Assembly (NCBI GenBank): GCA_964017145.1
Contig: OZ024852.1
Coordinates: 1-64,000 of the forward strand
Length of the DNA stretch: 64,000 bases
Source of the DNA: Agrocybe praecox
Taxonomy: Eukaryota; Basidiomycota; Agaricomycetes; Agaricales; Agrocybaceae
Direction: 5' to 3'
The notes under the pieces were generated by a model. The model had not been told where the DNA came from, searched no databases, and saw nothing but the letters and a program-made list of their open reading frames with translations. The translations under genes and the position numbers were made by a program. This document shows positions 1-64,000 of this stretch, in pieces. Every line of letters starts with the position of its first letter. Position 1 is the first letter of the stretch.

Positions 1-5
1 GTTTC

Positions 6-380
6 AAATAATACTGGTTCGTTGGAGAAGCGCTACGAGTAGATTCAGCAACGAGCGGCTGATGCGCGTGTTGAGCGCATATCGCGTTCCCACGGGTCGT
101 TCGCGCGCAGATTAAGCGATCTGATGCGCATTCAGTTTCTCCTATGTTATACTGATATGTAACTAGTAGATACATGCCTTATACATTCACATAAAATAAA
201 ATACATTCAGTACATAATTGAGGGTATATACTACATACACGCTCAGAAATACAATGGTACAATGGCCGGCTTACCAACAATCGGCAAAGAAATGCTGCGT
301 ATCGTATCAAACAAGTATCAAATCAAAATGATAAATCAAAAATGTTTTCAATAGAGTTTGCGGATCTCGTACGCGATATT
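6..380 (+). repeat. F-box-like gene remnant, repeat copy 1
   Basis: This stretch aligns by eye, in the same orientation and with roughly 80% identity, to 35290-35660. Shared blocks include AATAATACTGGTT, GCGCTACGAGTAGATTCA and ACGAGCGGCTGATG near the start, and the end of both copies. Both copies end in a short reading frame that begins like an F-box helix (MFSIEFADLVRDIL here, MFPIELADLVHDML in copy 2). In this copy a TAG follows at once. I read it as the promoter and first codons of a dispersed F-box-type gene family; the F-box assignment rests on only about 14 residues. Confidence 0.55.
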
Positions 381-2164
381 CTATAGGGAAATGAGGTACG
401 AATGAAGAGCTAGAAATCAGTCTTCGGCGGAGCGGCACTTCGGCTTTGGTTTCCAACTCCAGTCACAAACAGTGACCCAGTGACCATCACCTGCGCTTTG
501 AGCCTTTCCACTTCGACGTCTTGACCAAATGTGCGTCTCCCATCGCTCGGTTTTCTGCTATGCCTCTATCAAGGATTCTCGCGAATAGCATCTATTCCGC
601 AACGATAGAACAGCATCAAAGGTTTTTCATGTCCTTAACACTGTGAAAACTATGACACATCATCAAATCCTATCAAATCCTAACCTGTGTGTCGCGCTAC
701 AACCCGTTGGGTATTACATGCGTCGCGAGGGATCAATAACATGGGGCCCCAAGACTACGACTGGATGGCTTGGTACATGGATAAAACCACAAGTACGTGC
801 CACATCATGTTCTTAATGGCTGATTGTATGTCCCCTTTCATTAGGAATTCCTCATGCATTACCACTTCGGATTGGGCTTGACTGCATTGTTCTGCATCAA
901 TCCTTCGCACCGCGTCGTGTTAATACACGTTAAAATATCTGTTTATACTTCATGCCTCATGCGCCACCTATTGCGCCCTGCGCCGTGTTAATATATATGT
1001 CCCGTGTCTTATGCTTCAATGCCATGCGCCGTGTTAATACGCATTAAAAATATCACGCCCTACAATATGTTTCTTCCGTCGCGCCCTCAGGCTGCGCCGT
1101 GGTAATTATTACACGTTGTATATATGTCAATCCTCTTGCTCCACCTGTCGCGACGTCAGCAAATTATACTTTATGCTTCTTTCATTCGACGTCGCGCCCG
1201 GCGCTATGATAGTTTATGTTTGTCGCATCCAGTCGCATCAACACCAAGCAAGATCACATCGTGAGTCGACATGACAAGGGATTTATGATCATACAAACAG
1301 CCACATCGCACACAAAGCTACTAGTAGGCTCGGTGCCTGAACATGGATGTATCTTCACAGCGCAGGAAATTATTGCTGTGATAATTAGGCTTGCCCCACC
1401 GCGATCCTGGGAGCCCACATTATTAAACATGGCAAGACGGAATTCAAGATCATTTGCCGGCGTAAAACTACGGCTGTAGCTCTGGCATGCCAGAACAGCA
1501 ACATCTGATGGCAAATATTACCCTCAATATCCCTAATATATTTGTTTATGCAGATGTCTGCGCTCATGAGCAACTTAAAATAGTTCTGATTTTCACAACT
1601 TGAACGCTGTATAAAATGTTCTCAAAGGTTTTGGAGCCTATTTATAGCACACTTTCGTAGACCCATAAACCTCTTAAATCATAGTCTGGGACGTTCAGAG
1701 AGGTCTGGGTTGAAAGGGGTTTGAATGTACTAATGTTTCTATCTTTCGTAGTACACCTTTACCCTTTTGATTGCTACACAGTTTCGTTAGCTGGCTGCGT
1801 GCTAATCGTCTCAGCGTCGATCATGGAACAAGAATCTTACTGATAAGGGGCCCACTAACAAATCGTTTTAATCTAACCTATTACGCCATATGTGGATAGG
1901 TAACCATTGTACCTTAAGGGTTGGAGAATTAGGGTCTAAATTTTCCCAGGTTGCAAAGAGCTAAAATACGGCGGCTAAGCTCCCTTCTCACGAACATCTC
2001 CACAACCAGTTTTAACTTTTCATTCGTTCTATTGCTCTTCCAGTCTTCAAGCTTCAGGACCAACGGTCTCTACCCCTCGTATCTCCTCCAGCTGACGCCG
2101 CCAGTGTCGGTATTTTCTTTCCTTTTCATGCAAGCTGAGAACATGCGTCAGTGGCAAGGTACGC
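381..2164. other. Intergenic, no recognisable gene
   Basis: No coding signal is convincing here. Between about 905 and 1115 a motif close to GCGCCGTGTTAATA recurs four times (near 912, 981, 1026 and 1093), separated by AT-rich spacers with TTAAAATAT-like blocks. It looks like a decayed short tandem repeat. Confidence 0.5.
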
Positions 2165-3286
2165 ATGCACGACGATCCACACATCCGGCATATTACTGAA
2201 CTCAAGCAATGGAACTCATTAGCCATATTGCTATCTGCACATGCGTCTGCAATGATATCATCCATTTGGCGAATGATATCTCGCTGCTTTTCCAGTAATG
2301 GAATCTGGTTCGACGATTTTTCCGCCTTTTTGACTCTCCCGGGCCTTGTTATACTAGCTACCTTGACATGCCGTTTCAGTGAGTGCTCGTATTATAATCA
2401 AATTTTCTTTCCCGTCTATTGCTAATGATGTCGATCCTTGGCCTCTCAGCACCAGAACCACAGTCGTACACCAGTTATGATCGGGCTGTCCTCAATGTGA
2501 AGCTAACAACGTCGTGGTAAGTCTCCATCATCTTGCGAGCATCACAGATATATTGAACGTGACTCCTAGGCTTTCCCGACTCAGTATATTTTTATCTATC
2601 GGACGGGTATATCGGGACTATCCCAGGAAGCCGAAAGCCTTTCTATTCATCGCCATTGCGATCGTCTTTCTCGCATGTACCATGATAGGCATAGCAAATC
2701 ATGCATGTACCTATTGGACCGTATCACCTTCGTCTGGGTGCCTGACAAGCTCGGCGGTTCTCTGGCCAAGCTTCGCCGGTGAGTTCAAGTTTGTAATCAC
2801 ATTAAATTTCTGAAATATCTTACTTTCTTATTTTTAATCATGAAGTCGAATCCACCCTTGATTTTGTTCTGATCTTCTCGCCTATATTCATCTCAAATGC
2901 CCTAACAAGCAACATAAAGAAATCGGCGGTCTATTTGAGCTATTCAGCGACCATCTGGATATTATTATCAAATTCAATCTTCGCTGCTGTCGTAGTAAAG
3001 CAGCAACGAGGTTCACCGGTATATAATCTCGGCATTTTCCAAGTGGCAAACCTAGGGGTAAGTGCCTTGATGCCGAGTGTCTCCGCAACGAAATAATTAA
3101 ATATACCTCCAGGTAGCAATAAATGTTGTAGCTGCGAACCTCGGCAACCTCGTAGGTTTTATGTTCCGCACGATCGACGGCATGTGGCGGCAGGCCCTTA
3201 AATTGCACGAAGCCTGGAATAAGCACTTCAGACATTTCAGACAACAATTATACGAGGCCTGGAATAATCTCTTCAGACAAGAGTAA
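2165..3286 (+). CDS. Seven-helix-type integral membrane protein
   Basis: Five exons join into a 291-residue protein: 2165-2378, 2450-2516, 2570-2778, 2846-3057 and 3113-3286, with GT-AG introns of 71, 53, 67 and 55 nt whose phases all agree. The order of blocks is that of a fungal rhodopsin-like/integral membrane protein family common in Agaricomycetes: a first helix, then a W-F-D-D acidic turn (residues about 41-44), a helix, a block W-L-S-R-L-S-I-F-L-S-I-G-R-V (about 94-107), a long helix, the block E-S-T-L-D-F-V-L-I-F-S-P (about 165-176), two more hydrophobic stretches and a basic C-terminal tail rich in W, H, R and Q. The ATG at 2165 was chosen because the next in-frame Met is inside the first helix; an extra upstream exon cannot be excluded. 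Role unknown; similar proteins in filamentous fungi are sometimes proposed as receptors, which the sequence cannot show. Confidence 0.75.
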
Positions 3287-4794
3287 ACATAATTACTCAC
3301 TTACATACATACACTCGTTTTTTAAAGTATTTGTCAGATACTTATATTATTTATCACTTGTTAAATACAACAGCGCATTTTCGTGCCGGTCTGCCGGTAC
3401 TTTACCTTACCGTCATGTTGGACATTTCATTTATAACTCAGAGTTCCCTCGTGCGACGTGTACCCAGACAAGAGGTCTCCAAAGAAAAGTCTTCCCACGT
3501 TTTCTCTGTGTTCCTCGCTTCCCGTCCCTTCCATATCCACCAACTTGCCTCAGATCGACCGCAAAACCCTTCATTAAGTCTTGTGCATCCATCACATGTA
3601 ACTTGCTTGCGGCGTACTTAATCGTAATTAGGTATGTTCAGTGACCATGATCCATCACTGATTAGTAATGATGATCATACAATTTTTCGCTCCATTACTC
3701 TAGATCTATACGTCATTCCAGCATAGAAACTTAGGGGATATAGGCATCATTTTATAAAAGGTATACTGTTAGTGAATAGTGAGCAGAGATATAAAAACAG
3801 GCTAATTTTATTTTATTGTATTCCTGCTTGCAGAATAGTGGTTCAACAGGGACAATCAATAAGGTTCGACCGATTGCAGTGATCGTTACATAAGGACGGA
3901 GGGTCTGAAACATTAAGTATGATAAGGTTGAGCTCCAAGGCTAGTGCGCAGCTAATGCGAAACCCGATTATAAAGGGACCTTCAAGAAGAATTAAGCAGT
4001 GTTGCAACTTAATCCTTCAACTGGACTCCCCAACAGTAATTCAATACCTAGTCTCAATTATGGTACTGTATCCATGGGTATCGAGTTTTTGAAGTACATA
4101 TGAGTGCCAAATGTAAAATCATTCCTGATATATCAAAACCTTAGACTTAGTATTTGATAATTTCTTCTTTTCCCCATGGTACAAAATGCATCAGCCTCGG
4201 CTGGCCCAGGTTTCCTGAGTTCTTTACGAAATCACAGACGGAGCAGTTCCTGACTTCCACAGTCCATCAGCGGCAATAATGTGTCAGTAAAGCATGAGTA
4301 ATACAAATATACAAATAAAAATGAATAAATAAATGCATTTTTGCAGGGCCAACGGGCAACTAGTATTAGACGACTATACACAAATTTTCACGTAAGATAT
4401 CTCAGTAATCTTAGTCAGCCACTTCTTGAGTACGTATCGCATAGAAATAAGAATGTCTCTACAGAAACCAGTTGTAAAGTCCGAAAACAAAGGGAAATGA
4501 TGTAAGGCTCACACTACATTCAATCGCAGTGGACGCTGACATTCGCGCAAACTGTTAGCAAACTGACGATAACTTGGGCGGCACAAGTTTGAAGTGACCA
4601 CACAAACTTGCTTTTGTCCCTCTTTCTTGCGTTAATTTAATCTCTCTAATAAGTTCCGTCTCTGCCAGGGGTGTTAACCCGCCTGATACGATTGAGCTTT
4701 TACTCTGGCACTTGCATTTGGTAATATATATACTGGTAACCAAAGTAAACCTTTGTAGTTCTTATCAACCCCAATTACAAGATCAACGTTCGTT
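3287..4794. other. Intergenic, no recognisable gene
   Basis: AT-rich sequence with short, mutually inconsistent reading frames. I see no conserved domain, repeat pair or RNA gene here. Confidence 0.45.
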
Positions 4795-5384
4795 ATGAGA
4801 ACTTTTTCCAAGGCAGAAGTTTACATTTACCACGCGGTACGGTATTTGTAACTATCCGCCATTCAAACTTATCTGATATCGCGATGTAGGATGACCCGGA
4901 CGGCCAACTTTTCGGTCGCGGCCGTCTTAGCTGGAGAGGCACTCTGTCGGACGGGAGGTTTTTCCTCTCAAAGGATAGTAACCTTGCGTTATTGATACCA
5001 AGGCAGAAATATATGGTTTATCGAGCACGACAGCGGCCCCATTGGCGATTCAGCTCCAAAAATTATGGCGATCCGGTGGACGAAAACGAAATAATGATAT
5101 ATCGGCCGCATGGATATCCCGATGACCAATGTTCTGGCCTCAAAAATTTGATTTGCCGGCTACATTTGAGACTAGGTCTCGGGTATGACACAGTGCCTCC
5201 ACGCTACCGGCTTCCCCAGCCCATTGAAGAGAGTCCCGAGGACGAAAGAGATGATTCACGGGGGGATGATACAGAATCAGCCCACTGCACAGAATCTTCT
5301 GACACCGATGAATTGGTATACTCCATTGCCACTCCTTCAGACTCAGACCTTAGCGATACAGATATTTTAAAGAGTAGCTATTAG
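4795..5384 (+). CDS. Small protein with acidic Ser/Asp tail, paralogue A
   Basis: Two exons, 4795-4836 (14 codons) and 4890-5384, separated by a 53-nt GT-AG intron, give 178 residues. The structure was fixed by comparison with the paralogue at 33202-33837 (minus strand), which has the same 14-codon first exon followed by a short intron. Shared blocks are GRL-x-WRGTL-x2-GRFFL, YMVYRARQ-x-PHWRFSS, IYRP-x-GY and RLGL-x3-T(V/I)PPRYR/Q. The last 55 or so residues are very rich in Asp, Glu and Ser. I do not recognise the family. The conserved basic-aromatic core with an acidic tail suggests a soluble interaction module, but no function is claimed. Confidence 0.7.
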
Positions 5385-7737
5385 ATAGATTTCAAAATAT
5401 TGCATATTTCATGGTGTTCGACACTTCCAATTTTTCTAAAAGGAGTCAACCGTCAGGAGCGATTAACACAACAGCCAATTGAGCCAAAAAATTGATACGA
5501 AAAAGGAAAACTTATTCCTCTCACTTCTCGCCCACTCTTCAAGCCATAATACTGCCGCCGCACACCATATTTTATGCAATTTGTATCGCAGATAATGTTT
5601 ACGCACCCAAACGGTACGAATTCGGCACCTCGGCGCAGAGCAATGATACGTAACACGACCTAACATCTTGGTTCCTTCCACCACGTTATCCTCGCAGCGT
5701 GCTCTCCCACTACTATGCATCTTATACACTCACGCGCTTCTACGTTAGAATTTTGAGTATCCTTTGCTGTTCTTAGTCATTCCAACGTGCTCAACATGTA
5801 CAACACAATTATCGGTTCGAACTTTGTGGCACTCACTGTGAGCACTTTTCATCTTTGTTTCCAAACACAACTCTAATTGTCTTTTCATGTATAGAGTTGA
5901 ATATAAAGCTTCTTCCTGCCTGGGATATGTACCCGCCGTTCAAACTGTCTTTCGATTGCTCCTGTCACCGCAAGATCTGAAAATTCAAGACCCGAAAATG
6001 CGATATTCGGACTTCCCAATCATATCAATCTAGGTGTGGTACCATCTATTATTTCGTTTTTTTGCGACTTACTCGTGATCTCAGTGTTATCACCGTAACA
6101 CCCCACCCATGTCGCAGGTACATTGGCGATCGTTTTTTATTATCGCCTTGATGTTCTCACACTCTTGGCTCTTTTTTATCATGCACCTTAAGGATGTCGC
6201 TCCTCCACTAACGTACTTGAATCAAACTTGACATTAAGTTCCCTCGGGCCTTAGTTGTGCTAGTTCCTCATATTCATATATGTTTTCTCCGACTACTTCT
6301 TCAAGCTTTACACCATATTTTAGCGCCACTTTCCTTCGAAGCCGTTCGCATGCTTCGGTTTCCAACGTAGTTCTGACATGGGAACGGGCGAAGGTGATTC
6401 TGCGCCAGCGAGAGTTTCTGTGCGCCAAACAGGTTTATCCAAGTAGAACGATATGGTAAGTCACATAACGAATGCACGAAAGCGAGGACCACTTACGAAC
6501 TGCTTTGACAGTGATTTTCCAGGTCATTATCGTGGGTTTTGATGACTCCTGACGCTCACGGAGTACATAACGAACTGTTAAGTGAAGTTCTAAGCTCTGA
6601 AACGAGTGAAAACCTTCACACCTTCAGCAAATGTTTTGTATAACACCGAGTTCATGCCACCACATCAACAGATGGTAAGCAATTTATTTGCTCTTGGTTT
6701 TAACGATGCTAACACAAGTTTAAAGCTCGAAAACACCTTGAAAACGAAACAGTAAGTAGCGAATCGAATGAACGAAGACACAGCGCATATACCCTCAGAG
6801 TGATTTGGCACTCGTACAGTGAGCCCAGGTACGTCCACGACTTGTCTCTTGAAGGGGAGATGCTAACTCGCATCTGCAAGCTCGGTGGCCCTTACACGAT
6901 CCCCAGCACCCGCTCCCTCATATCTGTATCACAGCCCCCCTCGCGTGCTTCAAGCACCCGAACGAAGCCCAGCACTCAGCTACCTGACTGTAAGGTCCAT
7001 AGCTCTGTGCAACCCTTAGGAATACCTCCTCCTGAAAGAAACTTCGCAGGTATGTTCCTATCTTAAAGAATTACCGTTGTACTTATCACTGTTGTCTTCT
7101 ACGCAGGTCGAAATTCAGCCCACCGTCACATGTCTCATAAGTTTCCTTTCGATGTACGAGTGCGCAGGGTGCGCAGGGTGCGTTCGCGAAATCTGGTCTT
7201 TTGTACACTTGGCAAGGTAAATTTATGACCCGCCGAGTAGTAAGTAGGCCTCTAACAGCTACGATGCCAGGATAGTCAGACACCAATAGCTCGCCCTCCT
7301 ATCATACCTCATACCTCTGCTGTTCAGGGCCCGTAGATATCTTTCGCGTCGCTGTTTTATTTCACTGGCGTTCTTGTATGAAATTCACTTTTGAGCACCT
7401 GCTTTCCGTTTAATTGTGTCTCTATTTACACCAACCTGAATAAATTGATTGCAGACTTTGCGACGATGCACGGCAATTAACGTGTGAATTTGGACAGATC
7501 AGGGGATGTTTTTTTTTTGCTCAGGATGTGATAACGATAACAAGCACGCTAGACTATACTCTTATGGGGAAACTTGAATCTACAGATTCTGCAGCACTGG
7601 TGGGCTATTTTTATCTCCAACGGCGCAACAGAGAAGTACGTACAGAATGCTCACGGTATCCGGGAGAGTCATAAAATTGCCAGCCAAATTGAACGTCTCC
7701 GCGTTCACCGAATTCCTAATTGCTACTTGCTTTGCCC
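5385..7737. other. Intergenic with one weak minus-strand exon candidate
   Basis: Apart from the minus-strand fragment listed separately near 6234-6596 nothing convincing is seen. A plus-strand frame at 6800-7066 is Pro/Ser/Thr-rich but has no supported neighbours. Confidence 0.4.
6234..6596 (-). pseudogene. Possible exon pair of an unknown gene
   Basis: On the minus strand, after an acceptor TTCAG, bases 6596-6497 read as a protein-like exon (block T-I-M-T-W-K-I-T-V-K-A-V) that ends at a strong donor GTAAGT. Downstream, 6430-6234 holds another protein-like frame (block L-R-R-K-V-A-L-K-Y-G-V-K-L-E-E-V-V). The two cannot be joined in phase with the visible splice sites: the exon ends in phase 1 while the downstream frame needs phase 2. 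I therefore treat it as a decayed gene fragment or as a gene whose last intron I have misplaced. Function unknown. Confidence 0.25.
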
Positions 7738-8376
7738 ATGAACATTATGGAGCCAAGGGTATTCCTTTTGTTTTCTCTTATCTCTCCATATGATGATAAG
7801 TTCAATTTCCAGGAAATCTGCTCAGTATTCAATACCCCCTGCAATTCTAGTGGTGCTCCTCTATTCACAAGGCATTCTTCCCATCCCGATAGGGAGCCAA
7901 CGGCGCCTCATTTCTCACTTCATCCAGAAGTCGAACCTCAGCACACCCAAAGAAACGTGACGAACGATGTTCGCCATCCTCAAGGCACCGTTCTCGGGCA
8001 GTCAGCTGAGCTAGCTGAATTGGAACAGCGGTTAAACGATGAAATACGTCAATATACCCATCAAAATGAAGAATTCAGGGAGATTATCAAGAATCTGACG
8101 TGTGAAGTGGAATATTTAGAAGGTGCGGTACGAAGGCAAGCAAAGGAGTTGGCTGAAATTCGCGCCTTATGGAAAGAAGATATCCAGCAAGTACACTTCG
8201 ACCTCGACCAGACAAGCATCGAGCTTGACCATGCCCATATGGAACTCGAAGATGCATTCAGCGAAATTGACGAGGCGGGACAGAGGTTCCAGAAGCTCGC
8301 AAAAATGCACTCGGACCTCCAGCTCAAATTTACGGACGCATTGGACGAACCCAAGAGGCAGCGTCCAGACGCGTAG
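7738..8376 (+). CDS. Coiled-coil protein
   Basis: Exon 1 (7738-7758) and exon 2 (7813-8376) flank a 54-nt GT-AG intron and encode 194 residues. The N-terminal third is Pro/His-rich and probably disordered. From about residue 85 to the end the sequence is strongly heptad-like, with repeated Leu/Ile/Val spaced by Glu, Lys, Arg and Gln (for example AELEQRLNDEIRQ and ELDHAHMELEDAFSEI), and it closes on a short basic KRQR-type tail. This is a typical long coiled coil; no catalytic motif is visible. The short first exon is the least certain part. The family is not recognised. Confidence 0.6.
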   Translation: MNIMEPRVFLLFSLISPYDDKFNFQEICSVFNTPCNSSGAPLFTRHSSHPDREPTAPHFSLHPEVEPQHTQRNVTNDVRHPQGTVLGQSAELAELEQRLNDEIRQYTHQNEEFREIIKNLTCEVEYLEGAVRRQAKELAEIRALWKEDIQQVHFDLDQTSIELDHAHMELEDAFSEIDEAGQRFQKLAKMHSDLQLKFTDALDEPKRQRPDA

Positions 8377-10801
8377 AATGTATTGCTTGTTAATTATGTC
8401 CATACCTATCACTATTTGAAGTTGAAGAACACTATCGCGTGTATACTAAGCAGAAAATTTGAGTGCTATGTCTCTGGGTTGGGCAAAGAGAACTCTGCAG
8501 GACTTGCAAGCTTGCGAGAGCGCATAACTCGCAAATTTGCGCACATGTCGGAATTAATTTCTCCGTAGTCATTTGTTTTTTTTTTTACCCATTCTGCGCA
8601 TTTTTGAGGCCAAATATTGTCTAAAATTCTCCAAGTCAAAGATGTCCAAAAAGATGGTATGGCGGTCATTTAGGGTAAAAATTCCCCGCGCGCTTTTTAC
8701 GTTTTCCGCGCAATTTTAAAGCCTTATATCATCTTAGTCAGATTATTTTCTCTTATGTGCGCGGGGAAAAAGTTGCGCCCGTTTTTTGGTTGGTGCGCAA
8801 TTATTATTTTTCCGCGCACCTTTATTTTTGGCACAAGTGATCCGCGCGCACATTTCAAAGTCCGCACGCGGGTGAAAGAAATTTGTGCGCGGATCACTTG
8901 TGCCCAAAATAAAGGTGCGCGGAAAAATAATAATTGCGCACCAACCAAAAAACATTTTAAAATGTGCTCTTGACTTTTTCGCTCGAAATGCCATTTCTAG
9001 ATATGCCGAGGTGCCGGATCATATTAATTTCTCAGGCACACTCTGAGTTGTGCAGCAGATGCACTGTATTACTGTATACGTAGCACCTTATTATAACTAA
9101 ATGTAGCATGTATTTTTTTTTTAAAAAAAAACTTTGTTCCCTGATTTACAATATCCAGTTTTTCAACTTAACGAACCTTTAAGTTCGTAGACCATTGCCG
9201 CAATTTTCAAAATTCGAGTCGCGTCAGTCAATTTATTCTAATGAATGTTCCATAAATATAAACATAGACGAGATGCAGTTGGGAGTGAGCAATGAGCACA
9301 CGACACTATCAAGAGTGAATTGAATACAGAAACGAGTCTGAAGAAACTGAAACTACACATCAACTACATAGCCGGATCACGCACGGCACGATCCGATGTT
9401 CGGCACAGAGATTGGGACTTGATTCATCACAGCATATACAAAGGTGCGCGTAAAGTAGGGAAGGGCGCGCGCACAAAAATATTTTGCGCGTTTTTGAATA
9501 TGGATTAATGCGCTGTATGTAATTTTTAGCGCGCACAATTCGGTTTAAAATAACAAAGATGTGCGCCTTAAAAATAATTGCCCGTTCTAAGTCAAATTGT
9601 CTCGCAACCGTCTCGCAGGTTCTCGCAAGTGTCGCTTGATAACATATCAAACACGGTTGACCTATTGCCTGAAACGACTTCGAACTCGACTGAACTCCGA
9701 CCATGCCTTGTCCAAATTCTGACAGTACATATATTATTATGGAAGAGGTTGCTAAATGGGGAAAGGCCGTATTTAAGCCCTTCGCTCTAGTCATTGCATA
9801 ACTACATACCTACTACCTATTTAAACTTACAATACTTTACAATACTTACACACACAGGGTGGGTGAGAACTTAGCTAAATCTGAACGGTCAGGAACCAGG
9901 TTTAGCGGAATTTTAGTTCTTGCTGATGTTAGCTTTCAGCGGTGTTATTCAGTTTCGGCATAAAAGGACAGAGGAATATCCTTTTGATCTCATTTTTGGC
10001 CCGCAAGAATTGAATGTGATTACATTCTAGATGGGTACTTCAGGCTATGAATGCTGTCTGTCAGACATATGTAGAGTAATTACGACATATGTTTTCTCGC
10101 GCGATCCAATCATGACATATAGGCGAATCAGATAATGCCGCCTCCAGTAAACAATGATCCGAGATTCGGCAGAGGACTTTGAGTGTCGCTAATAAAAGGT
10201 TAACGGTGTGTTTTCAACTACCATACATAGTGACATCGCTAAATCACCATTACCATACATCGCTAAATCTTTCCATACAGTCGCCATTGTCATTTCTGAG
10301 CGATTGCGACTGTTGGCGATCTGGTCAAAACGTACCTTTGTTTTACCCGTAGAGGACGTTGATAGCAGAAAAAAATGTGCATATCATATATTTTTCTGTC
10401 GTAAGTAAATATATATACATAGCCTAGATCAGCTTATTGGATCCATCCATACAACGTAAAGCTAATGACAACCGTCCGTGAATGCCTTAAATACGACTGG
10501 TATAAGACTTGAGCAATAAAACCTTACGGGCTAGTACCTACCATTCCATTTTGGACTGGCGATGGAATATGGATACAAGCAGTCCAGATAATATAAGTCT
10601 GTGACATTATTTACTTCCTTCCCTTCTATCGTGCTAAATCAATTACTCAGGACAACAGCTCCAAGAAATACAAGCTCATTTAGTAGAGTTTGGTCGCTAC
10701 CCATCCACCGAGTCTAAAAAACGTATGTCCTGACATATGTTTAATTCATCCTCTTCTAATTACATTCAACGAACGCAGGACAAAAGAGGGGATACGAAGA
10801 A
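8377..10801. other. Intergenic with GCGC-rich foldback elements
   Basis: No gene is supported. The stretch holds the foldback at 8781-8953 and a related GCGCGC-rich fragment around 9440-9560 (GGCGCGCGCACAAAAAT ... AGCGCGCACAAT), plus an imperfect inverted pair TTCCCCGCGCGC / GTGCGCGGGGAA at about 8682-8693 and 8756-8767. Confidence 0.5.
8781..8953. repeat. Near-perfect foldback (palindromic) element
   Basis: Left arm 8781-8851 and right arm 8882-8953 are reverse complements with only a few mismatches over about 70 bp, separated by a loop of about 30 bp. Each arm carries GGTTGGTGCGCAATTATT and GCACAAGTGATCCGCGCG-like blocks. This is the architecture of a MITE-like foldback or a transcribed hairpin; no target duplication was obvious. 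Confidence 0.75.
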
Positions 10802-13800
10802 ATGGCTGCGAGTTTGCAAAGAAATCTCCATAGGATTTCTGACCAACAAGCCGCGTCCTATGACGCTGAGGTATGGTTGTCTATGTAGCTGTACTTTCAT
10901 GGAAACGCATATTCAAGGTCATGCAGGCATCAATCGCACCTAGAAGCGACAACAAACACACCTATGAATCTCGGGGTAATGATAGTGGAGTTGCGTTCCT
11001 AGCCGTAGCAAAACAAATCGAATCGGATATCAGAATGGAAGAATCGACATTGGTACGTGAGACGCCCTCTTACGGACTTACAAGAACTTACCTTATAACA
11101 GACAAATAATAGGGATAGGCCCGTGTCCACTCATGTCGTTCATGCTACCGGCAATGGCATCAATAAGGTAGGGCGCTGAACTCTACTTAACTCTTTCTTG
11201 ATCTCTCATTTTGTCATCTTCAGAATATCGTGGGCGATCAATACAGGACTAATAATGTATGAGCTCTCTAGCTATTGTTTTCTTGCCGACTTGAAGTAAT
11301 TAATATCCGAAATATAGACCATTTTTGATGATGCGAAGGAAACTGGGGTGAGCTCTGATTACTTTTAATCGTGCCGCTGCATCATTAAATATATGCATTC
11401 AGGCCCAACTTCTCACTGCCGACTATAAGCAGAAAGGAATTGAAGTAATTTTTTTTTCACTTCATGCCTATGTATCACTAAAAGCTCGCATTAAGCTCCA
11501 TCCTCTTTTCTCCCGTAGCTCAGCGGACTCGATTACCGACCTTCAAGGAACAAATAGTCTGAGAGGTTCGTTCTTTTCTTGGGGTACCAAGGTGAGTTCG
11601 TCGATATTAATTCTCGAATGGCGGGGTTGAAAATATATGATAGGAGACCCCCAATCGCAATACACCGACTATGGAAAATGCGCGTATCACGGCCAAAGAC
11701 TACGGTCGTCCCATCATAAACAAGGTATCATAGTATAGCTATGAAATGTACAGTGATTCTCGTTAATGACCTGCATTCCCAATAGGATTTCCCTCTTGGG
11801 AATATGTCTCCGCCTGCCGAAAATCTCTCGTCGTCCAAGGAGCTTGAGAGGTTGTGGCAGGAGTTAAACGCTGCGCCAGGAAGCGCTCATATGACTTTGC
11901 ATCATGGACAAAGTAAACCGCAATCACAGGATAAATCGGGAGGAATCAATTTCGACGCGAATAGGCAGGTACGTTCTTCTGCTCTTTAATAGCTGTATTC
12001 CCGTGTACTGATTTTATATAAAAGTTCAACCTACCCACATCTGTTCCGCATCTAAGTCCGCCATCCTACGAAAGGGAGAACACTCTATTTGGGACTTGGC
12101 AGGATGAATCCTTCCAGCAGAGCAATCTTGACGGTAACAGTGAACTCCTCCAGTTTCATGGCCTAGGAATGCAATCCTACAACGCGGGAGACCCTGCACC
12201 AGAGTCAACCAGGGGATATCCAGGATCTTTTCATCAGACCTATTTTATGCCGCCCCACCCTCCGAATAGAGTTTCAGATGATAATTTGTATCATACTCCT
12301 CCTACTCCTCCTTCGGATGTCTCGTCCCATGTCTTCAAATCGTCTCGTTCAATAAAGGTCGCTCATACTCTGGCCGTACCGGATCAGGCCTCTCCTATGT
12401 TACATCCACCAATACAGAGTGTTGCAACGTCGCCGCTGTATCATTTATCTAACGCCAATGCTTTCGCTACCCACCCTTCAGAGGGTTCGCAACCAGCGCC
12501 TGTTGCAGCTTCTCCCTCGCACAGTTTTCTCAATAGCAGTGGCCATTCTACCCCTGCTGAGGGCATTATACACCAGAATCATGGCTTATCTTCTTCCCGA
12601 CATCAACACGCCCACGGTGATTTAACCAACGGCGATCATGGTGCTGCCCCTCCTCCGGATGGATTGCAACAGACAGTCACTACGCCGAAAGGCTCCTCTA
12701 CACCGTACCACCAGTCAGATACAACTACTAGACAGGATGACGAAAATTGTACACGCTCCAGCGGGGATGCTGAAACACAACCTGATACGGGGTACCCACC
12801 CATATTGCACAGCGAGAAGTACGAGGAAGCACCAGCCGCCCAAAATGCAAGGCACGAAGCTAATCGCATCGCGCTTCAATTTTCCAGTACTCAAGATTCC
12901 ATTGAAGTTCTGGATATATCCGCTAGGACAGCATACATGAAGTTGCAGACTGGCGAAATCGGTCTGGACGAGATGATGCACTCTGTTGGGATCGTTCAAT
13001 CGCAACGAGAGATGCTCCTTTCCGAGCTCAAGGAATCTCAATGGGAATACAGCGACGCGGAGAGAATCTATCGCAAAGAGTGGTCCATTCAAAAAATCGA
13101 ACACTTGAAAAAACACCTGAAAGGTTTTGATTATGTTCTATCTCTCATTCCCAACGGCCAGCCCATCGCAGAACCAGTTCTCGTTTCTATGCAGGAGCAT
13201 CAACGTGAACTTGAAAGACTCGAGAGATTTATTTCTGAGTCGTCGAGTTTGAAATCCAAGAAGAGAAAGATATCTCACGAAAAAGGAGCGTCAGATCCTT
13301 CAGACGAGCCAGCGAAGAAGAGAGTCACGACCCCGAAGAACCCAGAAGAAACCATATTCGAGGAGGAAGAAATTCCCGACACGCACGTCGACCTTAACAA
13401 CGATGTCGACACCGAAGCTAGTGCTCTACCCAAGCCCAAGTCCAAGTCGAGGGCACAACCTAAGAAGTCCGACCTGGACAGCAGGGCCGACGCGTACGTG
13501 GACCCAAACAACGACGCCGACACCGAAGCCAGTGCTCTACCCAAGCCCAAGCCCAAGCCCAGACCCAGACCCAAGCCAAAGACACAACCTAAGAAGTCAG
13601 ACCCGGACAGCAGGACCGATGCGTACGTGGACCCAAACAACGACGCCGACACCGAAGCCAGTGCTCTACCCAAGTCCAAGTCCAAGTCGAAGGCACAACC
13701 TAAGAAGCTCAACCAGAAGACGACGGGGGCCAAGTCGAAAGCGAAGGAGATCGCTCCGATAGGGAATGAAGCTGCACCAATAGGCGACAATAACTCACCA

Positions 13801-14876
13801 ATAGGGAGTGAGACCGTACCGATTGGGAGTGACGCCACAGAAAAAGTACCCGTGACGGGGCTGGAGTACAATGACAAGGGGCGTCTGACATCAGCTTGCT
13901 TGGCATACTTTGGAGGGAAGTTTTCCGATTACCTCAAAACGAACAAAGGGCAGTCGATAGGTGATGAAAAGCTGCCGTTGCCCGTGTGTACCGAAGAAGA
14001 AGCGAAGGCTTTGGAAAGTAAGCATCATTTTCTATCACATTTTCTGTTGCTCATGAATCATCAGAGGAAGGGCGTATTCAGCAACAAGAATTCCTGGAAA
14101 CAGGAGATCCATCCAAGGTCAGCAAATTCGTGCGCAAGTGGATAATGCAGTTCCCAAAGTACATTCCAGAAGCAAGCTTCACAACACGTTCCCTGGCAGA
14201 ACTGGTCCATTGTACGAGCCAGGGAAATACTAGGTGCAGATTCCACCGCCGAAGTAGAGGTTCCAAGATAGTCGACGGATGCGGTTGTAATGCAGTGGAG
14301 GGAACGACTCAGTTTGACTCCACGGATGGAGACGTGGCGGCGGCTGCGGCTGCGGCTGCAGCTGCAGCTGCGGACGATTACGATGACGAAGCTGATACAG
14401 AGGTTGAAGGGGATGTTAACGGAGAGAAGTGGTTCGTGCAGGGGAATGAGGGTGGATCAGAAATTGCTAGTAGCCACAGGACCCGCAGGACACACTTCGA
14501 CTGTGGGTGTCGCGCCAACGAGGTTTTGATAGACTTCTACCTTTGGAAGACGGGAACAGCGAAGACGGGAAGCGCACGCAATCCAGTCGTCAGGGAGAGC
14601 ATGAAGCAGGACTATTTGAAGAATAGACATCGCTCGTTCGTGGTTTCGAACCACAAAAGGGCAACCTGTCTCACAATTGACGACATATTCATTGAAGAAA
14701 AGTCGGAGGGCTTTCAGACGCGTCACAGAAGCTTTATGCACCTCAAGTCCCTTTCCCGCATGGCAATGCGTCTTCAGCGAAAGGGATACATGGTACAGGT
14801 AAAATTTGATTCTGATGCTATTATCGAGGGCATCGCAAATGCCGCGTTCTCAGCTGATTCTGATGACTCTGAGTAG
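10802..14876 (+). CDS. Large low-complexity, Lys/Pro-repeat protein
   Basis: The 3' part is well supported: exons 11403-11591, 11644-11724, 11786-11968, 12025-14017 and 14065-14876 join in phase with introns of 52, 61, 56 and 47 nt and give 1085 residues to the stop. Further upstream, small exons at 11114-11167, 11224-11256 and 11318-11347 fit in phase, and a plausible start with block MAASLQRNLHRISDQQ lies at 10802; the joint near 11060-11114 does not fit in phase, so the 5' end is uncertain. The protein is mostly disordered: a Ser/Pro/His-rich N part, a short helical segment, then three tandem copies of a unit containing D-A-D-T-E-A-S-A-L-P-K followed by Lys-Pro/Lys-Ser runs (nt about 13380-13705), then four P-I-G repeats. 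The last exon has an 11-Ala run and a Cys-rich patch with CGC. A nuclear scaffold-like protein is a guess; the family is not recognised. Confidence 0.6.
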
Positions 14877-15737
14877 TTAATCCGTCTCATATATAGTATA
14901 AAGTACCCGTATGTACGGTACTGATAATATGAACCATATATTCTTGTTAGTTGCTCAGCTGAACGCGTATTTCGACCGTCAAGTTCACATTTATGGCACA
15001 GCCACATCCAGATTTGGACGTACGCATTGGTGTACACCCTCACTATATTTGTGTTTGTTGTTGGTTCGCACCTAGCAGACTCTACAGCGCACCAACAGTT
15101 AAAGGATATTTGTATTTTTGATGCTTGTATAATGCCTGACTCGTTCGTCTTTCTTTCGCCTTGTTCTCGTCTTTGCATCGGACGCGTTTTTCTTAATAAA
15201 AGGACGACTAATTTGATATTCTCGCATCAAGGGAGGAACGATCGTTAGGCAAGAATGGGGTCTTTGGGCGAACTGATGGTGACGCGTGACAATCTGTTTC
15301 ACGAACCACCATCATCACCCGCGCAGCTCTCGAGCACGCCCGACTGGGAGCTCGAGAAGGCTTTCTTTTTCATCATTATCTATTACCTACAACCTCCTAT
15401 TGCTATTCTTTTATCGCTTTCCTTGGTACTACACCAAAATCGGCTTTGCTAGGCTGTGACTTGGCACTGGCTGCTAGCAGGGGTTAGAAATGAGCTCCAT
15501 CCATTATCGAAACTGGAGTGTCGCTATTTAAGCTGCGTATATATTTTGCGCTATGTGGTGTTTCTCTCTGACACAGATGATCCTCCGTCTTCTTCTGATT
15601 AGCATCCTTCCTCCATTCTCTGGTTTCGGAGCAGGAACGTTGCACAGAAAATAGACAAAGTGTGCTACGGTATGTGATTTAGACGGCATTCTATCAAGCC
15701 CCTTACTCACCAATTTCCACTCCTACCGCTCCCTAAT

Positions 15738-16310
15738 GCTATTCCAACAACCACGGTGAGCCTCATACGGCCACACGTTCATCGCTATTTCCTGCTGTGC
15801 TATTTTGCTGTTCCGGTTGTCCTTGCCACAGCAACAACCTCTGTGAGCCTAGCACGGCCACATGTTGATCGCTTTTCCTGCTGCGCTTTCCTGCTGTGCT
15901 TGCTATCCTTGCCACAGCAACAACCTCTGTGAGCCTTGTACGGCCATATGTTGATCGCTATTTCCTGCTATGCTATTCTGCTGTTTCCGGCTATCCTTGC
16001 CACAGCAACAACCTTTGCGAGCCTTAGACGGCCGCATGTTGATCGCTATTCCATGCTATTCTGCTGTCCGGCTATTCGTGCCACAGCAACAACCTCTGTG
16101 AGCCTCGTACGGCCATATGTTGATCGCTATTTCCTGCTATCCCGGCGATCCCTGCCGCTCCCACAACCTCTGTGAGCCTTATACGGCCGCATGTTGTTTG
16201 GTATGCCATTTTGTTCTGCTTCCGGCTATCCTTAACACACCAACAACCTCTGTGAGTCTCGCACGGCCACATGTTGATCACCTTTTGCTATTTCGCTGTT
16301 CCGTCTATCC
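15738..16310 (+). repeat. Minisatellite, about 7 degenerate copies of a 76-88 bp unit
   Basis: The core CGGCCACATGTTGATCGC (with C/T and A/G variants) recurs near 15768, 15855, 15941, 16029, 16109, 16185 and 16263, each preceded by CAACAACCTCTGTGAGCCT and followed by TTTCCTGCT-like sequence. Spacing falls from about 87 to 76 bp through partial deletions. Confidence 0.8.
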
Positions 16311-17056
16311 CACTACCTTCGCTATTCCTGTTATCATGATACCCCACTACTCCTGCCTTTTCATCCACCTTGATATTTTCCTTCACCCAACTATTTTCGC
16401 ACTGCCACTCCCGCTACCCTTACCCCGCTTGTCCTGCTATCCCGCTTATCCTTGTGTGGTAGTGCAACCTGCACCACTACGATTAATTTAGATTGTGTAC
16501 AGTTCGTGACAGCGCGACGGGTACATAGTCGAATACAATTATTCTTGGATCACTACCTCCATCGTGCGAGACTGCTCGACGCGCTTTCGAGCCGGGCTAT
16601 GCCCCCAGCGGCATCCTGGACTGCTCCACCTCTACCCCATTATTCTACATATTCTCGTTATTTGGTGGCCAACGAGCCAGCACACAATGTATTTTATTTT
16701 ATTTGCATTTATAATACCATCCAGGTTGTTTTATGATACAAGTGATGATTGGTTACCATCACCAATTTAGCCCTCTTTGTGTCACTTCCTACGAATATTT
16801 CTTTCTCAATATCCAGGGGTACCAGATAAAGATTCCAGAACAAGTCGTGGTATGAAAATAATCGCAACGCCTTGGTCCACTTATGATTAACGGCAAATGC
16901 GCAATCTCCTTCCTTCCTGGTGAACTTGTGGTAAATTTAGAAACGGAACCAAACCGGAACAGTGCTAAGTAAACCCGAGGAACGTCCGGTGCAAGTTTAG
17001 TCAGCACCGAGACCGAGAGTCAGCACGTGATACGGTTATAATAGTCGGCATGTGCG

Positions 17057-17060
17057 GCGT
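17057..17060. other. Target-site duplication, 5' copy (GCGT)
   Basis: GCGT directly precedes the 5' LTR and recurs at 32937-32940 directly after the 3' LTR. A 4-bp duplication is within the usual 4-6 bp for Ty3/Gypsy integration. Confidence 0.8.
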
Positions 17061-18015
17061 TGATACGACTGGTGTTCGGCTGTGACTGAACTGTAACCAA
17101 GTATCTATCCTACTTAATTTTCGGCATAATAAACACGTTTATTATTAAGTCTACATAAGTACAGAGCGAGGATAGCTACATGTTTGGCTAGGGGAAACCA
17201 TTCTACGAACCCTAGGACGAACCTTACGAATGCTAGAGTTAGTTATAGTAGTTCCTCGGAAATGCGTGGAACGCTTTAACAGCGATGCAGCAGGATCGAA
17301 GGCTCCTAGGATAATATTCAACCATCAGGAATGTAAGCTAGAGCCTGCTGATAATAAGCTTAAACGGCGCTATAGCCACTTATTATTACGCAGTGCGCGA
17401 TGCGTCCACATCTACCTAATATGGAAAACGGAAAGTTCCCACCATATGAAAGTACATGTAAACTACTGCCAACGTTCCTAGGAACGCTAACTCAAGGCGG
17501 TAGGACTGATCCTAGCATTAACAAAGTACATTACTGGTCCCTAGGAACATAGTGGGCACTATGCAAACGACGAGACAAGCACTAGTAATGTCAATTAGGA
17601 CTTGCCGACGTCTGCTCGAGTCAGATTGCTGATAAACCTAAAAGGAGAAGCTCCTAGGAACGCTTACACATGGTCTTAAGACCCTCGGATATGCGCAGTT
17701 ACCTTAAACGGCAGTTGTGGAGCCGAGGATTATAGATCCATACGATACCACGGTACTCCGATGCTTCGGACCCTACGACGTCGATCAATGATCGTCGGCT
17801 AATGCGAATAAGCGCCCTCGGAGCGTCATGCTCGAGTCAGCGACTTGCCCAACCATACGAACCCTTCCGAGGGTATACAAAAACACGCATGGTACCTACT
17901 GGTTGCTTATGCATCGAGTGGAGCTACCTAGCGTTAACCAATAATATTATTTCCTGTATTTTCCGAGCATTTCCGATCCGCTCCAAGTATTCCTGTATTT
18001 TCCGAAACCTAGCAG

Positions 18016-18023
18016 TATATAAG
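18016..18023 (+). promoter_or_regulatory. LTR TATA box
   Basis: TATATAAG is the only strong TATA element in the LTR and would place the RNA start (U3/R border) near 18045-18055. The 3' LTR carries the same box at 32142-32149. All sequence between here and the first gag ATG lacks ATG in every frame. Confidence 0.6.
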
Positions 18024-18105
18024 CAGCCTGTAAATTACCGTAGCACCCCAGATAAACTAGAACCCAGTTGTCCACATTCGAGGAACGCGCATTGAGTTGC
18101 AAACT

Positions 18106-18118
18106 CCTAGGATCGACC
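18106..18118 (+). promoter_or_regulatory. CCTAGG-ATCGACC composite site in the LTR
   Basis: CCTAGGATCGACC lies about 85 bp downstream of the TATA box. Its complement pairs GGTCGA with CCTAGG, the same combination found just upstream of all three antisense genes (27207-27229, 28451-28462, 30881-30899). Confidence 0.4.
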
Positions 18119-18298
18119 TTTGGTACCTAATAAATCTCCGCGAGAGTTGGTTTTATTGAACAGACTACCTACCGTGTCATTTGAGCATCTTGGCGTTAGT
18201 TGAGCGACTTGAGTTAACTTGCAGAGTTCTCGAGGAACCTAAATAAACGTATTGGGATAAAGTTTCCTCTGTCTTAAGTGACATAAAGCTTAATACCC

Positions 18299-18470
18299 GC
18301 CTAAGTGGCAAGAATTGTCTAAGTGACGCCTAAGTGGCCCGTTCCTAGGGATAAGTTCCCTGCCTAAGTGGCAAATTGTCTAAGTGACGCCTAAGTGGCC
18401 CGTTCCAAGGGATAAGTTCCCTGCCTAAGTGGCAAATAGTCTAAGTGACGCCTAAGTGGCCCGTTTAGGA
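18299..18470 (+). repeat. Tandem 61-63 bp repeats in R/U5
   Basis: Units start at 18299, 18362 and 18423 (the last is partial). Each contains GCCTAAGTGGC, GTCTAAGTGACGCCTAAGTG and GATAAGTTCCCT. Single CTAAGTG copies continue to about 18530. The same array is in the 3' LTR at 32425-32596. Its position in the transcribed leader makes an RNA role possible. Confidence 0.75.
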
Positions 18471-18812
18471 TTGAGTCCCCTTTCTAAGTGATTAAAAGAC
18501 TTTGGATTAAGTATCCAGCCTAAGTGGCGAACTACCTACACACTACATCTTGTGGAAACACATTAAATCTACGTTTACACTTTCCGAGGAACTTCGCTTT
18601 GTGCGTAAGCTACTCAAACACTTGTGATCTTCGATCCTAGGAAACGTTCTGTTGCATTAGAGAGCGTATCTTTAGAGAGAAAACATAATCAACGACGCGT
18701 ATCGCGTATCCCTCCCACGAAAGAACTAATCACATTGATTGGGTTTTGTTTCGGAGTATATACAAAGTACAAATCGTACATACACACTCAACCCCGCAGC
18801 AAGCACCTTATC

Positions 18813-18830
18813 TGGAGCCCACCGCGAGGG
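18813..18830 (+). other. Primer binding site
   Basis: TGGAGCCCACCGCGAGGG starts two bases after the 5' LTR. It begins with the TGG expected of a sequence complementary to a tRNA 3' CCA end and implies a tRNA with a 5' strand GCCCACC. I cannot name the tRNA. Confidence 0.65.
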
Positions 18831-18997
18831 AGGGTGTTTTCTTTCACTAAAGTTACGAGTCTCGAAGTGAGAGATTGCATCTTGGTGTCCAGATTAAACG
18901 AGTGAATAAACCTTGACGAGGTTTATTAAAAACAAAAACACAAAAATATTTGGCTGAAGCTCAATTAAATCGGTTCTAAAGTTCCGAGGAAGCTAAA

Positions 18998-20728
18998 GTG
19001 GATAATCAACCGGCAGGACAAGCTAAACGAGTTAGGCAAACGAATAACTCGAGACAAGCAGGTTTCGCGGAATTACCTACTAGGGTTCCTAGGAAAAGAC
19101 AAAGCAGAGCGAGTACGCCCTCCCAAAGAGTTCCAGGAGACTTTCCAGCTGAACCAAGCAGAGAGCGACCTACAACTCCAGAAAATAGGCAGTTAATCAG
19201 ACCTCCGAGTGCGCCTCAGAGACCGGTTAATCGACCTACTATCGATACAAGTTCTCTCGAAGATCCTAGGGAGACAACTTCAGAATCAGATAGCTTAGAA
19301 GTCATCGCTAGTCTATTAGACAAGTTGAATCTAGCTCCTAATTCACCAACACAACCTACTACAAGTAGACCAACTACTCCGGTATCACCAAAGATGGGTT
19401 TCCCTTCTCCTATGAGCAGAGATGCGCCGAAGTTCGATGAAAAGAGTCCCGAGGAACTCCTCCGCTTCATACAGCGAATGGAAGATCTCTGGGTTCAATA
19501 TCCTACTGAAGCTGATACGGATGAAAAGAAAATTATTATGTTAGGGAAATATGCTTCGCCAGTATGCGAGGATGATTGGAAGTCTTTTAACGCATATACC
19601 GGGAAAGACTGGTCAAAGTTTAAAGACGAATTGATCGCTTCGTATCCAGCGGCAATGCGCCTACAAAAAGGATCTCTACACGACCTTGATAAACTATGCT
19701 CGAGATATGTAGACAGGAATAGCTTGATGAAAACAGACCTAGAGGAAATCATGGCGCTGAAACTAAAGTTTACCACTCTATCTCGAAAGCTAGCGGGTCA
19801 AGTGTCTGAAAGGGATCTAATACAACGATTCTTGAGCTGTTTAGAAAGAGGTTTCAGAGACGAAATCTCGCAGGCACTACATGTCATCGACATGGCGCAA
19901 AATAAAGATAGTCTAGGTCTAGGAACCGATTTCAAAGTCGCCAAAGTCATGGAAATTGTTGTAAACATGGCTTTGAGAAGGTCACAATCTATTTTGAACG
20001 AAGGGGATAAAGAAACTCGTTCTGAAAAACCTTCCTCGAGAAGGAGAACGATGGAAACTCAACCCGAGGAAACTCCTGAGTTCTTCCCTAAAATAGAGGA
20101 GACCGTGGCTAGGCTCTCTGATGGCTTAAATCTTCTATTAAAGAAGTCAGAGGTACAGGAAAAGCGAGCAGAAGCTGCGGAGAGGAAGTTTGAAAGCCTA
20201 CAATCTACCCTAGTAAGTTGGAAGCAATCAGCTGTGGCCCCTCAACCAACGCAACCGTCTTCTATGTACCCTAGGCCTTATGATAGGTCTTCCTACAATA
20301 ATTCAAATGGGTTCCAACCCAGTCACTGCTATTATTGTAGAGAGCCTGGACATCGTCTAGCTGACTGTGCGGCAGCAGATAAACATGTAAAGTCGAATTG
20401 GATCAAAAGGAATTCCGAGGGAAAGTATGCGCTAGCGTCTGGACAGCCCATACCTCTCCAAGGATTCAGGTCTATGAGAGAAGCAGTAGAAAACATGTAC
20501 CGTAATAAACCAGGGATTATTCCCAACGCCAAAATCCAAGCCATGCAAGGGTATTATCCTGAGTATGAAGAAGATTGTGAGATGTTCGTTCAATCCGAGG
20601 AAGTTTGCCCTCCCGCGGAAGACATCTCTAGGCGCTTAGACGACTTAGTAAGAGAGCATGGAAAAGAAGCTCTCGAACGAGTACTCTTTGGCGAAGGTGC
20701 GGTAGATGCTTTCGAAAATTTTCCTTAA
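18998..20728 (+). CDS. gag: Gag polyprotein
   Basis: The frame is open from 18980 and runs to TAA at 20726-20728. The first 132 codons after the GTG at 18998 contain no Met; the first ATG of any frame is codon 133 (19394), in an A-at-minus-3, G-at-plus-4 context. The GTG also has A at -3 and G at +4, so a 576-residue form from GTG and a 444-residue form from ATG are both possible. The N-terminal extension is Pro/Arg/Ser-rich and basic. A helical capsid-like region follows (residues about 140-340) with a W-V-Q-Y block, then a coiled segment. A CCHC zinc knuckle (C444, C447, H452, C457) sits before the C-terminal 120 residues. This is the structural protein that packages element RNA. It ends at a -1 slippery site. 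Confidence 0.9.
   Translation: MDNQPAGQAKRVRQTNNSRQAGFAELPTRVPRKRQSRASTPSQRVPGDFPAEPSRERPTTPENRQLIRPPSAPQRPVNRPTIDTSSLEDPRETTSESDSLEVIASLLDKLNLAPNSPTQPTTSRPTTPVSPKMGFPSPMSRDAPKFDEKSPEELLRFIQRMEDLWVQYPTEADTDEKKIIMLGKYASPVCEDDWKSFNAYTGKDWSKFKDELIASYPAAMRLQKGSLHDLDKLCSRYVDRNSLMKTDLEEIMALKLKFTTLSRKLAGQVSERDLIQRFLSCLERGFRDEISQALHVIDMAQNKDSLGLGTDFKVAKVMEIVVNMALRRSQSILNEGDKETRSEKPSSRRRTMETQPEETPEFFPKIEETVARLSDGLNLLLKKSEVQEKRAEAAERKFESLQSTLVSWKQSAVAPQPTQPSSMYPRPYDRSSYNNSNGFQPSHCYYCREPGHRLADCAAADKHVKSNWIKRNSEGKYALASGQPIPLQGFRSMREAVENMYRNKPGIIPNAKIQAMQGYYPEYEEDCEMFVQSEEVCPPAEDISRRLDDLVREHGKEALERVLFGEGAVDAFENFP
20716..20722 (+). promoter_or_regulatory. -1 frameshift heptamer, gag to protease
   Basis: A AAT TTT in the gag frame fits the X XXY YYZ rule exactly and lies one codon before the gag stop. 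A -1 slip enters the protease frame, which is open from here through to 21927. I did not establish a downstream pseudoknot. Confidence 0.75.
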
Positions 20729-21927
20729 GTTCAAGGATAGGACCACCTGCAGCTGGGGCTAAGAGAATAAGTCCGAGAACAGCTACGAACCTTGAGAACA
20801 ATAACAGCAGGAGTAAAGGGATGTTTAGTAAAGAAAAGAAAAGTGTCAGATTCGATAAAGAACCAGAAGTTCCTAGAGAAGAGACACGACCAGAAAATAG
20901 TAAAAAGAGCGAGACCAAAAGACCGTTGTTACCTTACATAGATGTACCGCCTATGTCTAGAGTATCGAGGCCTACGAATACTTCCTCGGACGAGAAGAAA
21001 GAGGAAAGACCCGTGCCTGCGTACCGTACTAGGGCACCTGTGGAAGATAGCACGGACGGAAATAAAATGGTGGACGACATATTGGATATGTCCATATCAG
21101 TACCATTAAAACACTTAGTGGGAAGTGCGCCACACATACGAGAGGCGTTAAGAAAGAATTTTACGAAAACTAGACAAGCAGTGCTTATGGAGGAGATCCT
21201 AGAAGATGATCATGAAACAGAGATGTGTTCCAAGGGACACGAGGAACTTCCCCTGTATCATGAAATCGAGACAGGCTTAGCTGTAGAACAGTTGCCGGTT
21301 TCTCAATTCCTCCTAGCAAAAGATTGTCCAAGCTTGAGTAACCTTCCTGCAGACGCCATTGTAGCCAGTGACCCTTATTATCAGTTTGCGCTCGAACATA
21401 ACGGAGCCGTACCCAAGGAACCTTATAGGGACCGTGCTAGGAACGCTGAAAGTCTTCGGGAGATTCAAGTGCAAATTAATAATGTAGGATTCGAAAATGC
21501 TATCTTAGACAGTGGATCTCAGATTGTATCTATGTCACAACAAGTCGCTGTAGAGATGGGATTATCCTGGAACCCTTCCCTTAGCATAAATATGCAAAGT
21601 GCCAACAACCAGTTAGAACGGACTCTAGGAATCGCAGAGAACGTAAAAATAATGGTTGGAGGGATAGTGGTCTATCTACAGATACATATCGTCAGGAACC
21701 CGCCTTACAGGGTGCTCCTAGGAAAGCCTTTTGACACGGTTACGACGAGTGTAGTAAAGACTATGACGGACGGATATGTGGAGGTTCTCTTGACTGATCC
21801 TAACTCCAAGAGGCGAGTAGTAATTCCTACTTATGCTCGAGGAAAGGGACCGATTGAGCTGCAAAAAGAAAAGTTTGACGAGAAAGTGGTGGAACTACCG
21901 CCTAAGTCTCCAGACGACCCTTTTTAA
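20722..21927 (+). CDS. Aspartic protease domain of the polyprotein
   Basis: Reached from gag by a -1 shift at 20716-20722; the frame stays open for 33 codons upstream of its first ATG (20821), which argues for expression as a Gag fusion rather than from that ATG. The catalytic signature is A-I-L-D-S-G-S (Asp at nt 21508-21510) followed by a hydrophobic stretch; farther on, near nt 21710, V-L-L-G-K-P matches the hydrophobic-G segment that closes retropepsin folds. The first 200 residues are charged and probably linker. It cleaves the polyprotein. The frame ends at TAA 21925-21927 directly after a second slippery heptamer. Confidence 0.85.
   Translation, partial: SLSSRIGPPAAGAKRISPRTATNLENNNSRSKGMFSKEKKSVRFDKEPEVPREETRPENSKKSETKRPLLPYIDVPPMSRVSRPTNTSSDEKKEERPVPAYRTRAPVEDSTDGNKMVDDILDMSISVPLKHLVGSAPHIREALRKNFTKTRQAVLMEEILEDDHETEMCSKGHEELPLYHEIETGLAVEQLPVSQFLLAKDCPSLSNLPADAIVASDPYYQFALEHNGAVPKEPYRDRARNAESLREIQVQINNVGFENAILDSGSQIVSMSQQVAVEMGLSWNPSLSINMQSANNQLERTLGIAENVKIMVGGIVVYLQIHIVRNPPYRVLLGKPFDTVTTSVVKTMTDGYVEVLLTDPNSKRRVVIPTYARGKGPIELQKEKFDEKVVELPPKSPDDPF
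21918..21924 (+). promoter_or_regulatory. -1 frameshift heptamer, protease to pol
   Basis: C CCT TTT in the protease frame is an exact X XXY YYZ heptamer and abuts the TAA stop. A -1 slip enters the pol frame, which is open from here to 25742. Confidence 0.75.
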
Positions 21928-24900
21928 ATTGCCTTAATGAACTGGAAGACCAGGGAGAGGCGGCAGTTGTTTTTGAATATGATCATAAAACCGGAGAAAT
22001 AAAAATAGAATCGTATACGACACAGGTGGATAAGAAAGCATTTTCCAAGGATGGCCTAAGAAATGTTTTCTTGTCAAGAGCAGTAGATAGCGAGCATGTA
22101 GAGACTGCGGACAAAAGAAAGTTCCAGATTTATCTACAAGATATTAAACCAGAGGTTAAAGAGAATGAACCTTCCGCTTCAGTTTTCCTAGGAAAAAAGT
22201 ACAAACCGGTAGACAAGAAAGTCCGACCGGTTTACACTGAACTTCCAGAAAACTTGAGAATCCATCGAAATATTAAAGGGGATCCATTGCAGGATATGCC
22301 ACCCTTAAGTGTTAATCCACCAGACTTCCAACCAACAGGAAGGTACACCGAGGAACGCATGAAAGCCTTTGACGCTAAGCACGAAGGGGACTTTCTGTGG
22401 TCCGAGGAACGGAAATCAATACACGAGCTACTTATGAACCAGAACGAAGCTTTCGCTTGGGATGATTCGGAAAGAGGAAAATTCAAGGAGGAGTTCTTTC
22501 CACCGGTCATTATGCCTACGGTAGAACACACTCCTTGGGTGTTTAAAAACATTCCAATTTCACCAGGATTGTACGAACCATTGTGCGAGTTAATCCGATC
22601 TAAGCTAAAAAGTGGAGTAATGGAACCTTCATGCTCGTCCTATCGCTCGAGATGGTTTGCTGTATTAAAGAAAGATGGGAAAAGTCTTCGAATAGTCCAA
22701 AGCTTGGAACCTTTGAACGCTGTTACTATAGCACACTCAGGTGTTCCACCAGCTGCGGAAGAGCTCGCTATTCACTTCTGTGGACGTGCTTGTGTTGGAA
22801 TGGGAGATTTGTACGTTGGATATGATGAGAGAACTTTAGCTGAAAGCTCTAGGGATCTTACCACTTTCCAATCACCCTTTGGAGCGCTTAGGTTAACCAC
22901 CTTACCAATGGGTTGGACAAACTCAGTACCTATATTCCATGACGATGTAACCCATATCTTACAGGATGAAATTCCTGAGTACACAAGTCCATATATCGAC
23001 GACGTAGGTTTCCGAGGACCGGCCTCTCGTTACCAAAATGAGGATGGGACCTATGAAGTGTTACCCGAGAACCCTGGCATTAGGAAATTCGTTTGGGAAC
23101 ACTTACAAAATGTAAATCGAATTATACAACGGATGAAATACTCTGGAGGAACTTTCTCCGGGTATAAAACCGTCATATGCGCAGATGCTGTAGAAGTAGT
23201 AGGACATTTATGTTCCTCGGATGGACGTAAGCCTACTGAGAGTCGAGTTAAGGTTATCCTCGATTGGGGACCTTTGAAAAATGTGTCGGATGTGCGCTCC
23301 TTCTATGGAACTTGCGGAGTATTGAGAGCATATATTCCTAGGTTTGCAGATCGTGCAAAACACATCCACAAGCTAATGCGAGCAGGAGTACCTTTCGAAT
23401 GGGGTCCTGATCAAGAAAAGAGTATGCAGTTAATGAAGGAAGGGGTCCGAGATGCTCAGTGCTTAAAGCCTATAGACTATCATGGTCAGGGAGATATAGT
23501 ACTAGCAGTGGACACTTCTTATATTGCAGCAGGCTGGTACATCTACCAAGAGGATAGTCAAGATCCTAGGAAACGCTACTATGTTACCTTTGGATCTCAG
23601 TCCTTGGAAGAACACGAAGCTAGATACTCTCAGCCTAAACGAGAACTCTACGGACTCAAATTAGCACTTGAGAAAAATAGAAAACATTTAATTGGAGTCC
23701 GAAAGTTGATTGTCGAGACGGATGCTAAGTATATCGCTGGAATGCTTCGCAATCCCGATCTTATGCCTAATGCTACAATCAATCGCTGGATCGATCAAAT
23801 TGGGATGTATCATTTTACTCTAAGGCATGTACCAGGAAAGACATTCGGGCCTGACGGACTCTCTAGGAGGCCAAGGCAGCCCAATGATCCACCCTTAAGG
23901 GAGGCTGGTTCCGAGGAAATGGAGCCAGAAGCGCCCATCAAAATAGAGTTTGCGGATCCTAATGGGCCTATGCCGTTGGAAACCGAGACCTTCAAAGATA
24001 AGATAGATTCCCGAGGAGGATATCTACAGGAGGTTTCTGAACCATTACCATTAGAATCTTTCATTAGTCTAATAGAAAAAGACGATGAGTACGAGGGCAT
24101 TGCTAGAGACGTCGAAGACTTTTCAGAAGAGCTTGCTAAAGCAGATGAGTTTCGTATGTCGGAAAAAGCTTTCCTAGAAGAACACATCAGTCGAAATAAA
24201 GAGGCTCTAGGAGAAGAGAGATGTGCTTATGTGCAACAGCTAGTATCTACACTTATGTTACCCGAGGAAAACGAATTTAAGAAAATACGATATCCCGAGG
24301 AACATAGGTCGGACACAGCTAAAGCACAAGACCACAAGTTAGATTGGGTGATGGAATGGCACAAGGATCGATCCTTCAGACCGATAGGGATGTCCGAGAA
24401 ACAGTATAAACGTTTTATAACATTAGCAAAACGATTCATACTATTCGAGGAACGTTTGTATCGAAGGGGAGATGGAACCAAGCACCGATTAGTGGTCTCC
24501 AAAGATAAAAGGATGTACATGTTGACGGCTGCGCATGATCATGTGGGGCACCGAGGATTCTATGCGACTAATCAGTTGCTAGTGGAACGATTTTGGTGGC
24601 CAGAAATGGAGAAAGATGTGAACTGGTTCGTTAAGACATGTCATAATTGTCAGGAAAGACAAAAGACATTAATAAGAATAAAACCATCTATTACACATAC
24701 CCCTTCTATTTTTCAAAGTATGCATGCGGACTGTATCAACATGACTCCTCCATCGAACGGTTGCTCGTATATTGTCCATGGAAGGTGCGCTCTATCTTCT
24801 TATATGGAAGGGCGACCCTTAAAAAAGGAAAATGGCAAGTCAATCGGTCAATGGATCTGGGAAGACATCATTTGTAGATGGGCTTGTATGGTGGAGTTCA

Positions 24901-25742
24901 TAACAGACAATGGGGGACCATTTTTAGCTGCTGCACGATGGCTCGAGGAAAAATATGGGATTAAGGGAATTCGTATTTCACCCTATAACTCGAAGGCCAA
25001 TGGCGCTATAGAAAGACCACATTGGGATGTCAGACAAATGCTGTACAAAATGCTAGGAAAAGACGATGTGAACAAGTGGTTCTGGTTCTTTCCTTACATT
25101 AAGTGGGCAGATAGAGTAACGGTCAGGAAACGTCTAGGATGTTCACCTTTCTTCATGGTAACAGGGGCATCACCAATTCTACCTTTAGACGCCCAAGAAG
25201 CTACTTGGTTGGTTAAACCTCCTGAGCGAATTTTATCAGATGAAGAGTTAATTGGATTCCGAGCAAAAGCGCTCGCCAAACATAAACTTCATGTGGATGA
25301 GATGCGCAAAAGGGTAGACCAAGATAAATACGAGCGTCTATTGAAATATGAGCAAGACCACAAAGCTGTCATCAAGGACTACGTTTTTAAACCAGGAGAT
25401 TTGGTTTTGGTACGGAATACTACCATAGAAAAATCCTTGGATAAGAAAATGAAACCTAGGTACCTAGGACCGATGATTGTCATACGACGAACTCGGGGAG
25501 GGTCCTATATAGTCGCTGAAATGAATGGAGCGGTCTTACAAAATAAAATTGGAGCCTTCAGAGTAGTACCATACTATGCTAGAGAACATCTAGAACTACC
25601 TGAGTCGATTCAGACTCTGATAGATATGCCAACTTCGGCACTAGATTTGATTGAGAATGGACCCGAGGATGTGTACGACCCGATACTAGGAGAAGTGACT
25701 CTCCGAGGATCGACTTCAGAAAACGAAAATGAAAATGAGTAA
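21924..25742 (+). CDS. pol: Pol: reverse transcriptase, RNase H and integrase
   Basis: No ATG lies near the start of this frame; it is entered by a -1 slip at 21918-21924 and is open to TAA at 25740-25742 (about 1272 codons). The reverse transcriptase has motif A as G-M-G-D-L-Y-V-G-Y-D, the block L-P-M-G-W-T-N-S and the catalytic Y-I-D-D at 22992-23003. RNase H follows, with A-V-D-T-S near 23510, an A-R-Y-S-Q-P-K-R-E-L-Y-G-L-K block and V-E-T-D-A near 23715. A linker of about 170 residues precedes the integrase, which has an H-x3-H...C-x2-C zinc module (24534-24655), a D-x-D-like M-H-A-D-C, the F-I-T-D-N-G-G-P-F block and a final Glu in G-A-I-E-R-P. The C-terminus has a GPY/F-like K-P-R-Y-L-G-P motif and no chromodomain. 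Domain order defines Ty3/Gypsy. All key residues are present. Confidence 0.95.
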   Translation, partial: LNCLNELEDQGEAAVVFEYDHKTGEIKIESYTTQVDKKAFSKDGLRNVFLSRAVDSEHVETADKRKFQIYLQDIKPEVKENEPSASVFLGKKYKPVDKKVRPVYTELPENLRIHRNIKGDPLQDMPPLSVNPPDFQPTGRYTEERMKAFDAKHEGDFLWSEERKSIHELLMNQNEAFAWDDSERGKFKEEFFPPVIMPTVEHTPWVFKNIPISPGLYEPLCELIRSKLKSGVMEPSCSSYRSRWFAVLKKDGKSLRIVQSLEPLNAVTIAHSGVPPAAEELAIHFCGRACVGMGDLYVGYDERTLAESSRDLTTFQSPFGALRLTTLPMGWTNSVPIFHDDVTHILQDEIPEYTSPYIDDVGFRGPASRYQNEDGTYEVLPENPGIRKFVWEHLQNVNRIIQRMKYSGGTFSGYKTVICADAVEVVGHLCSSDGRKPTESRVKVILDWGPLKNVSDVRSFYGTCGVLRAYIPRFADRAKHIHKLMRAGVPFEWGPDQEKSMQLMKEGVRDAQCLKPIDYHGQGDIVLAVDTSYIAAGWYIYQEDSQDPRKRYYVTFGSQSLEEHEARYSQPKRELYGLKLALEKNRKHLIGVRKLIVETDAKYIAGMLRNPDLMPNATINRWIDQIGMYHFTLRHVPGKTFGPDGLSRRPRQPNDPPLREAGSEEMEPEAPIKIEFADPNGPMPLETETFKDKIDSRGGYLQEVSEPLPLESFISLIEKDDEYEGIARDVEDFSEELAKADEFRMSEKAFLEEHISRNKEALGEERCAYVQQLVSTLMLPEENEFKKIRYPEEHRSDTAKAQDHKLDWVMEWHKDRSFRPIGMSEKQYKRFITLAKRFILFEERLYRRGDGTKHRLVVSKDKRMYMLTAAHDHVGHRGFYATNQLLVERFWWPEMEKDVNWFVKTCHNCQERQKTLIRIKPSITHTPSIFQSMHADCINMTPPSNGCSYIVHGRCALSSYMEGRPLKKENGKSIGQWIWEDIICRWACMVEFITDNGGPFLAAARWLEEKYGIKGIRISPYNSKANGAIERPHWDVRQMLYKMLGKDDVNKWFWFFPYIKWADRVTVRKRLGCSPFFMVTGASPILPLDAQEATWLVKPPERILSDEELIGFRAKALAKHKLHVDEMRKRVDQDKYERLLKYEQDHKAVIKDYVFKPGDLVLVRNTTIEKSLDKKMKPRYLGPMIVIRRTRGGSYIVAEMNGAVLQNKIGAFRVVPYYAREHLELPESIQTLIDMPTSALDLIENGPEDVYDPILGEVTLRGSTSENENENE

Positions 25743-25800
25743 AAAGACAAATATATTATGAGTCTACTCGAATATAGCTTGTACCCTAGGAAGGATAAGA

Positions 25801-27161
25801 CTAGTCCTTTTTAGCGTCAACCTGAGCTTTCTCGAGGGAGACGATTTGGCGCTGAATGAATTGACGCTGCCCAACAGACTGCCAGATCTGGTAGTCAACA
25901 TCCTGAGCACTGTCCCGGAGACACCTAAGGTGACGCTCAAGTGCAGCGACATCGCGGTTTTGAGGGAACTTCGCAGTGATGCTCTCAGCAATGTTCATAG
26001 CGACGGCTGTAGATTGAGGCGAGAAGGTGTTTGGAAGAATAGTGTTCTCGAGGGTAACTAAAGCAAGAAAATTAGTATCCGAGGAACAAAACACATAAGA
26101 GAAAATCAAAACGTACTGTCCACAGTATCCTTGGTTTTGCTCTTCTTGACCGACTTGGACGCTTTCTTGTAAGATCCAGAGTCTGTAGCAATTCCAGGAA
26201 CGTCCTCGAACTCGAGCATGCGAGTTTCAGCACGTTTCTCGGCCTTGGAAGGTTTCGAGGAAGAGGAAGCCTCCGGCTGGTACGAGTAATGAATCAGTCC
26301 CAATTTCCTAGGAAGAGAAATAAGGTACTTGCCTTGGGAGAGAGGACCTCTCTTTTAGATCCTTTACCTTTGCGGCTCTGCGACGCGGGGGGAGCGCTGA
26401 CAATAGAAGCCACCTCCACCATGTCGTCGTCGACTTGCATAGCCTGCACCGCGTGAATAAGGTTCATAAGGAAAGGGGATAGGGTTTTCATTACCTCGTC
26501 AGAAGTCAGCTCAAAATTAGAGGTAGTAGAAGATACGACCTCTACCTCTTCCGAGTCAACCTTCTCTTTATACAAACGACCAGAGCGTTGTTTGTTCTAA
26601 CGAAAAGCGTCAGTCAAAACGATCCGAGGAAGTAAAAGGAATGGACATACCGCGGTGTGTGCTCCATTATCTGCAACCTCAGGGTCCGCAGTTGTGGCTT
26701 TTTCGACAGTTTCGGACGAAGTCTTCTTCTTCAGATTCATGAATGGAGGACCGCCGGGGCAGTAGAGACCAGTAGAAGTGCGCTTGGCATAGATGAACTT
26801 GATGAGAAGGCTAACGGACTGGGCCTCCTTGGAGAACCTCCTGGAATACTCGCTGCCTAAGCGTACGAGTGCTGCAAGAGAATCTCGGAGATTGAACACC
26901 AAGTCAAACGCCTCTTGTCCAGCGAGCCAGACGTTGTCTGACTGTTCGAACCAGGGAGCCTGAGCGATGTCGAGGGAAGCGTGTTAAGCAGAGAAGAGCG
27001 GTCCTAGGAAGGTCACTTACAAGTTTCTCGCAGATGAGAGCCAAGTGAGCGGAGGCTGACTCGCCATTTTTCTCCGAGGAAATGGTTTCGGCTTTGGCAA
27101 GGTGGTATTGCACACCTACCGCAGCTTTTACCTCGAGGACGCTGGGAGAAAGGTCGGGCAT
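25801..27161 (-). CDS. Antisense gene C of the retrotransposon, 376 aa
   Basis: Five exons on the minus strand join in phase: 27161-27021, 26959-26651, 26596-26333, 26276-26117 and 26057-25801. Introns are 61, 54, 56 and 59 nt. The third is a GC-AG intron with the textbook donor AAG|GCAAGT; no GT donor would keep the frame. The protein has a helical N half (block V-W-L-A-G-Q-E-A-F-D-L-V-F-N-L), a Ser/Lys-rich middle with two basic nuclear-signal-like runs (KGKGSKR; KKASKSVKKSKTK) and a helical C-terminal segment (block L-E-R-H-L-R-C-L-R-D). No enzyme motif is seen and I do not recognise the family. A TATAAAGG box lies 70 nt upstream. The stop is 58 bp beyond the pol stop, so pol and gene C converge tail to tail. 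Confidence 0.75.
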
Positions 27162-27206
27162 GCAAGAAAAAGCGTGTACCGGGAAGATAGCACCTTGGTG
27201 TTGAAT

Positions 27207-27238
27207 CCTAGGACCTCGAAAATCGACCCGCCTTTATA
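27207..27238 (-). promoter_or_regulatory. Gene C promoter: TATA box and GGGTCGATTTTC/CCTAGG element
   Basis: On the minus strand TATAAAGG (27238-27231) is followed by GGGTCGATTTTC and CCTAGG (27229-27207), ending 45 nt upstream of the gene C ATG. The 12-base GGGTCGATTTTC is repeated exactly upstream of gene A. Confidence 0.55.
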
Positions 27239-27590
27239 GTGCTGTGGTAAAATTTAACAGAGTCGTCATTCCGAGGAACCATGTGGCCCCGCTCGGGAGG
27301 ACATGTGCGCGAGGAGACACAACAATGAAAATTTTACTCGGACTACGAGAGCGGAAGTGCAAATTGTATTGAGGAGCGAGTTGGAGCGTAATGGCTGCAT
27401 ATGGGCAACGGTGGATCGATCAAAAAAGGGGTACAGTACAAATACTACTCTACTGATCGAATGAAAACTTCACCATTCCGGTGAAGCGCATTTGGAACCC
27501 TAGGAATGAAGCCCGCTCTGGAAAAACTCTTCTAAGATATTTGGCCTTGGTGCCACATGCGAAACTTGAAAATGCGCTGAAGTTTGCTGG
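27239..27590. other. Spacer between antisense genes B and C
   Basis: No reading frame of note. It carries one CCTAGG, one CCGAGGAAC and is the likely upstream control region of gene C. Confidence 0.4.
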
Positions 27591-28440
27591 TTAGTGCGAG
27601 TGGAGCGTTGGATGCGAGGAACGATTCAAGGCGATCCCCCCACGAACCGCCGCGCGACTGAAACCCAGTTGCATTAATAATTTAATCCGAGGACAGTTCT
27701 TGCGATCATAACGTACCATTACAGTACGCTCGGAACACCTAGGAAGTGTGTGGTCGAATAAAACACGACATATCCAGGCGTTCATCGGCGAGGCAGTGAA
27801 ATTCATGTACCATATGACCACCCAGTGAAAGCTAATGTCAATGAATATGTGTCCAAGCTCTGTGCCGTACTTGATGTCGTCGGGATGGAATTGCATCTAA
27901 GAGGAGTGAGTTCTCCTCGCATACAACATAAGGACGACGAGTTGGTCTTACCAAGGCAGCGGTTACCTTGAGTATGAGCTCCAGGGGAGGCAAGTTACGC
28001 TCCTTTTGGGGTTCCTCGGTACCGTTGGCAGGATTGGAAAGTGCTTCGTCCAGGCGTTGTTTGGCGCTGACAAGTGCGAACCATCGTTGATCAGTTCCTA
28101 GGAACGTTACTCGAGCAGGATTAGCCTGGATAGGCGTCTCTAGCAAATCGTCAAGTATGTCCAGATACAACATAGCCTCAGTTTGATACTGGTCCATGGT
28201 ATCTGACAATGCTTGGGGGTTGAAGATGACTCCTAGGGGTGGGTAGACGGACATAGCCAAGGAGCCGTCGAGGTTCAGCCTTTCGTTTGTCGCACCTTTT
28301 ATGGGCCCCTGGAAGATCGCGCTGGATACTTTTGTTGCACGCGGCCACACGGAATTAGGCCATCATTTTTTTTCCAATCTGGGAAGATGATTAGCCGTTT
28401 TTGGTTGTGCTGCTAAGCGAAACACGGGCATCTCCGGCAT
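27591..28440 (-). pseudogene. Antisense gene B of the retrotransposon, with in-frame stop
   Basis: The minus-strand frame starts at ATG 28440-28438, meets TGA at 28365-28363 after 25 codons just past an A8 run, then stays open to a GT donor at 27951. A 55-nt intron (27951-27897) leads in phase to exon 2 (27896-27591). The protein-like sequence continues straight through the TGA, so either the stop is a recent lesion or translation starts at the in-frame ATG 28254, giving 202 residues. Visible blocks are D-Q-Y-Q-T-E-A-M-L-Y-L-D-I-L-D-D-L-L and H-P-D-D-I-K-Y-G-T. No known domain. Read-through of the TGA or a slip on the A8 run are alternatives. Confidence 0.55.
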
Positions 28441-28450
28441 ATCAGATTTT

Positions 28451-28462
28451 CCTAGGTCGACC
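28451..28462 (-). promoter_or_regulatory. GGTCGA-CCTAGG site upstream of gene B
   Basis: On the minus strand GGTCGACCTAGG lies 10 nt upstream of the gene B ATG, an overlapping form of the composite seen near genes A and C and in the LTR. Confidence 0.35.
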
Positions 28463-28477
28463 GGGAGGTCGCTTCTT

Positions 28478-28491
28478 TAAGTTGGGGGGAG
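28478..28491 (+). other. Internal copy of the polypurine tract
   Basis: TAAGTTGGGGGGAG matches the terminal polypurine tract at 31172-31185 over all 14 bases but is not followed by an LTR. It lies between gene B and gene A. Confidence 0.6.
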
Positions 28492-28784
28492 CCGGCCTAC
28501 CAGCCAACAGAGATATCCTAGCAACTTGGAAGAGCCGTCTTCTTTTAAGTTTCTCAAGGGCTTATAAGTTTTCTTGAAATACTTAAGGGAGATTCTTAGA
28601 AATGTTGTGCAAAGTAAACGAACAAGAAAAAAGATTATAAATTTCGTTGGGGCAAAGAACCCGCAAAAAGGGATATACGTTGTACAAAAATATAAAGAAC
28701 CCCGACCTACGAAAACGCTACTCTAGAAAATGAATAAGACATAGTGTTCTAATTTAATAGAACCGAAAAGATTTTCTAGGAGAG
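28492..28784. other. Spacer between antisense genes A and B
   Basis: AT-rich and without a gene; it follows the stop codon of gene A on the minus strand and probably holds its 3' end. Confidence 0.4.
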
Positions 28785-30816
28785 TTAAGCAGGGGGGGCG
28801 CTTGCGTCATCATTCGCAACGACTGGCTCCATGACCACGTCCTCTTCCGCCCGAGGAACCTCTATAACCAAGTCATCCTGATCCGCAGGCAACCCGGCGG
28901 TGCTAGCAGAGGTATTGACGATGGTAGAAGGTGCGTCAACGGGGATGTGGAAGAAGGGGAGAGACGAGTCGAGCAGGGTGCGAAGACGAGGTGGAAAGCG
29001 AGCCTTGATCGCATCAGGCATGCGGCGAAGAAGAAGTTCGAGCGTTTGGATACGGTCGTCCGCGTCGGAAGGAGGAAAGTTCAGTGCAGAGAGTTGACGG
29101 CAGAACGCCTGAAAGACGTGCACGTCCTCGAAAGCGGAGCGGATGATAGCGCCGGGACCTTCTGGGAAAAGAACGACCGTGTCACGAATGAACTGCTGCA
29201 TTTGGATCTCGAGATCGATGGATATGGCCTGCTGGGACCTAAAGAGGTCCAAGAGGCGACGTTCCTGTTCGCGAGATTCGCGGGCACGCTCGACAAGGTC
29301 CTTGAGATCTAAAAAGAAGACGTTTAGTAATAGATTTTTGAGAAAGACAAAGAAATATGGGACTTACGATGAATGGAAAAAGTACCGCGCTCGTAGGCAG
29401 CGTTGCGGTGAGCGAGTCGGACTGTGTCCTCCGCCTTGTGATCACAGCACGTAATGTGGCGGGTGTCACAAGTACCGCAGAGTTGTCCGAAGACGGCAGG
29501 GGTACATTCAAGGAGTTGACCAACGCACACGCTGCATTCCGTTGCATGCTATGAAAAGAAACGTTTAGCATAAAGGAAAAAGATTGCGGAAGCAGAGACT
29601 TACAGGTTCGACGTGCGGAGTGAACCCTAGGACGTCGTCCCATCGAATGACGGACGACAGGGGAGCAGAATAGGCGGAAAGGTTGGCGGCACGCTGCTCA
29701 GCGGCTGCCTTCTTGCCCGACTAAGAAATAAAAAGTCAGCTCATAAGGAGCAAGGACTGGAAAAATAAAATAAAATAGAAAACATACCTTATGAGTCGTA
29801 TGGGGCTCAGTCTTGACGAAGTCCTGAGTAGCCTTGATACTACCTCGTTTGGGACGCTTCGCGGAGGGGTCGTCGTCGGCCACTTCCGAGGAAGTGTGGA
29901 CGCGTTTGTTGCGAAGAGTGCCAATACGAGAAGGTGGTGGAAGCAAGACTTCCGAGACGAGCTTTCGAGTAGAAGAGCGAGTGGAATGAACGGGCGTGAG
30001 AGTCGCGATAGAAGGGAGAAGAGAGCCACTAACTTCGACACCATCGGAGCTGGGAGCAGGGACAGGCGTCGCGCCGTCCTCCGATACCCCCTCGAGCTCG
30101 TCGATGTCCGGCTGGACTAGAGGTGCGTCTTCGTCCTCGGAACTGGAATCGACGACGTGCGTTGCAGCTTTCGAAGAGGATGGACGCTCGGGCTTAGGGC
30201 GCGGGTTTTTGGACGAGGTTTTCTTCGCACCCTTCGCGTTCTTCGTGTTCTTCGTGTTCTTCGCGTTCTTCGCGTTCCTTGTTGCAATCTGCTTTTGAAT
30301 CTTGGCATACTGGTTCAAGAATTCATCGGCGTCGGATCCAACGTCGCACTGGTTCCATAATTCGGCAGTCGTGGCCAGAGAGGGGGTACCGTTAACGTAG
30401 AATTCGTCGAAAACCTCCACTACTGGTTCCGATGGAGGACAAAACATGAGACAAAGAGTCGCCACAGTAGCCCATCGAAGGCGAAACCGGCATAGGAGCT
30501 TATGAGCTTCGGGACGAGTCCAAGAACCGCTCTAAGGATGAGGGCGGTGTAAGGACATGGTAACATAAGAAAAAGAATGGAAGGGACGTACGATGTGGGG
30601 TTGCATGGCCTCTAGCACAGGGACCGCATACCCGGCGATGGTCAAAGCCCTTTGTTTTGAACGGACCGAGGCAAGGAAAGGCTTCACAAGGTCGTTCAGA
30701 GTATCAAACTCGGATTTGAGAAGCAAGTAGGCCTTCTCGGCGTCGAGAGAAGACAAGGAGTCAACGTCGTACTCGATAAAGCCGGCCGGGTACGAGGCCT
30801 TACCAAAGGTAGACAT
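28785..30816 (-). CDS. Antisense gene A: Zn2Cys6-spaced cysteine cluster protein, 596 aa
   Basis: Five minus-strand exons join in phase: 30816-30592, 30531-29788, 29720-29604, 29548-29368 and 29308-28785, with GT-AG introns of 60, 67, 55 and 59 nt. The N-terminal 75 residues are helical. The long exon 2 has Lys/Asn/Ala repeats (A-K-N-T-K-N-T-K-N), an acidic Ser patch (SSSEDED) and a nuclear-signal-like KRPKRGS. Exon 4 encodes C367, C370, C377, C386, C389 and C396: C-x2-C-x6-C-x8-C-x2-C-x6-C, exactly the spacing of the fungal GAL4-type Zn2Cys6 cluster. The usual basic residues in the first x6 loop are missing (VGQLLE), so DNA binding is uncertain. A charged helix rich in R, E, Q and L follows, as in dimerising zinc-cluster proteins, and the tail is acidic. 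I infer a nuclear, possibly regulatory, protein; it is not part of standard Gypsy elements. Confidence 0.75.
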
Positions 30817-30872
30817 AGGGATAAAGGGAAGGAAAGAAAAGGGGGACTTAGCGAATAAACCCTACCAGACCT

Positions 30873-30899
30873 CCTTATATCCTAGGGGAAAATCGACCC
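30873..30899 (-). promoter_or_regulatory. Gene A promoter: GGGTCGATTTTC/CCTAGG element and TATA box
   Basis: On the minus strand GGGTCGATTTTC and CCTAGG (30899-30881) are followed by ATATAAGG (30880-30873), about 57 nt upstream of the gene A ATG. Confidence 0.55.
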
Positions 30900-31171
30900 T
30901 GAACCAGAAGCGATTACGACGTGACTCGTATCAAACTTCTCAAGAGTTTATTTCGTTATTCGCAAAGGCCTTAAGGCGCGGAGAACTCGAAACTAAAAAT
31001 AGCATGAGCTTGTAATTAATAAAGAAAAGCTTACAAGTAATATGGCTAAGTCCGATAGTAAAAGACCTGTCAAAGAGAAAGATAAGACGAGAGTTTTTAT
31101 CTGATAGGCAAGCAAAAACCAGAAAACGGCAGAGGCCTAACTCGAAGTATGACTGAGGACAGTCCGAATTA
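30900..31171. other. Spacer between gene A promoter and polypurine tract
   Basis: Noncoding; nothing further recognised. Confidence 0.4.
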
Positions 31172-31186
31172 TAAGTTGGGGGGAGA
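31172..31186 (+). other. Terminal polypurine tract
   Basis: TAAGTTGGGGGGAGA directly abuts the 3' LTR, the expected position of the plus-strand primer of an LTR element. Confidence 0.85.
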
Positions 31187-32936
31187 TGATACGACTGGTG
31201 TTCGGCTGTGACTGAACTGTAACCAAGTATCTATCCTACTTAATTTTCGGCATAATAAACACGTTTATTATTAAGTCTACATAAGTACAGAGCGAGGATA
31301 GCTACATGTTTGGCTAGGGGAAACCATTCTACGAACCCTAGGACGAACCTTACGAATGCTAGAGTTAGTTATAGTAGTTCCTCGGAAATGCGTGGAACGC
31401 TTTAACAGCGATGCAGCAGGATCGAAGGCTCCTAGGATAATATTCAACCATCAGGAATGTAAGCTAGAGCCTGCTGATAATAAGCTTAAACGGCGCTATA
31501 GCCACTTATTATTACGCAGTGCGCGATGCGTCCACATCTACCTAATATGGAAAACGGAAAGTTCCCACCATATGAAAGTACATGTAAACTACTGCCAACG
31601 TTCCTAGGAACGCTAACTCAAGGCGGTAGGACTGATCCTAGCATTAACAAAGTACATTACTGGTCCCTAGGAACATAGTGGGCACTATGCAAACGACGAG
31701 ACAAGCACTAGTAATGTCAATTAGGACTTGCCGACGTCTGCTCGAGTCAGATTGCTGATAAACCTAAAAGGAGAAGCTCCTAGGAACGCTTACACATGGT
31801 CTTAAGACCCTCGGATATGCGCAGTTACCTTAAACGGCAGTTGTGGAGCCGAGGATTATAGATCCATACGATACCACGGTACTCCGATGCTTCGGACCCT
31901 ACGACGTCGATCAATGATCGTCGGCTAATGCGAATAAGCGCCCTCGGAGCGTCATGCTCGAGTCAGCGACTTGCCCAACCATACGAACCCTTCCGAGGGT
32001 ATACAAAAACACGCATGGTACCTACTGGTTGCTTATGCATCGAGTGGAGCTACCTAGCGTTAACCAATAATATTATTTCCTGTATTTTCCGAGCATTTCC
32101 GATCCGCTCCAAGTATTCCTGTATTTTCCGAAACCTAGCAGTATATAAGCAGCCTGTAAATTACCGTAGCACCCCAGATAAACTAGAACCCAGTTGTCCA
32201 CATTCGAGGAACGCGCATTGAGTTGCAAACTCCTAGGATCGACCTTTGGTACCTAATAAATCTCCGCGAGAGTTGGTTTTATTGAACAGACTACCTACCG
32301 TGTCATTTGAGCATCTTGGCGTTAGTTGAGCGACTTGAGTTAACTTGCAGAGTTCTCGAGGAACCTAAATAAACGTATTGGGATAAAGTTTCCTCTGTCT
32401 TAAGTGACATAAAGCTTAATACCCGCCTAAGTGGCAAGAATTGTCTAAGTGACGCCTAAGTGGCCCGTTCCTAGGGATAAGTTCCCTGCCTAAGTGGCAA
32501 ATTGTCTAAGTGACGCCTAAGTGGCCCGTTCCAAGGGATAAGTTCCCTGCCTAAGTGGCAAATAGTCTAAGTGACGCCTAAGTGGCCCGTTTAGGATTGA
32601 GTCCCCTTTCTAAGTGATTAAAAGACTTTGGATTAAGTATCCAGCCTAAGTGGCGAACTACCTACACACTACATCTTGTGGAAACACATTAAATCTACGT
32701 TTACACTTTCCGAGGAACTTCGCTTTGTGCGTAAGCTACTCAAACACTTGTGATCTTCGATCCTAGGAAACGTTCTGTTGCATTAGAGAGCGTATCTTTA
32801 GAGAGAAAACATAATCAACGACGCGTATCGCGTATCCCTCCCACGAAAGAACTAATCACATTGATTGGGTTTTGTTTCGGAGTATATACAAAGTACAAAT
32901 CGTACATACACACTCAACCCCGCAGCAAGCACCTTA
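31187..32936 (+). repeat. 3' long terminal repeat
   Basis: 1750 bp; every part I compared with the 5' LTR is identical, including all short frames, the TATA box and the tandem array. Confidence 0.95.
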
Positions 32937-32940
32937 GCGT
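32937..32940. other. Target-site duplication, 3' copy (GCGT)
   Basis: Matches 17057-17060 and marks the end of the element. Confidence 0.8.
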
Positions 32941-33201
32941 CCATAACCATATATAGGTATTTTCAACACCCTAAGAAGACCTGTTCCACTTCGTGTCCAG
33001 GCATTAAGGTGTGTTTTTAACCATGAGGGGTGTTTACCAAAGCTCAGCAATTTTTATAAGGCACTCTATAAGTCAAACATGTATTGAATACAAAAAAATA
33101 TAGATCGTCACTGCCGTATTGCGTACAAAAGAAGCCATTTTCGCGAAAGCCGAGAAAAGTAAAATATCACGCTAAAAGTAGAAACTTGAACGGAATCGGT
33201 T

Positions 33202-33837
33202 CTAGTCGCTAAGCCAGACGTCTGAGTCACTGGGAGTAAGATATCCAGTGTCATCTCCATTGTCGTCTGACCCCGATTCTCGAAGGTCCGCTATAAGATA
33301 AATATCATCATCTGTGTTATCTTCCGATTCCGTATAATCAGACGAGTCGCTGTCGTCTTGTGAGCTCTCCCTAATCTGGCGTGGTCTTCGTTGGTGCTCG
33401 ATAGCAAGAGGCTGGTAGCGTGGAGGAATAGTGTTGGAATTCAGACCAAGTCGACGATGCAGCCTTGGAATGAGGTCTTCAATTCCGTCGAAATCGTCAT
33501 CAAAATAACCCCAAGGCCTGTAAATGAGAAATTCGTTGTCTTCGACGTGCTCCCCCTGCCTCCGTGAGCTAAATCGCCAATGAGGGTGTTGACGAGCTCT
33601 ATATACCATGTACCGATCGTTTGGCGGTAATAATCTTTGTAGAAGGGGATCCCCATGTAAGAAGAATCGGCCTCCTACTAGAGTACCCCTCCAGTTCAAG
33701 CGACCACTTCCGAACAGAGGATTCTGAGACGTTCCCTAGCATTAATTCAAAATTTTCAAATTCCATGTGCCACGATGAATGCGAGAACAACGTACATAGT
33801 AGTATATGAAGACATAGACTGTTTGAAAAGATGCCAT
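33202..33837 (-). CDS. Small protein with acidic Ser/Asp tail, paralogue B
   Basis: Minus-strand exons 33837-33796 (14 codons) and 33735-33202 flank a 60-nt GT-AG intron and encode 191 residues. The layout is the same as at 4795-5384 on the plus strand, and the cores align well: GRL-x-WRGTL-x2-GRFFL, RYMVYRARQ-x-PHWRFSS, YRP-x-GY, LIPRLHRRLGL and TIPPRYQ. The C-terminal 80 residues are an Asp/Ser/Glu tail, longer than in paralogue A. It lies 265 bp beyond the retrotransposon. Function unknown; conservation of both copies without stops argues that the family is real and under selection. Confidence 0.7.
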
Positions 33838-35289
33838 GATGAGTGCTTTCCGAAGAGTATCTGGATATTTGGATAATGTATTTTGGGGTGTAGAGGGGGG
33901 GGGGAGGCGGAAACGGAAGGCTTATATATAAAATCACAAACACAATTTGAGTTCCAGTAAATAATGGTTATTTGATACCATCACAGCCTTATAGAGTACA
34001 TATTACGGACGCTTCACATGTTCTTGCTCGAAGTAATTGCTGTACTAAGCTTTTATTGCTGGTTTCAAAGTCGGTACTGATGGTTGTATTAAACCATCTC
34101 CTCCCAATCTTGGTCCCTGTAAGCGACAGTTTAGCAAGACCTTTGATCACCAATACCTGGTTCATGGTACCTGTCCTATTTTTGGACACCTGTCTCTCAA
34201 GAATTGCGGGGGCTGGAAATCTTGGCAATATGGAAATGATCTGATTGAATAGAAGAATGAATGTATTTTAACACAAAGCCCTATTATTTTGTGTGGCATA
34301 CTGGCAAGTAATTGATCATTTTCTCTTCGCGGAGGAATAAAGACGGAACATCAGACTCCGGGCGAGGTGTGAGTGGACTGTTCGGGCAAACAGTGGCTTA
34401 CCACGACTCACGGAGACTGTTTCATCACTGATGTTTCATGAAACAGTAATAAACGTGTACATTGGTGGGCAAAAAGAAATCAGTGAGAAACGCGATATGC
34501 GCCCAACTAAGTATGAAGACCTCTCATCATATGTGACCCTCCTATTAAAGCTGGAATCACAAAATGGCTAGTAGGAGAACTATCTTCGGGGCTCGGACAG
34601 GGGCGACACGGGCGACGACGTGCGTTTCAGAAGCGCATCACGCCAGTCTCGGAATTATCCAAACAAGGGAACTTGGTGTAATTTGGATTCTCGACACATA
34701 TCTTGACCTGTTTCTTAACTTGTACAAGCACCCCCTTTTCAGGATCACTGATATTAGTACATGTAGATAGCTGCCTTCTGAAATGGGTAATATATATCAC
34801 TGAACAGGATGCTTAGTGACAAATTTATGAGCTTACATCAAAGAGAAGAAAAATCAAATACGAGTCTATTCAATCTCGGTGCTCTCCTCTACTATTTGAA
34901 CATATTTTGTGACTATTTCCTGAATATTTCTTATCCGTGATTGTGCTCAAATTCAGGAGACCCAATAGCATGGTACAATCCTTCACATAAGCTCACCTCC
35001 TCGTCTGTTCCAAATTGAAGAAGCTCGGGCTTATCATGCTTTGCTAGCAGAGAGAGAATCTTTCTCTTTTATATCTTGACGAAAATATTTTCACCGTTGA
35101 AGTCTTTAGGATAGTTGTAGAAGTCGATTCGCCGTCCTCCGGGTAGTGAGAGACTTTTCTCCTGTAAGCGGACACTGCGGTGCACCTAATGAATGGCTTT
35201 CCAGGTCTCAGGAGGACCTGGCGTCGGGGTTTTTTTTTTTTTTGCAGAGTACCCTTATTTCGTACTAATCCACATATATACAGACCCTT
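33838..35289. other. Intergenic, no recognisable gene
   Basis: A run of 12 Gs lies near 33892-33905. A minus-strand frame at 33989-34228 and a plus-strand frame at 34564-34770 are protein-like over short stretches but have no supporting splice sites or domain. Confidence 0.4.
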
Positions 35290-35715
35290 AAATAATACTG
35301 GTTTGTTGGGGAGGCGCTACGAGTAGATTCAACAACGAGCGGCTGATGTGCGTGTTGGCCGCAGATCGCGTTCCCACGGTTCATCAGCGCGCAGAATAAG
35401 CGATTTGCGTATTCAGTATCTCCCTTGTTGTACTCGTATGTAGATAGTAGATACAAGCCCTGTGAATGTACATCAAATAAATTTGGTACATAATTGAGGG
35501 TATATAATACATATACACTCCGAAATACGAAAGTCAAACAAAGGTACAACGGTCGGCTTACTGATAATCGGCAAATGCATGCCGCGTATCAAATCAAAGT
35601 GATAAATCAAAAATCAAAAATGTTTCCAATAGAGCTCGCGGATCTCGTGCATGATATGTTGCATTTCAAACGTAATTATTCAAGGAAAGCTCGTATACGC
35701 GTCTTTGCAAGCTGA
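35290..35715 (+). repeat. F-box-like gene remnant, repeat copy 2
   Basis: Direct repeat of 6-380 for about 370 bp. After the shared region an open frame starts at ATG 35621 and encodes 31 residues beginning MFPIELADLVHDML, similar to an F-box N-terminal helix, ending at 35715 where a donor-like GGTAAGTCC follows. Probably the first exon of a decayed F-box-type gene. Confidence 0.5.
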
Positions 35716-36840
35716 AAGGTAAGTCCTGCTTATACATATTTACATATATGCGCACCAACTGTCCTTTCCTCTCGGTTTAGACCGCATATATTCCTTCCGT
35801 GATACCATATGTGAGTTTCCTGTTCATGCGTGTGTGTGCGTGCGCTTGTTGACCAAGATATCCAGATTTTGTAGTATTGCGAGTAAGTACCCTTATTCGG
35901 TTACAGGTAGTTTCTAATTTGTCTTTGCTAACCCGAAATCCCACCCGGATTCTGTATGTAGAGGCTGACATACGGTGTTCTGTGGGCTGTGCCTTATGCT
36001 ATGGCTACAACGTTTTAAGTTTTAAGTACACGTTTAATCCGTAGCCTAGGCATTCCATTGATAGGTTTGGGTTAATTAAGGGAGGTTTGACTGTACTTGG
36101 AAACTGGCTAGTGCATGATTTGCAAGTTCGGAACGATACATTTGTACTATGCTAGGATATTTAATTGCATCAGAATCCGGAACTTGGGGAAGGATATCGA
36201 CAAACTGCCACAGCGCGCAGCCGCCCAGGTTGCTAATGATAGCAATCACATATGGTCTTGGATAACGTTAGGGCAGCTCCCGGCACATGCGTAAGCGACG
36301 CATATTTGCGTATTTCCCTCATACTGCTTATGTGTCACAAGATGTCAGAGCCAAGCCCGATTAGACACCGATTGTGGCAGGCGTTCATGGCGTCGCTGGC
36401 TGCTCCTTCTCGAGTTTTCTAATGTTATACCGCTTTAAAACACTACATATTGTATCTATAGCTTTCTTTAACACAGTATAAGACGTACCTGCCAAAGAAA
36501 TACGAGCACTTTCCAAGGCAGTTCCTAAATTGACAATCACGCCGTTACTCTTCACATGCACAGCCACCTGTACCTGCGGATATGTGAATGCGTCGCTTAC
36601 GCATGTGTCGCGAGCCCCCCTATTTAATTCCGCGTTCTTCAACAGAGTAACTACGGCTGGCTGGCGCTGACCACTATTCACACATATTAGTCGCAGAAAT
36701 TTATTCAACTATGAGTCATCCGAAACTCGGGATTTTAACATGAAACATTTCAATTGGCCACTATTAAATTGTCAAATAGTGGTCGGCGCCTAAGTATGAA
36801 CAATCCCCACGGAACGCGAAAGAGAATAAGAGTCCTTTGC
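35716..36840. other. Intergenic with a 20-bp perfect inverted repeat pair
   Basis: CACATGCGTAAGCGACGCAT at 36284-36303 recurs in reverse complement at 36588-36607. A minus-strand frame at 36385-36708 covers this stretch but lacks an ATG and is not supported as a gene. Confidence 0.5.
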
Positions 36841-38752
36841 TCATCGCTCTTCGACTCCGACGTAGTAAAAGGATGGCCTGCAAACATATGTTTTAGTTGA
36901 TTATGAAACCCCAGCCCACAGTTTGCACATACTTAATTTTTTTGGCCTTTGGATCTGCTTGTGGATCAGCAAGGAACTCCAGGGTGCGTTTTGGAGCCAA
37001 ACGCTCCCGCGTTGATCGTCGTATGCTGTCAACTGGAGGGAATATTTGAATCTCCGGCGATATTATTAAGTCGCTTATATCACCATTGGAGGGGACTCGA
37101 CGTGATGCTCCGACAGGAACTTTTTCTTTCGCAGGGCGACCTCGCTTCTTTGGACCCTTCGCATCTACGACATTCGTATCTTCGTGATGTGGAAGTCTCG
37201 TTATGACCGGTACGTTAGTAACTGCGTCACATAGAATGGGACTTCTGGGGAGGTTAACACTACTGGCCAAGGGGATATGGGGGTCAGGAGAGATCGTGTT
37301 CGCAGTATTTTGGGGTTGGGTAGGATCTTTGCTCCTTTGAAGCTCATGTTCAGGGAATTCGTCGTTTATATCAGTGGCTGTGGGTGTAATTGAGTCAAAT
37401 CGTCCTTGCGACTTAGTATCGGATCGTCTTTCTTCCTGCGAGTAAAATGTAAAAGGTATCGCTGATCGTCTGTCATCAAGGTACTCCGCCAAGTTGGCAA
37501 GCTCACCCCGACGAAGCTGGTCGGGATCCCTGATGGCGTAGGGCACTCCAAAAGAATCGTAGTAAAGATTGGGATCGCGATATATGTCTTCCCATGGAAT
37601 TATAGCTGATTCGCCCTTGGCATATTCTAAAATTCTATTAGTAACGAGTTAAAAATTACATATCTCAAAGAAACATACCCCACAAAGCAGAGAAATAGTA
37701 TTTAAGGACTTGTTTAATTTCAGAAGGTGTCGCTGCGTCATGGTCGAATATAGGAAAGAGAGGTAACCCAGAAGCGTTTTTTATTATACGTGTCGAAAGA
37801 CGGATAGGCTTTTCTACCGCGAGAAAAAGACACCGTTAACTAATGCATGCACAGCTAAACAATAATTACGGACTCACTCGGCAGGATGCCACTCGCGTAC
37901 TGCAGCCACTCTTCGTCGACTTCTCGGTGATCGTTGTATTCATGCTCCATAATTCTGTGTGCGACTCCATCAAAGCCAAGGTTTACTCTATGTTAAAATA
38001 GAAAGACCTAAATGTGCTTGAGTTAATGAACGTAATCATACCTGCCACTGCCCATTTCATTTGTTTCTCCGTCACGAAACGCGTATGTCATAGATATCAA
38101 GAACGAGCCTAGTTTCCCTTCGTAAAGCATTTCCTCCAGTGATTCTCTCGCACGCAGAGAAAATTGTTTTTGACTTCTGAGGAGGAGTAATGTTGTCAAC
38201 TGTCCTCGCCACAATGCGCAAAAAGCAAAATCGTACATGGCCTGATCATCTCCATCCAAATTTGAGATTAAATGGTCTGGTAGGTTGATATCGTTCGGAA
38301 GTCCTGTGAAAGGATTCACATCATGGTTAAACTGCTTTGCGTCCTCAGAACTAGATACCCTCCATTTATTTCGAACGTAACGTAGCTCGTAGTTAGCATA
38401 ACGTTTAACCAGTGCCTATACACAGAGCGTCAATTAATCATTATGAACAAATTTTGAGAAAGAAAAAGAGAAGTACCTCTTGCCATTCCTCAAGGCTGTG
38501 TTTCGACGTGTCCAGGTCTGCAAATTTTTCTAGATTCATCAGGTTTTTTACATATTTCTTCTTCAGGAGTCCAACTGGGCGAAAGTTTCCTTTGTTCTCA
38601 GGATTCACCAGTCGGCATTCTTCTCCAAAGGATGGAAGGCTTGAAGTGAACAGAGCATTCTGTTCAACTGTGAAGGGAAAATGTACTGCTGGGCGCCCCA
38701 TGGTAAAGGTATTGTTCCAACTTGTATCGCAACGACGCTCCAGAAACATCAT
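36841..38752 (-). CDS. AT-hook protein, 449 aa
   Basis: Six minus-strand exons join in phase: 38752-38477, 38415-38042, 37987-37878, 37813-37679, 37626-36933 and 36877-36841; introns are 61, 54, 64, 52 and 55 nt. The start is the first of two adjacent ATGs (block MMFLERRCDTSWNN). The first 300 residues form a folded-looking region with blocks M-Y-D-F-A-F-C-A-L-W-R-G-Q and F-L-I-S-M-T-Y-A-F-R-D-G and many aromatic residues. The C-terminal third is disordered and carries KKRGRPAKEK, an AT-hook-like R-G-R-P core that binds the minor groove of AT-rich DNA, and a basic KAKKIK run. I do not recognise the N-terminal domain. If the last intron is not spliced, the protein would end at 36893 with 450 residues. 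Confidence 0.7.
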
Positions 38753-40217
38753 ATTGCAGATAACGTGAGTGGATCCAAGCGACAAAGGAAACACATGGAG
38801 CGCAACAAAGAGCCCTGTTTGGTAGGTCGCCAATGAGAGCAATCGTGAGTATGACGGTCTGCACACATTATGCAGCGTTGGTAGGTTGCTACTGGTAGCA
38901 GTCGCAGTCGCAACCCGGGTCTCAGATCTCAGAGGTTAAGAATCACATGATGGTCAACGTCTATGATCTACTATGCGCCCAATTATAATACAACCTTTAT
39001 GCGGCTTATTCTTTTCCTGAGCTTCCAAGGGTTTTTTTAGACGAGGTATATACCTTGTATGGACGTGGTCATGTAATTTGGGCTCACGGACATTGAGACT
39101 TCTTCTTGGAGCAACATCACCGCATTATTTGGCTCGTGAATTTTCCTTCACCCAATGTTGTCCGCAGCTGTTTCACTAACCAGCACCTCGCGGGATATAA
39201 CATAGTCGGGCCAACCCACTGATTGCACATCAAAACTATATCAAGCAGTCGAATATATATCAGCTCAGTACATGAATGTTCACAGCACCTCTTGCGTTAA
39301 TTGTTCTGTTCCGAGATTGCTACATTTAGCAGTCTCCCGCACGCTATAAACTGACTCGTCCTTCTCTTATAGATTCTCCGAGACTGCTACACCTAACACT
39401 CTGTTGACCACGGAGGCCCTGAAACACTTCCAGGCTTGCCGATCCTGCTAACCCCTTCCGAGGAGACAATTACGACTGATCAGTTCCTTGCCCCATATGG
39501 TGTATCAGTGCGCGCCACAGCATTCACAGAGCTATCCCCACCCATAAACATGTTTGGCCCACTTTTCGTGACGCGCGACAGCTCACCTTAGCGTTCTGCG
39601 TAGAGTTGCGTTATCTTTAGTCATCGTCTGAATGGGTAGGGTAACGATGGGAAGCGCTGACTTCTTCGCTACTAGTACTGGTAGTAGCACATACGTCACC
39701 TATCCCGTAGTTACACAACTGGAGAGAATGGTAATCCTGGTAACTAATTTTTTTTACAAAATGATCGGGTATAGAGTATATAGCTACTGAAAATTCGAGA
39801 CAGATTTATTACTGAGTATTTGAATATACAGATTGCCTTCCGATGTGAGCTAATCAAAAAAAAAAAAAACTGTGTTCACTTACCTAAACATCAGTGAGCT
39901 CTCAGGACGAGACGGAGGTATGCGTTGCAGAAGGCACAAGAACTCGCATATAGCCAACATCCCTATTCAATCGAGAATGTTTATGTAGGCAATCGTGTAT
40001 ATTACATGTCAAGATCGAATGTTTTTTCGCATGAGTTTAATTTAGCTGACGTGATCGCTTCCCCGGCGTAAGTATAAATACAAGGGCTGCCGCTCATTCT
40101 TTTTTCTCATTCTTTTCCCAAAAAAAATTATCCTCGCTACCACTGCATATCTAAGGCCCGTGCTACTTTTTAACCGTCTCTCTACGCAATTATTCTTACC
40201 AATTTATTGTGCAGGTC
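38753..40217. other. Intergenic, no recognisable gene
   Basis: Promoter regions of the two divergent genes probably lie here. Nothing else is recognised. Confidence 0.45.
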
Positions 40218-40780
40218 ATGGATTCCGTCGATACCCCCCCGCCACCCTCCCAGCGACGGATTCGGGTCCACAGCAATAGTACTACCCAACACGACACAAA
40301 AACGTATACCAAGTCCAACGATCCCATTTCCTCTAGTTCTACCAAGGTCTCTAGCAGCCGTAGCGACGACGCCGCGTCTCAGAATACTCTAAATCCAGAA
40401 AACGCTACAAAAGTGCACGCTACCGCTGATGTTGACCTTTCACCCAAGTTGCAAGAGTGTTCCACCGAGAAAAATGCCTCTCAAGACACACATTCCCTCC
40501 ACAGAGTTCCCTTCACTTTGGATCAGTACCGCCGCTTTCTCATAATCCAGCGATACTTCAATGGTGTGTTATTTTTGGACATTGCTGCTATGTTAATCGC
40601 TGTTAACATTTTTTGATATCCGTAGAGCAAGCTAAACTTCTGGTTTCTAACTCAGCGAGCAGGCAGACAACCCAATCGTGGGAAGACCTCAGTCTTGACT
40701 GTGGGTGCGACTCTGCATTCGGAACTGATGATGATGGCGAGGTCCGTCACTATGATGCAAGTTGCCCCTACCAAGAGTAG
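40218..40780 (+). CDS. Small hypothetical protein, 166 aa
   Basis: Exons 40218-40563 and 40626-40780 flank a 62-nt GT-AG intron and join in phase 1. The N-terminal 90 residues are Ser/Thr/Asn/Asp-rich and disordered; a short helix with V-P-F-T-L-D-Q-Y-R-R-F-L follows, and the C-terminus is Cys-containing and acidic (C-G-C-D near residue 140, C-P-Y near 163). No domain recognised. A shorter product ending at 40616 would result if the intron were retained. Confidence 0.5.
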
Positions 40781-41718
40781 CGCATCGACTATTCCTTTCT
40801 CAGAGACTGCTTTGCCACGTTACAATGTCTCGTATTAGTCCGTTTCATGTGCTATGTGTTAACTGGGGAACTCTCGAACACATACTATCGTTTATCATAG
40901 TTTATCATATGTCAAAGAAGCTTACAATCAATTCGAGCCATCGTCGTTCGAGCCATCGAAATAAGCGCCCGCTGGAATTGCTACATGAGAGTAAGATTAC
41001 AGCAAGGTCCGAATGGTGGAATGAGTACGAAATGTCCGAAATATCGAATAGCGTGAATGCTGTTCAGCGCAAATATTGATTATTAAGGCCTAAGGCTCGG
41101 GTATAGTACATCCTGAGGCAAGCACTACTTAATAGTAAGTGCGGCACGAGTCCGCGACGTACAATGCATTATCTGCCAAATTTTCCTATTCACAGCATAT
41201 TAATGTTACCAAGACCTGCATCAAAAGAGTAATTGTTACGGAAGATGCTTTTGGCAATGGGAAAGACGGAATTCTACACAGGCGGACGCTCGTCTTAGAT
41301 ACGCATGAGTCAAATGTATCTCCGTTTAAACTGAGTTAAGAATTGAGATATTTTTAAGTCTCGCTCAAGCAAAACTCGGTCCGCGATCGATCGAGCCATG
41401 TTCAAGCCGCGACTCAAATTTTTGTGAATCATATAAGGAAATACATGACCGGGGGGGGGATCAAAGTTCGAGAATAGTTGAAGTCCTGACTGAGGTTTGT
41501 ATCAAGTCCTTGGTCTGAAATATTCTCAGTTGCAAGGTTCGAACCAAACTGGTGCCGGCATTTTTCGGATTTTCTGGTACCCGGCTCAAACAAATCTGAT
41601 GTCGGCTGGGACCCAGATTTGTTCAAACGTGTGACCCGTCTGTGTAGTAAGTCAGCTCAGAAATTGCATCGACCACTCTTTACATATTATCAACATGATA
41701 AAGCCTTTAAGATACTAT

Positions 41719-41802
41719 ATGGTGCAGCTGGTCACGATCCAATGGCTGTGAGGTAACGCCGGCCGGTCGGTTCATGAAGCACTGTGTTCGAGCCCCACTA
41801 TG
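41719..41802 (+). other. tRNA-like sequence, possible SINE head
   Basis: ATGGTG at the 5' end can pair with CACTAT at the 3' end. In between lie a box-A-like GCAGCTGGTCACGA and a box-B-like GTGTTCGAGCCCC, followed by an A-run. The anticodon stem is poor, so I do not call a functional tRNA. Confidence 0.3.
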
Positions 41803-41809
41803 GTTAAAA

Positions 41810-42093
41810 AAACATTACTATACTATTAAGCAAACGCGCAAGTTCGTGTGTACATGTTTGTTTTTACGCTTCTTTTGGTAAATCTTATTGTTCTTTCCAC
41901 TGATTTTCTCTTTGCGATGACGTATTTTTTTCCTTCTCGTCATATATTTCTTTGTCTGTCTTCATTCTCTCCTCCATTTTTCCTCACCAAATTTGGAACT
42001 ATATTAAATTCCTCCTCGCGATATGCTCTCCAAATTTTATTTGTATTTTTGGTGCCGGAGCGAAGCGAGGCGCATGCCTTGTAATATATAATG
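41810..42093 (+). repeat. Interspersed repeat, copy 1
   Basis: Begins near ACTATTAAGCAAACGC and ends with GGAGCGAAGCGAGGCGCATG followed by CCTTGTAATATATAATG; pairs with 42183-42489. Confidence 0.5.
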
Positions 42094-42182
42094 TTTCCAC
42101 CTTTCTCATTTCACAATTTTTTTGAACGAATTGGTAGTTAATCAATATGAGCTGTCCAATGGACGACACATAATACCTAAGA

Positions 42183-42489
42183 ATCTATATTACTCTATAA
42201 TTAAGCAAACGCAGTTTTTTGTGTACATTTATTTGGTTTCTATTCTTATTGTTCTTGAGTCTGTGCAAACAATGCAATCCTTTCCGGAGTCCGTTTCAAT
42301 TTCATTTGTGTTTGCCTGGGCCTTGCATCCTTTCATGGAATTATTAACCGAAATACCGTGGCCATCTGTCTTTCTCCATCTTCCAATTTTCCCTGTGCAA
42401 ACTTTCTTTACAAAATTTACTAGAAAAGTACACTATCATACCCCTAAGCCGAAGCGGAGCGAGGCCGCACCTTGTATTATATAACGATG
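42183..42489 (+). repeat. Interspersed repeat, copy 2
   Basis: Begins near TATAATTAAGCAAACGC and ends with GAAGCGGAGCGAGGCCGCAC followed by CTTGTATTATATAACG. The same order of blocks as copy 1, with a diverged T-rich centre. Confidence 0.5.
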
Positions 42490-44439
42490 CGTATGGCAGA
42501 TAAACACAAAATGTTGAAATTTCTGCCCGAGCTGCGACTTCATGAGATTGTCCGTATCCCCATATCTTCTCATCATGGGTAAACGAGGGGGGAGCGACTG
42601 AAATTTTGACAGTCTGTACATATAAAAACGGTCCGTTACTTTCCAAACATAATCACTTAATTCAGCTCATGTTAAATCTGCTGCCTACCGCCTACTATTT
42701 GACACGATCATATATACCCTTGAGTACCGAGCGCGTTAAAATTGCGTGTAACCAGAGATCCGCACTTATATTCTATCAATCACACACACATCATTTATGT
42801 TACATACCAACGTCTTCGCTAGCGCGTACACTTGCAAATCTCACTCTGACACAGCAGGAAATGCCTAACGCACGTCTAAACTTTACCGCATTACGAATTA
42901 GGCTCTGCATGATATAGATAAGATAAGTATGTAGTTGTGATAACACTTGGAAAGGCTGATCCATCAGTGGGCGCTTAAATCCCGTATCTCGCATAGCCAC
43001 CTCAATTGTACTGTATCTTCCTTGTAGAGAGTTCCAATAGAACGCTACAGTGGTCCTACGGATTTATATGAGTAACCCAGCAACAAGTTCCAACGGGCGT
43101 GGAGTCACCGTCAACCTAACTGACGCATCTTCCCCGTACGCCTTCACATCTAGTCCGACGCCAGCGAATGATCCAAATCCAGGATGAATGATGTTACTGG
43201 GTAGACCATTTGGCTCGGGTGGTTCGATAATTTTGTTAACGTGTATGCTCTACCTGGTCTTCAATTTGAGCGCTGTATTTTCTAGTATTTCCAATTCGTG
43301 TGTTTTCCGTATTATTAGGATGTATTTGTGTATGTATCTAGCATGTGTATTTACTGGTGGCTAAATTTCCTGCATGACGGTGGTCATATCCTTCCTGACC
43401 CTAGCTGGACGTGCTCCTACCCCAGTATGAACGCAATAACTTGCTTAAAACGGGGAATTTTCTCAAGCGGCTCTCCGAGTAGTGTTAACGTACTGGCTAA
43501 CTACATCTCAGGAGAGGACTTAGTGCCTTAGCAGTGATATCGAGCTATACGAACACGTACTCTCCTCCCATTCATATCTGCATTTCTGGTTGCATTGGGG
43601 TTTTATACAAGGTTTCTGTCAACGTTTAAGGCGGTTTATGTTAGTTCAGAAGTACATGCACGTGTTGAAAATACTTTCATTTTCAGAAATCATCTCTGTG
43701 GAATCCAGATGCACAGAAAACGTGCAAAGTGGAATGTAGATGTTTGTGTTAAATCTGCAATAATTCATGTATAAATTTGATTTCAACCGCAATACCACCA
43801 GTCTGTGAGTAATAAATGTAAAGGACAACAGGATGGCTATAGGATATTTAGTTTTAAATGACGCGAGGTGTGGTAGCGGGTCCGCAAAAGAGAAATAGAT
43901 TCTAGAGAAGTCGAGTCTAGGTCTGACCCTTTGGGCAAACTTGGGGTTGGCATCAAGAGTTGTGTATTGACTGGATACCGAATCATACATGGGTTCTTAA
44001 CTTGTGTAAAAGTAAGCCAATCCGACTGGGACAGCAGCAGCTCTTTCCAGCCTTTCTCTCTTACTACTCTACTCTTTTCAATGCCGTCCGCGGCTCATCG
44101 TGAGCGATGACAGACACATGACTGTACACACCCACATGCCGGTTCGCATTCGGCCTCTTTGTGAAGACATAGTGAGTTTCCCCTATTCACTTTGTGAGAT
44201 GTGAAACTTACTTCCATGCTTTCAAAGGTATTCCCGAACATTGCGTTCAAGGTTATAGATAGCTATGAAATGGTAAGCTCTGTCTTTTTTTTCATGCGCT
44301 TAATACTTACGCCGTCGCGTTTTCGTTTTTGTCGGCACCTGTACAGATTCGAGCAGGTGAGTAATCTATGAAATGAAACGAATCACAACATTTACCAAGT
44401 ATTCGATTTCGTGCAACAGCAAACCAGACACCCACTCTT

Positions 44440-45420
44440 CCATTCAAATATAACGAGCAAGACGAGATGCAAGAAAACAAATGGCGGTCAACGAACCGGC
44501 TGGAGAGGAGGGGTGGGCAATGTAAGTAATAACAGAAAAATGACACCTACCGGGGATATTCAAGGTGGCAATTTCACTCTCGTGCTTGTGCAACGGCGAG
44601 CACGGTGGAGGTCGCCTTTGACGACTCTCTTTGTCTTCTCTCGTCCATGCAATCCATCCAACGCCGCCCCTTCGATCCAGCGACCAAGACGAGACGAAAT
44701 GACTTTGTATGGGACAATAACAAATGGCTGTGAACGGCGAAAGGTGAGAAGTGTACAAAACAACAGAAAGACATCACTTACCCAGAGCATTCAAAGCGGA
44801 TTCTTCACGCTCGTGTTCGTGCATGACGCCCCTGCTCATGTTGACCGGGCTATCTCGACCTTTGACCCAACCTAAAGAGGATGATAAGAGCACCTGGAAG
44901 AGATGAACAGGTGAGCAGTGTATGACAGAGAGAAAGAAAGCACTTGCCGAGTGTATCCACTGCGGTTCCTTTACACGAACACGACGCCCCAGCCGATCTC
45001 GACCTTGAACTATGCCCATTCGAGTCCAAACCGACAAAATCCATCCAACGGCGCGCATTGGAGCTCAAGACGAGACAAACGGCGCATTAACGAGTACGTG
45101 GAAGGCACGCCGACACGATTCCCGGCCCCTAATTGGCTCTTGGATCGCGCTATGCAAACTTTATCGACCGAAACGGGAGGAAATAAGATCGTATGGGAGG
45201 ATAATGGATGTCTGGAAATGATGAAAGGTCAGCAGCGTATGAAAGACGGAAAGAAAGGGCCTACTAAGTGTGTTCAGAGCGCACGAGGCCCCTGCCCCTG
45301 CAACGCGTAAATGAGTACCTAGAAGAAATGAAAGGTAAGCAAAGTAGGAGATAATAGATAGAACAGACTTGACGAAAGTATTCATAGCGGTTCCTCTACG
45401 CGAGCCTGGCTTGGTACGTT
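44440..45420 (-). pseudogene. Decayed tandem array of about five exon-intron units
   Basis: On the minus strand five units share an exon end of the form CACGAACACGAGCGTG...GAATCCGCTTTGAATGCTCTGG (in pieces), a donor GTAAGTG-like site, a pyrimidine-rich intron with TCTTTCT...TTTCATTTCTTCCAG, and a next exon like CCATTTGTTATTGTCCCATA...TCTCGTCTTGGTCG. They lie near 44520-44600, 44740-44830, 44900-44985, 45220-45310 and 45330-45420. Units are out of frame with each other, so this is a tandem duplication of a gene piece in decay. Family unknown. Confidence 0.45.
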
Positions 45421-47134
45421 CTTTGTTGTGTAATGCCCCTCTTGCTAACCAATTTTTTGCTTCAGTTATGCTCCATCGTACGGCTAGGTTGAGGTGATTG
45501 ATCTGTTGGCAGCTCGATGAGTCGTAAGGTATGTGGTGCGCTCTATCCGATGCGGGTTGCTCGCTGATGTTTGGGACTATGTATTAGAGCTTAGATATGT
45601 TCTGTGATAGAAAGCGTGAGTGATCAACTACGTCTGATTGTGAACGAAATTCTTACCATGATTCATCCGGACCATTTCCGTGAGCAAGGTAGAGCGTGGA
45701 TAAGGAGGGTGGCAGTGTTGGGATAGTATGACTAGCGAATCAGGAAGGTAAGAGCAAGTTTGCTATGCTGCTATAGTTTTGCATGATTTAGAGCTATGGC
45801 CCAATGTCCTTGAGATCGTCGTCGAACAGTGACATGGGTGTGTATGTCACGATCTTGGTATGCGCTGTTCGTTCTGATGCTTTGTGGAGGATCTCACAGA
45901 ATCTTGCAGCGCATGAGATAAGAGCAGAGTCTTTGAATGATCAGGCCCCTGTGCGTATGTCCTGCCCCGGTGTTTGTGGTCCTAAGTGAGGCAGAAAGCT
46001 CTGCAAGTCCGGTTGTCATCGAAGGGTACGTAGTCCTATTTGTGCTGCTTCGAGTGGGTCTGACGCGGCTGTCTAGATGGCATGCAATGTGCAACGAGCA
46101 AAGGGGACGTAGTGGTCGAACTGAGGGATGGCAAGGAACCGATCTGGGCACATTAAGGGCAATGGAGGACGAAAGATGCCCAAAGATTGTGGATTTTGTA
46201 CTTGGTATGGTCAAGGTAAAACAACAAGGGGTTCAATGCTGTGCATCGCTGCCTTCAGGGTCTATGATCAGGGTCGCCGATACTTATGTATAATATCGTA
46301 AATTATTTATTCAATATTTTTCTATGCACCTTCGTCATGCAAGGTCGTACATTGTGTATATGAACCAACCATGCACATTTAATCTACTTTTATTTTCCTA
46401 CAGTCTCACCCACTTCTAAATCCTGATTATCTTTGTACGCTGGTCACTGATCCATGCATTGACGTCGGCGCTCGGGTAGATGTTTTACCAAGAGGTTCTA
46501 AAAACAAAATAAGCATCATATTGTGAGGTATGTCTTCACGCCACAGAAAAACCGGCCGGGCGATTATGTACATAGATACAATCAATAACACAAATTCAAA
46601 CACATCTGATACAGAGGAGAAAATAAATCTAGAAATGTATTTCGGACCCTTCTTACTAAACGGTTCTTGCTGTATCAGTGAAAATTTTAACCCCCCCCTC
46701 CAAAACCCCTCAGGCCACGTTCGCATGTATAGCGAGGAGTTATTTTTACGCGGAAAGGAGCAGTTGAGCGACCAGAGAGTCTGTCGTACTCTTTATGATC
46801 AAGAGCAAGTGGAAACCCAATAAGCGGACAACCAGCAACGTACCGGGCGCCAAAAATTCTGTGATCACGCACATGCTCCATAGGGTTGGCCAAGTTGGCG
46901 GACTCGGATTGGAGAGATTTGTTGATGATGTAGCGTTCTGGATAGATGTGGCAAGGCTACGGCGCATAATGGATGCTTGGATGCTCGTAAACCGGAGCGG
47001 CGCGTGAGCCATTTACACGGCAGACACTAGTCAAACCCAAAGAAAAATAAAAGTACCAGCTTAAATGGCGCATGTATTTTAAAAAGCTCGCTTGTATATG
47101 GACATATGTGTATTTTTTTACAATATATATCAAT
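45421..47134. other. Intergenic, no recognisable gene
   Basis: Downstream flank of the KDZ transposase gene. I looked for a terminal inverted repeat matching the other side of that gene and found none. Confidence 0.4.
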
Positions 47135-50100
47135 CTATTTTGCATACTGGCGCTGGTACTCCTCCATCTTACGCACCTTCACGCGATTCCAGTGAGATAA
47201 ATATACTTTCGTATACATGATGGCCCGCGCTTGAGACATATAGCTGACAGACTTTCTAATACGAAGAATACCGCCATTTCCGCACTCCGCTGCACTGCTA
47301 TTCAACTCCAGGAGACCAGGATTTGTTTCTGTGTAATTTGAGAGAAATGAGGCCTTCCCGCACTTTGTGTGACCGGAGCTGTGGAATAAATCTATCAAAA
47401 AAGTTGTGTCGGCGAAGAAATCTGGCTCCCGGGTCATGCAGTACGGTTGCAGATTGCAAGCGAAGTCGTAAATTATAGTTCTTGGCGCCTTTTCCCAGTG
47501 TGTGTAGATTGCTGAGAAAACTTCGTTTCTCCCTTCCGCTGTGGGTATGCAGTGGAAACCGTAGCAAAGACTATGTGTACACCAGACAACCATCAGCCCA
47601 CCGGTAAGCCGCTGCTGGCCGTATGTGTTATAGTATTTTTGACATCCCTCACCGCTGGATTCTTTAGCTTCGTTTCCGCCCTTGTCGAGTTGCCCGTCAT
47701 GAGTTAGTTTGGGATAATAAGGTCTGTGGCGTATTTGTGGCATGCTGTAGCATGAACCTGTCTGTAATCAATTATTCTATGAGTACTCATTCCCCAAGCA
47801 TTCACGTCAAGTAAAGATAGCTGCTAATTACTCACCTTTTTCCAGTCGTCACTAATATCTCCATGTTGAAGTAATCCTTGATTATCGTCTTGCTCATTCA
47901 TCATGCCAAGAAGTACCGCCCATCCTCGTATTAAGAACCACTTACATAGTCCAAAAATATCTACCAAAATCGCAGGATGATTTTGCCTCTGATATATCTC
48001 ATGTAAAACGAGATTATGTAGCGCCGGAAACATAGTGAGGTGTGAAACACTCTTCAAGCACGGGTTCTGTAGGAAGACGCCCATTCCTACCAATGTGGGT
48101 CTTGGGGCCAATTGGAGGATTGATTCTTCTGCTGCGAGCTGAAGGAATAATTGGCGGTAGTAATGTCGGCTTTTGACTGGGTTATCTGTGTTACAACAGT
48201 AGGCGAAAAGATGTCCCAAAGGTAGCGCAATGATCTCAAGTGATTCGACAACCACAGGAACAGCCTGTAAACGTTCTTTCATTGCTTCTCGTCGTCGCGT
48301 TATTTCTGCCGCCTTTTTGGCACTGCTTATCTGGTTCTCGTCGATATTGTCTTCGCTGAGTACATCCTCTCGAATGTCTTCATGACTTTCTTCAAGTGAT
48401 GCGTCCAATTCGGGTCCCGTGAGGATCATTCGTATTTTTCTCCGTAAAGTCTTGTCCTCGATACACTGGGGTCTGGTGGGATAACGTGTCTCCGAACGTA
48501 TAGAGGAACGTGCATGAAGCGTCGTCGGAGGTCGGAGAGAAGGAAGTATATTTTTCCTGCTAAAAGAAAGTGTCACTCCGTCCCATATAGTAGCGTTTGG
48601 GGTTGGACCACAGATGGGACATTTGAAGTCATTCCGGAGGTCCAGCAATCTAGCATACGCAAACCATACCGACCTGAATCGCTTGTCGGATATAAACGGC
48701 CTCGGCGAATGATGCGACTCGTAGCGACGAGCAACGACGGACACCCAAGCAACAAAAGGCGTTTCTGAAGTAGAATATGTGCTGGTGTAATCGTCCAGCA
48801 GGTCGTGCATGAGTAGTAGTCGGTTATTCCAGTTGAAAATTCCAATCTCACGGCAGTCAGGTCCGATAAAGCGATGTTTGCATCTCGGACACCTCTGAGT
48901 TTCTATTTGAACGGTCCACGCCCTCGTTAGGCCATATACCTCACATGGCGCTGTGACTATTGGTTGGGTATCATCGTAAAAAATCCGATCGGAAGTGAGG
49001 CAACAACAGCTTGAGGTCTCCGTCAGACTGATAAGGTCTGGTGGACGGTCAAGAACCTTGATTACGGGGGGCTCTGGATCGGATTCAATTCGCGCCCATG
49101 ACGAAGGAGGTATCGACTGGTGCGAAACACATTCAGTATCCTGTGAAGCCTGTCGTAGTGGTGTATCTGATTAAAATTGTTAGATGAGGAAACGTAAGAA
49201 ATATAAACATGAGATTAACAAGCTTACCTGCAACATCATACAGTAGAGGCCCCTTCAAGATATTAGGATCTTTAGCATACGAGTCCCCAAGTACATATTT
49301 CTGAAGAGCATCGCGAGCTTTATTGATATGTATACAGTTATGTATTCGCGGATCCTTGATGCATGTCCATCTGCCAGTCCCTTCGTCATCACCATCATGT
49401 TGAACAATTGCTCGTGTCTTGATCGTACGATTGGGACCGGTGGAGGGCACGGTGAAAACGTTATGATAAGAAGCAGTTTCTGAGTCAGGATATGTGCTAT
49501 ATCTTGAGATCAAGAATGTTCTGTCATCGTCATCTGTATAAACCTAGCATATCAGATTCTCCCGGATTATGCCCCAATGTTGACTTCTAACACGTACCAG
49601 ATAAGCGTATGTCATAAGGAAACCTTTCGTCGCCAAAGTCCCGCAAGAAGCGTACATGGAAGCACTCGACCCATTGTTTCGAAGATTCTGGACATAGACA
49701 TAGGATAGATTTACTTTCTCCCGTTAATACCTGCTGGATATGGTACCAATGAGGAGTGGGGGTACGGGATCTTGCATCCCAGCCGTTGGTGATGAATAAT
49801 GTCCTAGAAATCTGCCAAAATGCGCATTCTTCCGCCATAACGGATTCTATAAATTGCGCGTAAGCTTGATCCGGAGATCCATTTCCCGAGCGATCGGGAG
49901 TTTCATCGACGTCCTGCAGATAAGCATGAGGCTCTCCCCCGCTGCCAGACCCGTATTCATTTACTTCAAGGTCATCTGCTTGAGGAGAGCTAATTATGCC
50001 ATCAGTGATGACTGCCGGGCGAATCTCGGAACTTGGGTAAGTTAACCGCGAGTCTGAGTTGTACTTGTTTTTGGAAGAGGCGCTCTTTCGAAATCGCTTG

Positions 50101-50237
50101 GAAGGGATGACAACCTGGCGAGCTTTTCGCTTCGGCGTAGGATTATTTGTATCCGGATTATCATTGAATGTGACCTTCACAGTTGGCGAAGGCGGAGGAC
50201 TTTCAAACGATATTACAAATCCAGGTAGATCTGACAT
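47135..50237 (-). CDS. KDZ transposase with CxC5/CxC6-type cysteine clusters, 967 aa
   Basis: Four minus-strand exons join in phase: 50237-49598, 49533-49228, 49166-47836 and 47761-47135 (introns 64, 61 and 74 nt). The N-terminal 210 residues are Ser/Pro-rich with a basic PKRKAR run. Exon 2 holds a SWIM-like W-T-C...C-I-H motif. Exon 3 has the cysteine cluster C-P-R-C-K-H-R-F-I-G-P-D, then G-I-F-N-W-N-N and C-P-I-C-G-P-T-P-N-A-T-I-W-D-G, the hallmarks of the CxC5/CxC6 clusters that accompany KDZ transposases. Exon 4 is the transposase core with R-T-I-I-Y-D-F-A-C (Asp about 858), F-L-I-D-L-F-H (Asp about 883), N-S-S-A-A-E (Glu about 918) and S-Y-M-S-Q, a complete putative DDE set. KDZ (Kyakuja-Dileera-Zisupton) elements expanded in basidiomycetes. 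The gene has no lesion and may be active. Confidence 0.9.
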
Positions 50238-50475
50238 GACCTGATGGATGGATTTTTGGTGGGGTGCTCTATACAAAGTGGAATAGCTGTTCTTTTAAAT
50301 AACGCTCTGACGCGATTTGATGGTTATTTTTGGAATTTGTAGTGGTAAACCCTGATATATCTTCGTACGAGCGTGTACAAGTGCACTTTAAAATGTAATT
50401 ATACCTCTATAACCCACTTTAATAGAGAAATATATTTGACAAAATTCAGCAACGCAGGATACTTAGATGGACTCT
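50238..50475. other. Spacer between KDZ gene and MITE
   Basis: Presumed promoter of the KDZ gene; no distinct element recognised. Confidence 0.4.
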
Positions 50476-50478
50476 AAT

Positions 50479-50852
50479 CACTGCTGGCTCCGTGTCGGAG
50501 ATATATATGATGTATATCTTAGACTGTATTGATACTCCGGGTATATTTTTAAAATATAGGCTAAAATATACATGATATATATCTTCGACATATATGCCAA
50601 CATATATGTCACGTATATCTTGAAAATACAGTCGACATACAGGTCATGTATATATTGACTAGATATTCAATATATACGGCGAAATATATATGATGTATAT
50701 TTTGAGATTCCAGCCAATATACATGCCATATGTATGTCTGACGTATTGTCAAATTTCACATGATGTATATTTCCAATATATAGCTCAAAAAATACATATT
50801 ACGTATATATTGACCCTATATTTCCAATATATAAGTCTCAGAGCCAGCAGTG
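50479..50852. mobile_element. AT-rich MITE with 12-13 bp terminal inverted repeats
   Basis: The ends are CACTGCTGGCTC and GAGCCAGCAGTG, flanked on both sides by AAT (50476-50478 and 50853-50855), a possible 3-bp target duplication. The interior is made of degenerate units such as ATATATGATGTATATCTT and CATATATGCCA. It has no coding capacity, so it would depend on another element's transposase. Confidence 0.65.
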
Positions 50853-50855
50853 AAT

Positions 50856-51192
50856 GGAAACAATGACTCACCCGGCAATGTCCGTTAAGTAATCATGTGC
50901 TACTACGCGCCGGATTTAATATTATTTTACCTGAGATTGCCTCACAAAACCGTCTGTACCATGTTTCCTGATGGCTACGTAACATCTCGAGCACATACAT
51001 CTAAATTCTTGCTCGACGCTGTAAAACATGTAGATTGCTGCTGGTGACAATGTCCGACTACACACTCCGCACATTGTCGCCATGGAGAAACATATATATA
51101 TTGCCGCATCACGACTGAAAGCAGTCTTTTTCATGTCGTACAGGTATAAAAGACCGTCTTTGATTCGTCCGCTCTACTTCTTCTCTACTGCT
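50856..51192. other. Spacer upstream of the zinc-motif gene
   Basis: No gene recognised; likely promoter region. Confidence 0.35.
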
Positions 51193-52597
51193 ATGCCTCA
51201 GTCCCCAAGGAAGTCTCCTAATAAACGTCTCCGAAAACCTCAGAGATGCACAAAATGCGATAACCAACCCCTCCGGTCGGAATGTAAACACACTGCAGCC
51301 GGTCAAAGATTTCTGGCTGCTAAAGCACAAAAAGAACTAGAAAAGGTATGTATAAACACGACGACTATCTAGTAGACAATCTCATCGTGCCTTGCAGCAG
51401 TCACAGTACCAGACACCACTTAGGCGGTCCACCCGATCAGGGCAGTCGTATCCGTATCCCTTCCTCCTCAATCCTCTGCACGAAAATCAAATCTCAGACG
51501 CTAGCAGCACGACCACGGTGATCACTGAAGAGGTATAGTAACATCAAAATTTTGAGAATCGAGATACAAGGATGTAACTCCGTGATCTAGATATCATCTG
51601 GTGGTCGGCATTGCCAAATTTGCCCGGAGAGACCGATGCGAACGCAGTGCAAGCACACGTCCAAAGGCAAAACATATCTGGCAGGCGAAAGCGCCAAGAA
51701 AGTACGCAGAGACCGATTGCTCATACGCTTTATAATATATAACATCATTGTGTACCCAGATCGTCAACGATATACTTGGATCATCCATGAATCACCCTCG
51801 TATTACATCCGACGTTTTTTTTGAAGAAGAACAAACCGGCGCATGCTCTAGTCCTCTGACTTTTCCAGAAGTGTCGGTGTTGTCGGACGCGTGCAACTTG
51901 GATGACAATACTGGTAATGATACAATGACAGTGTTTTCATCCCCGCTTTCGTCTGGTGCTTCCACTCATTACACAACCCCTCTTCCGTTTACTCTTGACG
52001 ATAAGAACAAGAGACTTAAGGCGACTGGCTCGAATCCAGTATATGGGCACGTTGCCGGTGTTAAACGGGGGAACCATCCCTATAGTAAGTTATTATATTT
52101 TGGAACCCTTCCATGATCTCAATATCTTATGCAATAGAGCTTTATCGTACAAAGCCTTTGCCTCAAGTCATCGAGACCTCTGGAAAGGCATCTCAAAGGT
52201 TTGCTCGTCTAGCAAATAAACTCGTTGAAAGGGTGAGCGTGGCATATCAGAATCCTGCGTCTATGATAGTTAATCACAGTGCTAGTGTGAGTCGCTATCA
52301 AGAGAAACTGGAGCGTGGCTTTTTTTCGCTGCTCAACATACCAGTGCCAGAGGTGGTGCACTTTCTTATGCCTCCCCGAGGATATGTCGCGAAGCGCAAG
52401 TGGAAGTTGGTGAACTTGCCACCAGCTTCAACTCTACCGTCTCTTCCCTTCTCCGCGCTCGCCGCACTGATGCAGTGGCACTACAGAAGCGTCTCGATAA
52501 GGCCGTAACTGACAGAGAACTGGCAGAGGAAGCAGCAAAACGGGGTGAGGAGCAACTCGCGTACTATAGGGAGAAATACGGTGATCTCAATATGTGA
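51193..52597 (+). CDS. Protein with duplicated C-x2-C-x8-C-x-H motif, 376 aa
   Basis: Six exons join in phase: 51193-51345, 51398-51532, 51591-51701, 51760-52084, 52138-52232 and 52286-52597, with introns of 52, 58, 58, 53 and 53 nt. Exons 1 and 3 encode related modules: C-T-K-C...L-R-S-E-C-K-H-T (residues about 19-34) and C-Q-I-C...M-R-T-Q-C-K-H-T, both followed by a G and a hydrophobic-Leu-Ala helix. Each could bind one zinc ion through three Cys and one His. The centre is Ser/Thr-rich and disordered, and the last 70 residues form a coiled coil (block L-Q-K-R-L-D-K-A-V-T-D-R-E-L-A-E-E). The start has a basic SPRKSPNKRLRK tail. I do not know this arrangement as a named family. The intron 5 boundaries were chosen to reach the coiled-coil frame. 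Confidence 0.65.
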
Positions 52598-53772
52598 TAA
52601 ACTACATACATACATAAAATTTGCTTTCGGTATATTTATGCATCTTGAATATCGATCATTGCTGGTAGGTAAGCATTAATCCTAAGATGATTCCTTCCGA
52701 TGAAATACCTAAATAGTCGTCTCAAGGTTGGCTCCTTCGAAAAAGCTGCCAGGCTGTTTCACAAATGTACACCCGGTCGATCATATTTTGTATGTTGAAA
52801 CATGCAGCCTAATGCATCGACCAAGTGAGCGTAGACCACTTCTTAGCGCGCTTTTTGTGAGACTTAGAGTCCCTTTTATCTTCATCAGAAGATATGTATG
52901 AATAAGTAACAATTAACATGAAATTTGTCAGAGAACCACAATTCAAGATGGATCGAGACCTATATACATAAGATAATCTACGTGTGAAGGTGAGATTGAG
53001 AGCAAGAACGATAATGTTCAAGATAACATGATAGTTGATGATGGCATGGATGACAGGGACTGTGGATGCATGCGTTTATAGATAAGGAAGTAAAAAAAGT
53101 ATGCGAGAGAACGAGAGGGAAAGCTAAAGAGACATGAAAAGGAAGGCCAGAGCCCGGAGAACATGACAGAGGGAGGAGCAAAATAGCAATGACGATAACA
53201 GAAGCATGGAGTAAGTTGGTAGGTGAATCGAAAAATATTTAATAAATAACTGAATAATACAAGCGACGTGAAAGGATGACGCCGATAAACCACGGAAAAA
53301 CGGCACGATTTCAAGCACAGCAGGAATGATGGGCCAGGATCTTTCGCGATTCCGAGCCAGGGTGCAGCTCAGGCCCTAGGGCAGCTCATCGAACGAGCGA
53401 AACAGTCGGGGAAGAGAGAAGGACAGAGAGGGGCGTCAAGCTAATGAATTCAAGTGATATGCAAATATTGATTGACTACGCCATATAGAATCCCCGCTCC
53501 TGTATTATGTCCGCTACAGCCCTTGCATCTTGCGAAGTAATCGACACAGCAGTTGGATATCTAGCTTCGGTGAACCATCGGACTAACCTGAACATGTGTA
53601 AGTACTTCTTTTGTGTGTCAGACAGATGGATAGAATAAATGTACGGGTACTGATGTACGCCGTAGTGGGAGCACTTACCTGGTTTGTGTACAACATTATC
53701 ATACACCTACACGACGAAGTATGTCATTCTTCCCCGACATTTTTATGGAATGTATACGTTGATTGATGTACT
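52598..53772. other. Intergenic, one orphan minus-strand frame
   Basis: A minus-strand frame at 53476-53706 ends in a protein-like block (L-V-R-W-F-T-E-A-R-Y-P-T-A-V-S) but has no domain and no joinable exons. Nothing else is recognised. Confidence 0.4.
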
Positions 53773-54930
53773 TTAAAAATAGGTCAAGTGTATTTGGAGA
53801 GATACCGTCGGTGGGCTTCCGGCCGAGCCAGACGTAGTCCAGCACGGGGTGGACTTGTGCGGATTCTTCGGCCACGATGGTGTCGTCTTCGTTGAAGAGA
53901 CTGGGTGTCGTTCGCGTAGGGTTGGACTTTTTCGACTTCGGTGATTAAGTCTTGGTCGAAGAATATCTTGAGACAAGGAGATATTGTGAGTATGCTTTTT
54001 GGAAAATATTATAGTTAAGAGAATATGTACCTGGCCGACGTGTGAGACATTTCCGCCAATGAGGGTGCTGTTCTTGGCGACGGTGGCATTAACAGTGGCG
54101 AGGACGTAGACGTGGGTGCTACGTCTGGTGTAGTGGTCGGGGAAGATGATCTTCAGAAATGTAACACCGTTGCGGTTAGTCTCGGTGATTCCATGAGCGG
54201 GGGTGGAGTTCTAACGTAGAAAGAAACGTATATTAGCACTGAGCGGAATACGTCACTTTACAGAACAAAAAAATTACTCAAGATGTTGGTGAGGTCGTCC
54301 TGGTTTTCATTTCCATTAGCGATGATGCCGGAGTAGACACCGGTGGAGTTGGCTGGCACATCGATGAGTCAATGTACTGGTTAACATGCAGAGGAATCGG
54401 TATTAAGCTTACCGTGCCATGAATCGAGATGGATATCTCTAGCAGGCTTCGATGATTTGGTAGTCAACGTAGAGAGGTACACCCTTCTCGCGTTCGGTGA
54501 TGTCGTAGCGGATGAGTTCTGCTTTGACGTTTATTGAATTAAGGATGAGTTACAGAATATTTGGGAGTATAATATTAAAAACGCACAATAAGGACCTCGA
54601 GTGGTCTCCGGCTAGAGAACGCACTGGAGCTCGTCAGTGAAGATGTCCTTAGTTGGGCTGAGTAGCGAGAGAGGAGTCTTGTTCGAGTGGTGGGTGGTGT
54701 TCAAGCAAGACAGTCTCAAAGTTGCGCTTGTCGAGGTACTCGTGCATAGGAAGGCCGTGTTATTCGCGAAGGGTTTTGGCAAGTGCTTCATGACGAGCAA
54801 CAGCAACTGCTTCGTGTCCACGAGCGTACAAAGATTCGCTGCAGTCAGCGATCGAGCCCCTGGCATTGAGAAGGAACTCGAGCCTACCGGGTGCGAGGCT
54901 CGATGCACTCTAGGAGGGTCTGGAAGAGTT
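53773..54930 (-). pseudogene. Intradiol-dioxygenase-like protein, decayed
   Basis: The minus strand carries pieces in family order: L-N-A-R-G...R-H-E-A-L-A near the 5' end, L-N-T-T-H-H-S-N-K-T...D-I-F-T-D-E-L-Q, then A-E-L-I-R-Y-D-I-T and V-P-L-Y-V-D-Y-Q-I-I, A-N-S-T-G-V-Y-S-G-I-I, the Tyr/His block D-H-Y-T-R-R-S-T-H-V, T-L-I-G-G-N-V-S-H-V-G-Q, F-F-D-Q-D-L-I-T-E-V and L-D-Y-V-W-L-G. This matches secreted fungal aromatic-compound (intradiol ring-cleavage) dioxygenase-like proteins. Lesions: a TAA early in the N part (about 54763), a TAG in place of a sense codon before the P-E-T-T-x-G-P-Y block (about 54613), another stop after the Q-I-I-E-A-C block, and a frameshift near 53900. Typical introns are still recognisable. 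The gene is dead. Confidence 0.75.
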
Positions 54931-54977
54931 TAAGGAGATGTTAAAGGCTGCAGAGAGCGAAGGCATCGTGCCCAGTC

Positions 54978-55290
54978 TCATCTCGATGTCGAAGTCAAAG
55001 CAGAGTCTTGCGCTAGACCGAAATTCGCCTCTACGAAGTCTTCCCCGAGCGCCCCAATGACCGCAGCATAGAAATCAAATAATCCAATCGTTGTCTTCCT
55101 TGACGCGCTGTGTTTGTTGTAATGCACCGAAAGGTGCGCGAGCATCTCTTGTGGCGTCAACGTTGCCTTCTTCGTTTCACCTGCTGTCGCAGCTGCAGGT
55201 GCAGGACTTCCTAGCCCAAATCCGAGATTATCGTCAACATCGCTGCATTGTTCTCCATTGCTGTCTTTCGATTGGAAAGACTTTTGGGAT
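54978..55290 (-). other. Possible exon of unknown gene
   Basis: A continuous minus-strand frame reads as protein-like sequence: a Ser/Asp/Ala linker, then blocks T-L-T-P-Q-E-M-L-A-H-L and G-L-F-D-F-Y-A-A-V-I-G-A-L-G, up to a stop at 54978. No start or partner exon is identified and I do not recognise the domain. Confidence 0.3.
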
Positions 55291-56154
55291 GATTGGGGAC
55301 GGAGAATGACAGGCGAACGGCAACTCTGTGCAGAGACTCCGGTACAGAGTTGACGCTAACTGGGTCCAAAATACAGGAAATGTGTCGGGAATGCCTCAAA
55401 TCAATGCCCCAAATTACACATTTCCGCATGCGCCTCTGGGCTGAGTTTAAATATAGTGTCACGAATCTGTCACTCAATGTGTCACCCTCTCATTGAATCG
55501 TGCAGCTTCAACAACCCCCAAATTTGCAAGATTTCTCTTCATAAGTAATAACGAGCCCTGTACCCTTAAATATCTTGGACCTTCAAGGCGTCTTAGAATT
55601 TATACTCTGAGTTACCTTATTATGTTAGATTCAAACTCCGCCTCAAATGCACGGTATATATACCTTCGGATATATCAATAGTTTTTTTTAAAAGTCATTT
55701 TTGTGTTAGCGAACGTCCCGAGCACTTCAAAAAATTGAATTCTGTAAGTTAACTATGTAGACAAAATAGTATTAAGAGTGTACAAGATAACGTATAAGAC
55801 ATGGAAAGGACAAATAAAATATACAAAGCAAAACATGGATCAATGTAAATAGTTCAAAAAATACAAGAGATTTAGTGACGAACTGATTTGAATGGGATGC
55901 AAATGAAGGAATATAGATGAAGATGGGGTTGACAGTTAAATGTCGCTGTGGCTAAGATGGACGCAAGAGATAGTTCTAAGACAAAGCTTTGAGACGAGAA
56001 GCTTTTGGTGACGCTGATTGAAGCGATTTGCCGATGTCGTCAGGTCCTGGAAACGTCGAATAATATCTTGGGACTTTAGTATCTTTCAAACTTGTTATTT
56101 TATTGCTAAAACGGACTGAGCAAAGAGCCTACATTGAAGAGCGGGAAAATATAC
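55291..56154. other. Intergenic, no recognisable gene
   Basis: AT-rich 3' flank of the PUF gene. Confidence 0.4.
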
Positions 56155-58474
56155 TCACAAAAGCCCGATAACATTGCAACCAGTTTTGCATCCTCGGATG
56201 GTGACAACGTGGCCTCTGATGCACTCGTAGAGAAGAGCTTGTTGATCCCTATCGGCCTGTCGAAAGTCCTGTCAGTTTACGGCGAAATAGCAGACGAATA
56301 TAGCGCCTTACCGTGGGCAAGACATCGGCGATGAATTGGCTTCCCGTGACCGACAAGGCCAAGTCCACGATTATGGTGCGCCCGGCGCTAAAATGATGCA
56401 ATGATCGTATCAGTGGTACATCAAACAAACGAGCTACATGACTTACCCCTTAGCAGGCTGGCACATGCGCCTGAGGACCTTGTCAAGTGTGTCCGAGTTC
56501 CCTTCCTTCAGTGCTTTGGTGACGGACTTGTATCCTTGCTCATTCGTCGCGAACTCGAGGAGACCGTCCAACAGGTGATCAAGGATCGTACGCTTGTGCT
56601 TCTCCGTTCCATGCTCGAGGACTGGAAGCTAGTTAGTTGCAGACCTTGACAAGTAAATAAATAAGAAACTACTTACTATGTTGGATGCAGTACGATCCCC
56701 ATTGGTTTTTCGTCACTTCGCTAAAGGCGGCAAATCCATGGTCGAGCAATTCATCCACAATGACATTTTTGGCATCAGCCTCGAGGTTCTCAAAGGCGTG
56801 CTAAAATAGGACCGTAAATATAATCCCTCTATATAGATATAAGATCTCACCTGGACAACAAGGGATCCAGTTTCATGACAAGCAAGCACAGCCCATTTGC
56901 CTTTCAAGGACTTATTGATGCTGGAGAGTCTATCATTAGCGAAAAGTTTATCGGAGAGATGTGAAACGCACTATGTAAAGATAGGAGGAGTAGGAGGAGT
57001 CCAAGAAACCTCCATGATCTGAGAAATTGTTAATGTAAGATCGAAAGCGCAGATAAATGGGCGCTTACTTTACTCCAGACGTGTGAAGCATGCTTGTTGA
57101 CTAACGTCTGAGCTGGATCGCCTAGGAGGAGCTCGTAAGCGATGAGAAGGCGGATATCTTCTTCGCAATCCAAGGCCTTTTGCAATACATGGCACCCATA
57201 GCGGTTTGTAGCCAGGTCAACAATATGCCCACTATAGATCGTAATTAATTATGGCTTGATAATAAATATGATCTTAACCTACCGCATACAAGAAACAAGT
57301 TTGCGTCTTTCTTCGGGAGTAGATGCCACTTCTAGGCACCTTTTAACGATCCGGTGTCCACGTCTGTATAGGCTTCAGTGCTTGTCGTGTTAAATTGTAA
57401 CGAGTAACTAACTGATGCGTCATCATTTCGAAACCATGAGCGCATACAGCGTCCGCGATACTGGCCCGTTCTCCAAGACCGGCGACCTTCAACCTTTGCT
57501 CGAGGAAGACGGAAATTCGGCGATCGGAAAATTTTAAGATGCGAGCCACAAATTCAGGGCATGGAGGAGAGCATGAAGCATGAAGCATTGCGCAAAAATC
57601 TACTGGCTGGCAGTACATAGCCCACATATTAGTATATAAGATATGATATGTGAAAAAGTGACGTACCTCGTGTCTGCTTTGAGATGATTGAGATATAGAA
57701 GACCGTTGTTGATAGGCGGAGGAAGATCGCAGGTGCGCTTCTTGACGTTGAGTGAGACTAAAAAAAGGGTTAGACGCTATGTGCTTCTTAGCAGAATGAC
57801 GCCAGTTATCCATAGGGAGAATATTTCCAATGTCTGTACGACGAGGCGATGGAGAGTCATAAAACGACTTTGCTGGTGGCTGATGGCGTGGGTGATTCAA
57901 ATGCGCGAGAGAATGGTGGAATGCCAGAAACTTTGCGGTCGAAATAGCTTCTTGATTTTCAGCCACGGGATTATTCTCAAAGTTGAGTTGTTGATTGACA
58001 TAGTGATGACCAGGGTGGGCATGTTTGTAAGGAGAGGGAAGTTTGACATTGGGAGCCATTCCACTGTGGTAAAGATCTGTCGGGGCCGGTGATACAGAAG
58101 TAGGGAGAAAATCCGGGGAGCTTGGGGAAATGTCGACGCTCAAAGCCGAACGTACTGGCCGATGGTGACCAGCAGACGGAGTGGGGGAATCTAAGTTCAA
58201 CGTCCGAAGCAGCTGCTCGACGTGTCGCTACATGATAGAAAAATGACCAAAAAAGAACATAAATATCCAATATTTGATCAGTATGGAATCTGGATGGAAA
58301 ACAAAGGCTAACCTCGTTTTCATTCTGATTTGGCTGCAATCTTCTTCTTTCACCAATTACCCCAATTTCTGCATTGACTTTCTCGGTGACTTGAGGATCG
58401 AAGACATCCCCACACAAGCCGACATCTACAAAGTGAGCAGCTGAGCGTGGTTGAGGTGCAGGAATGAAGCCCAT
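56155..58474 (-). CDS. Pumilio/PUF-repeat RNA-binding protein, 584 aa
   Basis: Eleven minus-strand exons join in phase: 58474-58313, 58227-57667, 57606-57413, 57363-57283, 57231-57069, 57018-56972, 56920-56851, 56800-56677, 56621-56447, 56387-56312 and 56256-56155; introns are 49-85 nt. The N-terminal 240 residues are Pro/Ser/His-rich. From about residue 245 PUF repeats follow, each with the helix carrying the base-contacting triad: G-H-R-I-V-K-R-C, N-R-Y-G-C-H-V-L-Q-K, K-H-A-S-H-V-W-S-K, C-H-E-T-G-S-L-V-V-Q, N-Q-W-G-S-Y-C-I-Q-H, N-E-Q-G-Y-K-S-V and S-V-T-G-S-Q-F-I. The W-T-P-P-T-P-P insert between repeats is typical of a fungal PUF subfamily. Such proteins bind mRNA 3' UTRs and repress or localise transcripts. 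The start is the first in-frame ATG of exon 1, so an upstream exon is possible. The C-terminus ends early, a few residues into the last repeat. Confidence 0.85.
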
Positions 58475-58685
58475 AAGGCCTGATGCAGATGGTTGAAGTG
58501 GTTGGGTGTACAGCTGGCGAGAACGAGGAAGAAGTTGGGAGGATGGGTTTCTTAAAAGTGAAGAGGGAGGCGATTTTGAGGCGAACACGAGCGCAAACGT
58601 GACGCGAAGTTAACGAAGTTAAGAGATAAGGCGGGCGCGACGACAAGGCGAACAGCACCGAGCCGAGTAAACTAAAATTAGACAT

Positions 58686-59084
58686 GTGTGGCTGCAAGGG
58701 AAGACAATCTCGGACAAGATGAGAGAAAACCTCAAGTATACGCGCCTGTTCCGGGACAAGATAAAAGACAAATACAATAGTATCCTCTGTCGAAAGTTTA
58801 CGGAGTACTTTATCGCAGCTAGTCCAGAGTACGCACATCAAGAGGACGAGGTCGAGGCACATTTCATGCAACGACTTGTACATTTGAAAGCTATAATATC
58901 CCGCTCTGCCCCAAGACAAGACGAGTCGGACAATGAGACCACGAGGAAAAACACAAGACAAGCCGCCATGCAACTCCGCGCAAGGAGGCGTAGAACAAGG
59001 CAGTGGGCCGTAAGTAATCAGCGGTCACAGCACTATTTGACAGTGAAGGCTATTGACCCAGCACTTTTTTCCGTGTGCACGTGA
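58686..59084 (+). CDS. Hypothetical basic protein or exon
   Basis: A single plus-strand frame of 132 codons that reads as a charged helical protein (blocks M-R-E-N-L-K-Y-T-R-L-F-R-D-K and Q-R-L-V-H-L-K-A-I-I), becoming Arg-rich at the end (R-A-R-R-R-R-T-R-Q-W). Just after that block a donor-like GTAAGTAAT occurs at about 59009, so the true exon may stop there. Its last 40 bases overlap the left arm of the inverted repeat at 59041-59590. Family not recognised. Confidence 0.35.
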   Translation: MWLQGKTISDKMRENLKYTRLFRDKIKDKYNSILCRKFTEYFIAASPEYAHQEDEVEAHFMQRLVHLKAIISRSAPRQDESDNETTRKNTRQAAMQLRARRRRTRQWAVSNQRSQHYLTVKAIDPALFSVCT

Positions 59085-59590
59085 CATGCCGAAAACTCCG
59101 AGGCAGGTCTTTGAAAATCCGTCGCGTTCGCAGGCTTCCTCATTTGACATGAGTTGAACTTGCAATGCTGGAAATAAATTGACGTATTTTGGACGTGTTT
59201 TAAGTCTTGAAGCGCAGAGTAATTTTAAGTAATCTGAGACACCTACGTGCTGCACGAGGAAGAAAAAGACGCGTACCAGAGCCGAGTAAATAGAAATGAA
59301 GCAAAAATGTAACAAAAATGAAGAAAAAAAAAAAAAAGGAAGTCGTTTCCAAGTCGTTGTCATTTCCTTACATTCTTGAAACATGTGAAATGTTGTCTTA
59401 TTGATATTACTCAGCAGACGACTGCAGGAACATAGAAACATGTTTATGTTATCTCGCTTGTACATATGTAGCTAACTATGTCTTAGCATATGCCCGGAAA
59501 ACATATCTGGGGAGTTGTGACATGACATGCCTCGGAGTTTTCGGCATGTCACGTGTACCCGGAAAAAGTGCTGGGTCAATGGCGTTCACT
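59041..59590. repeat. Large inverted repeat (foldback element)
   Basis: Left arm about 59041-59106 and right arm about 59527-59590 are reverse complements over about 55-60 bp with a few mismatches (block GTGACATGCCGAAAACTCCG), separated by about 420 bp that holds no gene. Either a MITE-like element or the ends of a small non-autonomous transposon. Confidence 0.65.
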
Positions 59591-59821
59591 CTATTTGACT
59601 TTTCTTCTGTGATAATCCTGGGAATTTTGATTATAGGGGTATCGTCGACGCCTTCAAGATACTGAGCTTTTAGCAGAGGAGAGGTAGATCTGGCCTGGAG
59701 ACCTATTGAGACGGCGTCGATGGATACAATTCCGATGAAACCTGTCAGGAGTTGAAGGTGGAGGGAGATGATGTTGTGATGTCATCGACATTGCTGCTAA
59801 TACTCTCGTGAGTGTCAACGG
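59591..59821. other. Spacer
   Basis: Nothing recognised. Confidence 0.35.
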
Positions 59822-60780
59822 TCAGACAGGTGTGTGAACGCCAGTCCTGGTTCGCTTCGAAACCGGATCCGACGTTTGTTGATCACCAATTACCAGCGCT
59901 CGCTTTGCTCGTACTCTTGCCTTAGGCACCATTGAAGCAAACAAAGCACTCTTTATACTCTCTAAAAGCTCTTCACCATATCTTTCAAACCATGCCCAAC
60001 CGCCAAGGACTTGTTCGAGGTCAACCAATTGAGTAATGGGTCCAACAGATGCCAGCTTTTCCACGGCACGATCACTTAGGATTGCGTCTGCGCTGAATAC
60101 TGTATCCTTGAAGTCGCGATTCCAGATGTCTGTCCGTCATATGTTAAGTGCTATCTTTGCCTGTTTGTTCACGTCACAATAAGTGATAGGTGTTTTTCGT
60201 GTGTTGGCTGCAGGTGGTGAAGGACGAATGCGATCCAGGACCTCTGGGCAGCAGATATCACAGTACGGAACAGTTGGATCTAAGCAGTCGCGAGTCCAGG
60301 TCAGTCATTAATGCAATCTGGAAAATGTAGGACAGTTACGTGGAATGTCATTGCCATAGATCTTAGTCAGGATGGCTCGACGACAAATTGTTGATTGTTC
60401 AAGGCTATAAAGACCTTCGTCGACAGAAAGTAAGTCAATTGGAACCTCGATCCCCTGGTGTACATGATCCTGAACCCTTCCTGCAGATCCTCCTCGTTGA
60501 ATACCTCTCATTTTGTTATAATTTTTGTCTTTTGCTTTGGGGTAAGTCGTCGATTGCCGAACTATATTCTTTCGTTTGGTTTCCAAGGGCTGATCCTTCT
60601 GCTGTTTGTCCAAATCAGCTTCATAGACTGATTTTTCGGCCAGTAAGGTGGCCAGTCCCGTCCGCCCTGGTCCTCGTCCAGCGCGTCCAGCTCTTTGAAC
60701 AAATGCTGATACTGCATTCGCACTGCCGTGCCTTCTGTACCTACCGGTGTAACTGCACGACAGCATGAAAAGATAGACGC
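59822..60780 (-). pseudogene. RecQ-like helicase, C-terminal remnant
   Basis: The minus strand keeps helicase motif VI, A-F-V-Q-R-A-G-R-A-G-R (about 60690-60725), followed by L-A-T-L-L-A-E-K-S-V-Y, the cysteine block V-P-Y-C-D-I-C-C-P-E (about 60240-60275) and a C-terminal block W-A-W-F-E-R-Y-G-E-E-L-L-E. This order fits the large RecQ-like helicases that are multi-copy in basidiomycetes, often near telomeres. Motifs I to V are absent upstream, where a plus-strand gene piece abuts. The joints between blocks are broken (a stop after the block ending A-L-N-I), so it is a 5'-truncated relic. Confidence 0.7.
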
Positions 60781-61480
60781 CGATGATGGAAGCAGCGTCG
60801 CAGAAGAAGAGGTCGAGGACTCGTACGAGGAACCTTTCGTCTACTTGCATCAGACAGGTTCAGGCGCACCACCGCCGATAGAGATTGGGCTCAATGGATA
60901 TGCTGTTCGTACCTAGTTCTCCTTTCTTGTCTTTCGTATACCCAAATGTTTATTTATCATGTTGGATGAATCATAGCTCGAGAAGAAACGCTCGATATCC
61001 TCCTCCGGTCCTAGTGCTGCTGGACCCACATCCATAAACTACCACTCTCAGCCTCTCAATGGGAAGTACCACGCCGCTCCCAAGTTTGTCTCGATGGGAT
61101 CCGTGAAGTCCCAACAAGCTATTCCCATCAACGTCAATGGGGGTGCTGCACACCCCGCTAACGTTAACGAACACGATAAGCATGAGGAAGAAAAGGGCGA
61201 AGGAGGTCAACGCCTCGAGAGGCGGATGAGCAAGCGGCAGATGGAGAAGGCGCTTGAGAATGGACGTGGGCGGACGGGTGGGTCAGAGCAGCAGTATGTT
61301 CAGCAAGATGGACAGCAACAGAGGAATGGACTGCCCATCCAGCTACATGGACCGGGTTCGTGAAGGACGAGGATGTACATAGGGAAGAGGAGCATCCTGC
61401 GGTGCATTCCTTCGAGCTGTCCTATGAAGGCTCTACAGTCAGACTTCTATGGCGCCCTCGACATCTCTACGAAGCAAAAT
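60781..61480 (+). pseudogene. Fragment of an unknown gene with acidic and Gln-rich segments
   Basis: Two plus-strand pieces look coding: 60765-60916 with E-E-E-V-E-D-S-Y-E-E-P-F, and 60978-61363 with K-R-S-I-S-S-S-G-P-S-A-A-G and a charged, Gln-rich end. Visible splice sites (donor GTACCT at 60907, acceptor CATAG at 60977) do not connect them in phase. No domain recognised. Confidence 0.3.
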
Positions 61481-62376
61481 CATGCAGTATGAAGGTCAGG
61501 ATTCCCGGGGGCAGCATCGACCACAGCTCCATCGCCTTTGAGAGGAAACACAAACAAAACAGGTCTACTGTGGCTACTAGACGACTAAATCGATGCTGCA
61601 GCTTCGTACACTCTCAGAGTCTTCCAATAATCTGCACGCAGAAATTTTTGCTGGAAATTGAGGTTTTTTTTGGGTGACTAGCACAGCCGTTCCAAGGTCG
61701 ACAAGGTATTCCATCCTTTCTACGAATATCTGTGCTTTCTGGATTGCCAGAATCTTCACGATTATTCCGCCTCCGAAATTCTCCTGGTGTATCTCTCTTT
61801 TGCGGCCTTGGACACTCTCTGGATTTCTCCGCACCCCATTTTCCCTGCTTTATCGAATATTATCTGCCTCTGAGATTTCTTTGAACCCTTCCTTCAGCGA
61901 GTTCGACCCTCTCAGCGCTTTTCTAAATTCTCTTTACGCGACCGTTCCCGAAAGCCGACACCTCGGGCGGGGACCGGTACCGAACTCCGGAGGTGACGGT
62001 GACCTTTGTCACACAAGCGAGGTCGACACCTTCGGGGACATAGACGACGATGAATTCGTTTAAATACAATATCGTCCTGAATCATGGATATAAAGCATTT
62101 CCAGATGTTTCTCCAAGTGTAGCAAAAATTTGAAGTCTTCAAATGGCCTCAGTAAATTGCAGTAACACTTGGAGTGTTTCGTTAGTGAAGACTATGACAG
62201 TGCCAGAGGCCAGACCGGCGAGAATGACACTCATAGCAACACCGGAGTCCGTCGGTGAATAGTGTTAGTGGCTGTTGTTGGTGCTGGTGTCTCTGGCCTT
62301 AGTGTAACACGGGTAAACACATTGTGTCGTTCTCCCTAATAGAGTTTACCTGAACTAACGTCTGTATATCATAGCT
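61481..62376. other. Unassigned, one plus-strand frame
   Basis: A plus-strand frame at 61674-62063 ends in an acidic block (D-T-F-G-D-I-D-D-D-E-F-V). It has no domain and may be chance or the tail of a decayed gene. Confidence 0.3.
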
Positions 62377-63030
62377 TTGAATGAGCAAAGCGATCACGAA
62401 GTCCACCTCTATGAGTCGGGCTCCAAGCCCGGTGGCCACGCGATCACCGTGCGCTATTTCGGCCAGGTTGAATGCGTACCCGCTCTTGGTTTCGAACGTA
62501 TGAAGCCTGGAAGCTTGGCCACCAACTTCCCTGATCGTCCCAATCCCACGGCTCTGATTAACCAACTCTCGTTCGAACTCGAGGAGACTCTGGGCGAAAA
62601 CTATGGACCCGGTGCTCCTCGTCTCTTCGATAACGGTGCTCAAGAATACTTCCAGAAGTACGGTGCTGGTGTTAAACACCTTGCGAAGATTGGTACGTGA
62701 CCTTTGCCTCTTGCATCAGTACGCCGCAAGTGGTTGACAGGCACATAAATTATAGCTCCTAAGATTACTAGGAATTTGACGAACTTCGTCTGCAGCCCAA
62801 CCTCGGTAGGTTTCCTTTCCCTCAGCCTATGGAAATTGCCTCAACGGGCTATTTAGGATGGTGCTGCGTGAAGGGGAAGGTTGGGACCAGGTTGGTCTCG
62901 TAGAACTGCACGACTGCTTCGCGGCCAACGAGGTACGATTTGCTGACTCTCTTTGTGCTGAATAAATACTTTTAAAAAATTATTCAGCTCATTACATACC
63001 CTGCACTTGGGAACTCGACACAACCGCCAA
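62377..63030 (+). pseudogene. SCP2-type thiolase (lipid-transfer protein), decayed
   Basis: The first piece (to 62692) contains G-Q-V-E-C...A-L-G-F-E-R-M-K-P-G-S-L, N-F-P-D-R-P-N-P-T, and G-A-P-R-L-F-D-N-G-A-Q-E-Y, the middle of peroxisomal SCP2/SCPx-like thiolases. A GT-AG intron leads to A-P-K-I-T...F-V-C-S-P-T-S, and another to D-G-A-A followed by a stop. Further on V-G-L-V-E-L-H-D-C-F-A-A-N-E and L-I-T-Y-P-A-L-G are still legible. The expected N-H-K-H-S-V-N-N-P-Y-S region is missing between the first two pieces, and the part joining D-G-A-A to G-L-V-E-L-H-D is deleted. The catalytic-Cys N-terminal region is absent. A partial, dead copy. Confidence 0.75.
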
Positions 63031-63129
63031 GCAGCCGCCGTGTTTTCTTTCTGTTTAGTTTTTAATGTGTTCATTGATTCTTGTTCTATTCTCCTTTCTC
63101 AATCCTTGTCTAATTTATTATTATTATCA

Positions 63130-64000
63130 AATTAGAGGCACAAGAAAAACGGGTGAAAGGTGTGGCTATCGCTCCTATTTTTGCTCTTATTACCATGGTT
63201 ATTCAATCTCGGCTTGTCGCAAAATGCGAGCTCAGGAATAAGCGTGCCAGGGACTCCTTGCCAGGGGCTACTATGATGTGCGTTTTCTTTGTTTTAACAT
63301 TTTTGGATGCCTTTTACTTACTTTCATCTAGATTATAGACCATCATCAACGTTCGTGGCGTTAGGTCCTTGTCTGACCAGTCAATGAAGACGTGCGTTGG
63401 CGCTGTTTTCATCGAAGGGTGTACCCACGGCGTCGCCAGTGGCTTGATTTACCTAGCAGAAGCCCTTCTTTTCTATCTCGGTGCTGTCCTTGTCGCCAAC
63501 GGCACTTAAACTTGCCTCCAAATGGTCGAAGTCCTTAACCTTGTCATCTTCACTGTTTCCATTGGGTCGCAACTCATGGGTTTCAGTAAGTGTTTTCTGT
63601 TCTCTGTGTATTTATAAACCAATCCTTACTGCTTCGTCTTAGCCCAAAAGATTGCTCAGTCTGTACTAGCGACTTTGACAAACTTGTCAGATTGGACATC
63701 AAAACCGATGAGTCTTGCGGTACTTAGCGCCCTTGTATTACCGGAACTATCAACTTCAACCAAGTCAACTTCGCACACCCTGGACGACGAGAAGCACCCA
63801 TGCTCAGGAACATGAACCTGAGTGTAGACTCAGGCGAATGTGTTGCTATCGTCGGCTCTTCTGGCAGTGGGAAATCGACTATTACCTCTCTTCAACGACT
63901 TTACGAACCCACCACTGGATCAGTCACAATTGGCGACATCGATACCCGACTCATGGACGTCCGCTGCCTTCTTCTGTCGTTAGTCAGTAACCTCACCTCT
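63130..64000 (+). pseudogene. STE6-like ABC transporter, decayed, runs off the window
   Basis: Plus-strand pieces in family order: A-E-A-L-L-F-Y-L-G-A-V-L-V-A-N-G-T, M-V-E-V-L-N-L-V-I-F-T-V-S-I-G-S-Q-L-M (transmembrane segments, 63440-63590), an intron, A-Q-K-I-A-Q-S-V, V-N-F-A-H-P-G-R and the Walker A motif G-S-S-G-S-G-K-S-T at about 63850. Lesions include a stop after N-G-T (63507-63509), a frameshift in the segment after Q-S-V-L-A-T (about 63675) and an in-frame TAG near 63725. This is the second half of a full-size, fungal a-factor-exporter-like (STE6/MDR) transporter; the rest would lie beyond the window. Confidence 0.8.

Follow-up and report, generated by a model that had tools for sequence, protein, structure and literature searches.

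We found that the window, the whole 64,000-nucleotide stretch of DNA analysed here, contains a member of a recently mobile, apparently fungal family of Ty3/Gypsy LTR retrotransposons, and that three minus-strand genes with predicted introns, A, B and C, lie between its pol and 3' LTR. Because these genes are readable in the copies examined, and because two copies carry a very different version of C, they look like working accessory genes and not an accident. The account that we favour, and regard as rather likely, is that of a Ty3/Gypsy family with three antisense spliced accessory genes, of which C would encode a nuclear regulator that binds nucleic acid.

The element and its antisense genes

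The element has paired LTRs with a target duplication, and its pol has the order RT-RNaseH-integrase expected of Ty3/Gypsy, with RNaseH domains at 499-633 of the ORF and the integrase zinc domain at 865-920 (Table 1). Neither RT PF00078 nor the catalytic integrase PF00665 gave a Pfam match on the pol ORF itself, and both are precomputed for some of 120 listed pol relatives. No chromodomain was found by Pfam at the integrase end at E 1, so that the element does not qualify as a chromovirus. The zf-CCHC match of gag (E 0.0012, 19.3 bits) is slightly below the cut-off of 20.8. By eye, a TATA-like box lies at ~18022 in the 5' LTR, and there are repeats inside the LTR with CTAAGTGGC. The 14-mer complementary to the probable primer binding site occurs 39 times genome-wide, in some cases beside other Gypsy families as judged from coordinates, and a search of three small stretches for the primer tRNA returned none.

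Table 1. Coordinates of the element and its features in the window
Feature	Position	Strand	Remarks
Whole element	17061-32936	+	paired LTRs and 4-bp target duplication
Target site duplication GCGT, left	17057..17060		right copy at 32937-32940
Target site duplication GCGT, right	32937..32940		left copy at 17057..17060
5' LTR, 1750 bp, TGATAC...CACCTTA	17061..18810	+	100% identical to 31187-32936; repeat family D3
Probable primer binding site TGGAGCCCACCGCGAG	18813..18828	+	2 nt past 5' LTR; from sequence
gag ORF, 582 aa, CCHC zinc knuckle	18980..20728	+	zf-CCHC profile match
Protease ORF, 431 aa	20632..21927	+	PF13975, PF13352 (DUF4100), PF13650, all above cut-off
pol ORF, 1278 aa	21906..25742	+	PF17919, PF17917, PF17921; RT by homology, RNaseH, integrase zinc domain
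Gene A, 376 aa, 5 exons	25801..27161	-	27161-27021, 26959-26651, 26596-26333, 26276-26117, 26057-25801
Putative core promoter of A (TATAAA followed by GGGTCGATTTTC and CCTAGGA)	27206..27238	-	block with CCTAGGA shared with C
Gene B, 202 aa, 2 exons	27591..28254	-	28254-27952, 27896-27591; one predicted 55-nt intron
Gene C, 596 aa, 5 exons	28785..30816	-	30816-30592, 30531-29788, 29720-29604, 29548-29368, 29308-28785
Putative C core promoter: GGGTCGATTTTC, then CCTAGGATATAAG	30868..30900	-	block GGGTCGA..CCTAGGATA retained in second C allele
Polypurine tract GGGGGGAGA	31178..31186	+	abuts 3' LTR; from sequence
3' LTR	31187..32936	+	1,750 bp, 0 differences from 5' LTR
Motif CC[GT]AGGA	17061..31186	+	43 sites on +, 24 on -, over one LTR and the internal region; sites of CCTAGG type are often counted twice, once per strand

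The interval 25801..30816 is bounded by the stop codon of A (25801-25803) and the start codon of C. The preliminary description had placed three minus-strand genes with nine introns here, two of them intact five-exon genes. The rebuilt models, for which the exons of A and C were derived from splice signals and reading frames, have consistent frames and bear this out, the five-exon genes being A and C, both open across copies. The nine predicted introns are 54-67 nt long (61, 54, 56 and 59 nt in A; 60, 67, 55 and 59 nt in C), and seven of the eight in A and C are GT-AG, the 56-nt intron of A being GC-AG; donor sites are weak at some predicted introns in some copies. TATA boxes had also been claimed for all three genes. 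TATA-like boxes do lie 77 nt upstream of the start codon of A and 64 nt upstream of that of C, but that of B, at 49 nt, is weak (CATAAA). A promoter block with CCTAGGA is common to A and C and is retained in the diverged second C allele described below, as is the block GGGTCGA..CCTAGGATA at the C core promoter.

Copies, alleles and relatives

The family has at least 11 copies in the genome, 96-100% identical over a 2-kb pol probe, and the locus is therefore not a one-off. The antisense region is present in 11 of 11, split by insertion in one, and each of the ten copies with both flanks readable has its own 4-bp target duplication; thus the genes are indeed part of a mobile element, as had been claimed. 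The two LTRs do not differ in the window and differ at 0-2 of about 1750 positions in nine other copies, and at 5 of 1597 (the part compared) in the split eleventh copy, which marks recent transposition. Gene A is open in all 11 copies, window included, and C in all 10 copies mapped. Gene B is open in 8 of 8 copies read, namely the window and L009-L015, with L016, L017, L018 and L038 outside this count. That these genes are more than chance reading frames is indicated by a depletion of amino-acid changes across copies, both in A (over the 11 copies, 16 variant codons are nonsynonymous and 13 synonymous, at sites of 868:260) and in the first C allele (16 and 18 in eight copies, at 1351:437), and by the dN/dS between C alleles given below.

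In two copies, L014 and L015, the element is nearly identical apart from C, of which they have a second allele. Outside C they match the window at 94-100% per 400 bp; in C, from about 28930 to 30970, identity is 53-93% per 60 bp. Between the alleles dS is 0.94 and dN 0.126, a ratio of 0.13 that falls to 0.017 around six cysteines, and all four predicted introns are retained in both; C is therefore an old, selected gene, under strong purifying selection and exchanged by recombination between element lineages. No donor of the second allele was found in the genome beyond L014 and L015. In L038 there is another exchange, which runs from the end of C across the spacer into part of B.

Relics of C lie antisense beside an LTR at two other loci, L030, of a family with gag-PR at 73% nucleotide identity, and L029, a fragment of an element that gave no gag or pol matches, where C is shortened and has stops in two exons. 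The preliminary description had stated what would make the locus a one-off capture: other copies without the genes, and the genes at ordinary single-copy loci. The other copies speak for genes that belong to the element, but two C-like paralogs (L031, L032) are located outside any detectable Gypsy coding region. One-off capture and pseudogene cargo were rejected on the copy survey, frame checks and dN/dS.

Among candidates scored from 5.8 billion proteins, no relative at E 0.001 was found for spliced A (5363 candidates) or spliced C (7992 candidates), a weak null, since gene calls blind to introns would be too short for the length filter and could hide relatives. For pol, 1152 of 7160 candidates were relatives, the best at 72% identity among 120 listed, which indicates that relatives of the element are present in that database. 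Among viral contigs, nothing was found for pol, and 86 pattern matches to C exon 5 included no relative.

The C protein, the dispersed motif and the possible role of C

Gal4-type Zn2Cys6 clusters have the spacing C-x2-C-x6-C-x5-12-C-x2-C-x6-8-C and usually contain basic residues. The six cysteines in exon 4 of C (C-x2-C-x6-C-x8-C-x2-C-x7-C) follow this pattern, and the usual basic residues are mostly absent. The cysteines are invariant in four of four aligned sequences, with identity down to 30%; these four were chosen, and the C-like gene L031, which was left out, lacks two of the six. One of the four weakly matches PF00172 Zn_clus (E 0.13), exon 4 of the window's C does not match it even at E 10, and A, B and C have no Pfam domain at E 1. 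The structure models are weak and of too low quality to support a comparison of folds, with a mean pLDDT of 45.7 for exon 4, which is uninformative, and 59.5 for exon 5, where a low-confidence helix is predicted for residues 2-46, with a block pLDDT of 68-86 in the first 40 residues. C also has a basic KRPKR stretch. From its sequence, C is probably a nuclear regulator binding nucleic acid.

The motif counts of Table 1 compare with shuffle means of 2.59 (+) and 1.48 (-) and maxima of 8 and 7 in 500 shuffles; written as CCKAGGA, the motif recurs along the element about 17-fold above chance. The form CCGAGGA is sense-biased (23 vs 5; 7 vs 2 within the antisense region) and in excess of codon-shuffled gag and pol, and the protease ORF shows no plus-strand excess (1 vs 0.28 expected; 272/1000 shuffles). 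The form CCTAGGA is near-palindromic and occurs in the LTR and in the A and C core promoters. A Gypsy family without antisense genes has its own dispersed motif: in the C7 family, the single copy that was read lacks an antisense gene and has a comparable sense-biased motif. TCTACAT is the corresponding word in a family other than the present one. In a split-sample test of five top words each, only part carried over: in the window CGAGGAA and CCGAGGA did so both ways (0/500 shuffles reach them) and the other top words partly or not; in L041 TCTACAT did so both ways and three more words one way; in L039 only CTTCGAC did, one way (13/500); in L040 none of the five did. Since a family without antisense genes has a different dispersed motif, the motif need not concern C, and a C binding site is one option only. 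CCTAGGA is a candidate site, and its binding by C is a guess.

In the account that we favour, A, B and C, which travel with the element, would be standard equipment of the family. They would be transcribed from their own promoters, that of C just inside the 3' LTR and that of A between B and A, and their introns would escape loss, since it is RNA of the opposite strand that is packaged. C would be a nuclear protein, in which the Zn2Cys6-like cluster is followed by a helix and accompanied by the KRPKR stretch, and would bind its own family's nucleic acid, with the LTR and the antisense promoters as probable targets, by analogy with the role proposed for plant TRP28 and gene23 and with retroviral HBZ.

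Less likely, though deserving some weight, is that C acts on RNA like Rev, or like CERV of Cer1 (PMC10309623), binding the sense genomic RNA, with the sense-biased motif as a possible point of contact, and aiding its unspliced nuclear exit or packaging. The bias of CCGAGGA and its excess over codon-shuffled gag and pol are as expected of an RNA address. However, Gag or another shared factor could read the motif, given the similar one in the C7 copy, and the protease ORF lacks an excess; moreover, near-palindromic CCTAGGA sites in promoters are as expected of DNA sites. It is improbable, in our view, that the three proteins shield the element from host silencing, in a VANC-like manner, or from rival elements. 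This would explain the exchange of C alleles, and the replacement largely confined to C, the further exchange in L038 and the dense family-specific motifs, which resemble VANDAL21 in density and same-orientation arrays (PMC5735166), agree with it. Yet VANC21 motifs are mainly non-coding and often tandem repeats (PMC5735166), whereas those found here run through coding regions, and the dN/dS of C indicates purifying, not diversifying, selection. Equally doubtful is the broader idea that the Gypsy families of this genome tag their own RNA or DNA with sense-oriented words, C being an exchangeable tag reader. If so, the tags (CCKAGGA here, TCTACAT elsewhere) would run through LTRs and coding regions, and C would be part of a self-recognition system choosing which copies are expressed or packaged.

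That host genes were captured once and carried without use is very unlikely. The position of L031 and L032 outside detectable Gypsy coding regions suggests that C may have a host past, but the ratio of 0.13 at dS 0.94, the open frames in all copies read and the C relic in a diverged family argue against passive cargo. We give as little credence to antisense transcription itself as the function, through double-stranded RNA or promoter interference with the proteins incidental. For plant elements such a function has been raised as a possibility (PMC7264820), but it would conserve neither protein relative to synonymous sites nor intron positions.

Known systems and significance

The preliminary description had thought the arrangement undescribed, which as a statement on its kind is not supported: antisense Gypsy genes have been described in plants, and a fungal element has one, brtn. 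Beyond Gypsy elements, HBZ of HTLV-1 is a spliced gene for a bZIP protein that regulates transcription, and VANDAL of Arabidopsis is a DNA transposon. Compared by description, there is a close likeness in gene layout to the plant Retand lineage, which also has a long region between pol and the 3' LTR with minus-strand accessory genes (antisense TRP28 ORFs), and in which the TRP28 product is likewise predicted to bind DNA, no relatives are reported outside transposable elements, and defective derivatives occur (PMC11963269). The present family differs from Retand in its host, apparently a fungus, in its three genes with nine predicted introns between them, and in the exchange of alleles at one gene; the main text on Retand/TRP28 nowhere uses the word "intron" (PMC11963269). 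In maize Grande, too, an accessory gene runs antisense under its own promoter, and its product is nuclear (PMC7264820), but, again by description, there is one gene, gene23, in contrast to three. The fungal antisense gene brtn (Zhao 2011, as cited in PMC7264820, PMC8365987 and PMC4227169) belongs to Boty-like Gypsy elements of Botrytis cinerea, which by description have one antisense gene and a gag-pol with a CHROMO domain (PMC4227169), absent here. HBZ is also an antisense gene near a 3' LTR, and its nuclear protein has a central part in the life cycle of the virus (PMC11963269), but HTLV-1 is a virus and its antisense promoter is inside the 3' LTR (PMC7264820), so that this is an analogy only. 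VANDAL/VANC shares a dense, short, family-specific motif in one orientation, but there it is mainly non-coding and in tandem repeats (PMC5735166), whereas the present motif extends through gag and pol too, and a dispersed motif also occurs in a family that lacks accessory genes. For several multi-intron antisense genes in one element, no precedent was found among the papers listed in searches of the open-licence PMC literature.

That antisense introns survive retrotransposition, as the preliminary description had proposed, fits the four predicted introns of C, which are kept in both alleles and have come through many cycles of retrotransposition. Retroelements are expected to lose sense introns in each cycle, and the persistence of those of C on the opposite strand at dS near 1 indicates that a retroelement can carry and evolve spliced genes. 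Independently of this, the dispersed motif specific to the family is an oddity that can itself be put to the test. To our knowledge, little is known of antisense accessory genes in this lineage beyond brtn, and with recent copies and two natural alleles at hand, their role becomes testable.

Element structure and antisense gene models

The minus-strand genes A, B and C, located between pol and the 3' LTR of the Gypsy element, were reconstructed using splice signals and reading frames, with five predicted exons in A, two in B and five in C, and predicted introns of 54-67 nt, one of which, in A, is GC-AG. The interval assigned to these genes in the preliminary description agrees exactly with the rebuilt models, which also confirm its observation of spliced-type antisense genes in a Gypsy element. 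As it had claimed, the genes have their own TATA-like boxes, which precede A by 77 nt, B by 49 nt (a weak box) and C by 64 nt. A and C have a promoter block in common, GGGTCGATTTTC followed by CCTAGGAT. No chromodomain match was obtained in the ORFs of the window element by Pfam search. Short introns, the 59-Mb genome and DUF4100, which occurs in basidiomycetes, suggest that the host is a basidiomycete fungus.

Features of the window element and of related stretches
Stretch	Feature	Position	Strand	Remarks
Window	Complete LTR retrotransposon	17061-32936	+	LTRs 1,750 bp, mutually identical; 4-bp duplication GCGT
Window	gag, separate protease ORF, pol ORF		+	pol domains: RNaseH and integrase zinc
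Window	Antisense genes A, B, C	25801-30816	-
Window	LTR repeats	~18272-18530 and 32398-32656		CTAAGTGGC/CTAAGTGAC units, downstream of TATA-like box
Window	Tandem array	15788-16282		~80-bp units, upstream of element
L035	Gene A fragment and promoter	1647-2924		93% identity over 1.3 kb
L029	ORF	1081-1851	+
L030	gag-protease between two identical repeats	325-9501		Repeats at least 3028 bp, each with LTR and C fragment; apparently tandem, 6149-bp unit
L031	C-like gene	755-3895
L032	C-like gene	1446-4161

Copies of the element and a second allele of C

A 2-kb pol probe gave at least 17 matches in the 59-Mb genome, of which at least 11, counting the window, matched the probe in full or short of 2 bases at 96-100% identity; the remaining six were short, with 66-75% identity. 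The 3' and 5' parts were compared for all ten copies besides the window. Nine of these have LTR pairs with 0-2 mutual differences, each with its own target duplication, and the eleventh copy (L018, L028 and L038) is split by ~30 kb of other DNA, with its LTR parts differing at 5 of 1597 sites (the start of the 5' LTR lies outside this comparison). The target duplications are NCGN in all ten readable copies, window included, and the 3' flank of the split copy starts with GCGC, so CG seems to be preferred at integration of this family. Two copies carry insertions, ~0.9 kb between A and B in L016 and ~0.5 kb within pol in L017.

A is open in all 11 copies, B in all eight copies read (L016 and L017 are outside this count), and C in all ten mapped copies (window and L009-L017), the C of the split copy being a tblastn match alone and outside these ten. 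Altered donors (GTCCGT in C intron 1 of L010, GTACAT in A intron 4 of L016) and changed lengths of A introns (L012, L013 and L018) suggest that some copies may splice imperfectly. Variant codons are 13 synonymous and 16 nonsynonymous in A (11 copies), and 18 and 16 in the first C allele (8 copies); for both genes, amino-acid changes are fewer than expected from the ~3:1 site ratio. Around the gene A fragment in L035, other element parts were not found within the 5 kb examined.

Outside C, the copies in L014 and L015 are 94-100% identical to the window per 400 bp, mostly 98-100%, with the lowest identity in the spacer between A and B. Within C (~28930-30970), they are 53-93% identical to the window per 60 bp. 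Both forms of C are open, with a 42-nt difference in coding length, and all four introns are retained in the second allele with altered lengths, its intron 2 having a weak donor, GTCTTT. Comparison of the two alleles gave dS 0.94 and dN 0.126 (ratio 0.13), the ratio being 0.017 for residues 363-423 and 0.024 and 0.04 for the flanking stretches. Since the alleles are far closer from residue 521 onward (dS 0.20), one breakpoint lies in exon 5. The C genes of L014 and L015 differ at 7 of 1833 nt and their target duplications are unlike, which indicates that the second allele, too, has transposed. In L038, identity to the window is 57-88% at ~28150-28930 and 93-100% in the remainder of C; this is a further exchange event, reaching from within B across the spacer into the end of C.

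The wider C family

Relics of C were found in two further element pieces. In L029, the LTR parts are 94-97% identical, the second covering ~280 bp only, and the antisense C is decayed (45% identity), with two of its exons containing stops; ahead of its start codon, 654 bp that include the LTR part are 92% identical to the window, and gag, protease and pol matches were all absent from positions 1-4834. The gag-protease of L030 has 73% nucleotide identity to the window, and pol was not matched anywhere in its 9.5 kb. Next to the LTR of L030 lies an antisense C fragment, which recurs 6,149 bp further. The C-like genes of L031 and L032, in a duplicated stretch of 85-90% identity, are not within any Gypsy coding region that could be detected. 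In L032, gag, protease and pol gave no match at E < 0.1 in ~8 kb on each side; in L031 (5 kb examined), an LTR of the window's family adjoins the gene. Their exon ratios are 0.17-0.49 (exon 2/3 left out).

Six cysteines in C exon 4, with Zn2Cys6-like spacing, are invariant in all four aligned homologs, down to 30% identity. The pattern is intact in L032, and two of the six are missing in L031, which is outside that alignment. Pfam support came from one of these four homologs, as a single weak match (E 0.13). The structure model of exon 4 was uninformative; that of exon 5, of low confidence, has a ~45-residue helix at its start. Exon 2 contains a KRPKR stretch, a possible nuclear signal. We infer that C is a dimeric nuclear nucleic-acid-binding protein.

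A dispersed motif and comparison with known systems

The CCKAGGA motif in the window element is real. In 14.1 kb comprising one LTR and the internal part (window 17061-31186), CC[GT]AGGA has 43 plus-strand and 24 minus-strand sites, CCTAGG-type sites being near-palindromic and often scored on both strands; the means in 500 dinucleotide shuffles were 2.59 and 1.48 (maxima 8 and 7), an excess of ~17-fold. The sites are spread over LTR, gag, pol and antisense region, and CCGAGGA is sense-biased (23 vs 5). Against a synonymous-codon shuffle, the plus-strand motif is in excess in pol (13 vs 1.26 expected) and gag (5 vs 0.45), and not in the protease ORF (1 vs 0.28). When words chosen in gag-protease were tested in pol, and vice versa, CGAGGAA and CCGAGGA passed in both directions, with 0/500 shuffles reaching the observed count, and the window's other top words passed partly or not at all. 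The same split test was suggestive at best for L039 and negative for dispersed words in L040, two further stretches. CC[GT]AGGA is also frequent in the L030 gag-protease, its places being common with the window at 2/8 on the plus and 2/8 on the minus strand. Across the genome, TTCCKAGGAAC was counted 290 times on one strand and 292 on the other, compared with 31 and 27 for its reversed control, and many of the places listed are LTR copies.

The Gypsy family at C7, of which one compact copy was read (L041, with the element on its minus strand, L042 and L043), has an RT ~60% identical and LTRs of ~800 bp, and its 3' LTR is at most 376 bp away from the pol ORF, so that this copy is without antisense genes. 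It has its own sense-biased motif, TCTACAT/ATCTAC[AC], of which TCTACAT passes the split test in both directions; CCKAGGA therefore need not be read by C.

The antisense genes of plant Retand and the antisense gene of plant Grande are similar to A, B and C in layout and likely role, HBZ is alike by analogy, and brtn is an antisense gene reported in a fungal Gypsy element. The earlier interpretation, that antisense orientation lets spliced genes live inside a retroelement, is largely right; its suggestion that three spliced genes with their own TATA boxes in a fungal Gypsy element look undescribed has to be narrowed. Neither several multi-intron antisense genes per element nor allele exchange centred on one antisense gene was found in the open-licence literature searched. 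The selected, exchanged, intron-bearing antisense gene is the firmest result, the function of C being what we infer. Antisense genes in Gypsy elements are already known, and those described here are a new variation on them.
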